In this document: one piece after another, positions 1 to 46,594 of the stretch
Numbering within the stretch: the first letter of the stretch is position 1
How the letters are laid out: each line of letters starts with the position of its first letter
The notes under the pieces: generated by a model
What the model saw: the letters and a program-made list of their open reading frames with translations, nothing else
Told to the model about the DNA's origin: nothing
Databases searched by the model: none
Made by a program: the position numbers and the translations under genes
NCBI GenBank assembly: GCA_016873805.1
Contig: VGVZ01000026.1
Location: 1-46,594, forward strand
Direction of reading: 5' to 3'
Origin: Ignavibacteria bacterium
Lineage (GTDB): Bacteria; Bacteroidota; Ignavibacteria; UBA10030
DNA length: 46,594 nucleotides

Positions 1-2520
1 GGGGGTCCGAAGAATGGGCAACAGTCGCTTGCCCCCAACTTCTGCATTGACGATGGCGTGATAGATTTTCTGCGCTGCCTGATTTGCAAACTCGATGAGC
101 AAGAGAAGCTGGATGAATGTGTTGTCCTTGAGCGTGACGCACTGTTCCCGCCAATCTCGTGCGATCTTCAAGAGTTGTGGGAAAAGCCAGGGTTTGAGGC
201 TGTTGTCCGCATCGCGCAGATAGCGCTCAGACACAAACTTCGCAAGGAGGAAGATGACCTCCTGTTCACGTCTGAGTTTCAGCTCATCAAGCGTGTGAAT
301 GCTCATTTCTCCGACAATGGGAGCGTTCTCGACCTTTGTAGGAATATCGGCAGTAGAGAGCGCCATCCTGGAATCATCTGTGAACTTGGCTGATAGTCGT
401 TCTGCCGGAAGCTCGTATCGGTAACCGGTGAGACGAGGGAAGGTGATTTCACAGGAGATTCGCTCTTCGAGGGCACGAACTCGTGTCGGCATCGGTCCGG
501 GTTGCGGATCAACGGCAGACCCCGCTGATGGAATGAACGAGAAGGGAACGCCATACACTTCGGCATATTCGGGTCGGAACATGCCCTCATCGATTGCAAC
601 GTAGCTCATGCGCCGCAAGCCGCGCCCGACAACCTGTTCGCACAATAACTGCGTCCCGAATGCACGAACGCCGAGGATATGTGTGACAGTGTTTGCATCC
701 CATCCCTCGGTCAGCATCGAAACGCTGACGACGCACTTGATTTGCTCGCCGAGTTTACCGGGCTTTCCGACGGTGTTCATAACTTCCCGGAGGATGTCTT
801 CGTCGGTAAGACTGTCAACGTCGCGGCCCGGAAACCGGAGCCGATATTCCGATTTGAACTCTTCGATCTCGGCAGCAGCGATTCTCTTGAAGTCATCGCT
901 CATTGCTTCGCCGGATTCCAACTGCTGGCTGTCCACAAGAATTGTGTTTGGTCGAGAGCTCCATCGGCCCTTCTCTTCGTTACTGAAGAGGGGAAGCTTT
1001 CCGGGCACGACAATGGCTTCTTCTTCCGAAAGTTGTTTTTCCCATCCTGCGATGTAGTCGTACACCATCTTCGAGACATTTGTGTTGTTACAGACTACGA
1101 TGAAGACGGGTGGCGTGAGACCGCGAGATCGTGCCTCGGTGTTCTCTTCCCACTTCTTGTAGTACTTCGCATAGTTCAGGTAGAGACTTTGCAGGGCGCC
1201 TTCAAGTTCGGCTGGGAGATTAGGTTCACCTGACAGCGCTTGAGTCTTACGCCCCTTCTTTGGCAGATGTTCCCTGATGCGGAGCCAGAGGTCGCGATAC
1301 GTCGGCTGCTGGCCGACCATCGAGTCATCAGCGACAGGAACGCGTGGTACTTTGACGATGCCGCATTCGATAGCATCAATAAGTGAGAAATCGGACACTA
1401 CCCACGGAAACAGAGTGCCTTCCGGATAACCTGATCCACGGAGAAAGAACGGCGTTGCGGAAAGGTCGTAGACTACTTTGAGTCCGATCTTCGCTTTGAC
1501 GGCTTCGAGACCGGAAATCCAAATCCGCGCTTCTTCCTCACGCCTCTCGGCTTCTTTGCGGTCATCTCCTTTGAGGACTTCCTCCTCGCCGTCTGTTTTT
1601 CGCCTGTAACAGTGGTGAGCCTCATCGTTGATGACAATGATGTTCTTCTTGTTCCCAAGCTCTCGACAGACACGGCGGACCATTTGATCGGGAGTTTCCG
1701 TGAACGCTGAACCGTTCCCCTCGCTAAGAATGCTCTTGGTCAGTTTGCCAGCCGAGATTTTTTCACGCTGTTTGAATGCGTGGAAATTCGTGATGATGAT
1801 CTTCGCTTTGCCGAGCTCTTCCCGCAAATCGGCAGGAACGATGTCCATCTCGCGGTAGTAATTCTGGGGATCATTGGGCAGTAACACTCTCAGCCGATCC
1901 CGAATGGTAATGCCTGGCGTGACAATCAGAAACGAGTCAGAGAAAAGAGGATCCTGCGCATTTGCAATCTTGTTCAGGGCGTGCCACGCGATGATCATTG
2001 CCATGACTACTGTCTTGCCTGAACCGGTAGCCATTTTGAAGGCGATGCGATACAGCAGCGGATTTGCCTCAGCGTTGGCAGCATGAATCTTGTTTTCAAT
2101 CCAGCTGTCACCCAACTTTTTGGCCACTTCTGTGACATAGATGGCGGTCTCGACTGCTTCGATCTGGCAGAAGAACAGCTTACGGGCACGATCATCCCGT
2201 TGCCAATGATCGAGCAAAAGCTTTGTGGTTTTGGTAATCGTCGAAGGAGGATAGCCCTGCTTTCGCCATTGGGCCACGCGCTCGCGGATCTGGTTGATGA
2301 ACTTGTTCTCCTCGATCCGGTCTTCGGTCCATTCTGTCTCGAAGGTCAGCTGGTTCTTTGTCTTTTTTCGCGGCTGAGCGATCGGGACAAAATAGGAACT
2401 AACCCTTCGCTCCCCGTCGGCGACCTCGTTTGTGATTCCCGCATCATTGAAGCGAAAGTGACGCGTAGGTTCACGGAAGGGAGAATTCAGGATTGGGTTT
2501 TCTATGACCACTTCTTTCAT
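1..2520 (-). CDS. Type III-like restriction subunit, DEAD/DEAH helicase-nuclease (partial, 3' end off the left edge)
   Basis: The reading frame is open from an ATG at 2520 to base 1 (840 codons), and its C-terminus lies outside the window. Superfamily 2 helicase motifs are clear: Walker A ATGSGKT at residues 164-170, the DEAH box at 299-302 in INDEAHH, DLSATPF shortly after it, and a C-terminal helicase lobe with SMLTEGWDANTVTHILG followed by EQVVGRGLRR. This layout matches Res-type subunits of type III restriction systems, and the N-terminus is most like the BPTD_3080 group (roughly 1,000 residues). Such proteins translocate on DNA and cut with a C-terminal PD-(D/E)XK nuclease. Any nuclease domain and the partner methyltransferase would lie to the left, out of sight. 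A GAGG ribosome-binding site sits 7 bases before the ATG. The function is firm at helicase level and inferred at restriction level. Confidence 0.9.
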   Translation of the reverse strand, partial: MKEVVIENPILNSPFREPTRHFRFNDAGITNEVADGERRVSSYFVPIAQPRKKTKNQLTFETEWTEDRIEENKFINQIRERVAQWRKQGYPPSTITKTTKLLLDHWQRDDRARKLFFCQIEAVETAIYVTEVAKKLGDSWIENKIHAANAEANPLLYRIAFKMATGSGKTVVMAMIIAWHALNKIANAQDPLFSDSFLIVTPGITIRDRLRVLLPNDPQNYYREMDIVPADLREELGKAKIIITNFHAFKQREKISAGKLTKSILSEGNGSAFTETPDQMVRRVCRELGNKKNIIVINDEAHHCYRRKTDGEEEVLKGDDRKEAERREEEARIWISGLEAVKAKIGLKVVYDLSATPFFLRGSGYPEGTLFPWVVSDFSLIDAIECGIVKVPRVPVADDSMVGQQPTYRDLWLRIREHLPKKGRKTQALSGEPNLPAELEGALQSLYLNYAKYYKKWEENTEARSRGLTPPVFIVVCNNTNVSKMVYDYIAGWEKQLSEEEAIVVPGKLPLFSNEEKGRWSSRPNTILVDSQQLESGEAMSDDFKRIAAAEIEEFKSEYRLRFPGRDVDSLTDEDILREVMNTVGKPGKLGEQIKCVVSVSMLTEGWDANTVTHILGVRAFGTQLLCEQVVGRGLRRMSYVAIDEGMFRPEYAEVYGVPFSFIPSAGSAVDPQPGPMPTRVRALEERISCEITFPRLTGYRYELPAERLSAKFTDDSRMALSTADIPTKVENAPIVGEMSIHTLDELKLRREQEVIFLLAKFVSERYLRDADNSLKPWLFPQLLKIARDWREQCVTLKDNTFIQLLLLIEFANQAAQKIYHAIVNAEVGGKRLLPILRTP

Positions 2521-2642
2521 CTTCTTGCCTCGTCTACACGTGAGTCTTTAGGACACTGCCAATATATAAAAGTTCCGTTTGAATGTCGCCAGCGACAACT
2601 CTACAAAACAGTCGATTGCGCACGATGGCCATGTACAATCGA

Positions 2643-2675
2643 AAATCCCCGGAGCAAGGGATGCTACGGGGATTT
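2643..2675 (-). terminator. Hairpin, possible terminator of the upstream HEPN-like gene
   Basis: AAATCCCC (2643-2650) pairs perfectly with GGGGATTT (2668-2675), and the stem extends inward through a G-C pair and AGC/GCT with one mismatch. Read on the minus strand it ends in a short TTTT. It lies about 200 bases after the stop of the 2875-3567 gene and 120 bases before the restriction gene, so it could limit read-through between them. The T-run is short, so this is only a candidate. Confidence 0.45.
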
Positions 2676-2777
2676 GTCGACTCGAGAGACAAAACATTTT
2701 TCGAGATCGAGAAATCGTCCTTGTTGCTGTCGTATCGTCCGCGCTCGCGTGAAGAACACGCGGCACAGAAGAGAAGA

Positions 2778-2818
2778 GTGACAGGTTCCGGCAACGGAAA
2801 TCTTTTTTTTGTTGTCAC
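2778..2818. repeat. Nested inverted repeat with a T8 tract
   Basis: The outer arms GTGACA (2778-2783) and TGTCAC (2813-2818) enclose an inner hairpin, TTCCG-gcaa-CGGAA (2786-2799), and a run of eight T (2803-2810). On the plus strand the inner hairpin plus T-run resembles a weak intrinsic terminator. The 354-base spacer 2521-2874 otherwise holds only the 2643-2675 hairpin and the presumed promoter of the restriction gene, which I could not place. No supported gene was seen in the spacer. Confidence 0.4.
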
Positions 2819-2874
2819 ATGTTCTTTCATATGGATGAGTGGATTTGATATGGAGGCCTTCGTATCCTCTATGA

Positions 2875-3567
2875 TCATGCGCCCTTCGTGTCCTCTGGCG
2901 GAGTGCGGAGGGTGTTAAGTCGTGTTTCTATTCGCTCATAGATCGAATCGGCGAGCACTTGAACTCGTCTCTTACAGTAAGGATGATGGACAATCAGGGA
3001 CTTCGTGTGCTGATCGTCGGTGTCTATAGGGCTTGGCATGTCTTGCACACGAAGAGGGGCAGCGTACTTTCCCCAGTACAGGTATCTCGTGACAACATTC
3101 ATGAGGTCTTGTTCGTCATCTGAGAGAGCGATGCTACAGTTTATACATAGCTGTGAGAGGTCGTGAGTGGCAACGTGTTTCCTAAGTTGTTCTTTGTTCT
3201 CAGCTAGTCCAGGCTCGATCGCGAGCAAGCATCCCTTCAGAAGACACTCAAGAGCATAGCCAAGCAGGAGAAGGTAGTCTTCGAATAACTCAGTGTCCAA
3301 GAAATCGTAGAGTTCCTCTCCCTCAAGAGGTCCCGATTTACCCGAGAGGTGCGAAGGAGACTTAAGCTTCTCACGAAATCTCGCCGTGTCTCGCTCATTT
3401 GCACGATATGCAATCTCGTACAAGATGTCAGCAGCACGCTTGTGCCGGCGCGCAGGTCGAGCCCAACTTATCGGCCATTGCCACGCGGCGAGAAAGGCGA
3501 ATGTGCGCCGTTCCTCGATAAATGATTGTTCTTGTTCGGAGGTAGCATCGTCAAAAATTCTTCCCAT
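2875..3567 (-). CDS. Uncharacterised HEPN-like helical protein
   Basis: This 230-residue, mostly helical protein has no signal peptide or membrane segment. A central stretch with YALECLLKG (104-112), a THDL motif (134-137) and a later RYLYWGKYAAPL resembles a widespread family of HEPN-like hypothetical proteins. An R-x5-H pair occurs at R129/H135. HEPN proteins are often RNases or toxins in defence islands, but this one's activity is unknown. A GAGG ribosome-binding site sits 7 bases before the ATG at 3567. It lies upstream of the restriction subunit on the same strand, 354 bases away, so co-transcription is uncertain. Alternatively it is a cargo gene of the same accessory island. The gene call is good; the family call is tentative. 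Confidence 0.72.
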   Translation of the reverse strand: MGRIFDDATSEQEQSFIEERRTFAFLAAWQWPISWARPARRHKRAADILYEIAYRANERDTARFREKLKSPSHLSGKSGPLEGEELYDFLDTELFEDYLLLLGYALECLLKGCLLAIEPGLAENKEQLRKHVATHDLSQLCINCSIALSDDEQDLMNVVTRYLYWGKYAAPLRVQDMPSPIDTDDQHTKSLIVHHPYCKRRVQVLADSIYERIETRLNTLRTPPEDTKGA

Positions 3568-3680
3568 TGTAGTTCCTCTACTGGTGCTACATGTATCCTG
3601 AAATCAATGTACGCCCAATGCTATAGTACTCGCAAGTATACGGACATGAAACGCTTTACACATCGGCTTGTCTGACAATA

Positions 3681-3714
3681 AACAAAAACCCCCAGAGTCG
3701 TGTCGACTCCGGGG
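3681..3714 (-). terminator. Intrinsic terminator downstream of the M4 peptidase and symporter remnant
   Basis: CCCC (3690-3693) and GAGTCG (3695-3700) pair with CGACTC (3704-3709) and GGGG (3711-3714) around a TGT loop, with one mismatch. On the minus strand the stem is followed by TTTTTGTTT, a typical rho-independent terminator. It lies about 30 bases after the stop of the symporter-tail remnant, the same arrangement as the terminator of the intact symporter gene at 8001-8038. Confidence 0.85.
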
Positions 3715-3742
3715 ATCTCGCATTTGAAATAGAACCCGCCCC

Positions 3743-3793
3743 CTAGTCGCCAAACGGATTGGTCCAGAATCCCCTGTCCTATCTGTTTAGACA
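3743..3793 (-). pseudogene. Remnant of the C-terminus of an AGCS sodium:amino-acid symporter gene
   Basis: Read on the minus strand this stretch encodes C-L-N-R-stop-D-R-G-F-W-T-N-P-F-G-D-stop. The intact symporter at 8064-9518 ends Y-L-N-R-Y-D-N-G-L-L-T-N-P-F-G-D-stop. An ungapped hand alignment of 3746-3790 with 8067-8111 gives 37 of 45 identical bases and 11 of 15 identical residues, with one tyrosine codon changed to TAG. Both copies point the same way and both are followed about 25-30 bases later by a strong terminator. The homology fades within a few codons upstream, where the M4 peptidase gene ends at 3805. It is either the leftover tail of a second symporter gene or a duplicated insertion target. 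The similarity is seen directly; the history is inferred. Confidence 0.75.
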
Positions 3794-3804
3794 GTTTTCG
3801 TTCC

Positions 3805-6800
3805 TCATTTCAGGAGCACCATCGATTTTGTGTCGACATAGTCGCCGGCGCGGAGACGGGAGTAGTAGACGCCGCTCGGCATCATTCCAGGATTCCATTG
3901 AACGGAATAGTTCCCTGGAACAAAATCGGCATCGACCAACTCGGCAACTTCCTGCCCGATTGCGTTGTAGATCTTGAGTTCAACGTGGCATGAACGAGGC
4001 AGAGCGAAACGAATCGTTGTTGCCGGATTGAATGGATTCGGATAGTTCTGCTCGAGAGCGAAGACTTTCGGAATCGCGCTCGCCTCGGTATCCACCACGT
4101 CCGTGACTTGACCAACACGAACGTAGTTGTTCTTGATCTCGTGAGCCATACCCCCGGGGCCGATTACCGTGAGAGACACAGCATATGCGCCGTCGGCCGT
4201 ATAGGTATGGGTAGGATTGCGCTGAGTGCTGGTAAAGCCATCACCAAAACTCCACAAGTAGCTGAGGATGGTCCCTGTCGACTGCGAAGTGAAGCTGACT
4301 GCGAGGGGTCTATTTCCCGAGACGGGTGTTGCGACAAATTGAGCCGCAGGTGAGCTTACCACTTCGCTAACGACTGCCCTGATGTAGTACGTGCGATCTC
4401 GCAACGTCCACGCAGCCGTGCTACTCGATCGGCTCCAGCTCCGACCGTTGGATCCCTCGATGTAACCAAGATAGGGTCTGTTCGTGCCGTCATACTCGAT
4501 GCCAACGTAGAAGTCGCCGTTCACGACCGTGTGGTACGAGGCAATATAGTTTGAGAGATCGACGGTGTACCAACCACCAATCCCTGGATAGATGCGGAAC
4601 CTGGGGATAAGATCACTCCCGGGGATTCCGCTTGAATCCTTGAAGATATGGACATAGCATTGATAGCTGGTCGTATATCCTGTGAAGTAGAACTCCACTT
4701 TTTGGACTGTCGCAGGAATCGCTGGAGGGGTCATGCGGACTGCATACATTCCCCCGGATCCGGTCCATGAAGATCCGCCGGTCGGAGATCCATCGTCGTA
4801 GACGAGCTCGCGTGATGCATCCGGGGTGATCCCGACGGCAGTGAAGCCGCTTTCCACAGCAACGTACTCTGGAGAGTTCAATCCGTAGAGGTCCGCCGCG
4901 GCCCGAAGTGAAGAATTTCGAGCATCGAGGAACTGAGAGGTGTTTGTGAGATATACTGCGAGCGTGCGGAAGTAGATCTTCTCGGTTTTTGAGATGCCGA
5001 TGAGGGAGGCAATCAGATAGCAGGCCCGGTTCGGGATGCCGCTGTTGATGTGCACGCCTCCGAGATCGTTGCTGCTATTGTTGATGAGATTGACGTATTC
5101 AGTCATGTGAGCGGGCTGCCAGTTGGCCCCCAGATGCGGATCCCTGAGGTCCCTCAGCGCATCGCCGGCAACTCCAGGAGTATAGACGTTCTCTCCCATC
5201 TGCCAATTCCCACCGCCGCCGCGGGCGTAGAATTCCACAAACGTCCCAAGCACATCGGCGTATGATTCGTTGAGTGCGCCCATCTGGTTCTCGTACATCA
5301 AGTCTGCAGAAGATTCGATCACGCCATGCGTGATTTCGTGCGCGATGATATCTAACCCGCCGGCCAGGTTTCCAAAGAGAACGCCGTCTCCATCCCCATA
5401 CGTCATGAAGCGGCCGTTCCAAAATGCATTATTGTAGTTGGAACCATAGTGGACAATGCTACGCATGGTTCCCCCTTTTCCATCCCAACTCTCCCGATTG
5501 TGCACCGTTTTGAAGTAATCGTACACAAGCCCTGTGTAGTGATGCGCATCCACAGCCGCGCGCAATTTCTCATTGTCGTCGAACACGTTGTTGGCGTTTG
5601 GATCTTTCACTCTTGTGACACTGCCGAATGCATACCCGAGAGTGTCATTCCGTGCATCCCAAGTTGTGATGACGCCTTGTTCCTTCATTGCGGGAGCGAC
5701 GAACATGGAACGCGAAATATCCACGAGATAGTAATCCGTCCCTGCACGGGTTGTTTTTAGTGTCTTCATGATGCCGTCGAGTCCGCGCCCGGTTCCCTGG
5801 GCCGCCGTGCCCGCGAGTTCCGCCTCCTTAGCCAGCCAAACATCATCGAGGAACGTTCCTCGATAGTTGATCGAACCATCGCTCGTGAAGGAGAAAGCGA
5901 TCCACACCTGCTTTGTACCTCTGAGATCGTCGGACCCCAAAACCGTGAGGTTGAGTTGGTCCTGCTGCCAGCCGTTCTGATCAGCCCCGGCAGTAGTAGT
6001 CCAGTTACCGCTGTAACGAATTCCCGAAAAATTGACGGTGTCCTTTCCAACAAGAACCCAGAAGTAGTCAGCGTTCATTTCCGTAATCGTCCAGTGATAG
6101 TATTCCAGCACCACATCGGTGGCATCCTCGAGGGTGAACGGACCGAACCGGACCATCGTGTTCATGTATGTCGGGTAGTATGATGATACGAACGGATTGA
6201 CACCGGATGTCCCACTTCGGGAGCAGTAAAGGCTTTTTGAACCGCTGCGTGCTTTGAAACTCGTTGTATCCCACAATACGTTCGTACTTCCCGAGTATTT
6301 GCGTGTCCAATCTGTTCCCGGGAATTGTTGCTCGAATCCTTCTCTCAGGATGTCTTGCCAGCTCTGACCTCCCACGGCACCGGTGAGGTTCGATGGATGA
6401 TCTGGCACTCCTGATTCACCGCCGGACGGAACTGCAATGACCCTCGTTTGTGCCGGGTCGACGGTGTAAGAAACATATTCCCTTTTTGCAGTCAGTCTGT
6501 CTTCCTGAACGCCTCGATTCTGTTTGTCACGAATTTGCCGTTGGTGACGGAGACCGTCGTCCTTTTTCAGAATGGCTCCAGTCGATGCATCGATGAAAAC
6601 GTTCATGTTGGGAAACTTGAATGAGGGAAGCCGCACTCGCCAGGCAAGTACAAATACACCATCCTTCGGATACACATACAACTCAGCGGAAGCTTCGCTT
6701 GTGTGATCACGAACCTCCAATTGCGCAATGCGGATAGCCTCCTGGTCGCCAATGGAAGGATTGGTATTCAGTTCGATCGACGGATGGTAACGGCCGTTAA

Positions 6801-7260
6801 CGGTCTGGAGGATTCCCTCCTTGCTGAAATGAGCGATGAGCTGACTTCCCCATATGGGAACTCCTTTATGGACTCGATTGAACTTCAAATGCGCCATTCC
6901 GAGTTCGTCTATCTGTGAGTGTAGAAGCTTCAATTCATTCTGAGGATCGTCGATCTTGAAGATGATCTTCTGGTCTTTGAGGAATTCAAAAACAACCCGC
7001 TGCAATTCTTCGGTGGATCTTCCAGTGACCCTTGCTAGTGTGAGAATGCCGGAAAAGAAAGTGGGCGTTCCGTTCTGTTCATTCCAGCTCACCGAAATGT
7101 GGCCACCACCCTGTCTGGCAAGGGCTTCGATGGCAAGAAGTTGCTCGGGCATAACCCTTGATTCCCGAGATGACTGGGTCTGGTGTTGCTGCACCTGCTC
7201 CTGTGACCAGAGAGAGGCAGTGAAAACGAGCAACACACAGGAAAGAAGTCTGGTTTTCAT
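3805..7260 (-). CDS. Secreted M4 (thermolysin-family) zinc metallopeptidase with PKD and type IX secretion domains
   Basis: The 1151-residue protein starts at the ATG at 7260, which has GGAGG 8 bases upstream and begins a signal peptide (residues 1-20, ending LWSQ). An earlier in-frame start at 7431 would bury it. Domains in order: FTP/PepSY-type propeptide (about 60-230), an inserted beta-sandwich of about 200 residues (about 282-480), the M4 catalytic domain (about 485-805), a second beta-sandwich, a PKD domain (about 970-1050, with WSFGDG), and a C-terminal sorting domain beginning FALEQNYPNPFNP. Zinc ligands are H641 and H645 in HEITH and E665 in NESYAD, with the thermolysin-like spacing of 24. 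H737 in GGVHINSG is the likely transition-state histidine. It should be exported by Sec and the type IX system and digest extracellular protein. It sits downstream of two amino-acid transporters on the same strand. Confidence 0.93.
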   Translation of the reverse strand: MKTRLLSCVLLVFTASLWSQEQVQQHQTQSSRESRVMPEQLLAIEALARQGGGHISVSWNEQNGTPTFFSGILTLARVTGRSTEELQRVVFEFLKDQKIIFKIDDPQNELKLLHSQIDELGMAHLKFNRVHKGVPIWGSQLIAHFSKEGILQTVNGRYHPSIELNTNPSIGDQEAIRIAQLEVRDHTSEASAELYVYPKDGVFVLAWRVRLPSFKFPNMNVFIDASTGAILKKDDGLRHQRQIRDKQNRGVQEDRLTAKREYVSYTVDPAQTRVIAVPSGGESGVPDHPSNLTGAVGGQSWQDILREGFEQQFPGTDWTRKYSGSTNVLWDTTSFKARSGSKSLYCSRSGTSGVNPFVSSYYPTYMNTMVRFGPFTLEDATDVVLEYYHWTITEMNADYFWVLVGKDTVNFSGIRYSGNWTTTAGADQNGWQQDQLNLTVLGSDDLRGTKQVWIAFSFTSDGSINYRGTFLDDVWLAKEAELAGTAAQGTGRGLDGIMKTLKTTRAGTDYYLVDISRSMFVAPAMKEQGVITTWDARNDTLGYAFGSVTRVKDPNANNVFDDNEKLRAAVDAHHYTGLVYDYFKTVHNRESWDGKGGTMRSIVHYGSNYNNAFWNGRFMTYGDGDGVLFGNLAGGLDIIAHEITHGVIESSADLMYENQMGALNESYADVLGTFVEFYARGGGGNWQMGENVYTPGVAGDALRDLRDPHLGANWQPAHMTEYVNLINNSSNDLGGVHINSGIPNRACYLIASLIGISKTEKIYFRTLAVYLTNTSQFLDARNSSLRAAADLYGLNSPEYVAVESGFTAVGITPDASRELVYDDGSPTGGSSWTGSGGMYAVRMTPPAIPATVQKVEFYFTGYTTSYQCYVHIFKDSSGIPGSDLIPRFRIYPGIGGWYTVDLSNYIASYHTVVNGDFYVGIEYDGTNRPYLGYIEGSNGRSWSRSSSTAAWTLRDRTYYIRAVVSEVVSSPAAQFVATPVSGNRPLAVSFTSQSTGTILSYLWSFGDGFTSTQRNPTHTYTADGAYAVSLTVIGPGGMAHEIKNNYVRVGQVTDVVDTEASAIPKVFALEQNYPNPFNPATTIRFALPRSCHVELKIYNAIGQEVAELVDADFVPGNYSVQWNPGMMPSGVYYSRLRAGDYVDTKSMVLLK

Positions 7261-8000
7261 CGTTAGTACCTCCACATGTGTTGGTCTTGTCGATCGGACA
7301 AGAGATTGTTTGTGTAAGAGTTGCTGTGAGGCGAATGGACGTTGATGCCACGTTCTTGATACAGAGTGAGATCTTCTTCCAACGAGGTTCTCTTCTTTTT
7401 CCGCGAGAAACCTAGGTGACTGGAGGGACACATATCACGCGTTGGCCAGACTCAATCGAGTATGATGTTCGCGGTGTGATGGAGCCGGTGGGGCGAGGGG
7501 ACTGATCAATGCTTGTCGACTTGTTGGCTCTTCAACCGAGCTCACTCGTCGTTCGGCACTATTGCGGCGGGAGCTGTGTTTCTATCGGAGACTCCGGCCA
7601 GTCCATTTGAGCACATCCAGATTTCCTGGATGACCTCCCGAGCGCGCAGGAATTATCCCGACGGTTCGGAGTTATCGAAGCCATCAATCGTGCCTGGAGG
7701 ACGGAGACAAAACACGTATGATTGATCTTGTTGAATCCTTCGATGCCTCAGCGTGATGGATGATAGGGGAGTTCTGGAAACTTTGTCTGCTCGATTAGAT
7801 TGGGGAAGAATGTGGTCTCGTCGCTGACACGTCCGGCCGGTTCTGCAATCTGATTGTCGTCCGTCAGCATTGAAATAAGGGATATGATACTCACGCAAAT
7901 GTACCTTGTTCGCCTCGTTGTGTCAAATGAAAGCATATTAACTATCAGTCAGGGCGGAGGATCATGCGTGACATATGGGAAGAAAGGTCAGCCGGGGGGC
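7261..8000. other. Long intergenic gap upstream of the peptidase gene
   Basis: These 740 bases contain only short, mutually overlapping ORFs with no recognisable motif and no convincing ribosome-binding site. I see no tRNA. The only structure noted is the hairpin at 7285-7303 in the peptidase leader. I found no confident promoter. The gap is unusually long for this window and lies between the two copies of the symporter tail, so it may be decayed sequence from the event that placed the peptidase here. Confidence 0.6.
7285..7303 (-). promoter_or_regulatory. Perfect 7-bp inverted repeat in the peptidase leader
   Basis: TCTTGTC (7285-7291) and GACAAGA (7297-7303) are perfect complements around a 5-base loop, 25 bases before the peptidase start codon and next to its GGAGG. 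It could be an operator or an mRNA hairpin affecting translation. No regulator is identifiable. Confidence 0.35.
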
Positions 8001-8038
8001 AAAACAAAACCCCCGCGATGCAGATCATCACGGGGGTT
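8001..8038 (-). terminator. Intrinsic terminator of the NSS-AGCS transporter operon
   Basis: AACCCCCG (8008-8015) pairs with CGGGGGTT (8031-8038), and ATG/CAT extends the stem after a small internal mismatch. On the minus strand it is followed by TTTTGTTTT. It begins about 25 bases after the symporter stop codon. Confidence 0.88.
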
Positions 8039-8063
8039 CGACGTGTCGAAGACCAGTGTTTCG

Positions 8064-9518
8064 TCAGTCCCCAAACGGATTCGTCAAGAGTCCGTTGTCG
8101 TATCTGTTGAGGTAGTCGTTTGTCACTTTGCGTACCAATCCGCCCAGCAACACGAGGCCGATCAGATTCGGAATTGCCATCAACGCATTTCCGATGTCGC
8201 CGAAATTCCAGACGATCTGCAAGTAGTCTCCCTGCAGCACCGCACCGAAAAACACGAAGATGCAGAAGATGTATCGGTAGGGCAGAACGCTCCGCGTTCC
8301 CCACATGTACTTTGCTCCTTGTTCGCCGTAGTAGGACCAGCCGATCAACGTCGTGTATCCAAACAACAGACTACTCAGGCTCACAATCCATCCGCCGAGG
8401 TCGGCGCCTAATCCGACCGCGAACGCGGATTTCGTCAATTGTGTACTCGTCAGCTTTTCGGTCGCTTCGGGATGGAGCAGACCGGACGACAAGATCACAA
8501 AGGTGGTCATACTGCATACGATAATGGTGTCGATGAAGGTTCCCATCATGGCAACGAGACCCTGCGCGGCCGATTCATTTCCCTTTGCCGCGGCGGCAGG
8601 AATCGAACATGATCCGATTCCCGATTCGTTTGAAAGTGTCCCTCGTGCAACACCATAACGAATCGCCTCCTTCACGGTATGGCCGAGGAATCCCCCCACG
8701 ATTGCCTCGTTGGTCAGAGCAGATCCGAGGACGACCATCAGCATATCCGGCACCACAACGATGTTCGTGATGATGACGTATATTCCCGCTCCCATATAGA
8801 GAACGATCATTCCCGGGACAAGTCGTTCGGCAACGGCCGCAATCCGTTTCACCCCGCCGATGATCACCAGTCCCACAATGATCGCGAGTCCGAGTCCGGT
8901 CCAGATAAACGGAACGCTGAAATCGCTGTGGAGAGCGAGTGCGATTGAGTTCGATTGCGCCATGTTGCCGCTCCCAACGGTTGCCATCAGCACGACGGCA
9001 ATGGAAAACCACAATGCAAGGAACTTCCCGAGACCCTTCCACCGCAGGCCGTCACGGAGATAGTACATCGCTCCTCCGCTGAAGGTCCCGTCGGCTGTCT
9101 TGATGCGGAACTTGAGTCCGAGCATTCCCTCCGCATACTTGGTCGCCATACCAAATACAGCAGTCATCCACATCCAGAAGGGGGCCCCGGGTCCGCCGCT
9201 CGCGATCGCTGTTGCGACACCGGCGATGTTTCCGTTTCCGACCGTTGCGGCCAGCGCAGTCATCAATGCCTGAAACGGCGTGATGTCTCCCGTTCGAGCT
9301 TCCATCTCCGCTTTGTTCCGGCTGCGAAGCATAAACCGGATTGCCATGCCCAGTCGGCGAACTTGGATGAACCGGGTCTGAATCGAAAGATAGATCCCCG
9401 TGATGGCCAGGAGGACGACGACACCGGGGAAGAACGGAACACCGGGAATCTCGGGCCACCAGATGTGGTCCGCGATGAGTGTGGTGATTTCAAGAAGTTG
9501 ATCGAGGAACTGGTTCAT
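8064..9518 (-). CDS. Alanine/glycine:cation symporter, AGCS family
   Basis: This 484-residue inner-membrane protein has about ten hydrophobic segments and the family signature TVGNGNIAGVATAI at about residues 92-105. Its length is normal for AGCS carriers, which import alanine or glycine together with sodium (or protons). The substrate cannot be fixed from sequence. The ATG at 9518 has AAAGAGG closely upstream. It lies 24 bases after the stop of the NSS transporter gene, so the two are almost certainly co-transcribed from the promoter at 10928-10956 and end at the terminator at 8001-8038. Its last 15 codons recur as a decayed copy at 3743-3793. Confidence 0.93.
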   Translation of the reverse strand: MNQFLDQLLEITTLIADHIWWPEIPGVPFFPGVVVLLAITGIYLSIQTRFIQVRRLGMAIRFMLRSRNKAEMEARTGDITPFQALMTALAATVGNGNIAGVATAIASGGPGAPFWMWMTAVFGMATKYAEGMLGLKFRIKTADGTFSGGAMYYLRDGLRWKGLGKFLALWFSIAVVLMATVGSGNMAQSNSIALALHSDFSVPFIWTGLGLAIIVGLVIIGGVKRIAAVAERLVPGMIVLYMGAGIYVIITNIVVVPDMLMVVLGSALTNEAIVGGFLGHTVKEAIRYGVARGTLSNESGIGSCSIPAAAAKGNESAAQGLVAMMGTFIDTIIVCSMTTFVILSSGLLHPEATEKLTSTQLTKSAFAVGLGADLGGWIVSLSSLLFGYTTLIGWSYYGEQGAKYMWGTRSVLPYRYIFCIFVFFGAVLQGDYLQIVWNFGDIGNALMAIPNLIGLVLLGGLVRKVTNDYLNRYDNGLLTNPFGD

Positions 9519-9542
9519 ATTGCCTCTTTCGGAGACTGATGA

Positions 9543-10880
9543 TTAAAAGCCGAATAGTTTCTGGCCAAGGACTACCAGGATAACGACGGGACAAACGAAT
9601 CGGAGGAGCACGCCCCATATCGCAAGAAGGAACTTGCTCGAGGATTCCGCTCCGAGGGAGAGTTCCTCGCTCGCCTTCCGTGTCGTCCAGACCCAACCGA
9701 CAAAGATCGAAAAGAAGAACCCTCCGAGCGGGAGTGAGACATCGCCGAACAGGAAATTCATCATGTTGAGAAAGCCGGTTTGCCCGAAAATCTCGAACGA
9801 CGTGAGTCCCGCGGACGCGCCAAGAGAGAGTGCAGACGGGATGCCGACGACAAAGACAAGAGCGCTGATGATCCAGACCGCCTTCGCGCGGGACCAGCCT
9901 TTCTGATCCACGAGGAACGCGACAGGAACTTCGAGAAGAGAAACCGTCGAGGTCAATGCGGCAATCGCAAGCAGAACAAAGAAGAGAACTCCAACGAACG
10001 TGCCGGCCGGCATCTGTTCGAAGATTGTCGGAAGAACATTAAAGACGAGTCCGGGACCCTGAGACGGCTCGAGGCCGGCGGAAAAAAGGGCAGGAAAGAT
10101 AACCAGGCCGGCCAGGACGGCAATCAACGTGTCCGAAAATCCCACCGCGACGGCACTCGTGACCACGTTATCTTTCTTTGAAAGATAGCTTCCGTAGGTG
10201 ATCATCGTCCCCATTCCGAGACTCAGCGAGAAGAATGCTTGTCCGAGGGCCGCGAGAATCGTCGAACCGGTAATCTTACTGAAATCGGGATTCAGATAGA
10301 ATTGCACTCCCACCGATGCACCCGGAAGCGTGAGTGCGAACGCAATGAGACCGAGCAGGATGACGAGGAGCATCGGCATGAGGATCTTCGACCAACGCTC
10401 AATCCCCTTTTCCACTCCCCCCAGCACGACGAAGAGTGTGAGTCCGAGAAACACTGCGAAATAGAACAACTGGCTGTACGGATCCGCGAGAAAATCGCTG
10501 AAGCTCGTCGTCGAATGAAGAAGGGTTCGGAAAATGAACGCGATGGTCCAGCCGGCAATGACAGCATAGAACGAGAGGATAAAGACCCCGGTCGCAACGC
10601 CGAGATACCCGACGACCGGCCAGGAACGCGAACGGGAGAGCTTTTTGAATGCGCCGACGGGATTGAGAGTGGTGTGGCGTCCCATCGAAAGCTCGGCGAT
10701 GAGAACAGGAATCCCAATGGCAAGCACGCACGCAAGATACATGAGGACAAATGCCGCTCCTCCATTTTGTCCTGTCACGTACGGATATCGCCAGATGTTC
10801 CCCAGACCGATTGCCGATCCGGTCGCGGCGAGAATGAATCCGAGCTTTGAGCCCCAGGTCCCTCGCGTAGTTGGTTCCAT
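9543..10880 (-). CDS. Sodium-dependent transporter, NSS/SNF family
   Basis: This 445-residue membrane protein starts WGSKLGFILAATGSAIGLGN, the family's first helix with its sodium-site glycine-rich stretch, followed by IWRYPYVTGQNGGAAF. Bacterial members such as LeuT and MhsT import amino acids with sodium. About 11-12 hydrophobic segments are visible. The ATG at 10880 was chosen over an upstream in-frame start at 10919 because protein similarity begins only here and GAGGAG lies 11 bases before it. It is the first gene of a two-gene operon with the AGCS symporter. Both carriers plausibly take up amino acids released by the neighbouring secreted peptidase; that link is inferred. Confidence 0.93.
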   Translation of the reverse strand: MEPTTRGTWGSKLGFILAATGSAIGLGNIWRYPYVTGQNGGAAFVLMYLACVLAIGIPVLIAELSMGRHTTLNPVGAFKKLSRSRSWPVVGYLGVATGVFILSFYAVIAGWTIAFIFRTLLHSTTSFSDFLADPYSQLFYFAVFLGLTLFVVLGGVEKGIERWSKILMPMLLVILLGLIAFALTLPGASVGVQFYLNPDFSKITGSTILAALGQAFFSLSLGMGTMITYGSYLSKKDNVVTSAVAVGFSDTLIAVLAGLVIFPALFSAGLEPSQGPGLVFNVLPTIFEQMPAGTFVGVLFFVLLAIAALTSTVSLLEVPVAFLVDQKGWSRAKAVWIISALVFVVGIPSALSLGASAGLTSFEIFGQTGFLNMMNFLFGDVSLPLGGFFFSIFVGWVWTTRKASEELSLGAESSSKFLLAIWGVLLRFVCPVVILVVLGQKLFGF

Positions 10881-10927
10881 CGTGCAGTCATCTCCTCGAT
10901 CGCGGTGATATCGACACAAGTGCGCTT

Positions 10928-10956
10928 ATTATACTTAACGGGGTTGAAAGAAGCAA
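10928..10956 (-). promoter_or_regulatory. Sigma70-like promoter of the NSS-AGCS operon
   Basis: On the minus strand TTGCTT (-35, 10951-10956) is followed after exactly 17 bases by TATAAT (-10, 10928-10933), a near-consensus sigma70 promoter about 45 bases before the NSS start codon. Confidence 0.75.
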
Positions 10957-11031
10957 TGGAAAGAGCGGAGTGGGGGACACGATCCTGTTTGGTTTGCATG
11001 TCCCCTGGGGAAGGTTGGGCGACGGCAGGAC

Positions 11032-11907
11032 TTACTTCCTCTTGCGCTTGACAGGTTTGTAGACGGGATCAACCCCGAATTCGCTTGAGGCCCACAGGGT
11101 GAGGATCGATGCGATTCCAGCGATGGCCCGTTTCACATCTTCCTCGTGAATTACCAGACCATACGTATCGGCGACAACGTGCATGTTGTCGAGGATCTTC
11201 TCGGCGGCGCGACGATCGATGTTGCCGTGCCAGTATTCGACCTGGTCGAGAATCATCAGCTCGTGCCGGCGGAAAAACTCTCCCAGCGAGATGACGTTTT
11301 CGCTGAGCGCCGTGCGGGGTTTACAAATCTTCAGGAGATCTTCGACGAATTCGTCCCACAACTGTGCGAAGGATTGGTTGGCCGAGCGCCGGAGGTACCT
11401 GGCTCGCGCAAGAGAAAACCTCGCCTTGGTCTTGACACGAAACAAGGGGATCACCGGATGGAAGTCATAGAACTTGTGGATCGCCTCTTCGTCGTACTCA
11501 TCCTGCTGCTTGAAGACCCACATGTGCTTGAGCTGACCCCACGTCGCGATTTTCACGACGGCCGGTTCCTGACTATCAAGAAGAATGAACTGTCCCTTCT
11601 CTTCTTTGACGACCGTGACCCAGTGACTCCAATCCTGGATGCACAAGAGCGAAGGAATTCCACGTCGAAGGTACGAGGTGAGTTCGCGTCGTGCTTTTTC
11701 GGGATCATATTTCCGGACCATTTGAAGTTCGCAATCGTACGCGCGCGCTGCGCGGCCGAGCTTGATCTCGTCGGTTCCGTTCCACCAGTGAGTGCCGGCA
11801 CGCCGAGAGATTTCGTTTTCGTTCACAAGAATGCCGTGCATGATGAGGGCATGCTTCAGGGCGAACGGTCCACACTGCCAATCATTGGGTTGAGGATAGA
11901 TACCCAT
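11032..11907 (-). CDS. C39-like papain-fold cysteine protein
   Basis: The N-terminal half reads as a C39-type papain-like peptidase: QPNDWQCGPFALKHALIMHG carries the candidate nucleophile Cys12, SHWVTVV the catalytic His, and ILLDSQEP the Asp. The C-terminal half is a charged, helical extension ending in a basic tail. There is no signal peptide or transporter domain, so it is not a classic C39 bacteriocin exporter. The ATG at 11907 is preferred because AAGGTGAT lies 10 bases upstream. A TTG at 11928 in the same frame is possible and adds 7 residues. It is divergent from an ATP-grasp ligase gene whose start is 124 bases away. The substrate is unknown. Confidence 0.8.
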   Translation of the reverse strand: MGIYPQPNDWQCGPFALKHALIMHGILVNENEISRRAGTHWWNGTDEIKLGRAARAYDCELQMVRKYDPEKARRELTSYLRRGIPSLLCIQDWSHWVTVVKEEKGQFILLDSQEPAVVKIATWGQLKHMWVFKQQDEYDEEAIHKFYDFHPVIPLFRVKTKARFSLARARYLRRSANQSFAQLWDEFVEDLLKICKPRTALSENVISLGEFFRRHELMILDQVEYWHGNIDRRAAEKILDNMHVVADTYGLVIHEEDVKRAIAGIASILTLWASSEFGVDPVYKPVKRKRK

Positions 11908-12031
11908 AATACGCGCGATCACCTTCAATTTGTCAGACCGAAACTACCCAAAGATTGAGCCAATATCAACGGCGTCCTCTTGCCGATCATTAGAAAGTTG
12001 CGGATATTCGCTCAACATCGGAGTCGAGGGA

Positions 12032-13090
12032 ATGGGTGATTTGAAACCATCGGTCGTTGTGCTGGTGAACCAGATCGGGGAGGATGAATACGAGCAGATG
12101 CGGCAGGTCGATCCGGCCACGCTGGGATTCAAGCCGGAGTACGATATTCATGTCTTGACCGTCCGCGAGGAGTACTCAGCCATCGTGAAAGCGCTTCGCA
12201 GGGAAGGGTTTCGGGTGCGTCTGGTGAACCTGGAGGAGAATCTGAGGAAGCTGGAACGAGTCCTTCATCGGAATCCGCCGGATGTGATCTTCAACCTTGT
12301 GGAGCATTTCAGGGACCGTTCGGAACTGGAATTCGCGGTCGCGGGCCTCTTCGAGCTTCACGGGATTGCCTATACGGGCGGGGGGCCGTTTTCGCTCGCG
12401 CTCTGTCAGCGCAAGGGCTTGACGAAACAGGTGTTGCTCGCAAACGACGTCCCGACGCCGCGCTTTCGTATCCATCTGACGCCGGACATCCTGCGTCGCC
12501 ACGGTCTGCATTATCCCCTTATCATCAAGCCCGCCCGGGAGGATGCCAGTTCAGGGGTCGATCGCGATTCGGTTGTGTACGACTATGAAGAGCTCAAGAA
12601 AAAGCTCGCGCAGGTTTTCACGGAGTATTCCCCTCCGATTCTCGTCGAGGAATTCATCGAAGGGAAAGAACTGCATGTGAGCGTCTTCGGGAATGATCCC
12701 CCCGTCGTTCTGCCGATGATCGAATTCGATTTCTCCGAACTTCCGGAAGATCATCCTCGAATCATCAGCTACGATGCGAAATGGAACCCGCTCGACGAGA
12801 TCTATCATCGGGTGCACTCGGTGTGCCCTGCGCGGATTTCCAAACGCGCGCACAAGAAGGTAACCGAAATCGCGACCGACGCGTACAAGATTACGGGCTG
12901 CCGCGATTATGCCCGTCTCGACATCCGCCTGGACAAGCACGATCACCCCTTTGTCCTCGAAGTGAACCAGAATCCCGACCTCACCGAGGGGGTCTCGTTG
13001 ATGGAATCGGCGGAGCAGGCCGGTTACTCGTTCTCGACTGCACTCCGCATGATCGTGGAATTCGCCCTCGCCCGAAAGCGATCTCGGTAG
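12032..13090 (+). CDS. ATP-grasp ligase related to D-alanine--D-alanine ligase
   Basis: This 352-residue protein has the D-Ala-D-Ala-ligase-like fold order: an N-terminal alpha/beta domain with DVIFNLVEHF and ELHGIAYTGGG, then an ATP-grasp domain with PLIIKPAREDASSGV (nucleotide lysine), ILVEEFIEGKELHVSVFG, and the metal-binding end VLEVNQNPDL. Family members join a carboxylate to an amine using ATP. It is diverged from housekeeping Ddl, and its neighbours are not cell-wall genes, so the substrate is open. The ATG at 12032 was chosen because similarity begins there. The longer frame from a TTG at 11930 would overlap the divergent gene's leader. The ribosome-binding site is poor (GAGGGA right at the ATG). 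Confidence 0.85.
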   Translation: MGDLKPSVVVLVNQIGEDEYEQMRQVDPATLGFKPEYDIHVLTVREEYSAIVKALRREGFRVRLVNLEENLRKLERVLHRNPPDVIFNLVEHFRDRSELEFAVAGLFELHGIAYTGGGPFSLALCQRKGLTKQVLLANDVPTPRFRIHLTPDILRRHGLHYPLIIKPAREDASSGVDRDSVVYDYEELKKKLAQVFTEYSPPILVEEFIEGKELHVSVFGNDPPVVLPMIEFDFSELPEDHPRIISYDAKWNPLDEIYHRVHSVCPARISKRAHKKVTEIATDAYKITGCRDYARLDIRLDKHDHPFVLEVNQNPDLTEGVSLMESAEQAGYSFSTALRMIVEFALARKRSR

Positions 13091-13093
13091 GTA

Positions 13094-13125
13094 TTTGTCT
13101 CCTCCCGCAACTTTGCGTATCTTTG
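13094..13125 (+). promoter_or_regulatory. Bacteroidota-type promoter upstream of mutS
   Basis: TTTG (13094-13097) and TATCTTTG (13118-13125) are separated by 20 bases, matching the Bacteroidota primary-sigma consensus of TTTG at -33 and TAnnTTTG at -7. It lies 60 bases before the mutS start. Confidence 0.65.
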
Positions 13126-13184
13126 CATAGCCGTACGGCCGACCTTGTTCGGTTCCTATCCAATGGAAATGTGACTGCCTCTCC

Positions 13185-15800
13185 ATGTCAACACCGCTGA
13201 TGCGTCAGTACCAACAGGTGAAATCCCGCTATCCGGGAACGATTCTGTTGTTCCGGATGGGTGATTTCTATGAAACGTTTGAAGAGGACGCGAAGATCAC
13301 CGCAAGGGTGTTGGGCATCACTCTGACCAAGCGGGGGAACGGTGCGGCTGGGGAAGTACCGCTTGCCGGATTCCCTCACCATGCGTTGGAAGCATACCTT
13401 CCGCGTCTCCTTAAAGCCGGTCATCGCGTCGCAATCTGTGAACAGCTCGAAGATCCGAAATTCGCCAAAGGGATTGTGAAGCGTGATGTCATCGAGGTGG
13501 TGACGCCCGGCGTTGCGTTCTCGGAAAAAGTCCTCGATCATCGCCGCAACAACTATCTTGCCGCTGTCGCGCTTCCGTCGGCGATTGCGAATGGAGAAGA
13601 ACTGATCGGCTTCGCGTTTGTCGATGTTTCCACCGGTGAATTCCGCGCGAGCGAGCTTCCGATGAAACACCTGGCCGAGCAGGTTGGAAATCTCCGCCCT
13701 GCGGAAATCCTTCTGCAGAAGAGAGATGCAGAGACCGTCGAATCGCTTCTCCGTCGCTCCTTTGACGGCATCTACACAAAGATCGATGATTGGGTGTTCA
13801 ACTTTGAATATGCCTACGATTCACTGATCAATCACTTCAAAACTCATTCGCTGAAGGGTTTTGGGATCGAGACGTTCCGCATCGGGATTGTCGCGGCGGG
13901 TTCGGCGATGCATTACCTCCAGGAAACGCAGAAAGCCAACATTCCTCACATCCGAAAGATTCTTCCGCATGATGTGAGCGATCACATGGTGCTCGATCCC
14001 TCGACCAAACGGAATCTTGAGATTACCTCCACCCTCGAGGGAGCCGAAGAGGGATCCCTCTTTTCGGTCATCGATCGAACCGTCACCCCGATGGGAAGCC
14101 GCCGTCTCAAACGGTGGATCAATCACCCGTTGAAGAATCTCGGTCCCATCAACGCACGACTCGACGCGGTCCGGGAGTTGATCACGGACGAATCAAGGAG
14201 GAATGTGCTCCGAGGTGTGTTGCACCAATTCGGCGATCTGGAGCGGTTGATCGCGAAGATCGCCACCGCACGGGCAAATCCCCGCGAAGTCAACCAGATG
14301 CGCGTGTATCTCTCGCTGATTCCGGAACTGATCACGACGATCGGATCGCTCGAATCCACGATGATCAATTCGCTCCGAGAGGCACTGGATCCCCTTGAAG
14401 GCGTGGTGCAGACGATCGCATCGGCTCTCGACAACGACCCGCCACTTGCGTTGGCCGACGGGGGAGTGATCAAGAGGGGATACAACACGGAGCTGGACGA
14501 ACTTCGGTCGCTCGCATATTCGGGAAAGGATTGGATTGCCAAGCTTCAGCAATCGGAGCGCGAACGAACCGGTATTCCGTCGCTGAAGGTGGGATTCAAC
14601 AATGTCTTCGGATACTATATTGAAGTGACGAACACCCACAAAGAAAAGGTTCCGGACAACTACATCCGCAAACAGACGCTGACGAATGCGGAACGTTTTG
14701 TCACGCCGGAGCTTAAAGAGTATGAACAGAAGGTGCTCAGCGCCGAGGAGAAAATCGTTGCCCTGGAAACGCGGCTCTTTAACGAACTTCGCGTTGTGAT
14801 CGCGGAACATTCGGAATCGGTCCAAAAGAACGCGTCGGCGATCGCATCGCTCGACTGCCTGGCATCGCTGGCTGATATGGCGGTTGCGAACAAATTCGTG
14901 TGTCCCCAGGTCGATGATTCACATGTGATTGAGGTCGTCGAAGGGAGACATCCCGTCATCGAGGTACTCTTGCCCCCGGGCGAACAGTTTACGCCAAATG
15001 ACGCCTCGCTAGATCCCGAGTCAAGCCAGATACTCATCATCACCGGCCCGAATATGAGCGGGAAGTCGAGCTACCTGCGTCAGGTCGGATTGATTGTCCT
15101 CCTGGCACAGATCGGCAGCTTCGTTCCTGCGGCGTCGGCGCGGATCGGGATCGTCGACAAGATCTTCACGCGCGTCGGTGCGAGTGACAACATCACGTCG
15201 GGAGAGAGTACGTTTCTTGTGGAGATGCATGAAGCGGCGCACATCGTCAACACGGCAACGAAGCGAAGCTTGATCCTTCTGGACGAGGTGGGACGAGGAA
15301 CGAGCACGTTTGACGGGATCAGCATCGCGTGGGCGCTTTCCGAGTATCTGCATGATCGGGTCGGAGCGAAGACCCTTTTCGCCACCCACTACCATGAGCT
15401 GAACGAACTCGCCGAATACTTCCCGCGGATCCGCAACTTCAAAGTCGATGTCAAAGAGTATGGCGACAAGGTCATCTTTCTTCATAAAGTGCTTCCGGGT
15501 TCGGCTGATCATTCTTACGGGATTCAGGTCGCCCAAATGGCAGGTCTCCCGGACGAGATCACCGATCGGGCAAAACATATTCTTCGAAACCTCGAAGGAT
15601 CGGAATTGAGTCCGCACACCCAGGGATCGGCGCAGCGGCGTCCCTCCACGGGAAGAATGCGAGAGCCGGATGTTCAAATGACACTGTTCGAAATGAGCGA
15701 CGAGGAGATTCGCGCCGAACTGCGCGCGATCGATCCGGATGCGCTCACGCCTCTCGATGCCCTGAAGAAACTTTCCGAGTTGAAAAAGAAATACACGTGA
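13185..15800 (+). CDS. mutS: DNA mismatch repair protein MutS
   Basis: This 871-residue MutS is of normal full length. The mismatch-reading loop GDFYETF with its Phe-x-Glu lies at about residues 26-32. The connector, lever and clamp regions follow, and the ABC-type ATPase has Walker A GPNMSGKS at about 621-628 and LLDEVGRGTSTFDG as Walker B/signature, then FATHYHELNEL. The tail contains a DVQMTLFEM-like segment, the usual position of the beta-clamp-binding peptide in MutS. It recognises mismatches and small loops and recruits MutL. The start at 13185 matches the family N-terminus (TPLMRQYQQVK). A Bacteroidota-type promoter lies just upstream, and three plus-strand genes follow with short gaps. 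Confidence 0.98.
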   Translation: MSTPLMRQYQQVKSRYPGTILLFRMGDFYETFEEDAKITARVLGITLTKRGNGAAGEVPLAGFPHHALEAYLPRLLKAGHRVAICEQLEDPKFAKGIVKRDVIEVVTPGVAFSEKVLDHRRNNYLAAVALPSAIANGEELIGFAFVDVSTGEFRASELPMKHLAEQVGNLRPAEILLQKRDAETVESLLRRSFDGIYTKIDDWVFNFEYAYDSLINHFKTHSLKGFGIETFRIGIVAAGSAMHYLQETQKANIPHIRKILPHDVSDHMVLDPSTKRNLEITSTLEGAEEGSLFSVIDRTVTPMGSRRLKRWINHPLKNLGPINARLDAVRELITDESRRNVLRGVLHQFGDLERLIAKIATARANPREVNQMRVYLSLIPELITTIGSLESTMINSLREALDPLEGVVQTIASALDNDPPLALADGGVIKRGYNTELDELRSLAYSGKDWIAKLQQSERERTGIPSLKVGFNNVFGYYIEVTNTHKEKVPDNYIRKQTLTNAERFVTPELKEYEQKVLSAEEKIVALETRLFNELRVVIAEHSESVQKNASAIASLDCLASLADMAVANKFVCPQVDDSHVIEVVEGRHPVIEVLLPPGEQFTPNDASLDPESSQILIITGPNMSGKSSYLRQVGLIVLLAQIGSFVPAASARIGIVDKIFTRVGASDNITSGESTFLVEMHEAAHIVNTATKRSLILLDEVGRGTSTFDGISIAWALSEYLHDRVGAKTLFATHYHELNELAEYFPRIRNFKVDVKEYGDKVIFLHKVLPGSADHSYGIQVAQMAGLPDEITDRAKHILRNLEGSELSPHTQGSAQRRPSTGRMREPDVQMTLFEMSDEEIRAELRAIDPDALTPLDALKKLSELKKKYT

Positions 15801-15847
15801 TGGAGTGAAGAAAAATCCCGTATGAACACAGAAAGGCCGAAGTCTCG

Positions 15848-16450
15848 ATGTCCCGGAGCGATTTTCTTGTGCTGAGGAACCATGGCATGTTTCATTTCAA
15901 AGACGTGAAGGTCCCGAGAAGCCTCATTGACCGGAAATTCCAGAGCGGTTGCAGTATTCAGAATTGTGATGCCACATGTTGCGCCCAGGGAGTGTTGGTT
16001 GATCCCGTCGAGAAGGCGAGGATCCTCTCCCACGCCCTGTTAATTCTCAAGCACATGGAACCACATCAGGAAAAGAATCCGGCAAAGTGGTTCGAAGGTG
16101 AAGAAGAAATCGATTCGGATTTTCCTTCGGGGAGGGGAGAGGGAACACAGACACGGGAGTACGGTTGCGTCTTCCTCAAGCGAAACGGCCATTGTGTGCT
16201 GCAAGCCGCCGCGACAGCCGAGGGGAAGCACAGGTTCATGCTGAAACCATTCTTCTGCATCGCGTATCCAATCACTATCCACCAGGGTATGGTGGAACTC
16301 GAGGACCTCGAGTACGCCGATCGTAAATCATGCTGTAACGCGGATGACACGGGAGCCCTGAGCGCCATCGAGGTCCTCGCCGCGGAATTCGAATTCGTGC
16401 TGGGCGCCGAAGGTTTCGAGGAATTGAAACGCCTTTCCAGTAAGTCCTGA
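15848..16450 (+). CDS. DUF3109-like cysteine-rich protein
   Basis: This 200-residue soluble protein has many cysteines in family-typical positions: C35, C40, C44 and C45 in CSIQNCDATCCAQG, then GCVFLKRNGHC, KPFFCIAYPI and SCCN near the end. The pattern resembles DUF3109, a Bacteroidota-enriched relative of the YkgJ/Fe-S-cluster-type cysteine-rich proteins; metal binding is likely but unproven. It lies 47 bases after mutS and 26 before the phosphatase gene on the same strand, so it is probably in the same transcript. The ATG at 15848 has AAAGG upstream at a long spacing. M14 is a possible alternative start. Confidence 0.82.
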   Translation: MSRSDFLVLRNHGMFHFKDVKVPRSLIDRKFQSGCSIQNCDATCCAQGVLVDPVEKARILSHALLILKHMEPHQEKNPAKWFEGEEEIDSDFPSGRGEGTQTREYGCVFLKRNGHCVLQAAATAEGKHRFMLKPFFCIAYPITIHQGMVELEDLEYADRKSCCNADDTGALSAIEVLAAEFEFVLGAEGFEELKRLSSKS

Positions 16451-16476
16451 TTGTCTCATTCTCAATTGGAATCGCA

Positions 16477-17709
16477 GTGGATCAACGCCGTCTTTACCGT
16501 ACAATCGAAAGTTTTGCCACCGGAAACGTCCGCAACGAGCGGGATCTCCTCAAGCACGTTCTGAACCAGATCGTCAGCAGTGACAAGATCCATCTGCAGG
16601 GGGGAAGGGTCTGGCAGTACGAAGCGGTTTCCCGATCGTACCGGCTCGTCTACCAAACCGGTGTGATCGAGCGCTTGGACCACGGGTACAGAATTCCTGT
16701 CACCTCATATCCGACGTTTCTCCGCGTCGGGAAAGAGCGATCGATCATTGCCAAGGAAACCGACCGGTATCTCAAGAAGAAAGGGATAACAATCTATTCG
16801 GTCACCGGTGTCGGCGACCGTATCCCCTTCGGCAAGACGTTCCTGTATCAGTACCTCCTTGCGTTCAATTCGGAATCGCTGGATACCGAACTTCTTTCGG
16901 AATTGAACATCATCAGTCTCGCGGTGTCGTCTCTCTTGTCGAGGATGAAGATGGAACGTCGGGCGAAACTTCTCGCGAAAGATATCGATCGAGCGAGGGA
17001 AATCCAGCAGAGCATTCTGCCCGAATCGTCGCTGCAATTCCACCACTACGATGTCTATGGGATTTCGATTCCCGATCGGATTGTAGGGGGAGATTTCTTC
17101 GACTACCTCTTCAGCGAGTTCGATCAAGATCGCCTGTCGATTGCCGTGGGAGATGCGGCGAGCAAAGGGCTGAAGGCGGCGGCGCAGGCAATGTATGTCG
17201 CAGGAGCGCTTCGGATGGGAGTGACGCTTGCCCTGAAGATTCCGTCGCTGATGTCGCGCGTGAATACGCTCCTTCAGCAAACGTTCTCCGAGGAGCACTT
17301 CATCTCCATGTTCTATGCCGAATTCCTGAACGATCGAAAAGGGTTGATGCTATACGCGAACGCCGGACACAACAGTCCGATGCTGTACCGATCGAAGGAT
17401 CGTGGCGTGGAGTTCCTCGAAGCCACGGGGCAAATTCTTGGTCCGTTTCCGAATGAACGATATCGAGTGGAAAATACGTATATTCATCCCGATGACGTGC
17501 TCGTCATCTATACTGACGGAATTACCGAGGCGCGTAACAGCTCGGGGGATCAATACGGAGAACGACGCCTCGCTCATCGGATTGAACAGTTGCACGGAAA
17601 GTCCGCCGAAGAGATCTGCAGAGGCCTTCTCGCGCACGTTGAAGGATTCTCCAAGGGTGTTGAAGATGGTGACGACAAGACCATCGTTGTGGTGAAACGA
17701 ATTCGATAA
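16477..17709 (+). CDS. GAF-like/SpoIIE-type PP2C serine phosphatase
   Basis: The 410-residue protein has an N-terminal GAF-like sensor region (about 1-165), a short coiled linker with DIDRAREIQQSILP typical of RsbU/RsbP-type phosphatases, and a C-terminal PPM/SpoIIE domain. Metal-binding acidic residues are visible: D206 in GGDFFDY, D226 in GDAASKG, and the late YTDGITEA and DDKT motifs. Such enzymes dephosphorylate anti-sigma-factor antagonists in partner-switching pathways. No kinase, STAS antagonist or sigma factor is nearby. The start is GTG at 16477 with TTGGA upstream. The HerA-like ATPase gene begins 21 bases after its stop, suggesting co-expression. Confidence 0.9.
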   Translation: MDQRRLYRTIESFATGNVRNERDLLKHVLNQIVSSDKIHLQGGRVWQYEAVSRSYRLVYQTGVIERLDHGYRIPVTSYPTFLRVGKERSIIAKETDRYLKKKGITIYSVTGVGDRIPFGKTFLYQYLLAFNSESLDTELLSELNIISLAVSSLLSRMKMERRAKLLAKDIDRAREIQQSILPESSLQFHHYDVYGISIPDRIVGGDFFDYLFSEFDQDRLSIAVGDAASKGLKAAAQAMYVAGALRMGVTLALKIPSLMSRVNTLLQQTFSEEHFISMFYAEFLNDRKGLMLYANAGHNSPMLYRSKDRGVEFLEATGQILGPFPNERYRVENTYIHPDDVLVIYTDGITEARNSSGDQYGERRLAHRIEQLHGKSAEEICRGLLAHVEGFSKGVEDGDDKTIVVVKRIR

Positions 17710-17730
17710 CGTTCTGGAGGATTTGGCTCA

Positions 17731-19338
17731 ATGTTTGAACAGAAACGTATCGGCATGGTGTGGGGAGTCAAGGCCGGAATGCTCTCCGTTGTCCTTGACG
17801 AGGAGATTACCTCGCTCAAGCGCCCGGTGAATGGGAAGGAAATCATTCTCGGGCAGATCGGGAGTTATGTGTTGGTGCCAGTGGGAAAGCTGATCATCGT
17901 TGCGATGGTGGGTGAGATTGAAAAGATGGACATTCCGATCAACGGGAAAGACGTTCAGCGCTACGTCATGAGGGTAATCCTCGTGGGTACCGTCAAAGCC
18001 GGGCGCTACGAGCGCGGCGTCTCGGTTCTTCCTCCGGTCGACGCACCGGTGTACTATACGGAAGATGCCGACCTTTCCGCGGTCTTTTCCATCTTTCAGA
18101 AATTCGGCTATTCGATTGGCGCGCTCTCGCTCTTCGAGAAAGAACGTGCCTTCCTCGATCCCAATCGCTTTTTCGGGAAACACATCGCCGTCCTCGGTTC
18201 CAGCGGATCGGGGAAATCGTGTACGGTGGCATCGATGCTCCAGAAGGTGTCGGACTTTCCCGATACGAATATCATCATGCTCGATCTCCACAACGAATAC
18301 AAGAAAGCATTCGAGGGATCCTCAAACCATCTTCCGGTTGCTGAACTTGAACTTCCGTACTGGTTCATGAACTTCGAGGAAATCAGGGAGATGTTCATCG
18401 ATGAGAGGGATGAGAACGCCGCCACGCAGATCACGGTGCTGAAGGATCTCATCGTCGCGTCGAAAAAGGGGAAGAATCCGGATCTTGCGGAATTCATCAC
18501 CGTCGACACGCCGGTCTATTACGATATCTCCGAAATCAAAGCAAAGATTCAGTTCCTCGACACGGAGAAGATCTCGGGTCTGGGATCGGCGCCGAAAGAG
18601 GGGCCCCTGTACGGAAAGTTCAGCCGCTTCATCGTGCGCCTGGACAGCCGGTTGAACGACAGTCGATACGCGTTCATGTTCAAATTGAGAAAGTACGTTT
18701 CGACGGATACCATCAAGGAATTTCTGCAGAAGGTGTACGGAGCTGAGGGAAGCGCAAAGGTCACCATCATGGACCTGAGCGGGGTTCCGTTCGACATCGT
18801 CAACACAATCGTCTCGTTGCTCGCAAGAATGGTGTTCGACTTCAATTTCTGGAATCAGAATCGACGTGAGTTTCCGGTCTTGCTCGTCTTCGAGGAGGCG
18901 CACAACTATCTGCCAGCCGGCGGCGAAGGGACAAAAGCCGCGCGACGGACAGTAGAACGTATTGCCAAGGAGGGACGGAAATACGGTGTCAGTTGCATGA
19001 TCGTCAGCCAGCGCCCGGCTGAGGTCTCGGAAACCATCCTGTCGCAGTGCACCAATTTCATCATTCTGAGAATCACCAACCCCATCGACCAGGGCTATAT
19101 CAAGGGTCTCATGCCGGACAATTTCGCGGGAGTGGCGGAAATCCTCCCCTCGCTGAGACAAGGAGAGGCGCTGGTGGTTGGAGATGCGATTTCCATGCCG
19201 CTGCGCGTCCAGGTCGATTTCCCGAACCCCGAACCGGAGAGCGGCGATATCCGTTTCTTCGACAAATGGAAACAAAGCGGAGTGAAAACGAGCGTCAGTG
19301 AGGTTGTGGACAGGTGGTGGAAGCAGGAACGAACCTGA
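17731..19338 (+). CDS. HerA-like hexameric ATPase (FtsK/HerA superfamily, DUF87)
   Basis: This 535-residue protein has an N-terminal HAS-barrel-like region (about 1-110), Walker A GSSGSGKS at 156-163, Walker B LLVFEEAHNY with E388/E389, and QRPAEVSETILSQCTNF, the conserved C-terminal HerA stretch. HerA proteins are ring ATPases that pump DNA. They usually work with NurA in end resection or with SIR2, DUF4297 or other effectors in anti-phage defence. Neither NurA nor an effector gene is adjacent, so the partner is unknown. GGAGG lies 10 bases before the ATG. It follows the PP2C phosphatase gene by 21 bases and ends at the hairpin shared with acnA. Confidence 0.9.
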   Translation: MFEQKRIGMVWGVKAGMLSVVLDEEITSLKRPVNGKEIILGQIGSYVLVPVGKLIIVAMVGEIEKMDIPINGKDVQRYVMRVILVGTVKAGRYERGVSVLPPVDAPVYYTEDADLSAVFSIFQKFGYSIGALSLFEKERAFLDPNRFFGKHIAVLGSSGSGKSCTVASMLQKVSDFPDTNIIMLDLHNEYKKAFEGSSNHLPVAELELPYWFMNFEEIREMFIDERDENAATQITVLKDLIVASKKGKNPDLAEFITVDTPVYYDISEIKAKIQFLDTEKISGLGSAPKEGPLYGKFSRFIVRLDSRLNDSRYAFMFKLRKYVSTDTIKEFLQKVYGAEGSAKVTIMDLSGVPFDIVNTIVSLLARMVFDFNFWNQNRREFPVLLVFEEAHNYLPAGGEGTKAARRTVERIAKEGRKYGVSCMIVSQRPAEVSETILSQCTNFIILRITNPIDQGYIKGLMPDNFAGVAEILPSLRQGEALVVGDAISMPLRVQVDFPNPEPESGDIRFFDKWKQSGVKTSVSEVVDRWWKQERT

Positions 19339-19361
19339 CAGCAGTGTGAGAACCAGTCATG

Positions 19362-19393
19362 AAGGGGCTGACACAGCGATGCGTCAGCCCCTT
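19362..19393. terminator. Bidirectional terminator between convergent genes
   Basis: AAGGGGCTGAC (19362-19372) and GTCAGCCCCTT (19383-19393) form an 11-bp perfect stem with a 10-base loop. It lies 24 bases after the HerA-like stop and 7 bases after the acnA stop on the other strand, so it can serve both. The T-runs are short (TTT on the plus strand). Confidence 0.75.
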
Positions 19394-19399
19394 TGTCGT

Positions 19400-22165
19400 T
19401 TACTGCGAGACCAGCGATCGGAGAACGTACTGCAGGATGCCGTCGTGATGGTAGTAGTCGACCTCGTTCGGCGTGTCCAGACGCGCCGTCGCCGTGAACG
19501 AGATCACCTTTCCCGTGGAGTCACTCGCCCTCACCGTCAACATCTTGCCGGGATGAAGGTCGTCCGCGATTCCATCGATATCATACTCCTCAAATCCGGT
19601 AAGACCGAGCGACTTCCAGTTTTCTCCTGCGTTGAATTGGAGGGGAAGAATTCCCATCCCGATGAGATTTGAACGGTGGATCCGCTCGAAACTTTCCGCA
19701 ATGACCGCATTGATGCCGAGCAGTCTGGGCCCCTTCGCTGCCCAATCCCGTGATGATCCGGAACCGTATTCTTTTCCTGCGATGATGATCAGGGGTCTCT
19801 TTTCCTCTTTGTACTTCATCGCCGCATCATAGATCGTGATAGGATCGCTTGACGAGGGATGGATCGTCCAGCCCCCCTCCGTGCCGGGGGCAAGGAGATT
19901 GCGAAGTCTGATGTTGGCAAAAGTTCCTCGCATCATCACTTCATGGTTCCCACGACGGGATCCGTAGGAGTTGAAGTCCTTGGGATCAACTCCGTGCGCG
20001 ATCAGGTATCTTCCGGCGGGGCTTTTCGCAGAAATCGAACCGGCAGGAGAGATGTGATCGGTGGTGACGGAATCGCCGAGGAGGGCGAGAACGCGCGCAC
20101 CGCGTATGTTCTTCAGAGGATCCGGTTGCGCAGGCATTCCCTCAAAGAACGGTGCTTGTTTGATGTAGGTGGAGTCTCTTTCCCATGCAAACCTGTTGCC
20201 CGTTGGTACCGGGAGCACTCGCCACGGCTCATCACCGTGAAAGACATTCTTGTACTCGCGATCGAAAAGCTCCGGTCGAACGGACTGTCGGGTCGATTCG
20301 CGCACCTCCTCCGGCGAGGGCCAGATGTCTTTGAGGTACACCGGTGATCCATCCTTCCCGATTCCCAGCGGCTCGGTAGTGAGATCGATGTCCATGGTGC
20401 CGGCGATCGCGTAGGCGACGACCAGTGGAGGAGATGCCAGGTAGTTGGCTCTCACATGAGGATTCACTCTTCCCTCGAAATTTCTGTTCCCGGAAAGGAC
20501 GGCGGCGGCGATCAGATCATGTTGCTCGATCGCTTTGGCAATGGGCTCGGGGAGAGGTCCGCTGTTGCCGATGCATGTCGTGCATCCATAACCGACGAGA
20601 TGAAATCCAAGTCCTTCCAACGCGGGCGTTAATCCGGCCGCTTCGAGATAGCCGGTCACGACTTTCGATCCGGGGGCGAGGCTGGTTTTCACCCATGGTT
20701 GGGTCTTCAGTCCCCGTTCAACCGCCTTCTTTGCGAGGAGTCCTGCGGCAATCATAACAGAGGGATTCGATGTATTGGTGCAGCTCGTGATCGCGGAAAT
20801 CACGACTGAGCCGTGCGTCAATGAAAACTCCGTACCGTTTTTTTTCACCGTCGCGACAGGAAGAAGGGAAACACGGGTTGAAGAGTCGGGTGCACCGTGC
20901 TGTCCTTGAACCCAATCGTTGAGAGCCGTCAGGTCAACGTCCTGTTGTTTGCTCTTGACTGTCTCCGAGATGCTCGTGCGGAAGGCGCGCTTCGAGGTAG
21001 CAAGAGAAATTCTATCCTGCGGTCGCTTTGGCCCCGCGAGGCTTGGTTCCACTGTGGCGAGATCGAGCTCCAGGGTATCGGAGTATGTGGGATCCGTTGT
21101 CCCGTCCGTCCTTAGCAGTCCCTGTTCCGCGCAATACGATTCGACAAGCTCCGTGAGTTCGTCGCCGCGTCCGGAAAAACGGAGGTAGCGGAGAGTTTCG
21201 GAATCGACAGGAGAAAAACCGACCGTCGCTCCGTACTCGGGAGACATATTTCCGATTGTTGCGCGGTCCGCGAGGCTCAGGGCAGAGAGGCCCGGCCCAA
21301 AGAACTCGACGAACTTCCCTACGACCCCCTTCTTTCTTAGCATCTGCGTGACAGTCAAAACAAGGTCGGTGGCTGTTGCTCCCGGCGGCAATGTACCCCT
21401 GAGCTTGAATCCGACGACCTGAGGGATCAACATCGAGATGGGCTGGCCGAGCATGGCGGCCTCTGCCTCAATCCCTCCCACTCCCCAGCCAACGACGCCG
21501 AGTCCGTTGATCATCGGCGTGTGCGAATCGGTGCCGACGAGCGTATCGGGGAATGCCATCCATTCGCCGTTCTTCTCCGACGTGAAGATGACACGCGCGA
21601 GGTATTCGAGGTTGACTTGATGAACGATGCCCGTGTTGGGTGGAACAACGCGGAAATTCTGGAATGCCTGCTGACCCCACCGGAGAAATGTATAGCGTTC
21701 TCTGTTGCGTTCGAATTCGAGACGGCTGTTGAGGGCGAACGCGTGCTCGGAACCGTATTCATCGACCTGGACGGAATGGTCGATGACAAGATCGACGGGC
21801 TGGAGAGGATTGATACGAGTCGGATCCCCCCCCATCTTGACGATGGCATCACGCATCACCGCAAGATCGACCACGCATGGGACGCCGGTGAAATCCTGCA
21901 ACAGGACTCGCGCGGGCATGAAGGAAATCTCCGTATCCGGTTCTTTCTTGGGATCCCAGTTCACGATGGCCATGATATCCTCCTTGCGCACGGTCCGGCC
22001 ATCTTCATGCCGGAGGAGGTTCTCAAGCAAGATCCTGAGCGTAAACGGGAGACGGGCCAGAGGACGATCGAGGTTTGCCTCGAGCCGTTTGAGAGAAAAG
22101 AAGGAATAGGTCTTCTTTCCCACCGTGAGTTGTGATTTTGTATTGAAAGAATTCGGGTGTGTCAT
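19400..22165 (-). CDS. acnA: Aconitate hydratase, AcnA type
   Basis: This 921-residue enzyme interconverts citrate and isocitrate in the TCA cycle using a [4Fe-4S] cluster. The three cluster cysteines are C462 in [10 protein letters not shown] and C528/C531 in [12 protein letters not shown]. Their spacing (66 and 3) is that of E. coli AcnA. The swivel domain with [13 protein letters not shown] is present. The ATG at 22165 has AAGGAG 6 bases upstream and is better than the in-frame TTG at 22171. The gene is monocistronic and convergent with the HerA-like gene. A partial isocitrate dehydrogenase gene at the right edge of the window is the next TCA step. Confidence 0.97.
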
Positions 22166-22228
22166 CTTCAACTCCTTGCAGGTTCGCCGATCAGCATTGG
22201 CAAAGGATCGGGCTGGGTCAAGTTGTGA

Positions 22229-22257
22229 TTGAACAAACGCGCATCAATAAATATATG
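22229..22257 (+). promoter_or_regulatory. Candidate promoter in the acnA-kinase divergent spacer
   Basis: TTGAAC (22229-22234), 17 bases, then TATATG (22252-22257) is a moderate sigma70 match pointing towards the histidine kinase gene. The 205-base spacer 22166-22370 is AT-rich around here. On the minus strand a TATATTTA near 22250 could be a -7 element for acnA. Both are weak assignments. Confidence 0.35.
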
Positions 22258-22370
22258 AAAAAAGCATTCATTTCGCACCAATGAATCGACCCACGCTTGA
22301 ACCGATGGGGAGGTTTTGCATGAGGGAAAAATTTGCTTAATTAGATGTTTAGGATCAGGAATAGAGAAGA

Positions 22371-25300
22371 ATGAATTCAACCGACCCGAGAGGATTGCGA
22401 CCGTCGAAGACAAAACCGAGTCATCGCTCGCGCGAACTTCAGCTCGTCGAAAGTCTCGCGAAAGAGACGATTACGGAACTGAATGTCGGCGCGGTGATGC
22501 AGAGGTTTGCAGATGAGCTTGCGAAGATGTTCGAGTTTCGTACGGTCATCGTCACACAGTACGTTCCGCACAAGAAGATATTCCGCGTGCTGGGGCTGGC
22601 ACCTCAGAGTGGTTTGATCCGGTCTGCGCAGAAGCTCATGCGCGTCGACCTGATGAGGTTCGACTATCCCTTTGATCCGGAACGATCGCCAATCCATGCC
22701 GGCTTGATCAAGGGCCAGCGCTGGATCGGATCGGATTTCGCGCCCTTTGTGGAATTGACGGTACCGGCAAAATTGGCGCGAGCGGCCCAGCGCGTCGCTG
22801 GGGTGAAGACGTTGTGCAACTTCCCCCTTCTGGTGGGCAAGACTCTCGTCGGAACATTTATTATCGGGCTTCGGGACCCTGAGTTTTCCGAAGAGGTGCT
22901 CGAGTTCCTCAATACCGTCACCCCCTACGTGTCGATGGCGGTGCTCCAAGCACGATTGCTCGAAGAAAACAGAATTCTGGCCGAGCGGTACAAACTCCTC
23001 ACCCAGGTCGACAGCCAGATCTTGGAAGAGCGCGATCTTCAGAAAGTCCTCCAGGCGATCGTGCACACGGTCCCGGAACTCGTCAAATGTGACCTGTCCG
23101 GCATCCACCTGTATGACGACGCGCGCGCGATGCTCGTGCCGTCGCTCTGTCGGAGCGAATCGAAGTCGGCGCGAAAATCATTTGAAGTCGAGGTGGCTCT
23201 GGGGGCCGGTATGCTTGGCAAAATCGCGGAGAAGAAAAAACCTGAGATTATCAACAACGCTCAAGACGATCTCCACACGGATCACCCTTCGGAACAGCAA
23301 TTGCCCATCGAACACCGGATCGTTGTCCCTCTCCTTTCGAAGCATACGCTCCTCGGGACGCTGCTCATCACACGCTCTTCCGATGAACCGTTCCAGCCGG
23401 AGGATCTGGAAATTGCAAAAAGAATCGCGGAGAAATCCGCCCTCGCCATTCAAAACGCTCAGTTGTTTACAGAGCGCGTCGAACGGGAACAGGAACTGAG
23501 CCAGCTCCACAAGAGCGGTTTTGCGATCGGGGGTTCGCTGGATCCGATGGCCGTGTTGTTTACGCTCGTGGCAGAATCGCTGAGAGTCATTCCAGCCGCC
23601 GAGCGCGTAGCGGTGTTTCGCCTTCACGAAGACGGGAGACAGATCTCCGTTGTGACGGCGACCGGTTTCGGCATCGACAAGAAGCGCGTCAAGGCGTTAC
23701 ACATCGCCGAACGGATCGCCCACCTGGTTGTGCGCGATCGGCGAGGCATTGCGATCCACGATCCGTCCGATCTGAACACGCTCGGCCTCAGCATGCTTCT
23801 CAAGGGGGGTGTCGGCTTCCAATCCGCGCTCGCGGCGCCTATCCTCTTGAAGGGGGAGCTCTATGGTGCGCTCTATCTCGACAGTCCGAGTTCTTCGAAA
23901 CTTCTGAGCCAGCGTGATCTGGCCCGGCTGGAGCTGTTTCTTCTTCATACGTCGCTCTCGCTGAGCAACGCCCAGCTTCACGCGGCCACGCAGCTTGAAG
24001 TGAAAAAGGTTCAGCTCCTCTTTCAGATCAAGAAACTCGCCCATGAGCGTCCGGATATGGGCGAACTCCTCCAGCGCATCGCACGAATGGTGTACGAGAC
24101 CCATCGCTATAGCTTTGTCTCAATCTTCCTGTATGAGAAGCGCAGGAATATTCTCCGGATGATCGCGAAGGACGGTCCGGAAGCCGACCGTGTCCCTCTC
24201 CGCTACGAGCAATCCGTCGATGAGGGGATCCTGGGGTGGGTTGCGCGCAACAAATCTACCAAGGTTGTTCAGGATGTGGAACGGGAGGAGGCGTACATCA
24301 GGAAGCACGACTTGACGACAAAGTCGGAACTTTGTGTGCCGATTCTCGATGCAGAAGCCGAATTGCTGGGTGTGATCAATGTCGAATCAGATGAGCGGTA
24401 TGGATTCTCCGATTCGGATGTTGACGCTCTCCTCGCGATCGCCGCGGAAATCTCGGGCGTCTTCGAGGAGCGTCGCCTTCTTGAGGCATTGAGTAAGTCC
24501 GAAAAGCAGTATCGCAGTCTCGTCGAGTACGCGAACGATTCCGTCGTTTTGATCGACAGATCGGGAAAATTCCAATTTGTGAACAAGCGATTCACCGTCG
24601 TCACCGGGTACACGCTCGAGGAAGTGCAGGGAAGAGATTTCGGGTTCATGATTCTCCCCGATGATCTGCCGAACGTGAAGAGTTGGTTCCTGTCCAGTCT
24701 CCGCCGCCAGGCAGAGAGTGCACGGAATCGGCTGAGGATTATCAGCAAGTCGGGTGAGATCAAGATGGCCGAGTTCAACGGCCGACTGATTCGCGAAGGG
24801 GGAGAAATCGTTGGAATCATGGGGATTGGCCGCGATATCACGGAAGAGGTCCGACTCAAAGAACGGCTTGCGGAAGCAGAATCGAGATATTCGAGGTACG
24901 TCTCGAGTACCAGCGAAGGAATCTGGCGTAAGGAATTCGTCCCGCCGATTGATCTGAATCAGAAATTCGAAAAGATCCTGGAAGCGTACAGGGAGTGCGG
25001 CCGGATCGTCGAGGTCAATCCGGCGTTCGTGCGGATGTACGGCGCGCAAGAAGAATCGCAGATTCTCGGCAGAAGTTTCCTCGATGCCGTCGTGGATTGG
25101 GAGCTTTACTGCAAAGGGCTCAAGCGGTTTCTCGACAACGGCTGCCGCCTATCGAACTGGGAAACCAAAGAACGCCATTTCGACGGGAGCATCAAGTATT
25201 TCAGCAATGTCTATGTGGGCGAGGTGATCGACGGAAAACTGCATCAGATGTGGGGAGCGCAGACCGATGTGACAGAAGCCAAATTTGTGGAGGAGGCGCT

Positions 25301-27734
25301 GTATGACTCCGAGAAGAAGTACCGGAATCTGTTCGAGCAGTCGAAGGACGCGATCTTCATCAGCACACCCGATGGACGCCTCATCGAAGTGAACCAAGCG
25401 GCGGTGGAACTCTTCGGGTTCGAATCAAAGAGGGAACTTCTGGCAGTGGACATCCCTCGAGACCTCTATGTGAATCCGCAAGATCGTCAGAAATCGATGG
25501 AAATGATGAATCGTGAGGGATTCCTTCGCGACTCCATGCTGAGGCTGAGGAAGAAGCACGGTGAACACATCGATGTTCTTGAGACGACCACGTCCATCGT
25601 CGATGGGACCGGCACCACGATCGCGTACCAGGGAATTCTCAGGGACGTCACGTCGGAAATGCAGGCGCAGCAGGAACTGGCGAAATCGGAAGAGAGCTAT
25701 CGCCGACTCGTCCGTGAGGCGGCAGATGCCATCCTGGTCTCTGACTCGGAAGGGCAGCTTATCGAGGTGAATGATCAGGCATGCGGACTTCTCGGATACT
25801 CCCGGGAAGAGCTCACTCGAATGAACGTCTCGGTTGTCCTTGCACGTTCAATCATCAATTCCAGCGCTGATTTCAAGAAATTCTATTCAAACATCGTGCG
25901 GGAGGGGAGAACAATCATCTCCGATGCCACGATGCAGCGCAAAGACGGCTCACAGTTTCCTGCCGAAATCAATGCAGTCCTCCTCGGAAATGGCGTGCTT
26001 CAGGCCATCGTTCGTGATCTTTCCGAGCGAAAGCATGCAGAAGAAGAGCTGGACCGCGTGTACTCGGTTGCCTCGACTCTCCACGGTCAGGAGCTGTTTG
26101 ATCACGCCGTTCTGACTGCCGCTCAATTGCTGAAAGTGAAAAGCGTGCTTGTTGGCCGGCTCTCCCCCGACGCAAAATCGTTGACCGTCACCTCTCTTGT
26201 TCAGAATTCCGTTCATCGACGCGATATGACGATACGTGTCGAAAACACACCGCTGGAGGATATTGTCCGGAGGAAAGCACTCTACGAAATCTCGGGGGGA
26301 GCGGGAATGCTCCTTGCCGACAACGAGAGTGTGCTGAAAACAAGTATCGAGTCGCTCCTGGGGGTTCCCCTCCTCGATAGTCGGGTGAATGTGGCCGGAC
26401 TGATCTGCGCCTTTGACGACGCGCGGAGAACGTTTACGGAGCACGAAAAGAAGTTGCTGTCGGTTGTCGCCCAACGCCTCTCGTCTGAACTCGAAATGCT
26501 CGAACAACGGAAACGCGAGGAACAACTTTCGCGCGAACTCCTGCAATCCCAGAAGATGGAGAGCCTCGGAACTCTGGCCGGCGGAATTGCGCATGACTTC
26601 AACAACATCCTCGGGGCAATCATGGGATACACGAAGTTGCTCCAGCCTTCGATCGATCGCTTTTCACCGCAAGCGAGATATCTCGAGGCCATCGACAAGT
26701 CGTCGCAACGGGCAGCGACGTTTGCGAAACAGCTTCTGAGCTTTGCTCATAGCTCGCGCGCCGAGATCTCGCCGGTTTCGATCAACGAAGTACTTCGGGA
26801 GACGCTCCAAATTGTCGGCGGCTCGTTTCCGAAATCGATCATTCTTGAAACACACCTGACAACGGACACACTGATTGTCGACGGGGATCAAGGCCAGCTC
26901 TCGCAGGTGCTGATGAACCTCTTTATCAATGCACGTGATGCAATTCTGGATCACGTCGACCGGACCGAGCGCGGCAAACTCAACGCGGCGATCTCCGTGT
27001 TTGTTCCGCCGGATAGCTTTATCGAAACGCACCTCGCGGCAGAGGCGCGGCCGTATGTCTGCATCAGTATCTCCGACAACGGCATCGGCATGCCTCCCGA
27101 TGTCCAGCAACGGATCTTTGAACCGTTCTACACGACCAAAGAGAAGGGGAAGGGGACGGGACTCGGTCTCTCGACCGTCTACAGCATTGTCAAGAACCAC
27201 AAAGGGGTGCTGGAAGTCGAGAGCGAAGTCGGGAAAGGCTCGACATTCAGAGTATTCCTTCCTCTGTCTGCGCGGAGTCTGGAGAAGGCTGAACAGGTTT
27301 CCTTCAAATCCGCTACACCGCGAGGATATGGTGAGACGATCCTCGTCGTCGACGATGAGACGCTCCTGCTCTCACTCTTGGCCGAAGTGCTGACTGCCCA
27401 CGGGTACCACGTCTTGTCGGCCCGCAACGGCGTTGAGGCAGTGGAAATCTATCGGCGCGAACATGATCGAATCCAGCTCGTTCTTCTCGATGTGGTGATG
27501 CCGGAAATGGGAGGAGTCGAGGCCTTTGAGAAAATGCGAGCGATTAATCCGGAAGTCAGAGTGGTGGTCTGCAGTGGGTTTGCCCAGGATTCGGCAGTGC
27601 GGGAAATTGTTCGCAAGGGAGCTCTTGGGTTCATGGCGAAACCGTATCTGACCGAGGATATCTTAGAGTTCGTCGCAAAGAGTCTGCGGCGAGATGTTCC
27701 TCGTGTCGAACCGAATGCTCAACCGGAGGCGTAA
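22371..27734 (+). CDS. Soluble multi-GAF, multi-PAS hybrid sensor histidine kinase
   Basis: This 1787-residue cytoplasmic protein has no membrane segment or signal peptide. Approximate order: four GAF-like domains (24-200, 209-375, 378-545, 548-705), four PAS domains (714-840, 840-975, 984-1105, 1110-1230), a fifth GAF (1240-1385), then a histidine kinase core. The phosphorylated His is H1408 in GGIAHDFNNIL. The ATPase has DNGIGMP and GTGLGLSTVY. A C-terminal receiver carries D1707 in LLDVVMPEMGG. It should sense several intracellular small-molecule or redox cues and phosphorylate its own receiver; the output partner is not encoded nearby. The ATG at 22371 follows an AGGA-rich stretch. Its stop is 1 base before the GTG start of the MoaC-MoaB gene. 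Confidence 0.93.
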   Translation: MNSTDPRGLRPSKTKPSHRSRELQLVESLAKETITELNVGAVMQRFADELAKMFEFRTVIVTQYVPHKKIFRVLGLAPQSGLIRSAQKLMRVDLMRFDYPFDPERSPIHAGLIKGQRWIGSDFAPFVELTVPAKLARAAQRVAGVKTLCNFPLLVGKTLVGTFIIGLRDPEFSEEVLEFLNTVTPYVSMAVLQARLLEENRILAERYKLLTQVDSQILEERDLQKVLQAIVHTVPELVKCDLSGIHLYDDARAMLVPSLCRSESKSARKSFEVEVALGAGMLGKIAEKKKPEIINNAQDDLHTDHPSEQQLPIEHRIVVPLLSKHTLLGTLLITRSSDEPFQPEDLEIAKRIAEKSALAIQNAQLFTERVEREQELSQLHKSGFAIGGSLDPMAVLFTLVAESLRVIPAAERVAVFRLHEDGRQISVVTATGFGIDKKRVKALHIAERIAHLVVRDRRGIAIHDPSDLNTLGLSMLLKGGVGFQSALAAPILLKGELYGALYLDSPSSSKLLSQRDLARLELFLLHTSLSLSNAQLHAATQLEVKKVQLLFQIKKLAHERPDMGELLQRIARMVYETHRYSFVSIFLYEKRRNILRMIAKDGPEADRVPLRYEQSVDEGILGWVARNKSTKVVQDVEREEAYIRKHDLTTKSELCVPILDAEAELLGVINVESDERYGFSDSDVDALLAIAAEISGVFEERRLLEALSKSEKQYRSLVEYANDSVVLIDRSGKFQFVNKRFTVVTGYTLEEVQGRDFGFMILPDDLPNVKSWFLSSLRRQAESARNRLRIISKSGEIKMAEFNGRLIREGGEIVGIMGIGRDITEEVRLKERLAEAESRYSRYVSSTSEGIWRKEFVPPIDLNQKFEKILEAYRECGRIVEVNPAFVRMYGAQEESQILGRSFLDAVVDWELYCKGLKRFLDNGCRLSNWETKERHFDGSIKYFSNVYVGEVIDGKLHQMWGAQTDVTEAKFVEEALYDSEKKYRNLFEQSKDAIFISTPDGRLIEVNQAAVELFGFESKRELLAVDIPRDLYVNPQDRQKSMEMMNREGFLRDSMLRLRKKHGEHIDVLETTTSIVDGTGTTIAYQGILRDVTSEMQAQQELAKSEESYRRLVREAADAILVSDSEGQLIEVNDQACGLLGYSREELTRMNVSVVLARSIINSSADFKKFYSNIVREGRTIISDATMQRKDGSQFPAEINAVLLGNGVLQAIVRDLSERKHAEEELDRVYSVASTLHGQELFDHAVLTAAQLLKVKSVLVGRLSPDAKSLTVTSLVQNSVHRRDMTIRVENTPLEDIVRRKALYEISGGAGMLLADNESVLKTSIESLLGVPLLDSRVNVAGLICAFDDARRTFTEHEKKLLSVVAQRLSSELEMLEQRKREEQLSRELLQSQKMESLGTLAGGIAHDFNNILGAIMGYTKLLQPSIDRFSPQARYLEAIDKSSQRAATFAKQLLSFAHSSRAEISPVSINEVLRETLQIVGGSFPKSIILETHLTTDTLIVDGDQGQLSQVLMNLFINARDAILDHVDRTERGKLNAAISVFVPPDSFIETHLAAEARPYVCISISDNGIGMPPDVQQRIFEPFYTTKEKGKGTGLGLSTVYSIVKNHKGVLEVESEVGKGSTFRVFLPLSARSLEKAEQVSFKSATPRGYGETILVVDDETLLLSLLAEVLTAHGYHVLSARNGVEAVEIYRREHDRIQLVLLDVVMPEMGGVEAFEKMRAINPEVRVVVCSGFAQDSAVREIVRKGALGFMAKPYLTEDILEFVAKSLRRDVPRVEPNAQPEA

Positions 27735-27735
27735 C

Positions 27736-28659
27736 GTGCGCGATATTTCCCACAAGCCATCCTCACTGCGAACTGCTCTCGCCACCGCGTCCATCTCGAT
27801 GAGCGCCGAGACGGTCAAGAGTCTTAAAACCGGCGCACTCCCCAAAGGGGACCCGCTTCCGGTCGCGAAAGTCGCCGCTATTCAAGCCGCGAAGAACACG
27901 AGTGCGATTATTCCGTATTGCCATCCGTTGCCCATTGAATTCGCAGACTGCCGCTTCGACATCCTCGAGACCAAGGTCCGTGTGACGACAGAAGTGAAAG
28001 CGATCTACAAAACGGGAGTGGAAATGGAGGCGCTGACCGCCGCTGCCGTCGCTGCGCTGACCATTTATGATATGGTGAAGATGGTGGATGAGTCGGCGGA
28101 GATTTCAGATGTTCGATTGCTCAGGAAGACGGGGGGGAAGAGCGACTTTGCCCGTCAATCTGCCGGCGCCATCCGATCGGCGGTTTTAGTTCTTTCTGAT
28201 TCCAGATCCGCAGGGAAGAAACGGGATCGTTCCGGCACGTTACTCTGCGAACGCCTCAAAGAGTTCGGAGTTTCGGTAGAAGCATTTCAAGTGATTCCGG
28301 ACGAGGAAAATATGATTGTCGATACGCTGAGACACTATGCCGATGAGTTGAAGGTCGATCTCGTTTTGACGACGGGGGGAACCGGGTTGGGCCCCCGCGA
28401 TCACACGCCGGAAGCGGTCGGGCAGGTTCTCGAGCGCGAAGTTCCGGGCATCAACGAGGCACTTCGCATGTACGGACTGAACCGCAATCCGTTTTCGATG
28501 TTGTCTCGGGGAAAGGCCGGTACACGCGGAAAGACCCTCATCGTGTGTCTCCCAGGATCCGTCGGCGGAGTCGGAGACGCAGTGAACGCCCTCATGCCTG
28601 CGCTGCTTCATGCGATCGCCATGATGAGAGGGGGAGAGCACGACGAAGAGCCAACCTGA
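27736..28659 (+). CDS. moaCB: Fused MoaC-MoaB molybdenum cofactor biosynthesis protein
   Basis: The 307-residue fusion has an N-terminal MoaC domain (about 1-140; KGDPLPVAKVAAIQAAKNTS, PYCHPLPIEF, and D112/K115 in IYDMVK) and a C-terminal MoaB/MogA domain (about 146-300; LTTGGTGLGPRDHTPEA and GSVGGVGDAVNALMP). MoaC completes cyclic pyranopterin monophosphate formation; the MoaB/MogA fold adenylylates molybdopterin. The start is GTG at 27736: GGAGG lies exactly 6 bases upstream and the frame begins the canonical MRDISHKP N-terminus. A longer ATG frame from 27694 would overlap the kinase gene. No other Mo-cofactor gene is in the window. Co-expression with the kinase is inferred from the 1-base gap. 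Confidence 0.94.
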   Translation: MRDISHKPSSLRTALATASISMSAETVKSLKTGALPKGDPLPVAKVAAIQAAKNTSAIIPYCHPLPIEFADCRFDILETKVRVTTEVKAIYKTGVEMEALTAAAVAALTIYDMVKMVDESAEISDVRLLRKTGGKSDFARQSAGAIRSAVLVLSDSRSAGKKRDRSGTLLCERLKEFGVSVEAFQVIPDEENMIVDTLRHYADELKVDLVLTTGGTGLGPRDHTPEAVGQVLEREVPGINEALRMYGLNRNPFSMLSRGKAGTRGKTLIVCLPGSVGGVGDAVNALMPALLHAIAMMRGGEHDEEPT

Positions 28660-28720
28660 CGCAGAGATGAAGAAACCGCTTTTCTGCGACTGAACCTTTC
28701 GGTATATTGTGAAAATTTCT

Positions 28721-28739
28721 TGGAGTCGCTGGGACTCCA
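28721..28739 (+). promoter_or_regulatory. Hairpin in the carB leader
   Basis: TGGAGTC (28721-28727) and GACTCCA (28733-28739) form a perfect stem with a 5-base loop, 41 bases before the carB TTG start. A second repeat, CGCAGA/TCTGCG, spans 28660-28688 directly after the moaCB stop. Neither has a T-run. They could be mRNA structures regulating the pyrimidine/arginine gene, but no known riboswitch fits. Confidence 0.3.
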
Positions 28740-28780
28740 CGTGCCGCGTCGGATACACCCGGAATCTGCTCTAGCATACC

Positions 28781-30256
28781 TTGCCCAAGAGAACAGACAT
28801 TACGTCCATCCTGATCATCGGATCGGGGCCGATCGTGATCGGTCAGGCCTGCGAATTCGACTACTCGGGTACTCAGGCGTGCAGAGTCCTTCGCGAAGAG
28901 GGATATCGAATCATCCTCGTCAACAGCAATCCCGCGACGATTATGACCGATCCCGATCTCGCCGATGCGACGTACGTTGAGCCCATCACGCCGCATTTTG
29001 TTGAGAAGATCATCGAGAAGGAACGGCCAGACGTCATCCTTCCGACGATGGGGGGCCAGACCGCGTTGAACACGGCAGTTGCGCTCGCCGAATCTGGAGT
29101 ACTCGAGAAGTACGGCGTCGAGCTGATCGGCGCGAAACTTGAAGCCATCAAAAAGGCGGAAGATCGTGAGCTCTTTCAGCGCGCGATGGATCGCATTGGA
29201 CTGGCGACGGCGCGCGGAGGATTCGTCCGGTCGAGAGATGAGGCCGTGAAGATCGCGGCAGCGATTGGATTTCCAATCATTATTCGTCCGTCATTCACGC
29301 TCGGGGGAACGGGAGGCGGTATCGCATACAACTTCGAGGAGTTCGAGGAAAAAGTCGAGCATGGTCTCTCGAGCAGTCCGATTCATGAAGTCCTGATCGA
29401 AGAGTCGGTTATCGGATGGAAAGAATACGAGCTCGAGGTGATGCGAGATCTGAAGGACAACGTTGTCATCATTTGTTCGATCGAAAACTTCGATCCGATG
29501 GGCGTTCATACGGGAGATTCCATCACCGTTGCGCCGGCCCAGACGCTTTCCGACAAAGAGTATCAACATATGCGGGATGCGGCTCGCAAAGTGATCCGGG
29601 AAATCGGCGTGGAAACGGGGGGGTCGAACATCCAGTTCGCCGTGAATCCCGACAATGGCCGGATGATCGTCATTGAGATGAATCCTCGTGTTTCCCGCTC
29701 CTCGGCCCTCGCATCGAAGGCAACGGGGTTTCCGATCGCCAAGATGGCCGCCAAACTTGCCGTCGGCTATACGCTGGACGAGATTCCCAACGATATTACG
29801 AAGCAGACGCCGGCGTCCTTTGAACCGACAATCGACTATTGTGTGGTGAAGATCCCGCGGTGGGATTTCGAGAAGTTCAAAGGAGTGGATGATACCCTCG
29901 GTGTGCAGATGAAATCAGTCGGGGAAGTGATGGCCATTGGTCGGACATTCAAAGAGTCGCTGCAGAAAGCGCTTCGTTCGTTGGAGCAGGGATACGGCGG
30001 CCTCGGTGCCGACGGGAAGGATCTGGTCGACGTCCGGTCGCTTTCCGCCGATCAGCTTCCCGAATGGAAGAAAAGGGTTGTGGATCGGCTCCGAATGCCG
30101 AAACCGCTGAACGTTCTCTATCTTCGATACGCTCTTCAATTGGGACTGACCATCGAGGATCTTTTCGAGATTACGAAGGTCGATCGTTGGTTTCTTCATA
30201 ACCTCAAACAGATCGTCGATTTTGAAGAGGAGCTCAGGACCTACAGCCTGAGCTGA
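28781..30256 (+). CDS. carB: Carbamoyl-phosphate synthase large subunit, N-terminal half (split gene)
   Basis: These 491 residues correspond to the carboxyphosphate half of CarB. The canonical start [20 protein letters not shown], an ATP-grasp domain with [14 protein letters not shown] and [20 protein letters not shown], and the first part of the oligomerisation domain ([19 protein letters not shown]) are all present. CarB with CarA makes carbamoyl phosphate for pyrimidines and arginine. The start must be TTG at 28781, because an in-frame TAG sits three codons earlier and TTG matches the family's first residue. The protein ends at a TGA (30254-30256), and the second half resumes 24 bases later in the same frame. 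carA is not in the window. Confidence 0.95.
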
Positions 30257-30280
30257 CCGTGTTCGGACAGACGCATCCGT

Positions 30281-32104
30281 ATGGGATCAAAACCGAAACA
30301 TAAACCAGTCGCGAAACCGGTGTCGGAACAGATACTCCGCCGGGCAAAGGAGTATGGATTCTCCGATCGTCAGCTCGCACACCTCTGGAGATCGACCGAA
30401 AGTACCGTCCGTCAGTTGCGTCTCAACCTCGGCGTCGTACCGGTATTCAAGACCGTCGATACGTGCGCGGCGGAGTTCGAGGCATTCACACCCTATCACT
30501 ATTCGACCTACGAACGCGAAAATGAATCGCATGTTTCGTCTCGGAAGAAGGTGATGATCCTTGGAGGGGGGCCCAATAGAATTGGTCAGGGGATTGAGTT
30601 TGACTATTGCTGCGTGCATGGCGTGATGGCGCTCAAGGAGGAGGGTGTCGAGGCGCTGATGGTGAACTGCAACCCCGAGACGGTTTCGACGGATTACGAT
30701 GTGGTGGACAAGCTCTATTTCGAGCCCTTGACGCTCGAGGACGTGTTGAACATTTGCGATCACGAGCAGCCGTATGGCGTGATCATCAGTTTCGGCGGTC
30801 AGACACCGCTCAAGCTGGCAAAGCCCCTCGAGAAACACGGCGTGCGGATCCTTGGGACATCGCCCGAGGGAATCGATCTGGCGGAAGATCGCGAGCGATT
30901 TGGATCGCTGTTGCAGCAGCTCGGTATTCCGCATCCGGAATTTGGCACGGCATATTCCGTTGACGATGCGGTTCGCGCCGCAGAGTCGATTGGGTTCCCT
31001 GTCCTCGTGCGGCCTTCCTATGTTCTCGGCGGACGGGCGATGGAAATCTGCTACAACCGCGAAGCTGTGCAGACGTACATGAAGAAAGCAGTCGATGTCT
31101 CGCCTGAACATCCGGTGCTGATCGATCGCTTCCTCGAGGACGCATTCGAATTCGATGTCGATGCGGTGTGTGACGGGAAGGATGTCCTCATCGGCGGCGT
31201 GATGGAACATATCGAGGAGGCGGGTATTCATTCGGGCGACAGTTCATGCGTTATTCCCCCCTATATGATCTCCGCCGCCAATATCGAGATCATCAAACGC
31301 CACGCCGTCAAACTCGCTCACGCGCTCAACGTCATCGGTCTGATCAATATCCAGTTTGCCATGAAGGATGATGTCGTGTATGTCCTCGAAGTGAATCCAA
31401 GAGCATCGCGCACGGTTCCTTTCGTCAGCAAGGCAACAGGCATTCCTCTCGCGAAGATCGCGGCAAAAGTCATGATCGGCCGTACGTTGGAAGACTTGGG
31501 CGTGAAGGACTTCGACTTCCGGACGGTCAAGCACATCTCCGTGAAGGAATCGGTATTTCCGTTTTCGAAATTTCCGAAGGCCCCGATCTTCCTCGGACCG
31601 GAAATGCGATCGACCGGTGAAGTGATGGGGATCTCACCCGAGTTCGGCGGGGCGGTGGCGAAGGCCCAAATCAGCGCGGGAAACGCGTTGCCGGTCGAGG
31701 GGAGACTATTCATCAGCGTCAACAACAGCGACAAGAACGATATCACTCTCAAAATCGTGCGTGACTACGTGCGTCTCGGATTCTCAATCGTTGCGACTGA
31801 AGGGACGGCCCGATTCCTCAGGGAAAACGGCATCGAAAGCGACAGAGTATTCAAGGTCAACGAAGGACGTCCGAACGTTGTTGATCTGGTGAAGAATGGC
31901 GAGATTCAGGTTGTGATCAATACTCCGCTCGGAGAAGAATCGCGGTACGACGAGTATGCGATCGGATGGGCCGCGATCCAACACAAAATTCCCTTCATGA
32001 CGACGCTTTCGGCCAGCGCAGCTGCGGTCCGCGCCATCGAGGCCCAGCGATCGGAGAGCCTGCAGGTCAGAAGTCTTCAGGAGTACCAAAAAGAGCCCCT
32101 CTGA
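30281..32104 (+). CDS. carB: Carbamoyl-phosphate synthase large subunit, C-terminal half (split gene)
   Basis: These 607 residues carry the rest of the oligomerisation domain (RAKEYGFSDRQLAHLW, then VYKxVDT-like FKTVDTCAAEFEAFTPYHYS), the carbamate-phosphorylating ATP-grasp domain (KVMILGGGPNRIGQGIEFDY, RPSYVLGGRAMEI, VLEVNPRASRTVPFVSKATG), and a C-terminal MGS-like allosteric domain (NDITLKIVRDYVRLGFSIVA, then NGEIQVVINTPLG). The ATG at 30281 begins a lysine/proline-rich stretch (MGSKPKHKPVAKP) not normally found in CarB, and no strong ribosome-binding site precedes it. It is in the same frame as the first half, separated only by one TGA and 24 bases. The pair should assemble into a working large subunit; translational coupling is inferred. 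Confidence 0.95.
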   Translation: MGSKPKHKPVAKPVSEQILRRAKEYGFSDRQLAHLWRSTESTVRQLRLNLGVVPVFKTVDTCAAEFEAFTPYHYSTYERENESHVSSRKKVMILGGGPNRIGQGIEFDYCCVHGVMALKEEGVEALMVNCNPETVSTDYDVVDKLYFEPLTLEDVLNICDHEQPYGVIISFGGQTPLKLAKPLEKHGVRILGTSPEGIDLAEDRERFGSLLQQLGIPHPEFGTAYSVDDAVRAAESIGFPVLVRPSYVLGGRAMEICYNREAVQTYMKKAVDVSPEHPVLIDRFLEDAFEFDVDAVCDGKDVLIGGVMEHIEEAGIHSGDSSCVIPPYMISAANIEIIKRHAVKLAHALNVIGLINIQFAMKDDVVYVLEVNPRASRTVPFVSKATGIPLAKIAAKVMIGRTLEDLGVKDFDFRTVKHISVKESVFPFSKFPKAPIFLGPEMRSTGEVMGISPEFGGAVAKAQISAGNALPVEGRLFISVNNSDKNDITLKIVRDYVRLGFSIVATEGTARFLRENGIESDRVFKVNEGRPNVVDLVKNGEIQVVINTPLGEESRYDEYAIGWAAIQHKIPFMTTLSASAAAVRAIEAQRSESLQVRSLQEYQKEPL

Positions 32105-32172
32105 GGCCCCCTGAGGTCCATTTTCGAACATTTCTCTCGATGCTGCGTCTAACCCGCCAAACCCGATATATC

Positions 32173-32201
32173 TTGACTTCTGCGGCTCTTTGATTTAAAT
32201 T
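32173..32201 (+). promoter_or_regulatory. Promoter of the TPR-TonB operon
   Basis: TTGACT (32173-32178), 17 bases, TAAATT (32196-32201) is a good sigma70-like promoter. The same TTG with TAAATTG is also a partial match to the Bacteroidota -33/-7 pattern. It lies about 80 bases before the TPR gene and follows the end of carB by 70 bases. Confidence 0.6.
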
Positions 32202-32281
32202 GATAGCGTTAAATTGCTTACCTCACATGCAACTTTAAAGGTTCATCCTATTTCTTTGTGACGGCATATGAGGTGCGTATC

Positions 32282-35200
32282 ATGGTCATCGGGAATCGAC
32301 TGATGAAATTTCCCCGTGTTTTGCTTGCGTCGCTCATTCTGACCGCCGGGGTCAATCACTTGACGAGCTACGGCCAGGTTGATGTGATCCGATCGGCGAG
32401 TGTTGCGGAGGAACAGGATTACGCGTTCGCATACGGATTGTTCCGTGACAGTCTTTACCAATTTGCCTTCCAGCAGTTCTCCCGTTTTCTCGAAAACTAC
32501 CCAACCAGCGCACGAATACTCGATGCGCAGTACCTTCGAATCGAATCTCTCTTCCAACAGGCCGAATATGAGTCGGCGACCAACGCATATGTGACATTCG
32601 TCAAGGAGAACCCAAACTCGCGCCTCACAGACGACGCATATTTTCGGATGGGTGAGTCCCATCTGAAAACGAAGAAAAACTCGGCAGCAATTGATGCATT
32701 CAAGACCGTAGTCGACAAATTCGGTTCGAGCGACCTGGCCGGCGAGGCGGCGTACTGGATCGGCGAGTCATACGCCCGAGCGGACGAGCACGACAATGCG
32801 CTGAAGTATTACCTGCTGGCGTACGAACATTTTCCGAACAATCGACTCCGCGACTACTCGCTCTATTCCATCGGTTGGACGTATCAGATCAAACGGGACT
32901 ACGCAAAAGCGATTGAGGCGTATCAGAAGTTGTTCCGAGAGTTCCCGGAGAGCGATCTCGCGTCGGCATCGCTCGTTCGCATCGGCGAGTGCTTCTACTA
33001 TACGAAGGACTATCGAAAGGCGATTGAGGAACTCAGCAACGCTCAGTCGATGATCAAGACCGAGCAGGAAAAGGGGGAGGCGGAATACCTCATCGGAGAA
33101 GCATACTATCATCTGGGTGACTATGCCAAGGCGCAGACACACTATGAGACGTTCCTGCGCGTCTATCCGAATCACTCCCTTGCCCGTGATGTGACCTATG
33201 CTCTCGGATGGAGCTACCTCCGGACATCGGAGTTTGGGAAGGCGATCGAGGTATTTGATCGGCTTGTGGAGGGGAATGATCCAACGGCACAGGCCGCTCT
33301 GTTTCGGAAAGGAATGGCTCAGAAACTCGCCGGTCAGCGCGACGTGGCGCTGAAAACGTGGAATTCAGTGACCACCCGCTGGCCGGTTGGGGACTACACC
33401 GATAACGCGCTCTATGAATCGGGAATTGCGCTGTATGAGCACAATAAGCCGGGAGCGGCGAAAGTCTACTTTGACCGTGTGATCGAAGGATTCTCGCGGA
33501 GCGACGTGTTGGCCGATGCATACCGCATGCAGGGAGAGTGCCTGATAGCGGATTCCAAATTTGAGCCCGCGAGAGCGTCGTTCGAGAAAGCGATGGCTCT
33601 CGCCGATGCCCCATACGATGTAAAACTCGGCGCGCATTTTCAGTTTGGGTGGTCGTTGTTCAAACTGAAGCGCTTCGCCGATGCGTCAGCCGCGTTGACG
33701 AGATTTGTCTCGACGTATGACAAGCACCCGAAAACGCTGGACGCCCGTTACTGGCTCGGGGAATCGGAATACCAGCGGGGGAACTACGCCGCAGCGCTCA
33801 GGGAGTATCAGCTGGTCGCGCAGTCCGCTCAGGCAGAGAAGCGTGAGGATGCCATGTACGGCGCCGGCTGGTCCCTCTACAAGCAAAACGAGTTCGGCAA
33901 GGCGCTGGAGTTCTTTGAACGATTGGTGGCGACCTATCCGACCGGGAAGTTCACGTTTGATGCCCGGCTGAGGATCGGTGACTGCCATTATTTCCTCAAG
34001 GACTATTCGAAAGCGGCGGGATCGTACAGAGCGACGATCCGGATGTTCCCGAAACAGGAGTCGGTTGACTACGCATACTATCAGCTTGGTCAAACGTATT
34101 ACCGGAGCGGTGACCAGAACGAGGCAGTCCAGCAGTTCACCACGCTGATTCGGTCCTTCCCGAAGTCCAACCTCGCCGATGATGCACAGTATTCGATCGG
34201 CTGGATCTCCTTTCAAAACAAAAAGTTCTCCGAGGCAATTCTCGAGTTTCAAAAACTCATCCAGCTCTATCCCTCCAGCGAACTCGTCCCTCGTGCCCAC
34301 TATAGCATCGGCGATTCTTATTTCAACCAGCAGAAGTATGCGGCGGCTGAGAAGGCGTATCGGGAGACGATCAATCGATTTCCCGCGAGTACTTATGTGC
34401 TGGATGCAATAACGGGAATCCAGTACTGCCTTATCGCACAGGGAAAGCAGAGCGAGGCGCTGGATGCCGTCGATTCGTTTATCCGGCAACATCCGTCCCT
34501 CGCATCATCGGAGGCGCTCATTCTTAAAAAGGCGGAACTGTTCTATGCCCAGCGCGAATACCAGCAAGCTGCTCGTGAGTATCAAGCGTTTGCCGAGAGA
34601 TTCCCCAAATCAGCCAACGCCCCTTCGGCGTGGTACTGGGCAGGGAAAAGCCAGCGAGCCCTGGGACGGATGAACGAGGCCGCTGGGACACTCGAGAACG
34701 CAGGTGCACATCCACTGGTGAAGGAGAATATTGCGATTCAGGCCCTCCTGGAGGCCGCGGAAGTCTATATCGAAGCGAAGCGATACGACCGGGCGATTGT
34801 CGTTCTCTCGGATCTGGAAAAGAAGTACCCCCGATCCGACGGCGCTGCGGAGGCAATCTACCTGCGAGGCGTGGTGTTCCGGATTAACGGAGATATGATG
34901 GAAGCCCGGAACCAATTCACCTATACGATCGAACGATATTCCTCGACGAGCGGCGCGGACAAAGCGCGGGTCACCCTCGCGAAGATAGATCTCGAGGCGG
35001 GAGATCTGACCTCGGCTCTCACACGCGTCGAACGTGTGTCGACGTCGCGAACCGACGAGGTCGGTGCAGAAGCTCAATATCTCGTTGGCTCGATCCATGC
35101 ACAGAAAAAGGACTGGCCCAACGCGATCACCGCATTCCTGCGAGTCCGGTACGTGTTTCCACGGTACGAACAGTGGCTGGCGAAAGCGTATCTTTCGCTC

Positions 35201-35332
35201 GGCAACGTGTATGAGCAAACACAGGATGTGCGGAAAGCACGGGAGATCTATCAGAATGTGCTGAAGATCGAGAGAGAGAAAGATGCGGTGCGCGAAGCCG
35301 AATTGCGACTCAAAAATCTCGAGAGGATGTAA
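32282..35332 (+). CDS. Large periplasmic TPR protein (CpoB/YbgF-like repeats)
   Basis: The 1016-residue protein has an N-terminal export signal (hydrophobic FPRVLLASLILTAGVNHL, cut near SYGQ) and then almost continuous tetratricopeptide repeats of the kind A-Y-x-IG-x-x-Y ... F-x-x-F-x-x-x-YP-x-S, roughly twenty or more. The style is that of CpoB/BamD-like periplasmic TPR scaffolds, but this protein is several times longer. The ATG at 32282 has AGGTG 6 bases upstream. A GTG at 32258 and an ATG at 32303 are alternatives. The barrel gene begins 8 bases after its stop. The context (ExbB, ExbD, TonB, SPOR) suggests a periplasmic scaffold linking an inner-membrane motor to the outer membrane or the septum. 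Confidence 0.9.
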   Translation: MVIGNRLMKFPRVLLASLILTAGVNHLTSYGQVDVIRSASVAEEQDYAFAYGLFRDSLYQFAFQQFSRFLENYPTSARILDAQYLRIESLFQQAEYESATNAYVTFVKENPNSRLTDDAYFRMGESHLKTKKNSAAIDAFKTVVDKFGSSDLAGEAAYWIGESYARADEHDNALKYYLLAYEHFPNNRLRDYSLYSIGWTYQIKRDYAKAIEAYQKLFREFPESDLASASLVRIGECFYYTKDYRKAIEELSNAQSMIKTEQEKGEAEYLIGEAYYHLGDYAKAQTHYETFLRVYPNHSLARDVTYALGWSYLRTSEFGKAIEVFDRLVEGNDPTAQAALFRKGMAQKLAGQRDVALKTWNSVTTRWPVGDYTDNALYESGIALYEHNKPGAAKVYFDRVIEGFSRSDVLADAYRMQGECLIADSKFEPARASFEKAMALADAPYDVKLGAHFQFGWSLFKLKRFADASAALTRFVSTYDKHPKTLDARYWLGESEYQRGNYAAALREYQLVAQSAQAEKREDAMYGAGWSLYKQNEFGKALEFFERLVATYPTGKFTFDARLRIGDCHYFLKDYSKAAGSYRATIRMFPKQESVDYAYYQLGQTYYRSGDQNEAVQQFTTLIRSFPKSNLADDAQYSIGWISFQNKKFSEAILEFQKLIQLYPSSELVPRAHYSIGDSYFNQQKYAAAEKAYRETINRFPASTYVLDAITGIQYCLIAQGKQSEALDAVDSFIRQHPSLASSEALILKKAELFYAQREYQQAAREYQAFAERFPKSANAPSAWYWAGKSQRALGRMNEAAGTLENAGAHPLVKENIAIQALLEAAEVYIEAKRYDRAIVVLSDLEKKYPRSDGAAEAIYLRGVVFRINGDMMEARNQFTYTIERYSSTSGADKARVTLAKIDLEAGDLTSALTRVERVSTSRTDEVGAEAQYLVGSIHAQKKDWPNAITAFLRVRYVFPRYEQWLAKAYLSLGNVYEQTQDVRKAREIYQNVLKIEREKDAVREAELRLKNLERM

Positions 35333-35340
35333 GAAGAGCC

Positions 35341-37047
35341 ATGACACGTCACAACGTACATCTCTTCCGGCTCGCGACTCTTTACATTCTCTTTGCGGCA
35401 ACGGCCTCGGCGCAAACAAAACCCGTTCCTCCGCCGCGCCCAACAGAGGCGGGAGCGGATGCAAAAGTACCGACGGTTCAAGAAAGGGAAGAGGCGAAAG
35501 AAGAACCAAAGTTGCCGCGGATCGATCTTCCTGAATTCGTCATCACGGGTGTTGCGCGTTTCGATCCTCCAGACATCCAGAAAGTCTCGGTCGAAGAGGA
35601 CGGCATCTATCGCCGAACAGGCATGGCGCAGCCGGGAGTGAGAGATGTCGCGACCGTCGAGCTGGGAACTCGCCCGAAGGAACGATTCTTCAGACCACCG
35701 GGTCGCTCATTCTTCGGCGTTGCAACGGCAAGCTACGGCTCGTTTGTCAGTCCCTTTGCGTTTGCACGTTTCGGTCAGGATCTCGGGACCCTCGAATACG
35801 CACTCGAGGCCCAATACCATCGGACCAAAGGGTTTCAGAAGTATGCCGATCGCTCCGGGGGGAAGTTCGCGGCAACGAGCGCGGTGAATCTGAATTCGGC
35901 CTCTTCGTGGCTCGATGAGGCGGAATTGTCCGGCCGTCTCGGACTGGGGAGCGAGAAATATCGGTTCTATGGGTCGATTGATCCTACGTTCACTCGGACA
36001 TTGGGTCATTTCGACATTGGGGGATCGTTTGTGTCGGGAAAGGAGAGTCCGATCGGGTACAAGTTGAGGACTTCATTCAAGAATTTTTCTATTCAGGACT
36101 CATCGGAAAAATCCCGGGAAAACGCGTTTTATCTTGGGATTCAGGGAGAGAAGTCGATCGGCTCAATCGGTATTCGATCTGGAGTCGATTTCACGCTCAC
36201 CTCTGTGGGAAGTGCAACCGATCATACCCTCTCCATGACGTCGCTCTATCTCGGAACCTCGCGCACGTGGCTGAAGAATCTTTTTGTGGAAATCGGCGCG
36301 CGATATGTTGCTGCCCGGGGGATGGAGAATCAACGCATTTCGCGCCTTGCACCACGTGCGGCCATCGGGTATTGGTTTTCCGGGATGCATACTGTCTCGG
36401 TCACATATGAATCGGCCGTACGCTTCATCTCGCTGCAGAATCAGATCGCACGCAGCCCGTTCCTGAATGCTCAGTCGGTATTGAAACACGCGACCGATCG
36501 CTATGTGGTGGAAGGGGCGCTCGACTCCGACTGGAATCGATGGTTGAGTTCGCGATTCTCTGTCCGGAGGAGCCGAATCGATCATGTTCCGATACTTCGG
36601 GATTCCGCCCGCACAGGAGTATGGAGTCTCTCGTATAGAGGATTAACGGATCTGACGACGGCTCGGGTCGGAGCATTTGCAAACATTTCTGCAAATGATT
36701 ATTTTGCCGTAGTCGTGGAGGGAAATCATTCGCGGAATCCGAGCACAAACGGAAAGATCCCTTACCTGCCGGAAGTCGAAGCCACGGTTCGTTATTCACA
36801 TCGATTCTCGTTTGGCCTGAGTGTGACTCCGGCGCTGCAGTATGTGCACCATCGACCCGTATCGGCTGATTCGTCGGGTCGGCTACCCGGATTCCTTCTC
36901 ACGTCATTTGCCCTTGAGTTATCGGGAATTCGATCGCTGACGATTTTCGCTCGGGCAGACAATGTTCTTGACAAACAGTACGAAGTGTGGCAGAGGTATC
37001 GCGGACTTCCGTTTGCGGCGACGTTCGGACTGAGCTATCGATGGTGA
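35341..37047 (+). CDS. Outer-membrane beta-barrel related to TonB-dependent receptors, no visible plug
   Basis: This 568-residue protein has a signal peptide (ending ATASAQ), a proline- and charge-rich linker, a TonB-box-like peptide DLPEFVITG at about residues 61-69, and then alternating amphipathic strands to the end. The C-terminus, RADNVLDKQYEVWQRYRGLP ... GLSYRW, is the typical last-strand region of TonB-dependent receptors with a terminal aromatic residue. The plug domain of about 120-150 residues normally expected between TonB box and barrel is missing or reduced to about 50 residues. It starts 8 bases after the TPR gene with AAGAAGAG upstream. Ligand unknown; either a reduced receptor or a structural barrel for the downstream ExbBD-TonB motor. 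Confidence 0.85.
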   Translation: MTRHNVHLFRLATLYILFAATASAQTKPVPPPRPTEAGADAKVPTVQEREEAKEEPKLPRIDLPEFVITGVARFDPPDIQKVSVEEDGIYRRTGMAQPGVRDVATVELGTRPKERFFRPPGRSFFGVATASYGSFVSPFAFARFGQDLGTLEYALEAQYHRTKGFQKYADRSGGKFAATSAVNLNSASSWLDEAELSGRLGLGSEKYRFYGSIDPTFTRTLGHFDIGGSFVSGKESPIGYKLRTSFKNFSIQDSSEKSRENAFYLGIQGEKSIGSIGIRSGVDFTLTSVGSATDHTLSMTSLYLGTSRTWLKNLFVEIGARYVAARGMENQRISRLAPRAAIGYWFSGMHTVSVTYESAVRFISLQNQIARSPFLNAQSVLKHATDRYVVEGALDSDWNRWLSSRFSVRRSRIDHVPILRDSARTGVWSLSYRGLTDLTTARVGAFANISANDYFAVVVEGNHSRNPSTNGKIPYLPEVEATVRYSHRFSFGLSVTPALQYVHHRPVSADSSGRLPGFLLTSFALELSGIRSLTIFARADNVLDKQYEVWQRYRGLPFAATFGLSYRW

Positions 37048-37097
37048 GGAATTCCGAATCGTATGCGTTTACTTTTCATAATAGAGGAGAGTGATCA

Positions 37098-37721
37098 ATG
37101 CCTAATGTGAACCTGATTGAGGATGAGGGTGCAGAAGAATCGATGGAATCAGTATCGACTCCGATGCCAAGGAGAGGCACCCGAGGCGGGGGTATGGGTC
37201 GAGTCATCATCATCCTTATGGCGTTCGTGGTTATCGTAGGTGGCGTTTTTCTCCTGAACCGTTATGGAATCATCAACCTGTGGGGAAAGAAACCGGCCCC
37301 GATCGTAACTCAAGTTGAACAGCCGCCCTTTGCCGATCAACCCTATCCGGCTGAAGGTGCCCAACCCTCTGGTACCCAAAGTGGAGTCGAGCTTGTCGAG
37401 ACGCCTCCGATTGAAGGCGGCAAGAAGCCGGCCGGAACCGTTCCTGCAGGGAGTGCATCGAAGCAACTGGCCGAGATGAAAGGAAGCTACACGATTCAGG
37501 TCTTTGCCCATCGCGACAAAGCCACGGCAGATGGCCAGGTTGCTAAGCTGGAGCAGGCCGGGTATCCTGCGTTCGTCGAACTGAAAGAGTTCAAATCGGA
37601 GCCCTGGTACACCGTTCGCATCGGCAAGTACCAATCTGCCAAAGATGCAGCTCAGGCGGTCCAGAGCTTTGCCTATGAGCTTCGGTCGAATTATTGGATC
37701 GACAAAGTCCGATCCCAGTAG
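37098..37721 (+). CDS. SPOR-domain membrane protein
   Basis: The 207-residue protein has a short acidic cytoplasmic N-terminus, one membrane segment (about 34-54, VIIILMAFVVIVGGVFLLN), a proline-rich periplasmic linker, and a C-terminal SPOR domain (about 130-205; SYTIQVFAHRDKATADGQVA and WYTVRIGKYQSAKDAAQAVQ). SPOR domains bind denuded glycan strands and gather at division sites. GAGGAGAG precedes the ATG at 37098. It lies inside the TPR-barrel-ExbBD-TonB operon, which points to a septal or peptidoglycan-linked role for the whole cluster. That link is inferred from position. Confidence 0.92.
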   Translation: MPNVNLIEDEGAEESMESVSTPMPRRGTRGGGMGRVIIILMAFVVIVGGVFLLNRYGIINLWGKKPAPIVTQVEQPPFADQPYPAEGAQPSGTQSGVELVETPPIEGGKKPAGTVPAGSASKQLAEMKGSYTIQVFAHRDKATADGQVAKLEQAGYPAFVELKEFKSEPWYTVRIGKYQSAKDAAQAVQSFAYELRSNYWIDKVRSQ

Positions 37722-37797
37722 CTCCCGATCGCGCTGAATGCGGTTGGGTGATCGTCGTCGTTGAAAAACAACCGAGACCACTACCAATGGCTTATGT

Positions 37798-38490
37798 ATG
37801 ACCCTCTTTGAGCTGTTCATAAAGGGTGGGGTTCTGATGTATCCCATCCTGTTGAGTTCTGTCCTGGCGTTTGTCGTCATTATCGAGCGCATCGTCGTTT
37901 TGCGACGGGCGAACACGGACGCCGGTCAATTCATGCTTCGCTTGCGAAGCGTCCTGCAGCGCGGGGATATTCTCGCAGGCGTGAATTTCTGTGCAAAGTC
38001 GCAAGCTCCGGTTGCTCATATTCTTCGCAAGGGACTGACGGTGTTTCCTGAAGGCCACGAGAGAGTCCGGGAAGCCATCGAGAGCGCCGGAAAGGAAGAG
38101 ACCTTCAAGCTCGAACACCGGCTCGGGATCCTCGCCAGCATCGCAGGTCTTGCCCCCTTGATGGGATTTCTCGGAACGGTCACGGGAATGATCGGCGCGT
38201 TTCGGACGGTGCAAAGTCTTGGCGGCGCGGTGAATCCAAGCGACCTTGCCGGAGGAATCTGGGAAGCATTGATCACGACCGCATTTGGCCTGACCGTTGG
38301 GATCATTTCGTACGGCTTCTACAACTACTTCGTCACGCGGGTGGGGCGTTTGGTCAACGAAATGGAAATGACGTCGGAGGAATTTATCGATTTGGTTCGA
38401 TCCGGAAAGCTGGACGATATCGACGAGGATGTTCGCCAGGAATCCAAGCCGGCTCGCGTCGAGGAAGAGTACTTTCGGAAAAAGGGGTGA
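37798..38490 (+). CDS. exbB: MotA/TolQ/ExbB proton channel subunit
   Basis: This 230-residue inner-membrane protein has the three-helix TolQ/ExbB pattern: a first helix near residues 10-30 (MYPILLSSVLAFVVIIERIVVL), a cytoplasmic loop, and the paired helices around IAGLAPLMGFLGTVTGMIGA and IWEALITTAFGLTVGIISYG. With ExbD it forms a proton-driven motor energising TonB. The start at 37798 overlaps the stop of a four-codon frame, MAYV, that begins at 37787, so start or coupling could involve that. No strong ribosome-binding site is visible. It is 3 bases from exbD. Confidence 0.94.
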   Translation: MTLFELFIKGGVLMYPILLSSVLAFVVIIERIVVLRRANTDAGQFMLRLRSVLQRGDILAGVNFCAKSQAPVAHILRKGLTVFPEGHERVREAIESAGKEETFKLEHRLGILASIAGLAPLMGFLGTVTGMIGAFRTVQSLGGAVNPSDLAGGIWEALITTAFGLTVGIISYGFYNYFVTRVGRLVNEMEMTSEEFIDLVRSGKLDDIDEDVRQESKPARVEEEYFRKKG

Positions 38491-38493
38491 GTC

Positions 38494-38895
38494 ATGAAGT
38501 TTCAGACAGAACAAAAACTCCTCTCGGTGTTCGCCTATTCGTCCCTCACCGATATCGTGTTCCTCCTGATCATCTTCTTTCTTCTCACCTCCTCATTCGT
38601 TGTTCAGCCCGGAATCCGTGTCCAGCTGCCGAAGTCGGAGCAGGCAGAACAGGAAACTCAGCGGCATATTGTGATTACGGTAACCGATAAGGGTTCGATC
38701 TATCTCAACGACGAATCGGTAACGATGGAGACGCTGGGCGGAAGACTCGCGCAGGCACTCGCCGGTGCACAGGACGGCATGGTGGTGATCAAGGCCGATC
38801 AGAACGTCAGCCTGCAGAGTGCCGTTCAGGTGATGGACATCGCCAAGGGGGTTGGCGCCAGCAGGATGCTCATCGCCACTCAGCCCGCGATGTGA
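38494..38895 (+). CDS. exbD: ExbD/TolR biopolymer transport protein
   Basis: The 133-residue protein has one N-terminal membrane helix, with the proton-relay aspartate in LTDIVFLLIIFFLL, and a periplasmic C-terminal ExbD/TolR domain (VVIKADQNVSLQSAVQVMDI). It pairs with ExbB to convert the proton gradient into motion of TonB. GGGGTGA just before the ATG overlaps the end of exbB, and tonB starts 7 bases after its stop, so the three are translationally linked. Confidence 0.94.
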   Translation: MKFQTEQKLLSVFAYSSLTDIVFLLIIFFLLTSSFVVQPGIRVQLPKSEQAEQETQRHIVITVTDKGSIYLNDESVTMETLGGRLAQALAGAQDGMVVIKADQNVSLQSAVQVMDIAKGVGASRMLIATQPAM

Positions 38896-38902
38896 GGATG
38901 AC

Positions 38903-39697
38903 ATGAAAGCAAAAAGCGAAACGATCCAGGGATGGGCAGGGTCACTCATCATTCATGCAATCTTGATCGTGATCCTGTTGATTCTGACCGTCCCGGAAAT
39001 CGTCCCGAAAGATGAATTCATCGAGCTCTCGTGGGGAGCAACGGCGGCCGTGGCTAGTCAAACAGCCCCGCAAGCTTCCGCCACGCCTGATCGCGCGCAG
39101 ATTGTTGCCTCCTCGGCCAACAGACCTTCCGGCGCGGCCGTTTCATCCCAACGCGTGATGTTGCCCGACCGGCGGATCCCGGACCCCTCGAGCGACGTGC
39201 TGCGTGTCCCGAAATCGGAGAAGCTCGAGACAGCGGAACGCATCTCAGGGACGCAAAAGCTCGACGCGGTCGGTGTCGGGGAACGGGAACAGCTGGCCAG
39301 TCGTACGCTCGGCGAACGCGAATCTCGTGGCGTCTCCGATCCTCGAAGCGGCATCCCCTCGGATGTCGCAGGAGCGGGTTCAGGGGCACTGACGGGAGAT
39401 ATCGATACGGGGGTTCTCTATTCGATTCAATGGATGGAGGGGGGAACACGACGGAAAATATCCGGTGAGCTGCCGAAGTATCCGCCGGGCGTCAATGTTG
39501 AGGCCCAGGTGAAGATCCTGACAACCGTGCAACCCGATGGGACCGTCAAGTCCGTCCAGCCGGCCCAAAAAGCCAACACGAGACTTGAGGATGCCGCGAT
39601 GACCGAGATTCGTCATTGGCGCTTTGAATCTCTGAGGCCGAGCCTTCCGCAAGTCGACCAAACCTGTGTCATTACTTTCCTATTCAAACTGCGATAA
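38903..39697 (+). CDS. tonB: TonB-like energy transducer
   Basis: The 264-residue protein starts at the ATG at 38903 (GAGG 5 bases upstream; an earlier in-frame start at 38852 overlaps exbD and is unlikely). It has an N-terminal membrane anchor (about 11-30, SLIIHAILIVILLILTVPEI), a long periplasmic linker that lacks the usual Pro-Lys repeats, and a C-terminal TonB-type domain (VNVEAQVKILTTVQPDGTVK, then AAMTEIRHWRFESL). It would carry energy from ExbBD to the outer membrane, most simply to the barrel encoded at 35341-37047. The atypical linker means a TolA-like role is also possible. Confidence 0.88.
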   Translation: MKAKSETIQGWAGSLIIHAILIVILLILTVPEIVPKDEFIELSWGATAAVASQTAPQASATPDRAQIVASSANRPSGAAVSSQRVMLPDRRIPDPSSDVLRVPKSEKLETAERISGTQKLDAVGVGEREQLASRTLGERESRGVSDPRSGIPSDVAGAGSGALTGDIDTGVLYSIQWMEGGTRRKISGELPKYPPGVNVEAQVKILTTVQPDGTVKSVQPAQKANTRLEDAAMTEIRHWRFESLRPSLPQVDQTCVITFLFKLR

Positions 39698-39710
39698 CCG
39701 CCGAGGCGAT

Positions 39711-40022
39711 TCATTGTTGGGTGGAATCGTTCGGCGCGTGTTGTGACACTCCCTTTCGTCCCAGCAACAGCGTGTAGAAGACGATTTCAGCCAGCGTGAC
39801 GAAACTGAGAGAGATTACATCGCGGTTGAACCATTCTGCCAATCCCTCCGGTTCAAAGAAAACGTTCGCGATCATTGTGGCAATAGTCCATCCCACCGAA
39901 AAGATGATCGTGATGAACGCGACCGCGAGGAGCCCCTCGCTCAACCCGGTTCTCTTCCATCGCGAGACGAACGCATAGATCGCGGCGATGATGTGAAGGA
40001 CAAAGATGATGGCGGCTATCAT
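39711..40022 (-). CDS. Small three-helix membrane protein of unknown function
   Basis: The 103-residue protein has about three membrane segments (2-18, 29-52 and 70-88) and a short polar tail. I do not recognise the family. It starts 22 bases after the stop of the sugar-transferase gene on the same strand, so it is probably the last gene of that operon, and its end is 13 bases from the convergent tonB stop. No hairpin terminator is visible between them. Confidence 0.7.
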   Translation of the reverse strand: MIAAIIFVLHIIAAIYAFVSRWKRTGLSEGLLAVAFITIIFSVGWTIATMIANVFFEPEGLAEWFNRDVISLSFVTLAEIVFYTLLLGRKGVSQHAPNDSTQQ

Positions 40023-40043
40023 GGGACCAGGGGGAACCTCGGG

Positions 40044-41453
40044 CTAGTACGCGTTCTCGCCAAAGAAGACTGCTCTAATGGTCTTCAATATGATTTTGAG
40101 GTCGAGCACGAGCGACCAATTTTCGACGTAGTAGATATCGTATTTCGTTCGCTCGTCGATGGGAGTGTTTCCGCGCAGACCGTTGACCTGCGCCCACCCG
40201 GTTATACCGGTCTTCACGCGGTGCCGATCGAGATACTTCGGGATTTCTTTCTGGAATTGCGCAACAAAGTGGGGACGTTCCGGGCGCGGTCCAACGATGC
40301 TCATATCTCCCCTCAAGACGTTGATGAACTGTGGGATTTCGTCCAGACTCCATCGTCTCAGGAATTTTCCCACCGACGTCGTGCGTGGGTCATCTTTCTG
40401 CGCCCAGACCGGACCGGTCGTCGTTTCCGCATCGATCCTCATCGAACGGAATTTCATGACGCGAAACGATGTTCCATCGAGACCGACACGTTCCTGGTGG
40501 TAGAACACAGGACCCTTTGAGGTAAGCTTGATGAGGAGCATGATCAGGAGGATGAACGGACTTGCCACCCCGAGGATCAGTCCGGACACGGCGATGTCGA
40601 AGACCCGCTTGGTGATCTGATTCCAGGTAGAGAGGGGAACATCTTTGATCGGGATGAACGGAATCCCTTCGAGCTCGCGGATACGAACGCGGCTTGTCAT
40701 CATCTCGAGCATGTCGGGAACCATCATGATTTCCGCGTTCAACCCTTCACATTGGCGCACGAGATCGAACAGAACCTGATGCTCGCTCGATGGAAGCGCC
40801 ACCATCACAACATCGATCCGATGGGTGCGGAGATACTCGGAGGCCTGGGAGATCGTCCCGAGGTATGTCGCGTCCGCGGACGTCAGGGATCCGTCCGAGC
40901 TGTTCGCAAAGAATCCGATGACGCGGTACCCGAGGGAGGGGAGCGCGGCGATCCGTTCGAGGATTCGTTTCGCCGTCTGGTTGCTGCCGATGAGCACGAC
41001 GTTTTTGGTATCGTTGCCTCGGGCGTACCAGTGCTGTTCGAATTTCATCACTCCAAATCGGCCCAGCGAAATGAGCACGATGGCATTGAAGCCAAGCAAC
41101 GCGAAGACGAGTCGCGAATACGAAAATTCGCGATAGAAAAATGCCCCGGCCATCACGAGCAACATGCCCACAAAGACGACGCGCACGATTGCAAAGAACT
41201 CGTCCGAGAAATACAGAATCCGTCTTGAGCTGTACATCCGTCGCGCATTGAACAGGAAAAGCCACGCAGGAATGACAAACAACGAGCCGATGATGTAGGC
41301 GGAGAGGGGAGGGAAGCCCTTCGTGACCGGATAAAGTTCGGTCAGCGGAGAATAGAATCGAAGCCAGTACGAAAAGAGGAACGCGCCTTCAATCGCCGCA
41401 ACGTCGGCCAGTACGGTGAGGAATGGGATCAGAAAGTCTTTGCGGTGCTGCAT
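40044..41453 (-). CDS. Polyprenyl-phosphate sugar-1-phosphate transferase (WcaJ/WbaP type)
   Basis: This 469-residue inner-membrane enzyme has four N-terminal helices, a Rossmann-like CoA-binding fold domain (about 145-260, VVLIGSNQTAKRIL), one more helix (about 278-300), and the catalytic bacterial sugar-transferase domain with KRVFDIAVSG, YHQERVGLDG, FRSM, WSLDEIPQFINVLRGDMS and VGPRPERP. Such enzymes start exopolysaccharide or O-antigen synthesis by transferring a hexose-1-phosphate to undecaprenyl phosphate. The exact sugar cannot be read. It follows gmhA by 27 bases, consistent with a surface-glycan function for this operon. Confidence 0.93.
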   Translation of the reverse strand: MQHRKDFLIPFLTVLADVAAIEGAFLFSYWLRFYSPLTELYPVTKGFPPLSAYIIGSLFVIPAWLFLFNARRMYSSRRILYFSDEFFAIVRVVFVGMLLVMAGAFFYREFSYSRLVFALLGFNAIVLISLGRFGVMKFEQHWYARGNDTKNVVLIGSNQTAKRILERIAALPSLGYRVIGFFANSSDGSLTSADATYLGTISQASEYLRTHRIDVVMVALPSSEHQVLFDLVRQCEGLNAEIMMVPDMLEMMTSRVRIRELEGIPFIPIKDVPLSTWNQITKRVFDIAVSGLILGVASPFILLIMLLIKLTSKGPVFYHQERVGLDGTSFRVMKFRSMRIDAETTTGPVWAQKDDPRTTSVGKFLRRWSLDEIPQFINVLRGDMSIVGPRPERPHFVAQFQKEIPKYLDRHRVKTGITGWAQVNGLRGNTPIDERTKYDIYYVENWSLVLDLKIILKTIRAVFFGENAY

Positions 41454-41480
41454 CGTGTGTGCCGAATACGAGAGTCGGGC

Positions 41481-42086
41481 TTATCCAAACATCTCCTGCT
41501 CGATCTCCTGGAGAATGATGTGCCCGATGGTGATATGCCCTTCCTGAATCCGTTGGGTGTCCTCGGAAGGTACCACGATCGCCAGATCCACGAGGTCTTT
41601 GGATTGACCGCCATCCTTGCCCAGGAGCGCGATCGTGATCATCTGTTTTTCTTTGGCTTTCCGGAAAGCGCGATTCACGTTTTCCGAATTCCCGCTCGTG
41701 GAGATGCCGATGAGGATATCCCCTTCGTTCCCAAGCGCCTCGACGGAGCGGGCGAACACATTGTCAAAGCCGAGATCATTCGCTCCGGCTGTGAGATTGG
41801 AGGAATCGGTTGTGAGCGCGATCGCAGGGAGCCCTGGTCGTTTGATATCGGGACTAAGACGAATCACGCATTCGGTCGCGAGATGCTGGGCGTCGGCCGC
41901 GCTTCCTCCATTCCCGCAAAGAAGGAGTTTCTTCTTCTTGTTGAGTGCATCGATGATGAGGTCTATGGCTTTGGAAATCTGCGGTGTGCACGACTCGAGG
42001 ATGCTACGCTTGACCGCCGCACTTGCCTCAAGCGAATCCCTGATGAATTTCTCGCGAAACGTTAGGGTGAGCGGACGATGAGCCAT
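41481..42086 (-). CDS. gmhA: Phosphoheptose isomerase GmhA (SIS domain)
   Basis: The 201-residue protein has the GmhA signature CGNGGSAADAQHLATE at residues 57-72, TTDSSNLTAGANDLGF, the SIS motif GISTSGNSENV, and the C-terminal RIQEGHITIGH with its metal-binding residues. It converts sedoheptulose 7-phosphate to heptose 7-phosphate, the first step to ADP-heptose for lipopolysaccharide core. The ATG follows the TAG stop of the GGGP-synthase gene with no gap, so translation is likely coupled. The sugar-transferase gene follows. Confidence 0.94.
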   Translation of the reverse strand: MAHRPLTLTFREKFIRDSLEASAAVKRSILESCTPQISKAIDLIIDALNKKKKLLLCGNGGSAADAQHLATECVIRLSPDIKRPGLPAIALTTDSSNLTAGANDLGFDNVFARSVEALGNEGDILIGISTSGNSENVNRAFRKAKEKQMITIALLGKDGGQSKDLVDLAIVVPSEDTQRIQEGHITIGHIILQEIEQEMFG

Positions 42087-42845
42087 CTATGATCTCACGT
42101 GTGATTGTTTGTGAACGGCGTCAACGATCTCTCTCATCAATTCTCTGTGAGCCTGTTCCTCGTGGATAGTCCCTGTGACGATGAAGGAAGCACCTGCCGC
42201 CACTTTCCGGGCCGCTTCCTCCGGCGTCCTGATGCCGCCTCCAATGGCGATCGGGAGCGAACAATGACGCGCAATAGCGGCAATCATCGTCTCCGGGATC
42301 GTTCCGTCGGCGCCGCTGCCGGCATCGAGGTAGAGGAGTTTCATGCCGATGGTTTCCGCGGCGATCGCATGAGCCACGGCGATATCCGGCTTGTGCGCCG
42401 GAATCGGTTTGGTATTGCTCATGAATTCCGCCGATGTCATCTTGCCGGTCCCGATCAACATATAGCCGGTCGAGATGGCTTCCAATTGCATCTTCTTGAT
42501 GATCGGGGCGGCAACGACCTGATTCCCGATGAGGTGATCAGGATTGCGGCCGCTGATCAGCACAAGGAAAAGAATCGCGTCGGCGCTCGAAGAGATCTGA
42601 AAGAGGCTCCCCGGAAAAATCATCACCGGCAGCGAGGTGTTCTGCTTGATCTCCCGGATCCGCTCGTCGAATCCGTCAGAGAGTATCAAACTTCCACCCA
42701 CGAGAAATCCATCGACACTCGCTTCGGTCGCGGATCGAACAAAGTCGGCAAGGTTACCACCTTCCACTTTGTCGGGATCAATGAGGATGAAGTACCCCGC
42801 ACCCCGGTCCTGTCTGATCTTCAACAGTCTCTGCCAGGTACTCAT
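42087..42845 (-). CDS. Geranylgeranylglyceryl-phosphate synthase family (PcrB-like)
   Basis: This 252-residue TIM barrel has the family motifs LIDPDK (21-26), DGFLVGGSL, VMIFPGS, LYLDAGSGA and IAIGGGIRTPEEA. Members join glycerol-1-phosphate to a polyprenyl diphosphate. The archaeal enzymes make the first ether bond of membrane lipids, and Firmicutes PcrB makes heptaprenylglyceryl phosphate. Homologues are known in Bacteroidota and other FCB bacteria, where the lipid product is poorly defined. GAGGAGA lies about 9 bases before the ATG. It sits between alaS (13 bases upstream) and gmhA (abutting). Prenyl chain length cannot be read by eye. Confidence 0.92.
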   Translation of the reverse strand: MSTWQRLLKIRQDRGAGYFILIDPDKVEGGNLADFVRSATEASVDGFLVGGSLILSDGFDERIREIKQNTSLPVMIFPGSLFQISSSADAILFLVLISGRNPDHLIGNQVVAAPIIKKMQLEAISTGYMLIGTGKMTSAEFMSNTKPIPAHKPDIAVAHAIAAETIGMKLLYLDAGSGADGTIPETMIAAIARHCSLPIAIGGGIRTPEEAARKVAAGASFIVTGTIHEEQAHRELMREIVDAVHKQSHVRS

Positions 42846-42858
42846 GGCCAGTATCTCC

Positions 42859-45630
42859 TCAGATGTTCAGCATTGATTTGACCACCGGGAGCGTCGCCCG
42901 CAAGGCCTCCCGGAGTTTCGAGACATCCTTTCCCCCGGCCGTGGCCATGTGAGGTCTTCCGCCGCCACCGCCTCCCGCGATTTTTGCCACCGCTCCAATG
43001 ACTCTTCCGGCCTCGATGCGACGTGATGAAACAAGATCATCGGTCACGACGCACACGAATGAAATCTTTTCATCGATGACCGCGGCAAGAACTCCAACTC
43101 CACTGCCGAGTTTGGCACGGAGAGTATCGCCGAGCGATTTGAGCGCGTCCGCGGAAGGAGCCGACAGCTCTGCAGAAACGACCCGAATGGAATCCACAAC
43201 GACAGCTGACTTCACAAGTTCCTCGATTGTCGCAGAGAGATCCTTGATCTGAGATCGCGAGAGTTCCCGTTCAAGGGACTTCTTCCTTTCGGCGATCCTC
43301 GATATCAACGACTCAATCCCTCTCGAGTTCTCGACCTGTGCCGCGAAGTCATGACTGAGACCCAACCCCCGAAACAACGATCGATTTGCGGCAGTCTGAA
43401 GAGCCTCCAACTCCCTTTCGAAGCTCAGACCAACCTCGGGGGCGGCAGTGTGTGCGAGTTGTGCCTCAAGTCGACGACACTCCTCGATTTCGCGGGAGGC
43501 GAGTTGGATTCTGTCGACCAGTGATTGTTCCTGAATTCGGTACAGTTCGAGGGCGAAGTCGGACGTGACCGCTTCGATGCGCCGAACGCCGCTGGCAATA
43601 CTCCCTTCCGATCGAAATTTGAAATAGCCGATATCAGACGTTGAGGGAACGTGCGTTCCTCCGCAGAATTCCCTGCTGAATTCGCTGAATTCGACAACAT
43701 TCACCCGATCACCGTACTTGTCGCCAAAGAACATGAGCGCCCCCATCTTCTTCGCCTCGTCGAAGGGAATATTTCGATAGTGAACCAGTTCGATCCCCTC
43801 GGCGATCTTGTTGTTCACCATTTCTTCGATGGCTTCGAGCTCTGCTTCGGTGACTCTGGAAAAGTGGGAAAAGTCAAATCGCAGATGAGTCGGTGCGACG
43901 AGTGATCCCGCCTGGTGCACATGTGATCCAAGAACCTTCCGCAGCGCCGCGTGCACCAGATGCGTCGCTGTGTGGTTCCGCATGATGGAAAGCCGTCGTT
44001 CGCTGTCGACCCTGGCTGAAACGTCTAGTCCCACAAGGTCCGGCGTTGGATGTTCGATCCGGTGCGCGATGACATCGGCATCCCTCTGAGTGTCGTTCAC
44101 GCGGATTGGGTGTTCCCGGATACGGAGTTCGCCCGTGTCGCCGACCTGACCTCCGGCCTCTGCATAGAACGGTGTCCGATCGAGGACGACGAAGTTTCCG
44201 TCGACCGCGAGAATATGAGCGCGCGGTTCGTCCAGACGATCGTATCCGGTGAATTCGGTGTCGGCCAGCGACGAATCGTGGAGCCTGAACGGGATACGCG
44301 CGGAAGTTTCAACCTGTCGTCCTGCCTCACGCGAGCGCTCGCGCTGTTCTTCGAGAAGTTTATTGAATGTCTCCTCGTCGATCGCGAATCCCTGCTCCCG
44401 AGCCATCAACTGGGTCAAGTCGAGAGGGAAACCGTACGTATCATAGAGTCTGAACGCCTCCTCGCCGGCGAGCATTGTGCGATTCTGTGATTTTGCTTTC
44501 TGGGCAATCTCCTCGAATATTTCGAGACCGCGGTCGAGCGTGGCGTTGAACGCCTCTTCTTCTCCCTTGATGATTCTCTCGATCTGCGATTGTCTCTCGC
44601 GAATCTCCGGAAAGATATAACTCATCGTGTCGACAAGGGTGGGAACGAGCCTGAAGATGATAGGATCGTGGACGTCGAGTTTCCGCGCAAAGCGCGAGGC
44701 GCGACGGAGAATGCGTCGAAGAACATACCCGCGACCTTCATTGGAGGGGACGGCGCCGTCGGCAATCGCGAACGTGAGGGTCCGCACATGGTCGGCAAGT
44801 ACCCGCATCGCAATATCCGAAACGGCGGTCGTCGAGCCGGTATACTCCCGTCCCGTGATCTCCGAGATTCTCTCAATCAGCGGAGTGAATACATCGGTGT
44901 CATAGTTGGATGATTTGCCCTGAAGGACTGCGCAGACGCGCTCAAATCCCATCCCCGTGTCGACGTGCTTGGCAGGGAGGGGATGGAGAACGCCGTCCGC
45001 ATCCCTGTTGTACTGGATGAACACGAGGTTCCAAATTTCGATGAGCTCCGGCGAGCCGGCATTCACGAGCGATGCGGGAGCATTGCCGTCGACAGTTCGA
45101 TCAAAATGAATCTCGGAACACGGGCCGCATGGACCGGTTTCACCCATCTCCCAGAAGTTGTCTTTTTCGTCGAACCGAAGAACGTGCGCTGGATTGATGT
45201 CGGTGACCCGCTTCCACAGTTCTTCCGCTTCCGAATCGTCTCGATACACGGTGGCCCAGAGCCGCTCTTTCGGGAGTCCCCAGACAGAAGTGAGCAGTTC
45301 CCACGCCCATGCGATCGCTTCCTTCTTGTAGTAGTCCCCAAACGACCAGTTCCCGAGCATCTCAAAGAATGTGTGGTGATGACCATCGACCCCCACTTCC
45401 TCGAGATCATTGTGTTTCCCGCTCACACGGATGCACTTCTGGGTGTCCGCGACGCGCACATACGAGCGCTTGCCGGTGCCGAGGAACACATCCTTGAATT
45501 GGTTCATCCCGGCGTTGGCGAAGAGCAATGTTGGATCATCAAAGGGAACGACCGGAGAGCTTGGTACGATGGTGTGACCGCGCGCCTTGAAGAAATCGAG
45601 GAAGCTGTTTCTGATTTCCGTTGATGTCAT
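42859..45630 (-). CDS. alaS: Alanine--tRNA ligase
   Basis: The 923-residue enzyme has the full AlaRS architecture: class II catalytic core (MTSTEIRNSFLDFFKARGHT at the start, GMNQFKDVFLG, ETGPCGPCSEIHFD), tRNA-recognition helices, and the editing domain with HTATH at 553-557 and the zinc-site CGGTHV at about 654. The C-terminal DHHA1 domain has a glycine run followed by RPHMATAGGKD. It charges tRNA-Ala and clears mischarged Ser/Gly. The ATG at 45630 matches the family start; an in-frame TTG at 45675 adds 15 unlikely residues. It lies between clpS and the GGGP-synthase gene in a long minus-strand run. Confidence 0.97.
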   Translation of the reverse strand: MTSTEIRNSFLDFFKARGHTIVPSSPVVPFDDPTLLFANAGMNQFKDVFLGTGKRSYVRVADTQKCIRVSGKHNDLEEVGVDGHHHTFFEMLGNWSFGDYYKKEAIAWAWELLTSVWGLPKERLWATVYRDDSEAEELWKRVTDINPAHVLRFDEKDNFWEMGETGPCGPCSEIHFDRTVDGNAPASLVNAGSPELIEIWNLVFIQYNRDADGVLHPLPAKHVDTGMGFERVCAVLQGKSSNYDTDVFTPLIERISEITGREYTGSTTAVSDIAMRVLADHVRTLTFAIADGAVPSNEGRGYVLRRILRRASRFARKLDVHDPIIFRLVPTLVDTMSYIFPEIRERQSQIERIIKGEEEAFNATLDRGLEIFEEIAQKAKSQNRTMLAGEEAFRLYDTYGFPLDLTQLMAREQGFAIDEETFNKLLEEQRERSREAGRQVETSARIPFRLHDSSLADTEFTGYDRLDEPRAHILAVDGNFVVLDRTPFYAEAGGQVGDTGELRIREHPIRVNDTQRDADVIAHRIEHPTPDLVGLDVSARVDSERRLSIMRNHTATHLVHAALRKVLGSHVHQAGSLVAPTHLRFDFSHFSRVTEAELEAIEEMVNNKIAEGIELVHYRNIPFDEAKKMGALMFFGDKYGDRVNVVEFSEFSREFCGGTHVPSTSDIGYFKFRSEGSIASGVRRIEAVTSDFALELYRIQEQSLVDRIQLASREIEECRRLEAQLAHTAAPEVGLSFERELEALQTAANRSLFRGLGLSHDFAAQVENSRGIESLISRIAERKKSLERELSRSQIKDLSATIEELVKSAVVVDSIRVVSAELSAPSADALKSLGDTLRAKLGSGVGVLAAVIDEKISFVCVVTDDLVSSRRIEAGRVIGAVAKIAGGGGGGRPHMATAGGKDVSKLREALRATLPVVKSMLNI

Positions 45631-45687
45631 GATGATCGTTAGTTGCTCCGGACTGTGCGGGTTGAACACAGCCAATCGATGGGTGCT

Positions 45688-45975
45688 TCAGATCTCAACC
45701 TGCGTATGAAGCGCGATCTCTTCGAGTACCGCCGAGACCCTGAGGCAGTCATTCATCGGACCTTCATACACGACAGCTTTCCCGTTGTTGTGCACTTCCC
45801 ACGTCAGCGTCTCCGCCCGCTGTGTATCGCAGCGAATGGCCTTGATGATCTGTCCGATCACTTCGTCAAATGTGTGAAATTCATCGTTGAACAGAATGAC
45901 CTTCGCCGGTTCCTGGGTTCGAACGTCAACATCATCCTGCTGTTCAAGAATGGGCTTTTGGGTGCTGAGTTCCAT
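45688..45975 (-). CDS. clpS: ClpS adaptor for ClpAP protease
   Basis: The 95-residue protein has a flexible N-terminal tail and the ClpS core: VILFNDEFHTFDEVIGQII, then AETLTWEVHNNGKAVVYEG. ClpS delivers N-degron proteins to ClpA or ClpC. The ND-x-x-HTF stretch that lines the N-degron pocket is intact. The ATG at 45975 has no strong ribosome-binding site. It lies 44 bases after icd and 57 bases before alaS on the same strand. Confidence 0.95.
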   Translation of the reverse strand: MELSTQKPILEQQDDVDVRTQEPAKVILFNDEFHTFDEVIGQIIKAIRCDTQRAETLTWEVHNNGKAVVYEGPMNDCLRVSAVLEEIALHTQVEI

Positions 45976-46019
45976 GAGAAGACCGGCTCATACCGCAATG
46001 AAATTCCCCGACGGGACAG

Positions 46020-46594
46020 CTACATGTTCTTTGCGACCGCATCGCCGAATTCTGAACACTTGACTTCCTTCGCACCCTCCATAAGTCGGGCAAAGTCATA
46101 CGTCACGACTTTATCGCCGATAGTTTTTTCCAATCCTCCGATAATGAGATCGGCCGCCTCTTTCCAGCCAAGATAACGGAACATCATTTCGCCGGAGAGA
46201 ATCACCGATCCCGGATTCACCTTGTCCAGGTTGGCGTACTTTGGAGCGGTGCCATGCGTTGCTTCGAAGACGGCGAAACCCGATTCGTAGTTGATGTTTC
46301 CCCCGGGGGCAATCCCAATACCCCCTACTTGAGCGGCAAGTGCGTCCGAAATATAGTCGCCGTTGAGGTTCATCGTCGCAATGACATCATACTCGGTAGG
46401 GCGGGTGAGGATCTGCTGAAGGAACGCATCAGCAATCACGTCCTTGATGATGATTCCGTTCGGGAGTTGAACCCACGGACCACCATCGAGAAGCCGGCCG
46501 TTGAATTCCTTGAGGGCCAACTCGTATCCCCAATCCCGGAAGGCCCCTTCCGTGAATTTCATGATGTTGCCCTTGTGGACAAGAGTCACCGGGG
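46020..46594 (-). CDS. icd: Isocitrate dehydrogenase, C-terminal part (5' end off the right edge)
   Basis: About 191 C-terminal residues are visible and the frame is open through the right edge. [36 protein letters not shown] and [12 protein letters not shown] are hallmarks of the E. coli-type NADP isocitrate dehydrogenase, which oxidises isocitrate to 2-oxoglutarate in the TCA cycle. The N-terminus, including the phosphorylatable serine region, is out of view. Downstream clpS follows by 44 bases. Confidence 0.95.

Follow-up and report, generated by a model that had tools for sequence, protein, structure and literature searches.

The window analyzed here, a stretch of 46,594 nucleotides (contig VGVZ01000026.1 of assembly GCA_016873805.1, an Ignavibacteria bacterium; C26 below), raises the question of how the end of a symporter gene came to be present twice, once in the gene itself and once more behind the gene of a secreted peptidase. 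Read along the minus strand, the order is symporter gene (AGCS), hairpin, gap, peptidase gene, 14 bases, tail copy, hairpin, an ORF of 230 aa, an ORF of 114 aa and a restriction subunit gene (Res), with the following features:

8064-9518, minus strand: intact gene of an AGCS family sodium:alanine symporter, 484 aa (ORF; Pfam Na_Ala_symp, E 6.8e-125; the sole copy in the genome)
8067-8111, minus strand: repeat copy borne by the gene, i.e., the last 15 AGCS codons (37/45 with 3746-3790)
8007-8039, minus strand: terminator-like hairpin 3' of AGCS (folding z -3.29 for 7990-8066)
7261-8063, no strand: gap from AGCS to the peptidase gene
3805-7260, minus strand: gene of a thermolysin-type (M4) secreted peptidase (ORF; Pfam Peptidase_M4, Peptidase_M4_C, FTP and PKD)
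3791-3804, no strand: 14 bases from the peptidase stop codon to the tail copy, the presumed join site (from the sequence; an extended alignment is unconvincing here)
3743-3790, minus strand: displaced AGCS tail made up of 15 codons, one of them an internal TAG, and closed by a TAG stop (repeat and translation)
3685-3719, minus strand: terminator-like hairpin 3' of the tail copy, now the nearest one to the peptidase gene (folding z -2.84 for 3670-3745)
2875-3567, minus strand: protein of 230 aa, function unassigned, patchy presence (no Pfam or PADLOC match)
2534-2878, minus strand: possible ORF of 114 aa (no PADLOC or Pfam match)
1-2520, minus strand: Res gene, coding for the restriction subunit of a type III system and truncated by the contig end; the distant portion of the accessory stretch starts here (Pfam ResIII, E 1.4e-11; PADLOC REase_III, E 5.8e-05)

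A preliminary description of this DNA had claimed a tail duplication in the same orientation, matching at 37 of 45 bases and broken by a TAG, and direct alignment bears this out: positions 3746-3790 align with the last 15 AGCS codons (8067-8111) on the same strand and without gaps. In a repeat search, the slightly longer pair 3745-3795 / 8066-8116 (51 bases, 80%) was the longest direct repeat within 3500-9700. The copy begins 14 bases beyond the peptidase stop codon (3805-3807), and its minus-strand translation reads LNR*DRGFWTNPFGD, compared with LNRYDNGLLTNPFGD for the gene, i.e., the frame is preserved, one internal TAG interrupts it, and 11 of 15 residues are alike (residues counted by hand). 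The gene itself ends in TGA and the tail copy in TAG. Being AGCS-like (37/45 bases, 11/15 residues), in frame and terminated by a stop codon (TAG), the copy has features expected of an AGCS pseudogene, although no more AGCS sequence was found upstream of it, where the local blastn match stops at 3790. By hand count, the eight base differences between the copies fall on five third, two second and one first codon positions, a number too small to distinguish selection from drift.

A repeat this short could be a match driven by composition, or a conserved motif that has nothing to do with AGCS, and part of the query does also match two other genomes (G031, E 0.012; G029, E 0.098), where the matching segments proved to be internal coding stretches of an unrelated gene. 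However, when positions 3650-3820 were searched by blastn against the whole genome, the top non-self match was 8066-8111 (E 1.7e-6) and the next match listed from the same genome had an E-value of 1.66. A base rate was obtained by testing the 45-base tails of 1033 genes that encode 150 aa or more (taken from the window, 80 loci, L145, L148 and L152), five of which have a match of at least 37/45 on the same strand within 10 kb, the other four being 45/45 matches. As the copy furthermore lies on the right strand, runs in frame to a stop and is followed by a terminator, we regard this explanation as extremely unlikely, a chance match being rejected on the whole-genome E-value together with the base-rate scan. 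The repeat is a real, non-random gene-tail scar. In a 200-base test of the 11 close relatives (loci L053-L063, 73-83% identity), no comparable copy was found downstream of AGCS, the best result being a 20-base match (E 0.002) in L062.

The claim that a terminator follows each copy also held, as terminator-like hairpins are located at 8039-8007 (z -3.29) and 3719-3685 (z -2.84). Past the stop codon, an anchored alignment over 40 bases scored 9, which is less than the shuffle mean of 12.2 and was reached by 122 of 200 shuffles; over 80 bases, with both hairpins included, the score rose to 48 vs. a shuffle mean of 22 and was reached by 8 of 200. The terminators of the two copies might thus be homologous too, which would favor duplication, but two unrelated hairpins at a like distance would do the same. 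On the peptidase side, the anchored extension is weak, with scores reached by 10 of 200 shuffles for 40 bases and by 43 of 200 for 80 bases. Given that the frame is kept to the stop codon and that the flanks past it do not align over 40 bases, the end of a diverged AGCS allele fits better than a fresh target duplication, and as just 45-51 bases are left, any history is underdetermined.

One such history, put forward in the preliminary description, is that of a second symporter gene: a tandem duplicate of AGCS (or of its 3' part) would have diverged, and the peptidase gene would then have replaced nearly all of this second copy, sparing the tail and the terminator. It agrees with the finding that the two tails are closer to one another (37/45) than to those of any of the 11 relatives (19-29/45 for the copy and 19-30/45 for the gene), with the copy being in frame with a stop codon, so that it once ended a gene, and with a terminator 50-odd bases on in both copies. 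However, this genome (G000) has a single AGCS gene, and in genome and locus sets without a same-genus genome, neither a tandem pair (0/61 relatives) nor a second AGCS-like stretch (0/80 related loci, the best 80 of 152, several of them short) was found. At E 0.001, AGCS was detected in 19 of 61 genomes, three of which have two matches, none of them tandem (on two contigs in G036, at two contig ends in G046, and as adjacent pieces covering different parts of the query in G016), and at E 1e-150 in 10 of 98 genomes of the order, in one place each. Replacement also requires duplication, divergence, deletion and insertion. A replaced second symporter therefore found no positive support, and we consider it rather unlikely; a lineage-specific AGCS duplicate, later lost, is possible.

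What lies beyond AGCS elsewhere can be seen in the close relatives. In four of the 11 (L053, L057, L058 and L059), SurE is encoded 0.5-1.3 kb beyond AGCS and in the opposite orientation; of the other seven loci, one (L054) stops 715 bases after AGCS, whereas six are without a SurE match within the 2.5 to 10 kb examined. The neighbors upstream (symporter, MutS and others) are present in several of the 11 loci, as judged by tblastn of the window ORFs. With conserved flanks and differing contents at 4/11 loci, the AGCS-surE interval is marked as a variable stretch in this family. Across genera, the ORFs carried in this space differ, and L058 and L059, which belong to one genus, have one in common. 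The situation resembles a defense-bearing hotspot in that AGCS and surE are neighbors in 4/11 relatives with differing contents in between, here Res, Mod, the peptidase and others, and differs in that the join between C26 and the contig carrying surE (C11) is reconstructed here rather than sequenced.

This reconstruction rests on a split restriction locus. The lone SurE match in the genome is at C11:3735-4520, and to the left of surE the contig has a DNA methylase ORF at 206-2125. The left end of C11 encodes residues 281-955 of Mod (65% to the Mod of G007), the methylase part, which spans 125-2122 of L152, the locus that represents C11. The left end of the window, on the other hand, corresponds to residues 1-835 of the G007 Res protein (988 aa; 78% identical), and in G007 Res and Mod adjoin with one ORF between them. 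Most likely, then, a single type III restriction locus has its two sides on the ends of C26 and C11, i.e., the contigs are neighbors. With Res and Mod split over the two contig ends, the gap between AGCS and surE would probably be at least 8063 + 3731 bases, so that accessory genes, and among them the tail copy, probably fill 11.8 kb or more between the two genes. This link crosses both an assembly gap and a repeat, as the first ~128 bases of C11 recur at C23, C31 and C56 (two at contig starts, the third probably at a contig end). Since the start of C11 is repeated on other contigs, a repeated element appears to break the assembly inside or beside mod; it is perhaps an insertion sequence, and mod may be interrupted by it. 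One place only was found for Mod in the genome, and no match to residues 1-276 of the protein turned up. Res and the 230 aa protein are patchily distributed: at E 1e-30, Res has matches in 7/61 genomes, its own among them (90% identity in one case), and at E up to 1e-5 the 230 aa protein has matches in 3/61, again with its own counted. The mod-to-surE interval contains a 400 aa ORF without a Pfam match (L152:2392-3594), a possible further accessory gene.

The peptidase has an FTP propeptide, a PKD domain and a C-terminal tail that resembles a sorting domain (Pfam), the Por_Secre_tail match (E 0.00017) falling below the curated cut-off of that family; the open frame reaches 7431 (GTG). In the DNA available for each of the 11 close-relative AGCS loci, tblastn gave no match to the peptidase gene (11/11). 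Matches at E 1e-60 occur in 10/61 genomes including its own, the others being 46-50% identical over the catalytic part, and at E 1e-150 in 1/391 genomes of the class, namely its own, with few candidates scored per genome. No donor was found among the 61 genomes or, with the same few candidates scored per genome, among the 391 of the class.

The preliminary description had also considered an insertion at the 3' end of the symporter gene with duplication of the target, and the two parts of this claim fared differently. Insertion is supported by surE lying 0.5-1.3 kb past AGCS in 4/11 relatives and by the lack of a tblastn match to the peptidase gene in all 11 loci, while target duplication is not: similarity past the stop codon could not be shown, 8/45 bases differ, a recombinase is absent among the tested proteins, and the insert is probably longer than the repeats would delimit. 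Gene 3' ends are a usual attachment place for integrating elements, and integrative elements that insert there leave a direct repeat. A site-specific mobile element with the two repeats as its attachment sites would fit the repetition of a gene 3' end in the same orientation, with extra DNA flanked by the copies, and the variable content beyond AGCS, which includes a defense gene pair. However, neither an integrase nor a transposase was seen among the 8 and 6 proteins tested against Pfam (small ORFs covered in part), no tRNA was seen in the parts scanned (window 4021-6566 left out), and the repeats are just 82% identical, differing at 8/45 bases. The accessory genes, moreover, probably continue beyond the second repeat, so that the repeats would not bound the accessory stretch; they bound the peptidase stretch, and blastn of window positions 1-9600 against C11:1-14000 gives just a 15-base match. 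We consider such an element distinctly unlikely, and less likely than import or lineage-specific duplication.

The explanation that we favor, with a probability of roughly 0.45, is that the copy is a joining scar, i.e., the end of an AGCS allele of the same or a close lineage, left behind with its own terminator when DNA made up of the 3' end of an AGCS gene, the gap and the peptidase gene was joined in next to it. The incoming DNA (AGCS 3' end, gap and M4 peptidase gene) would have paired with the resident AGCS at one end, which served as the homologous anchor, and its other end would have been joined with little homology just before the last 15 codons of the resident gene. The outcome would be an intact, possibly chimeric AGCS, followed by the peptidase gene and then by the stranded resident tail and terminator, placed before the older accessory genes. 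A single import of this kind would be the simplest history, and by it the peptidase stretch would have entered the variable AGCS-surE region. The repeat and its rarity, the single AGCS gene, the AGCS-surE neighborhood in relatives and the restriction-system link of the two contig ends are observed, whereas we infer that the contigs adjoin, which tail was resident first and by what route recombination took place.

Short joins of this type are described for laboratory transformation of transformable bacteria under the name homology-facilitated illegitimate recombination, HFIR (in the account of PMC6382021, which cites the primary papers). As far as that account goes, HFIR would put foreign DNA beside a homologous anchor, with a short-homology join opposite, as proposed here; the present case differs in being read from sequence, with no donor or same-genus empty site found. 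A more far-reaching version, in which accessory DNA of this lineage repeatedly enters at the AGCS 3' end via an uncharacterized route, with the gene and its terminator restored at every entry and the previous tail and terminator left behind for reuse by the newcomer (here the peptidase), seems to us highly doubtful. The case is an ordinary trace of genome rearrangement and no new system is implied. It illustrates how a rearrangement can be dated and located from the short scar of a gene tail, and how a gene that has just arrived may come to lie right before a ready-made terminator.

Which of the two tails is the resident one is touched upon by the stop codons. Among the 11 loci, AGCS ends in TAG in L053 and L054, in TGA in eight and in TAA in one, and the stop of the copy with the bases that follow it (TAGGGGG) is identical to the end of AGCS in L053, which belongs to the two closest loci, a weak hint that the copy may be the resident tail. 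In trees built from halves of AGCS, the 5' half of the window gene groups with L055 and L056 (support 0.737) and the 3' half with L061 (0.992). This discordance is not a clean test of a mosaic, points to no donor and does not decide the matter, i.e., it gives no clear answer.

The gap between the two genes, estimated in the preliminary description at ~740 bases, measures 803 bases from the AGCS stop codon to the peptidase ATG and ~746 without the terminator. The base composition, for which a comparison with the flanks had been proposed, is not decisive, with a GC content of 0.50-0.55 across 3501-8000 vs. 0.53-0.57 across 8501-20000. A degraded gene within the gap was considered and rejected (two ORFs, both without a Pfam match), as was an RNA element, there being no Rfam match at E up to 0.1 across 3500-8200. 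Within the gap, positions 7530-7575 have a 46-base match (83%, E 1.1e-4) in one of 30 other genomes (G006:C122:736-780), where the matching segment lies in a coding region.
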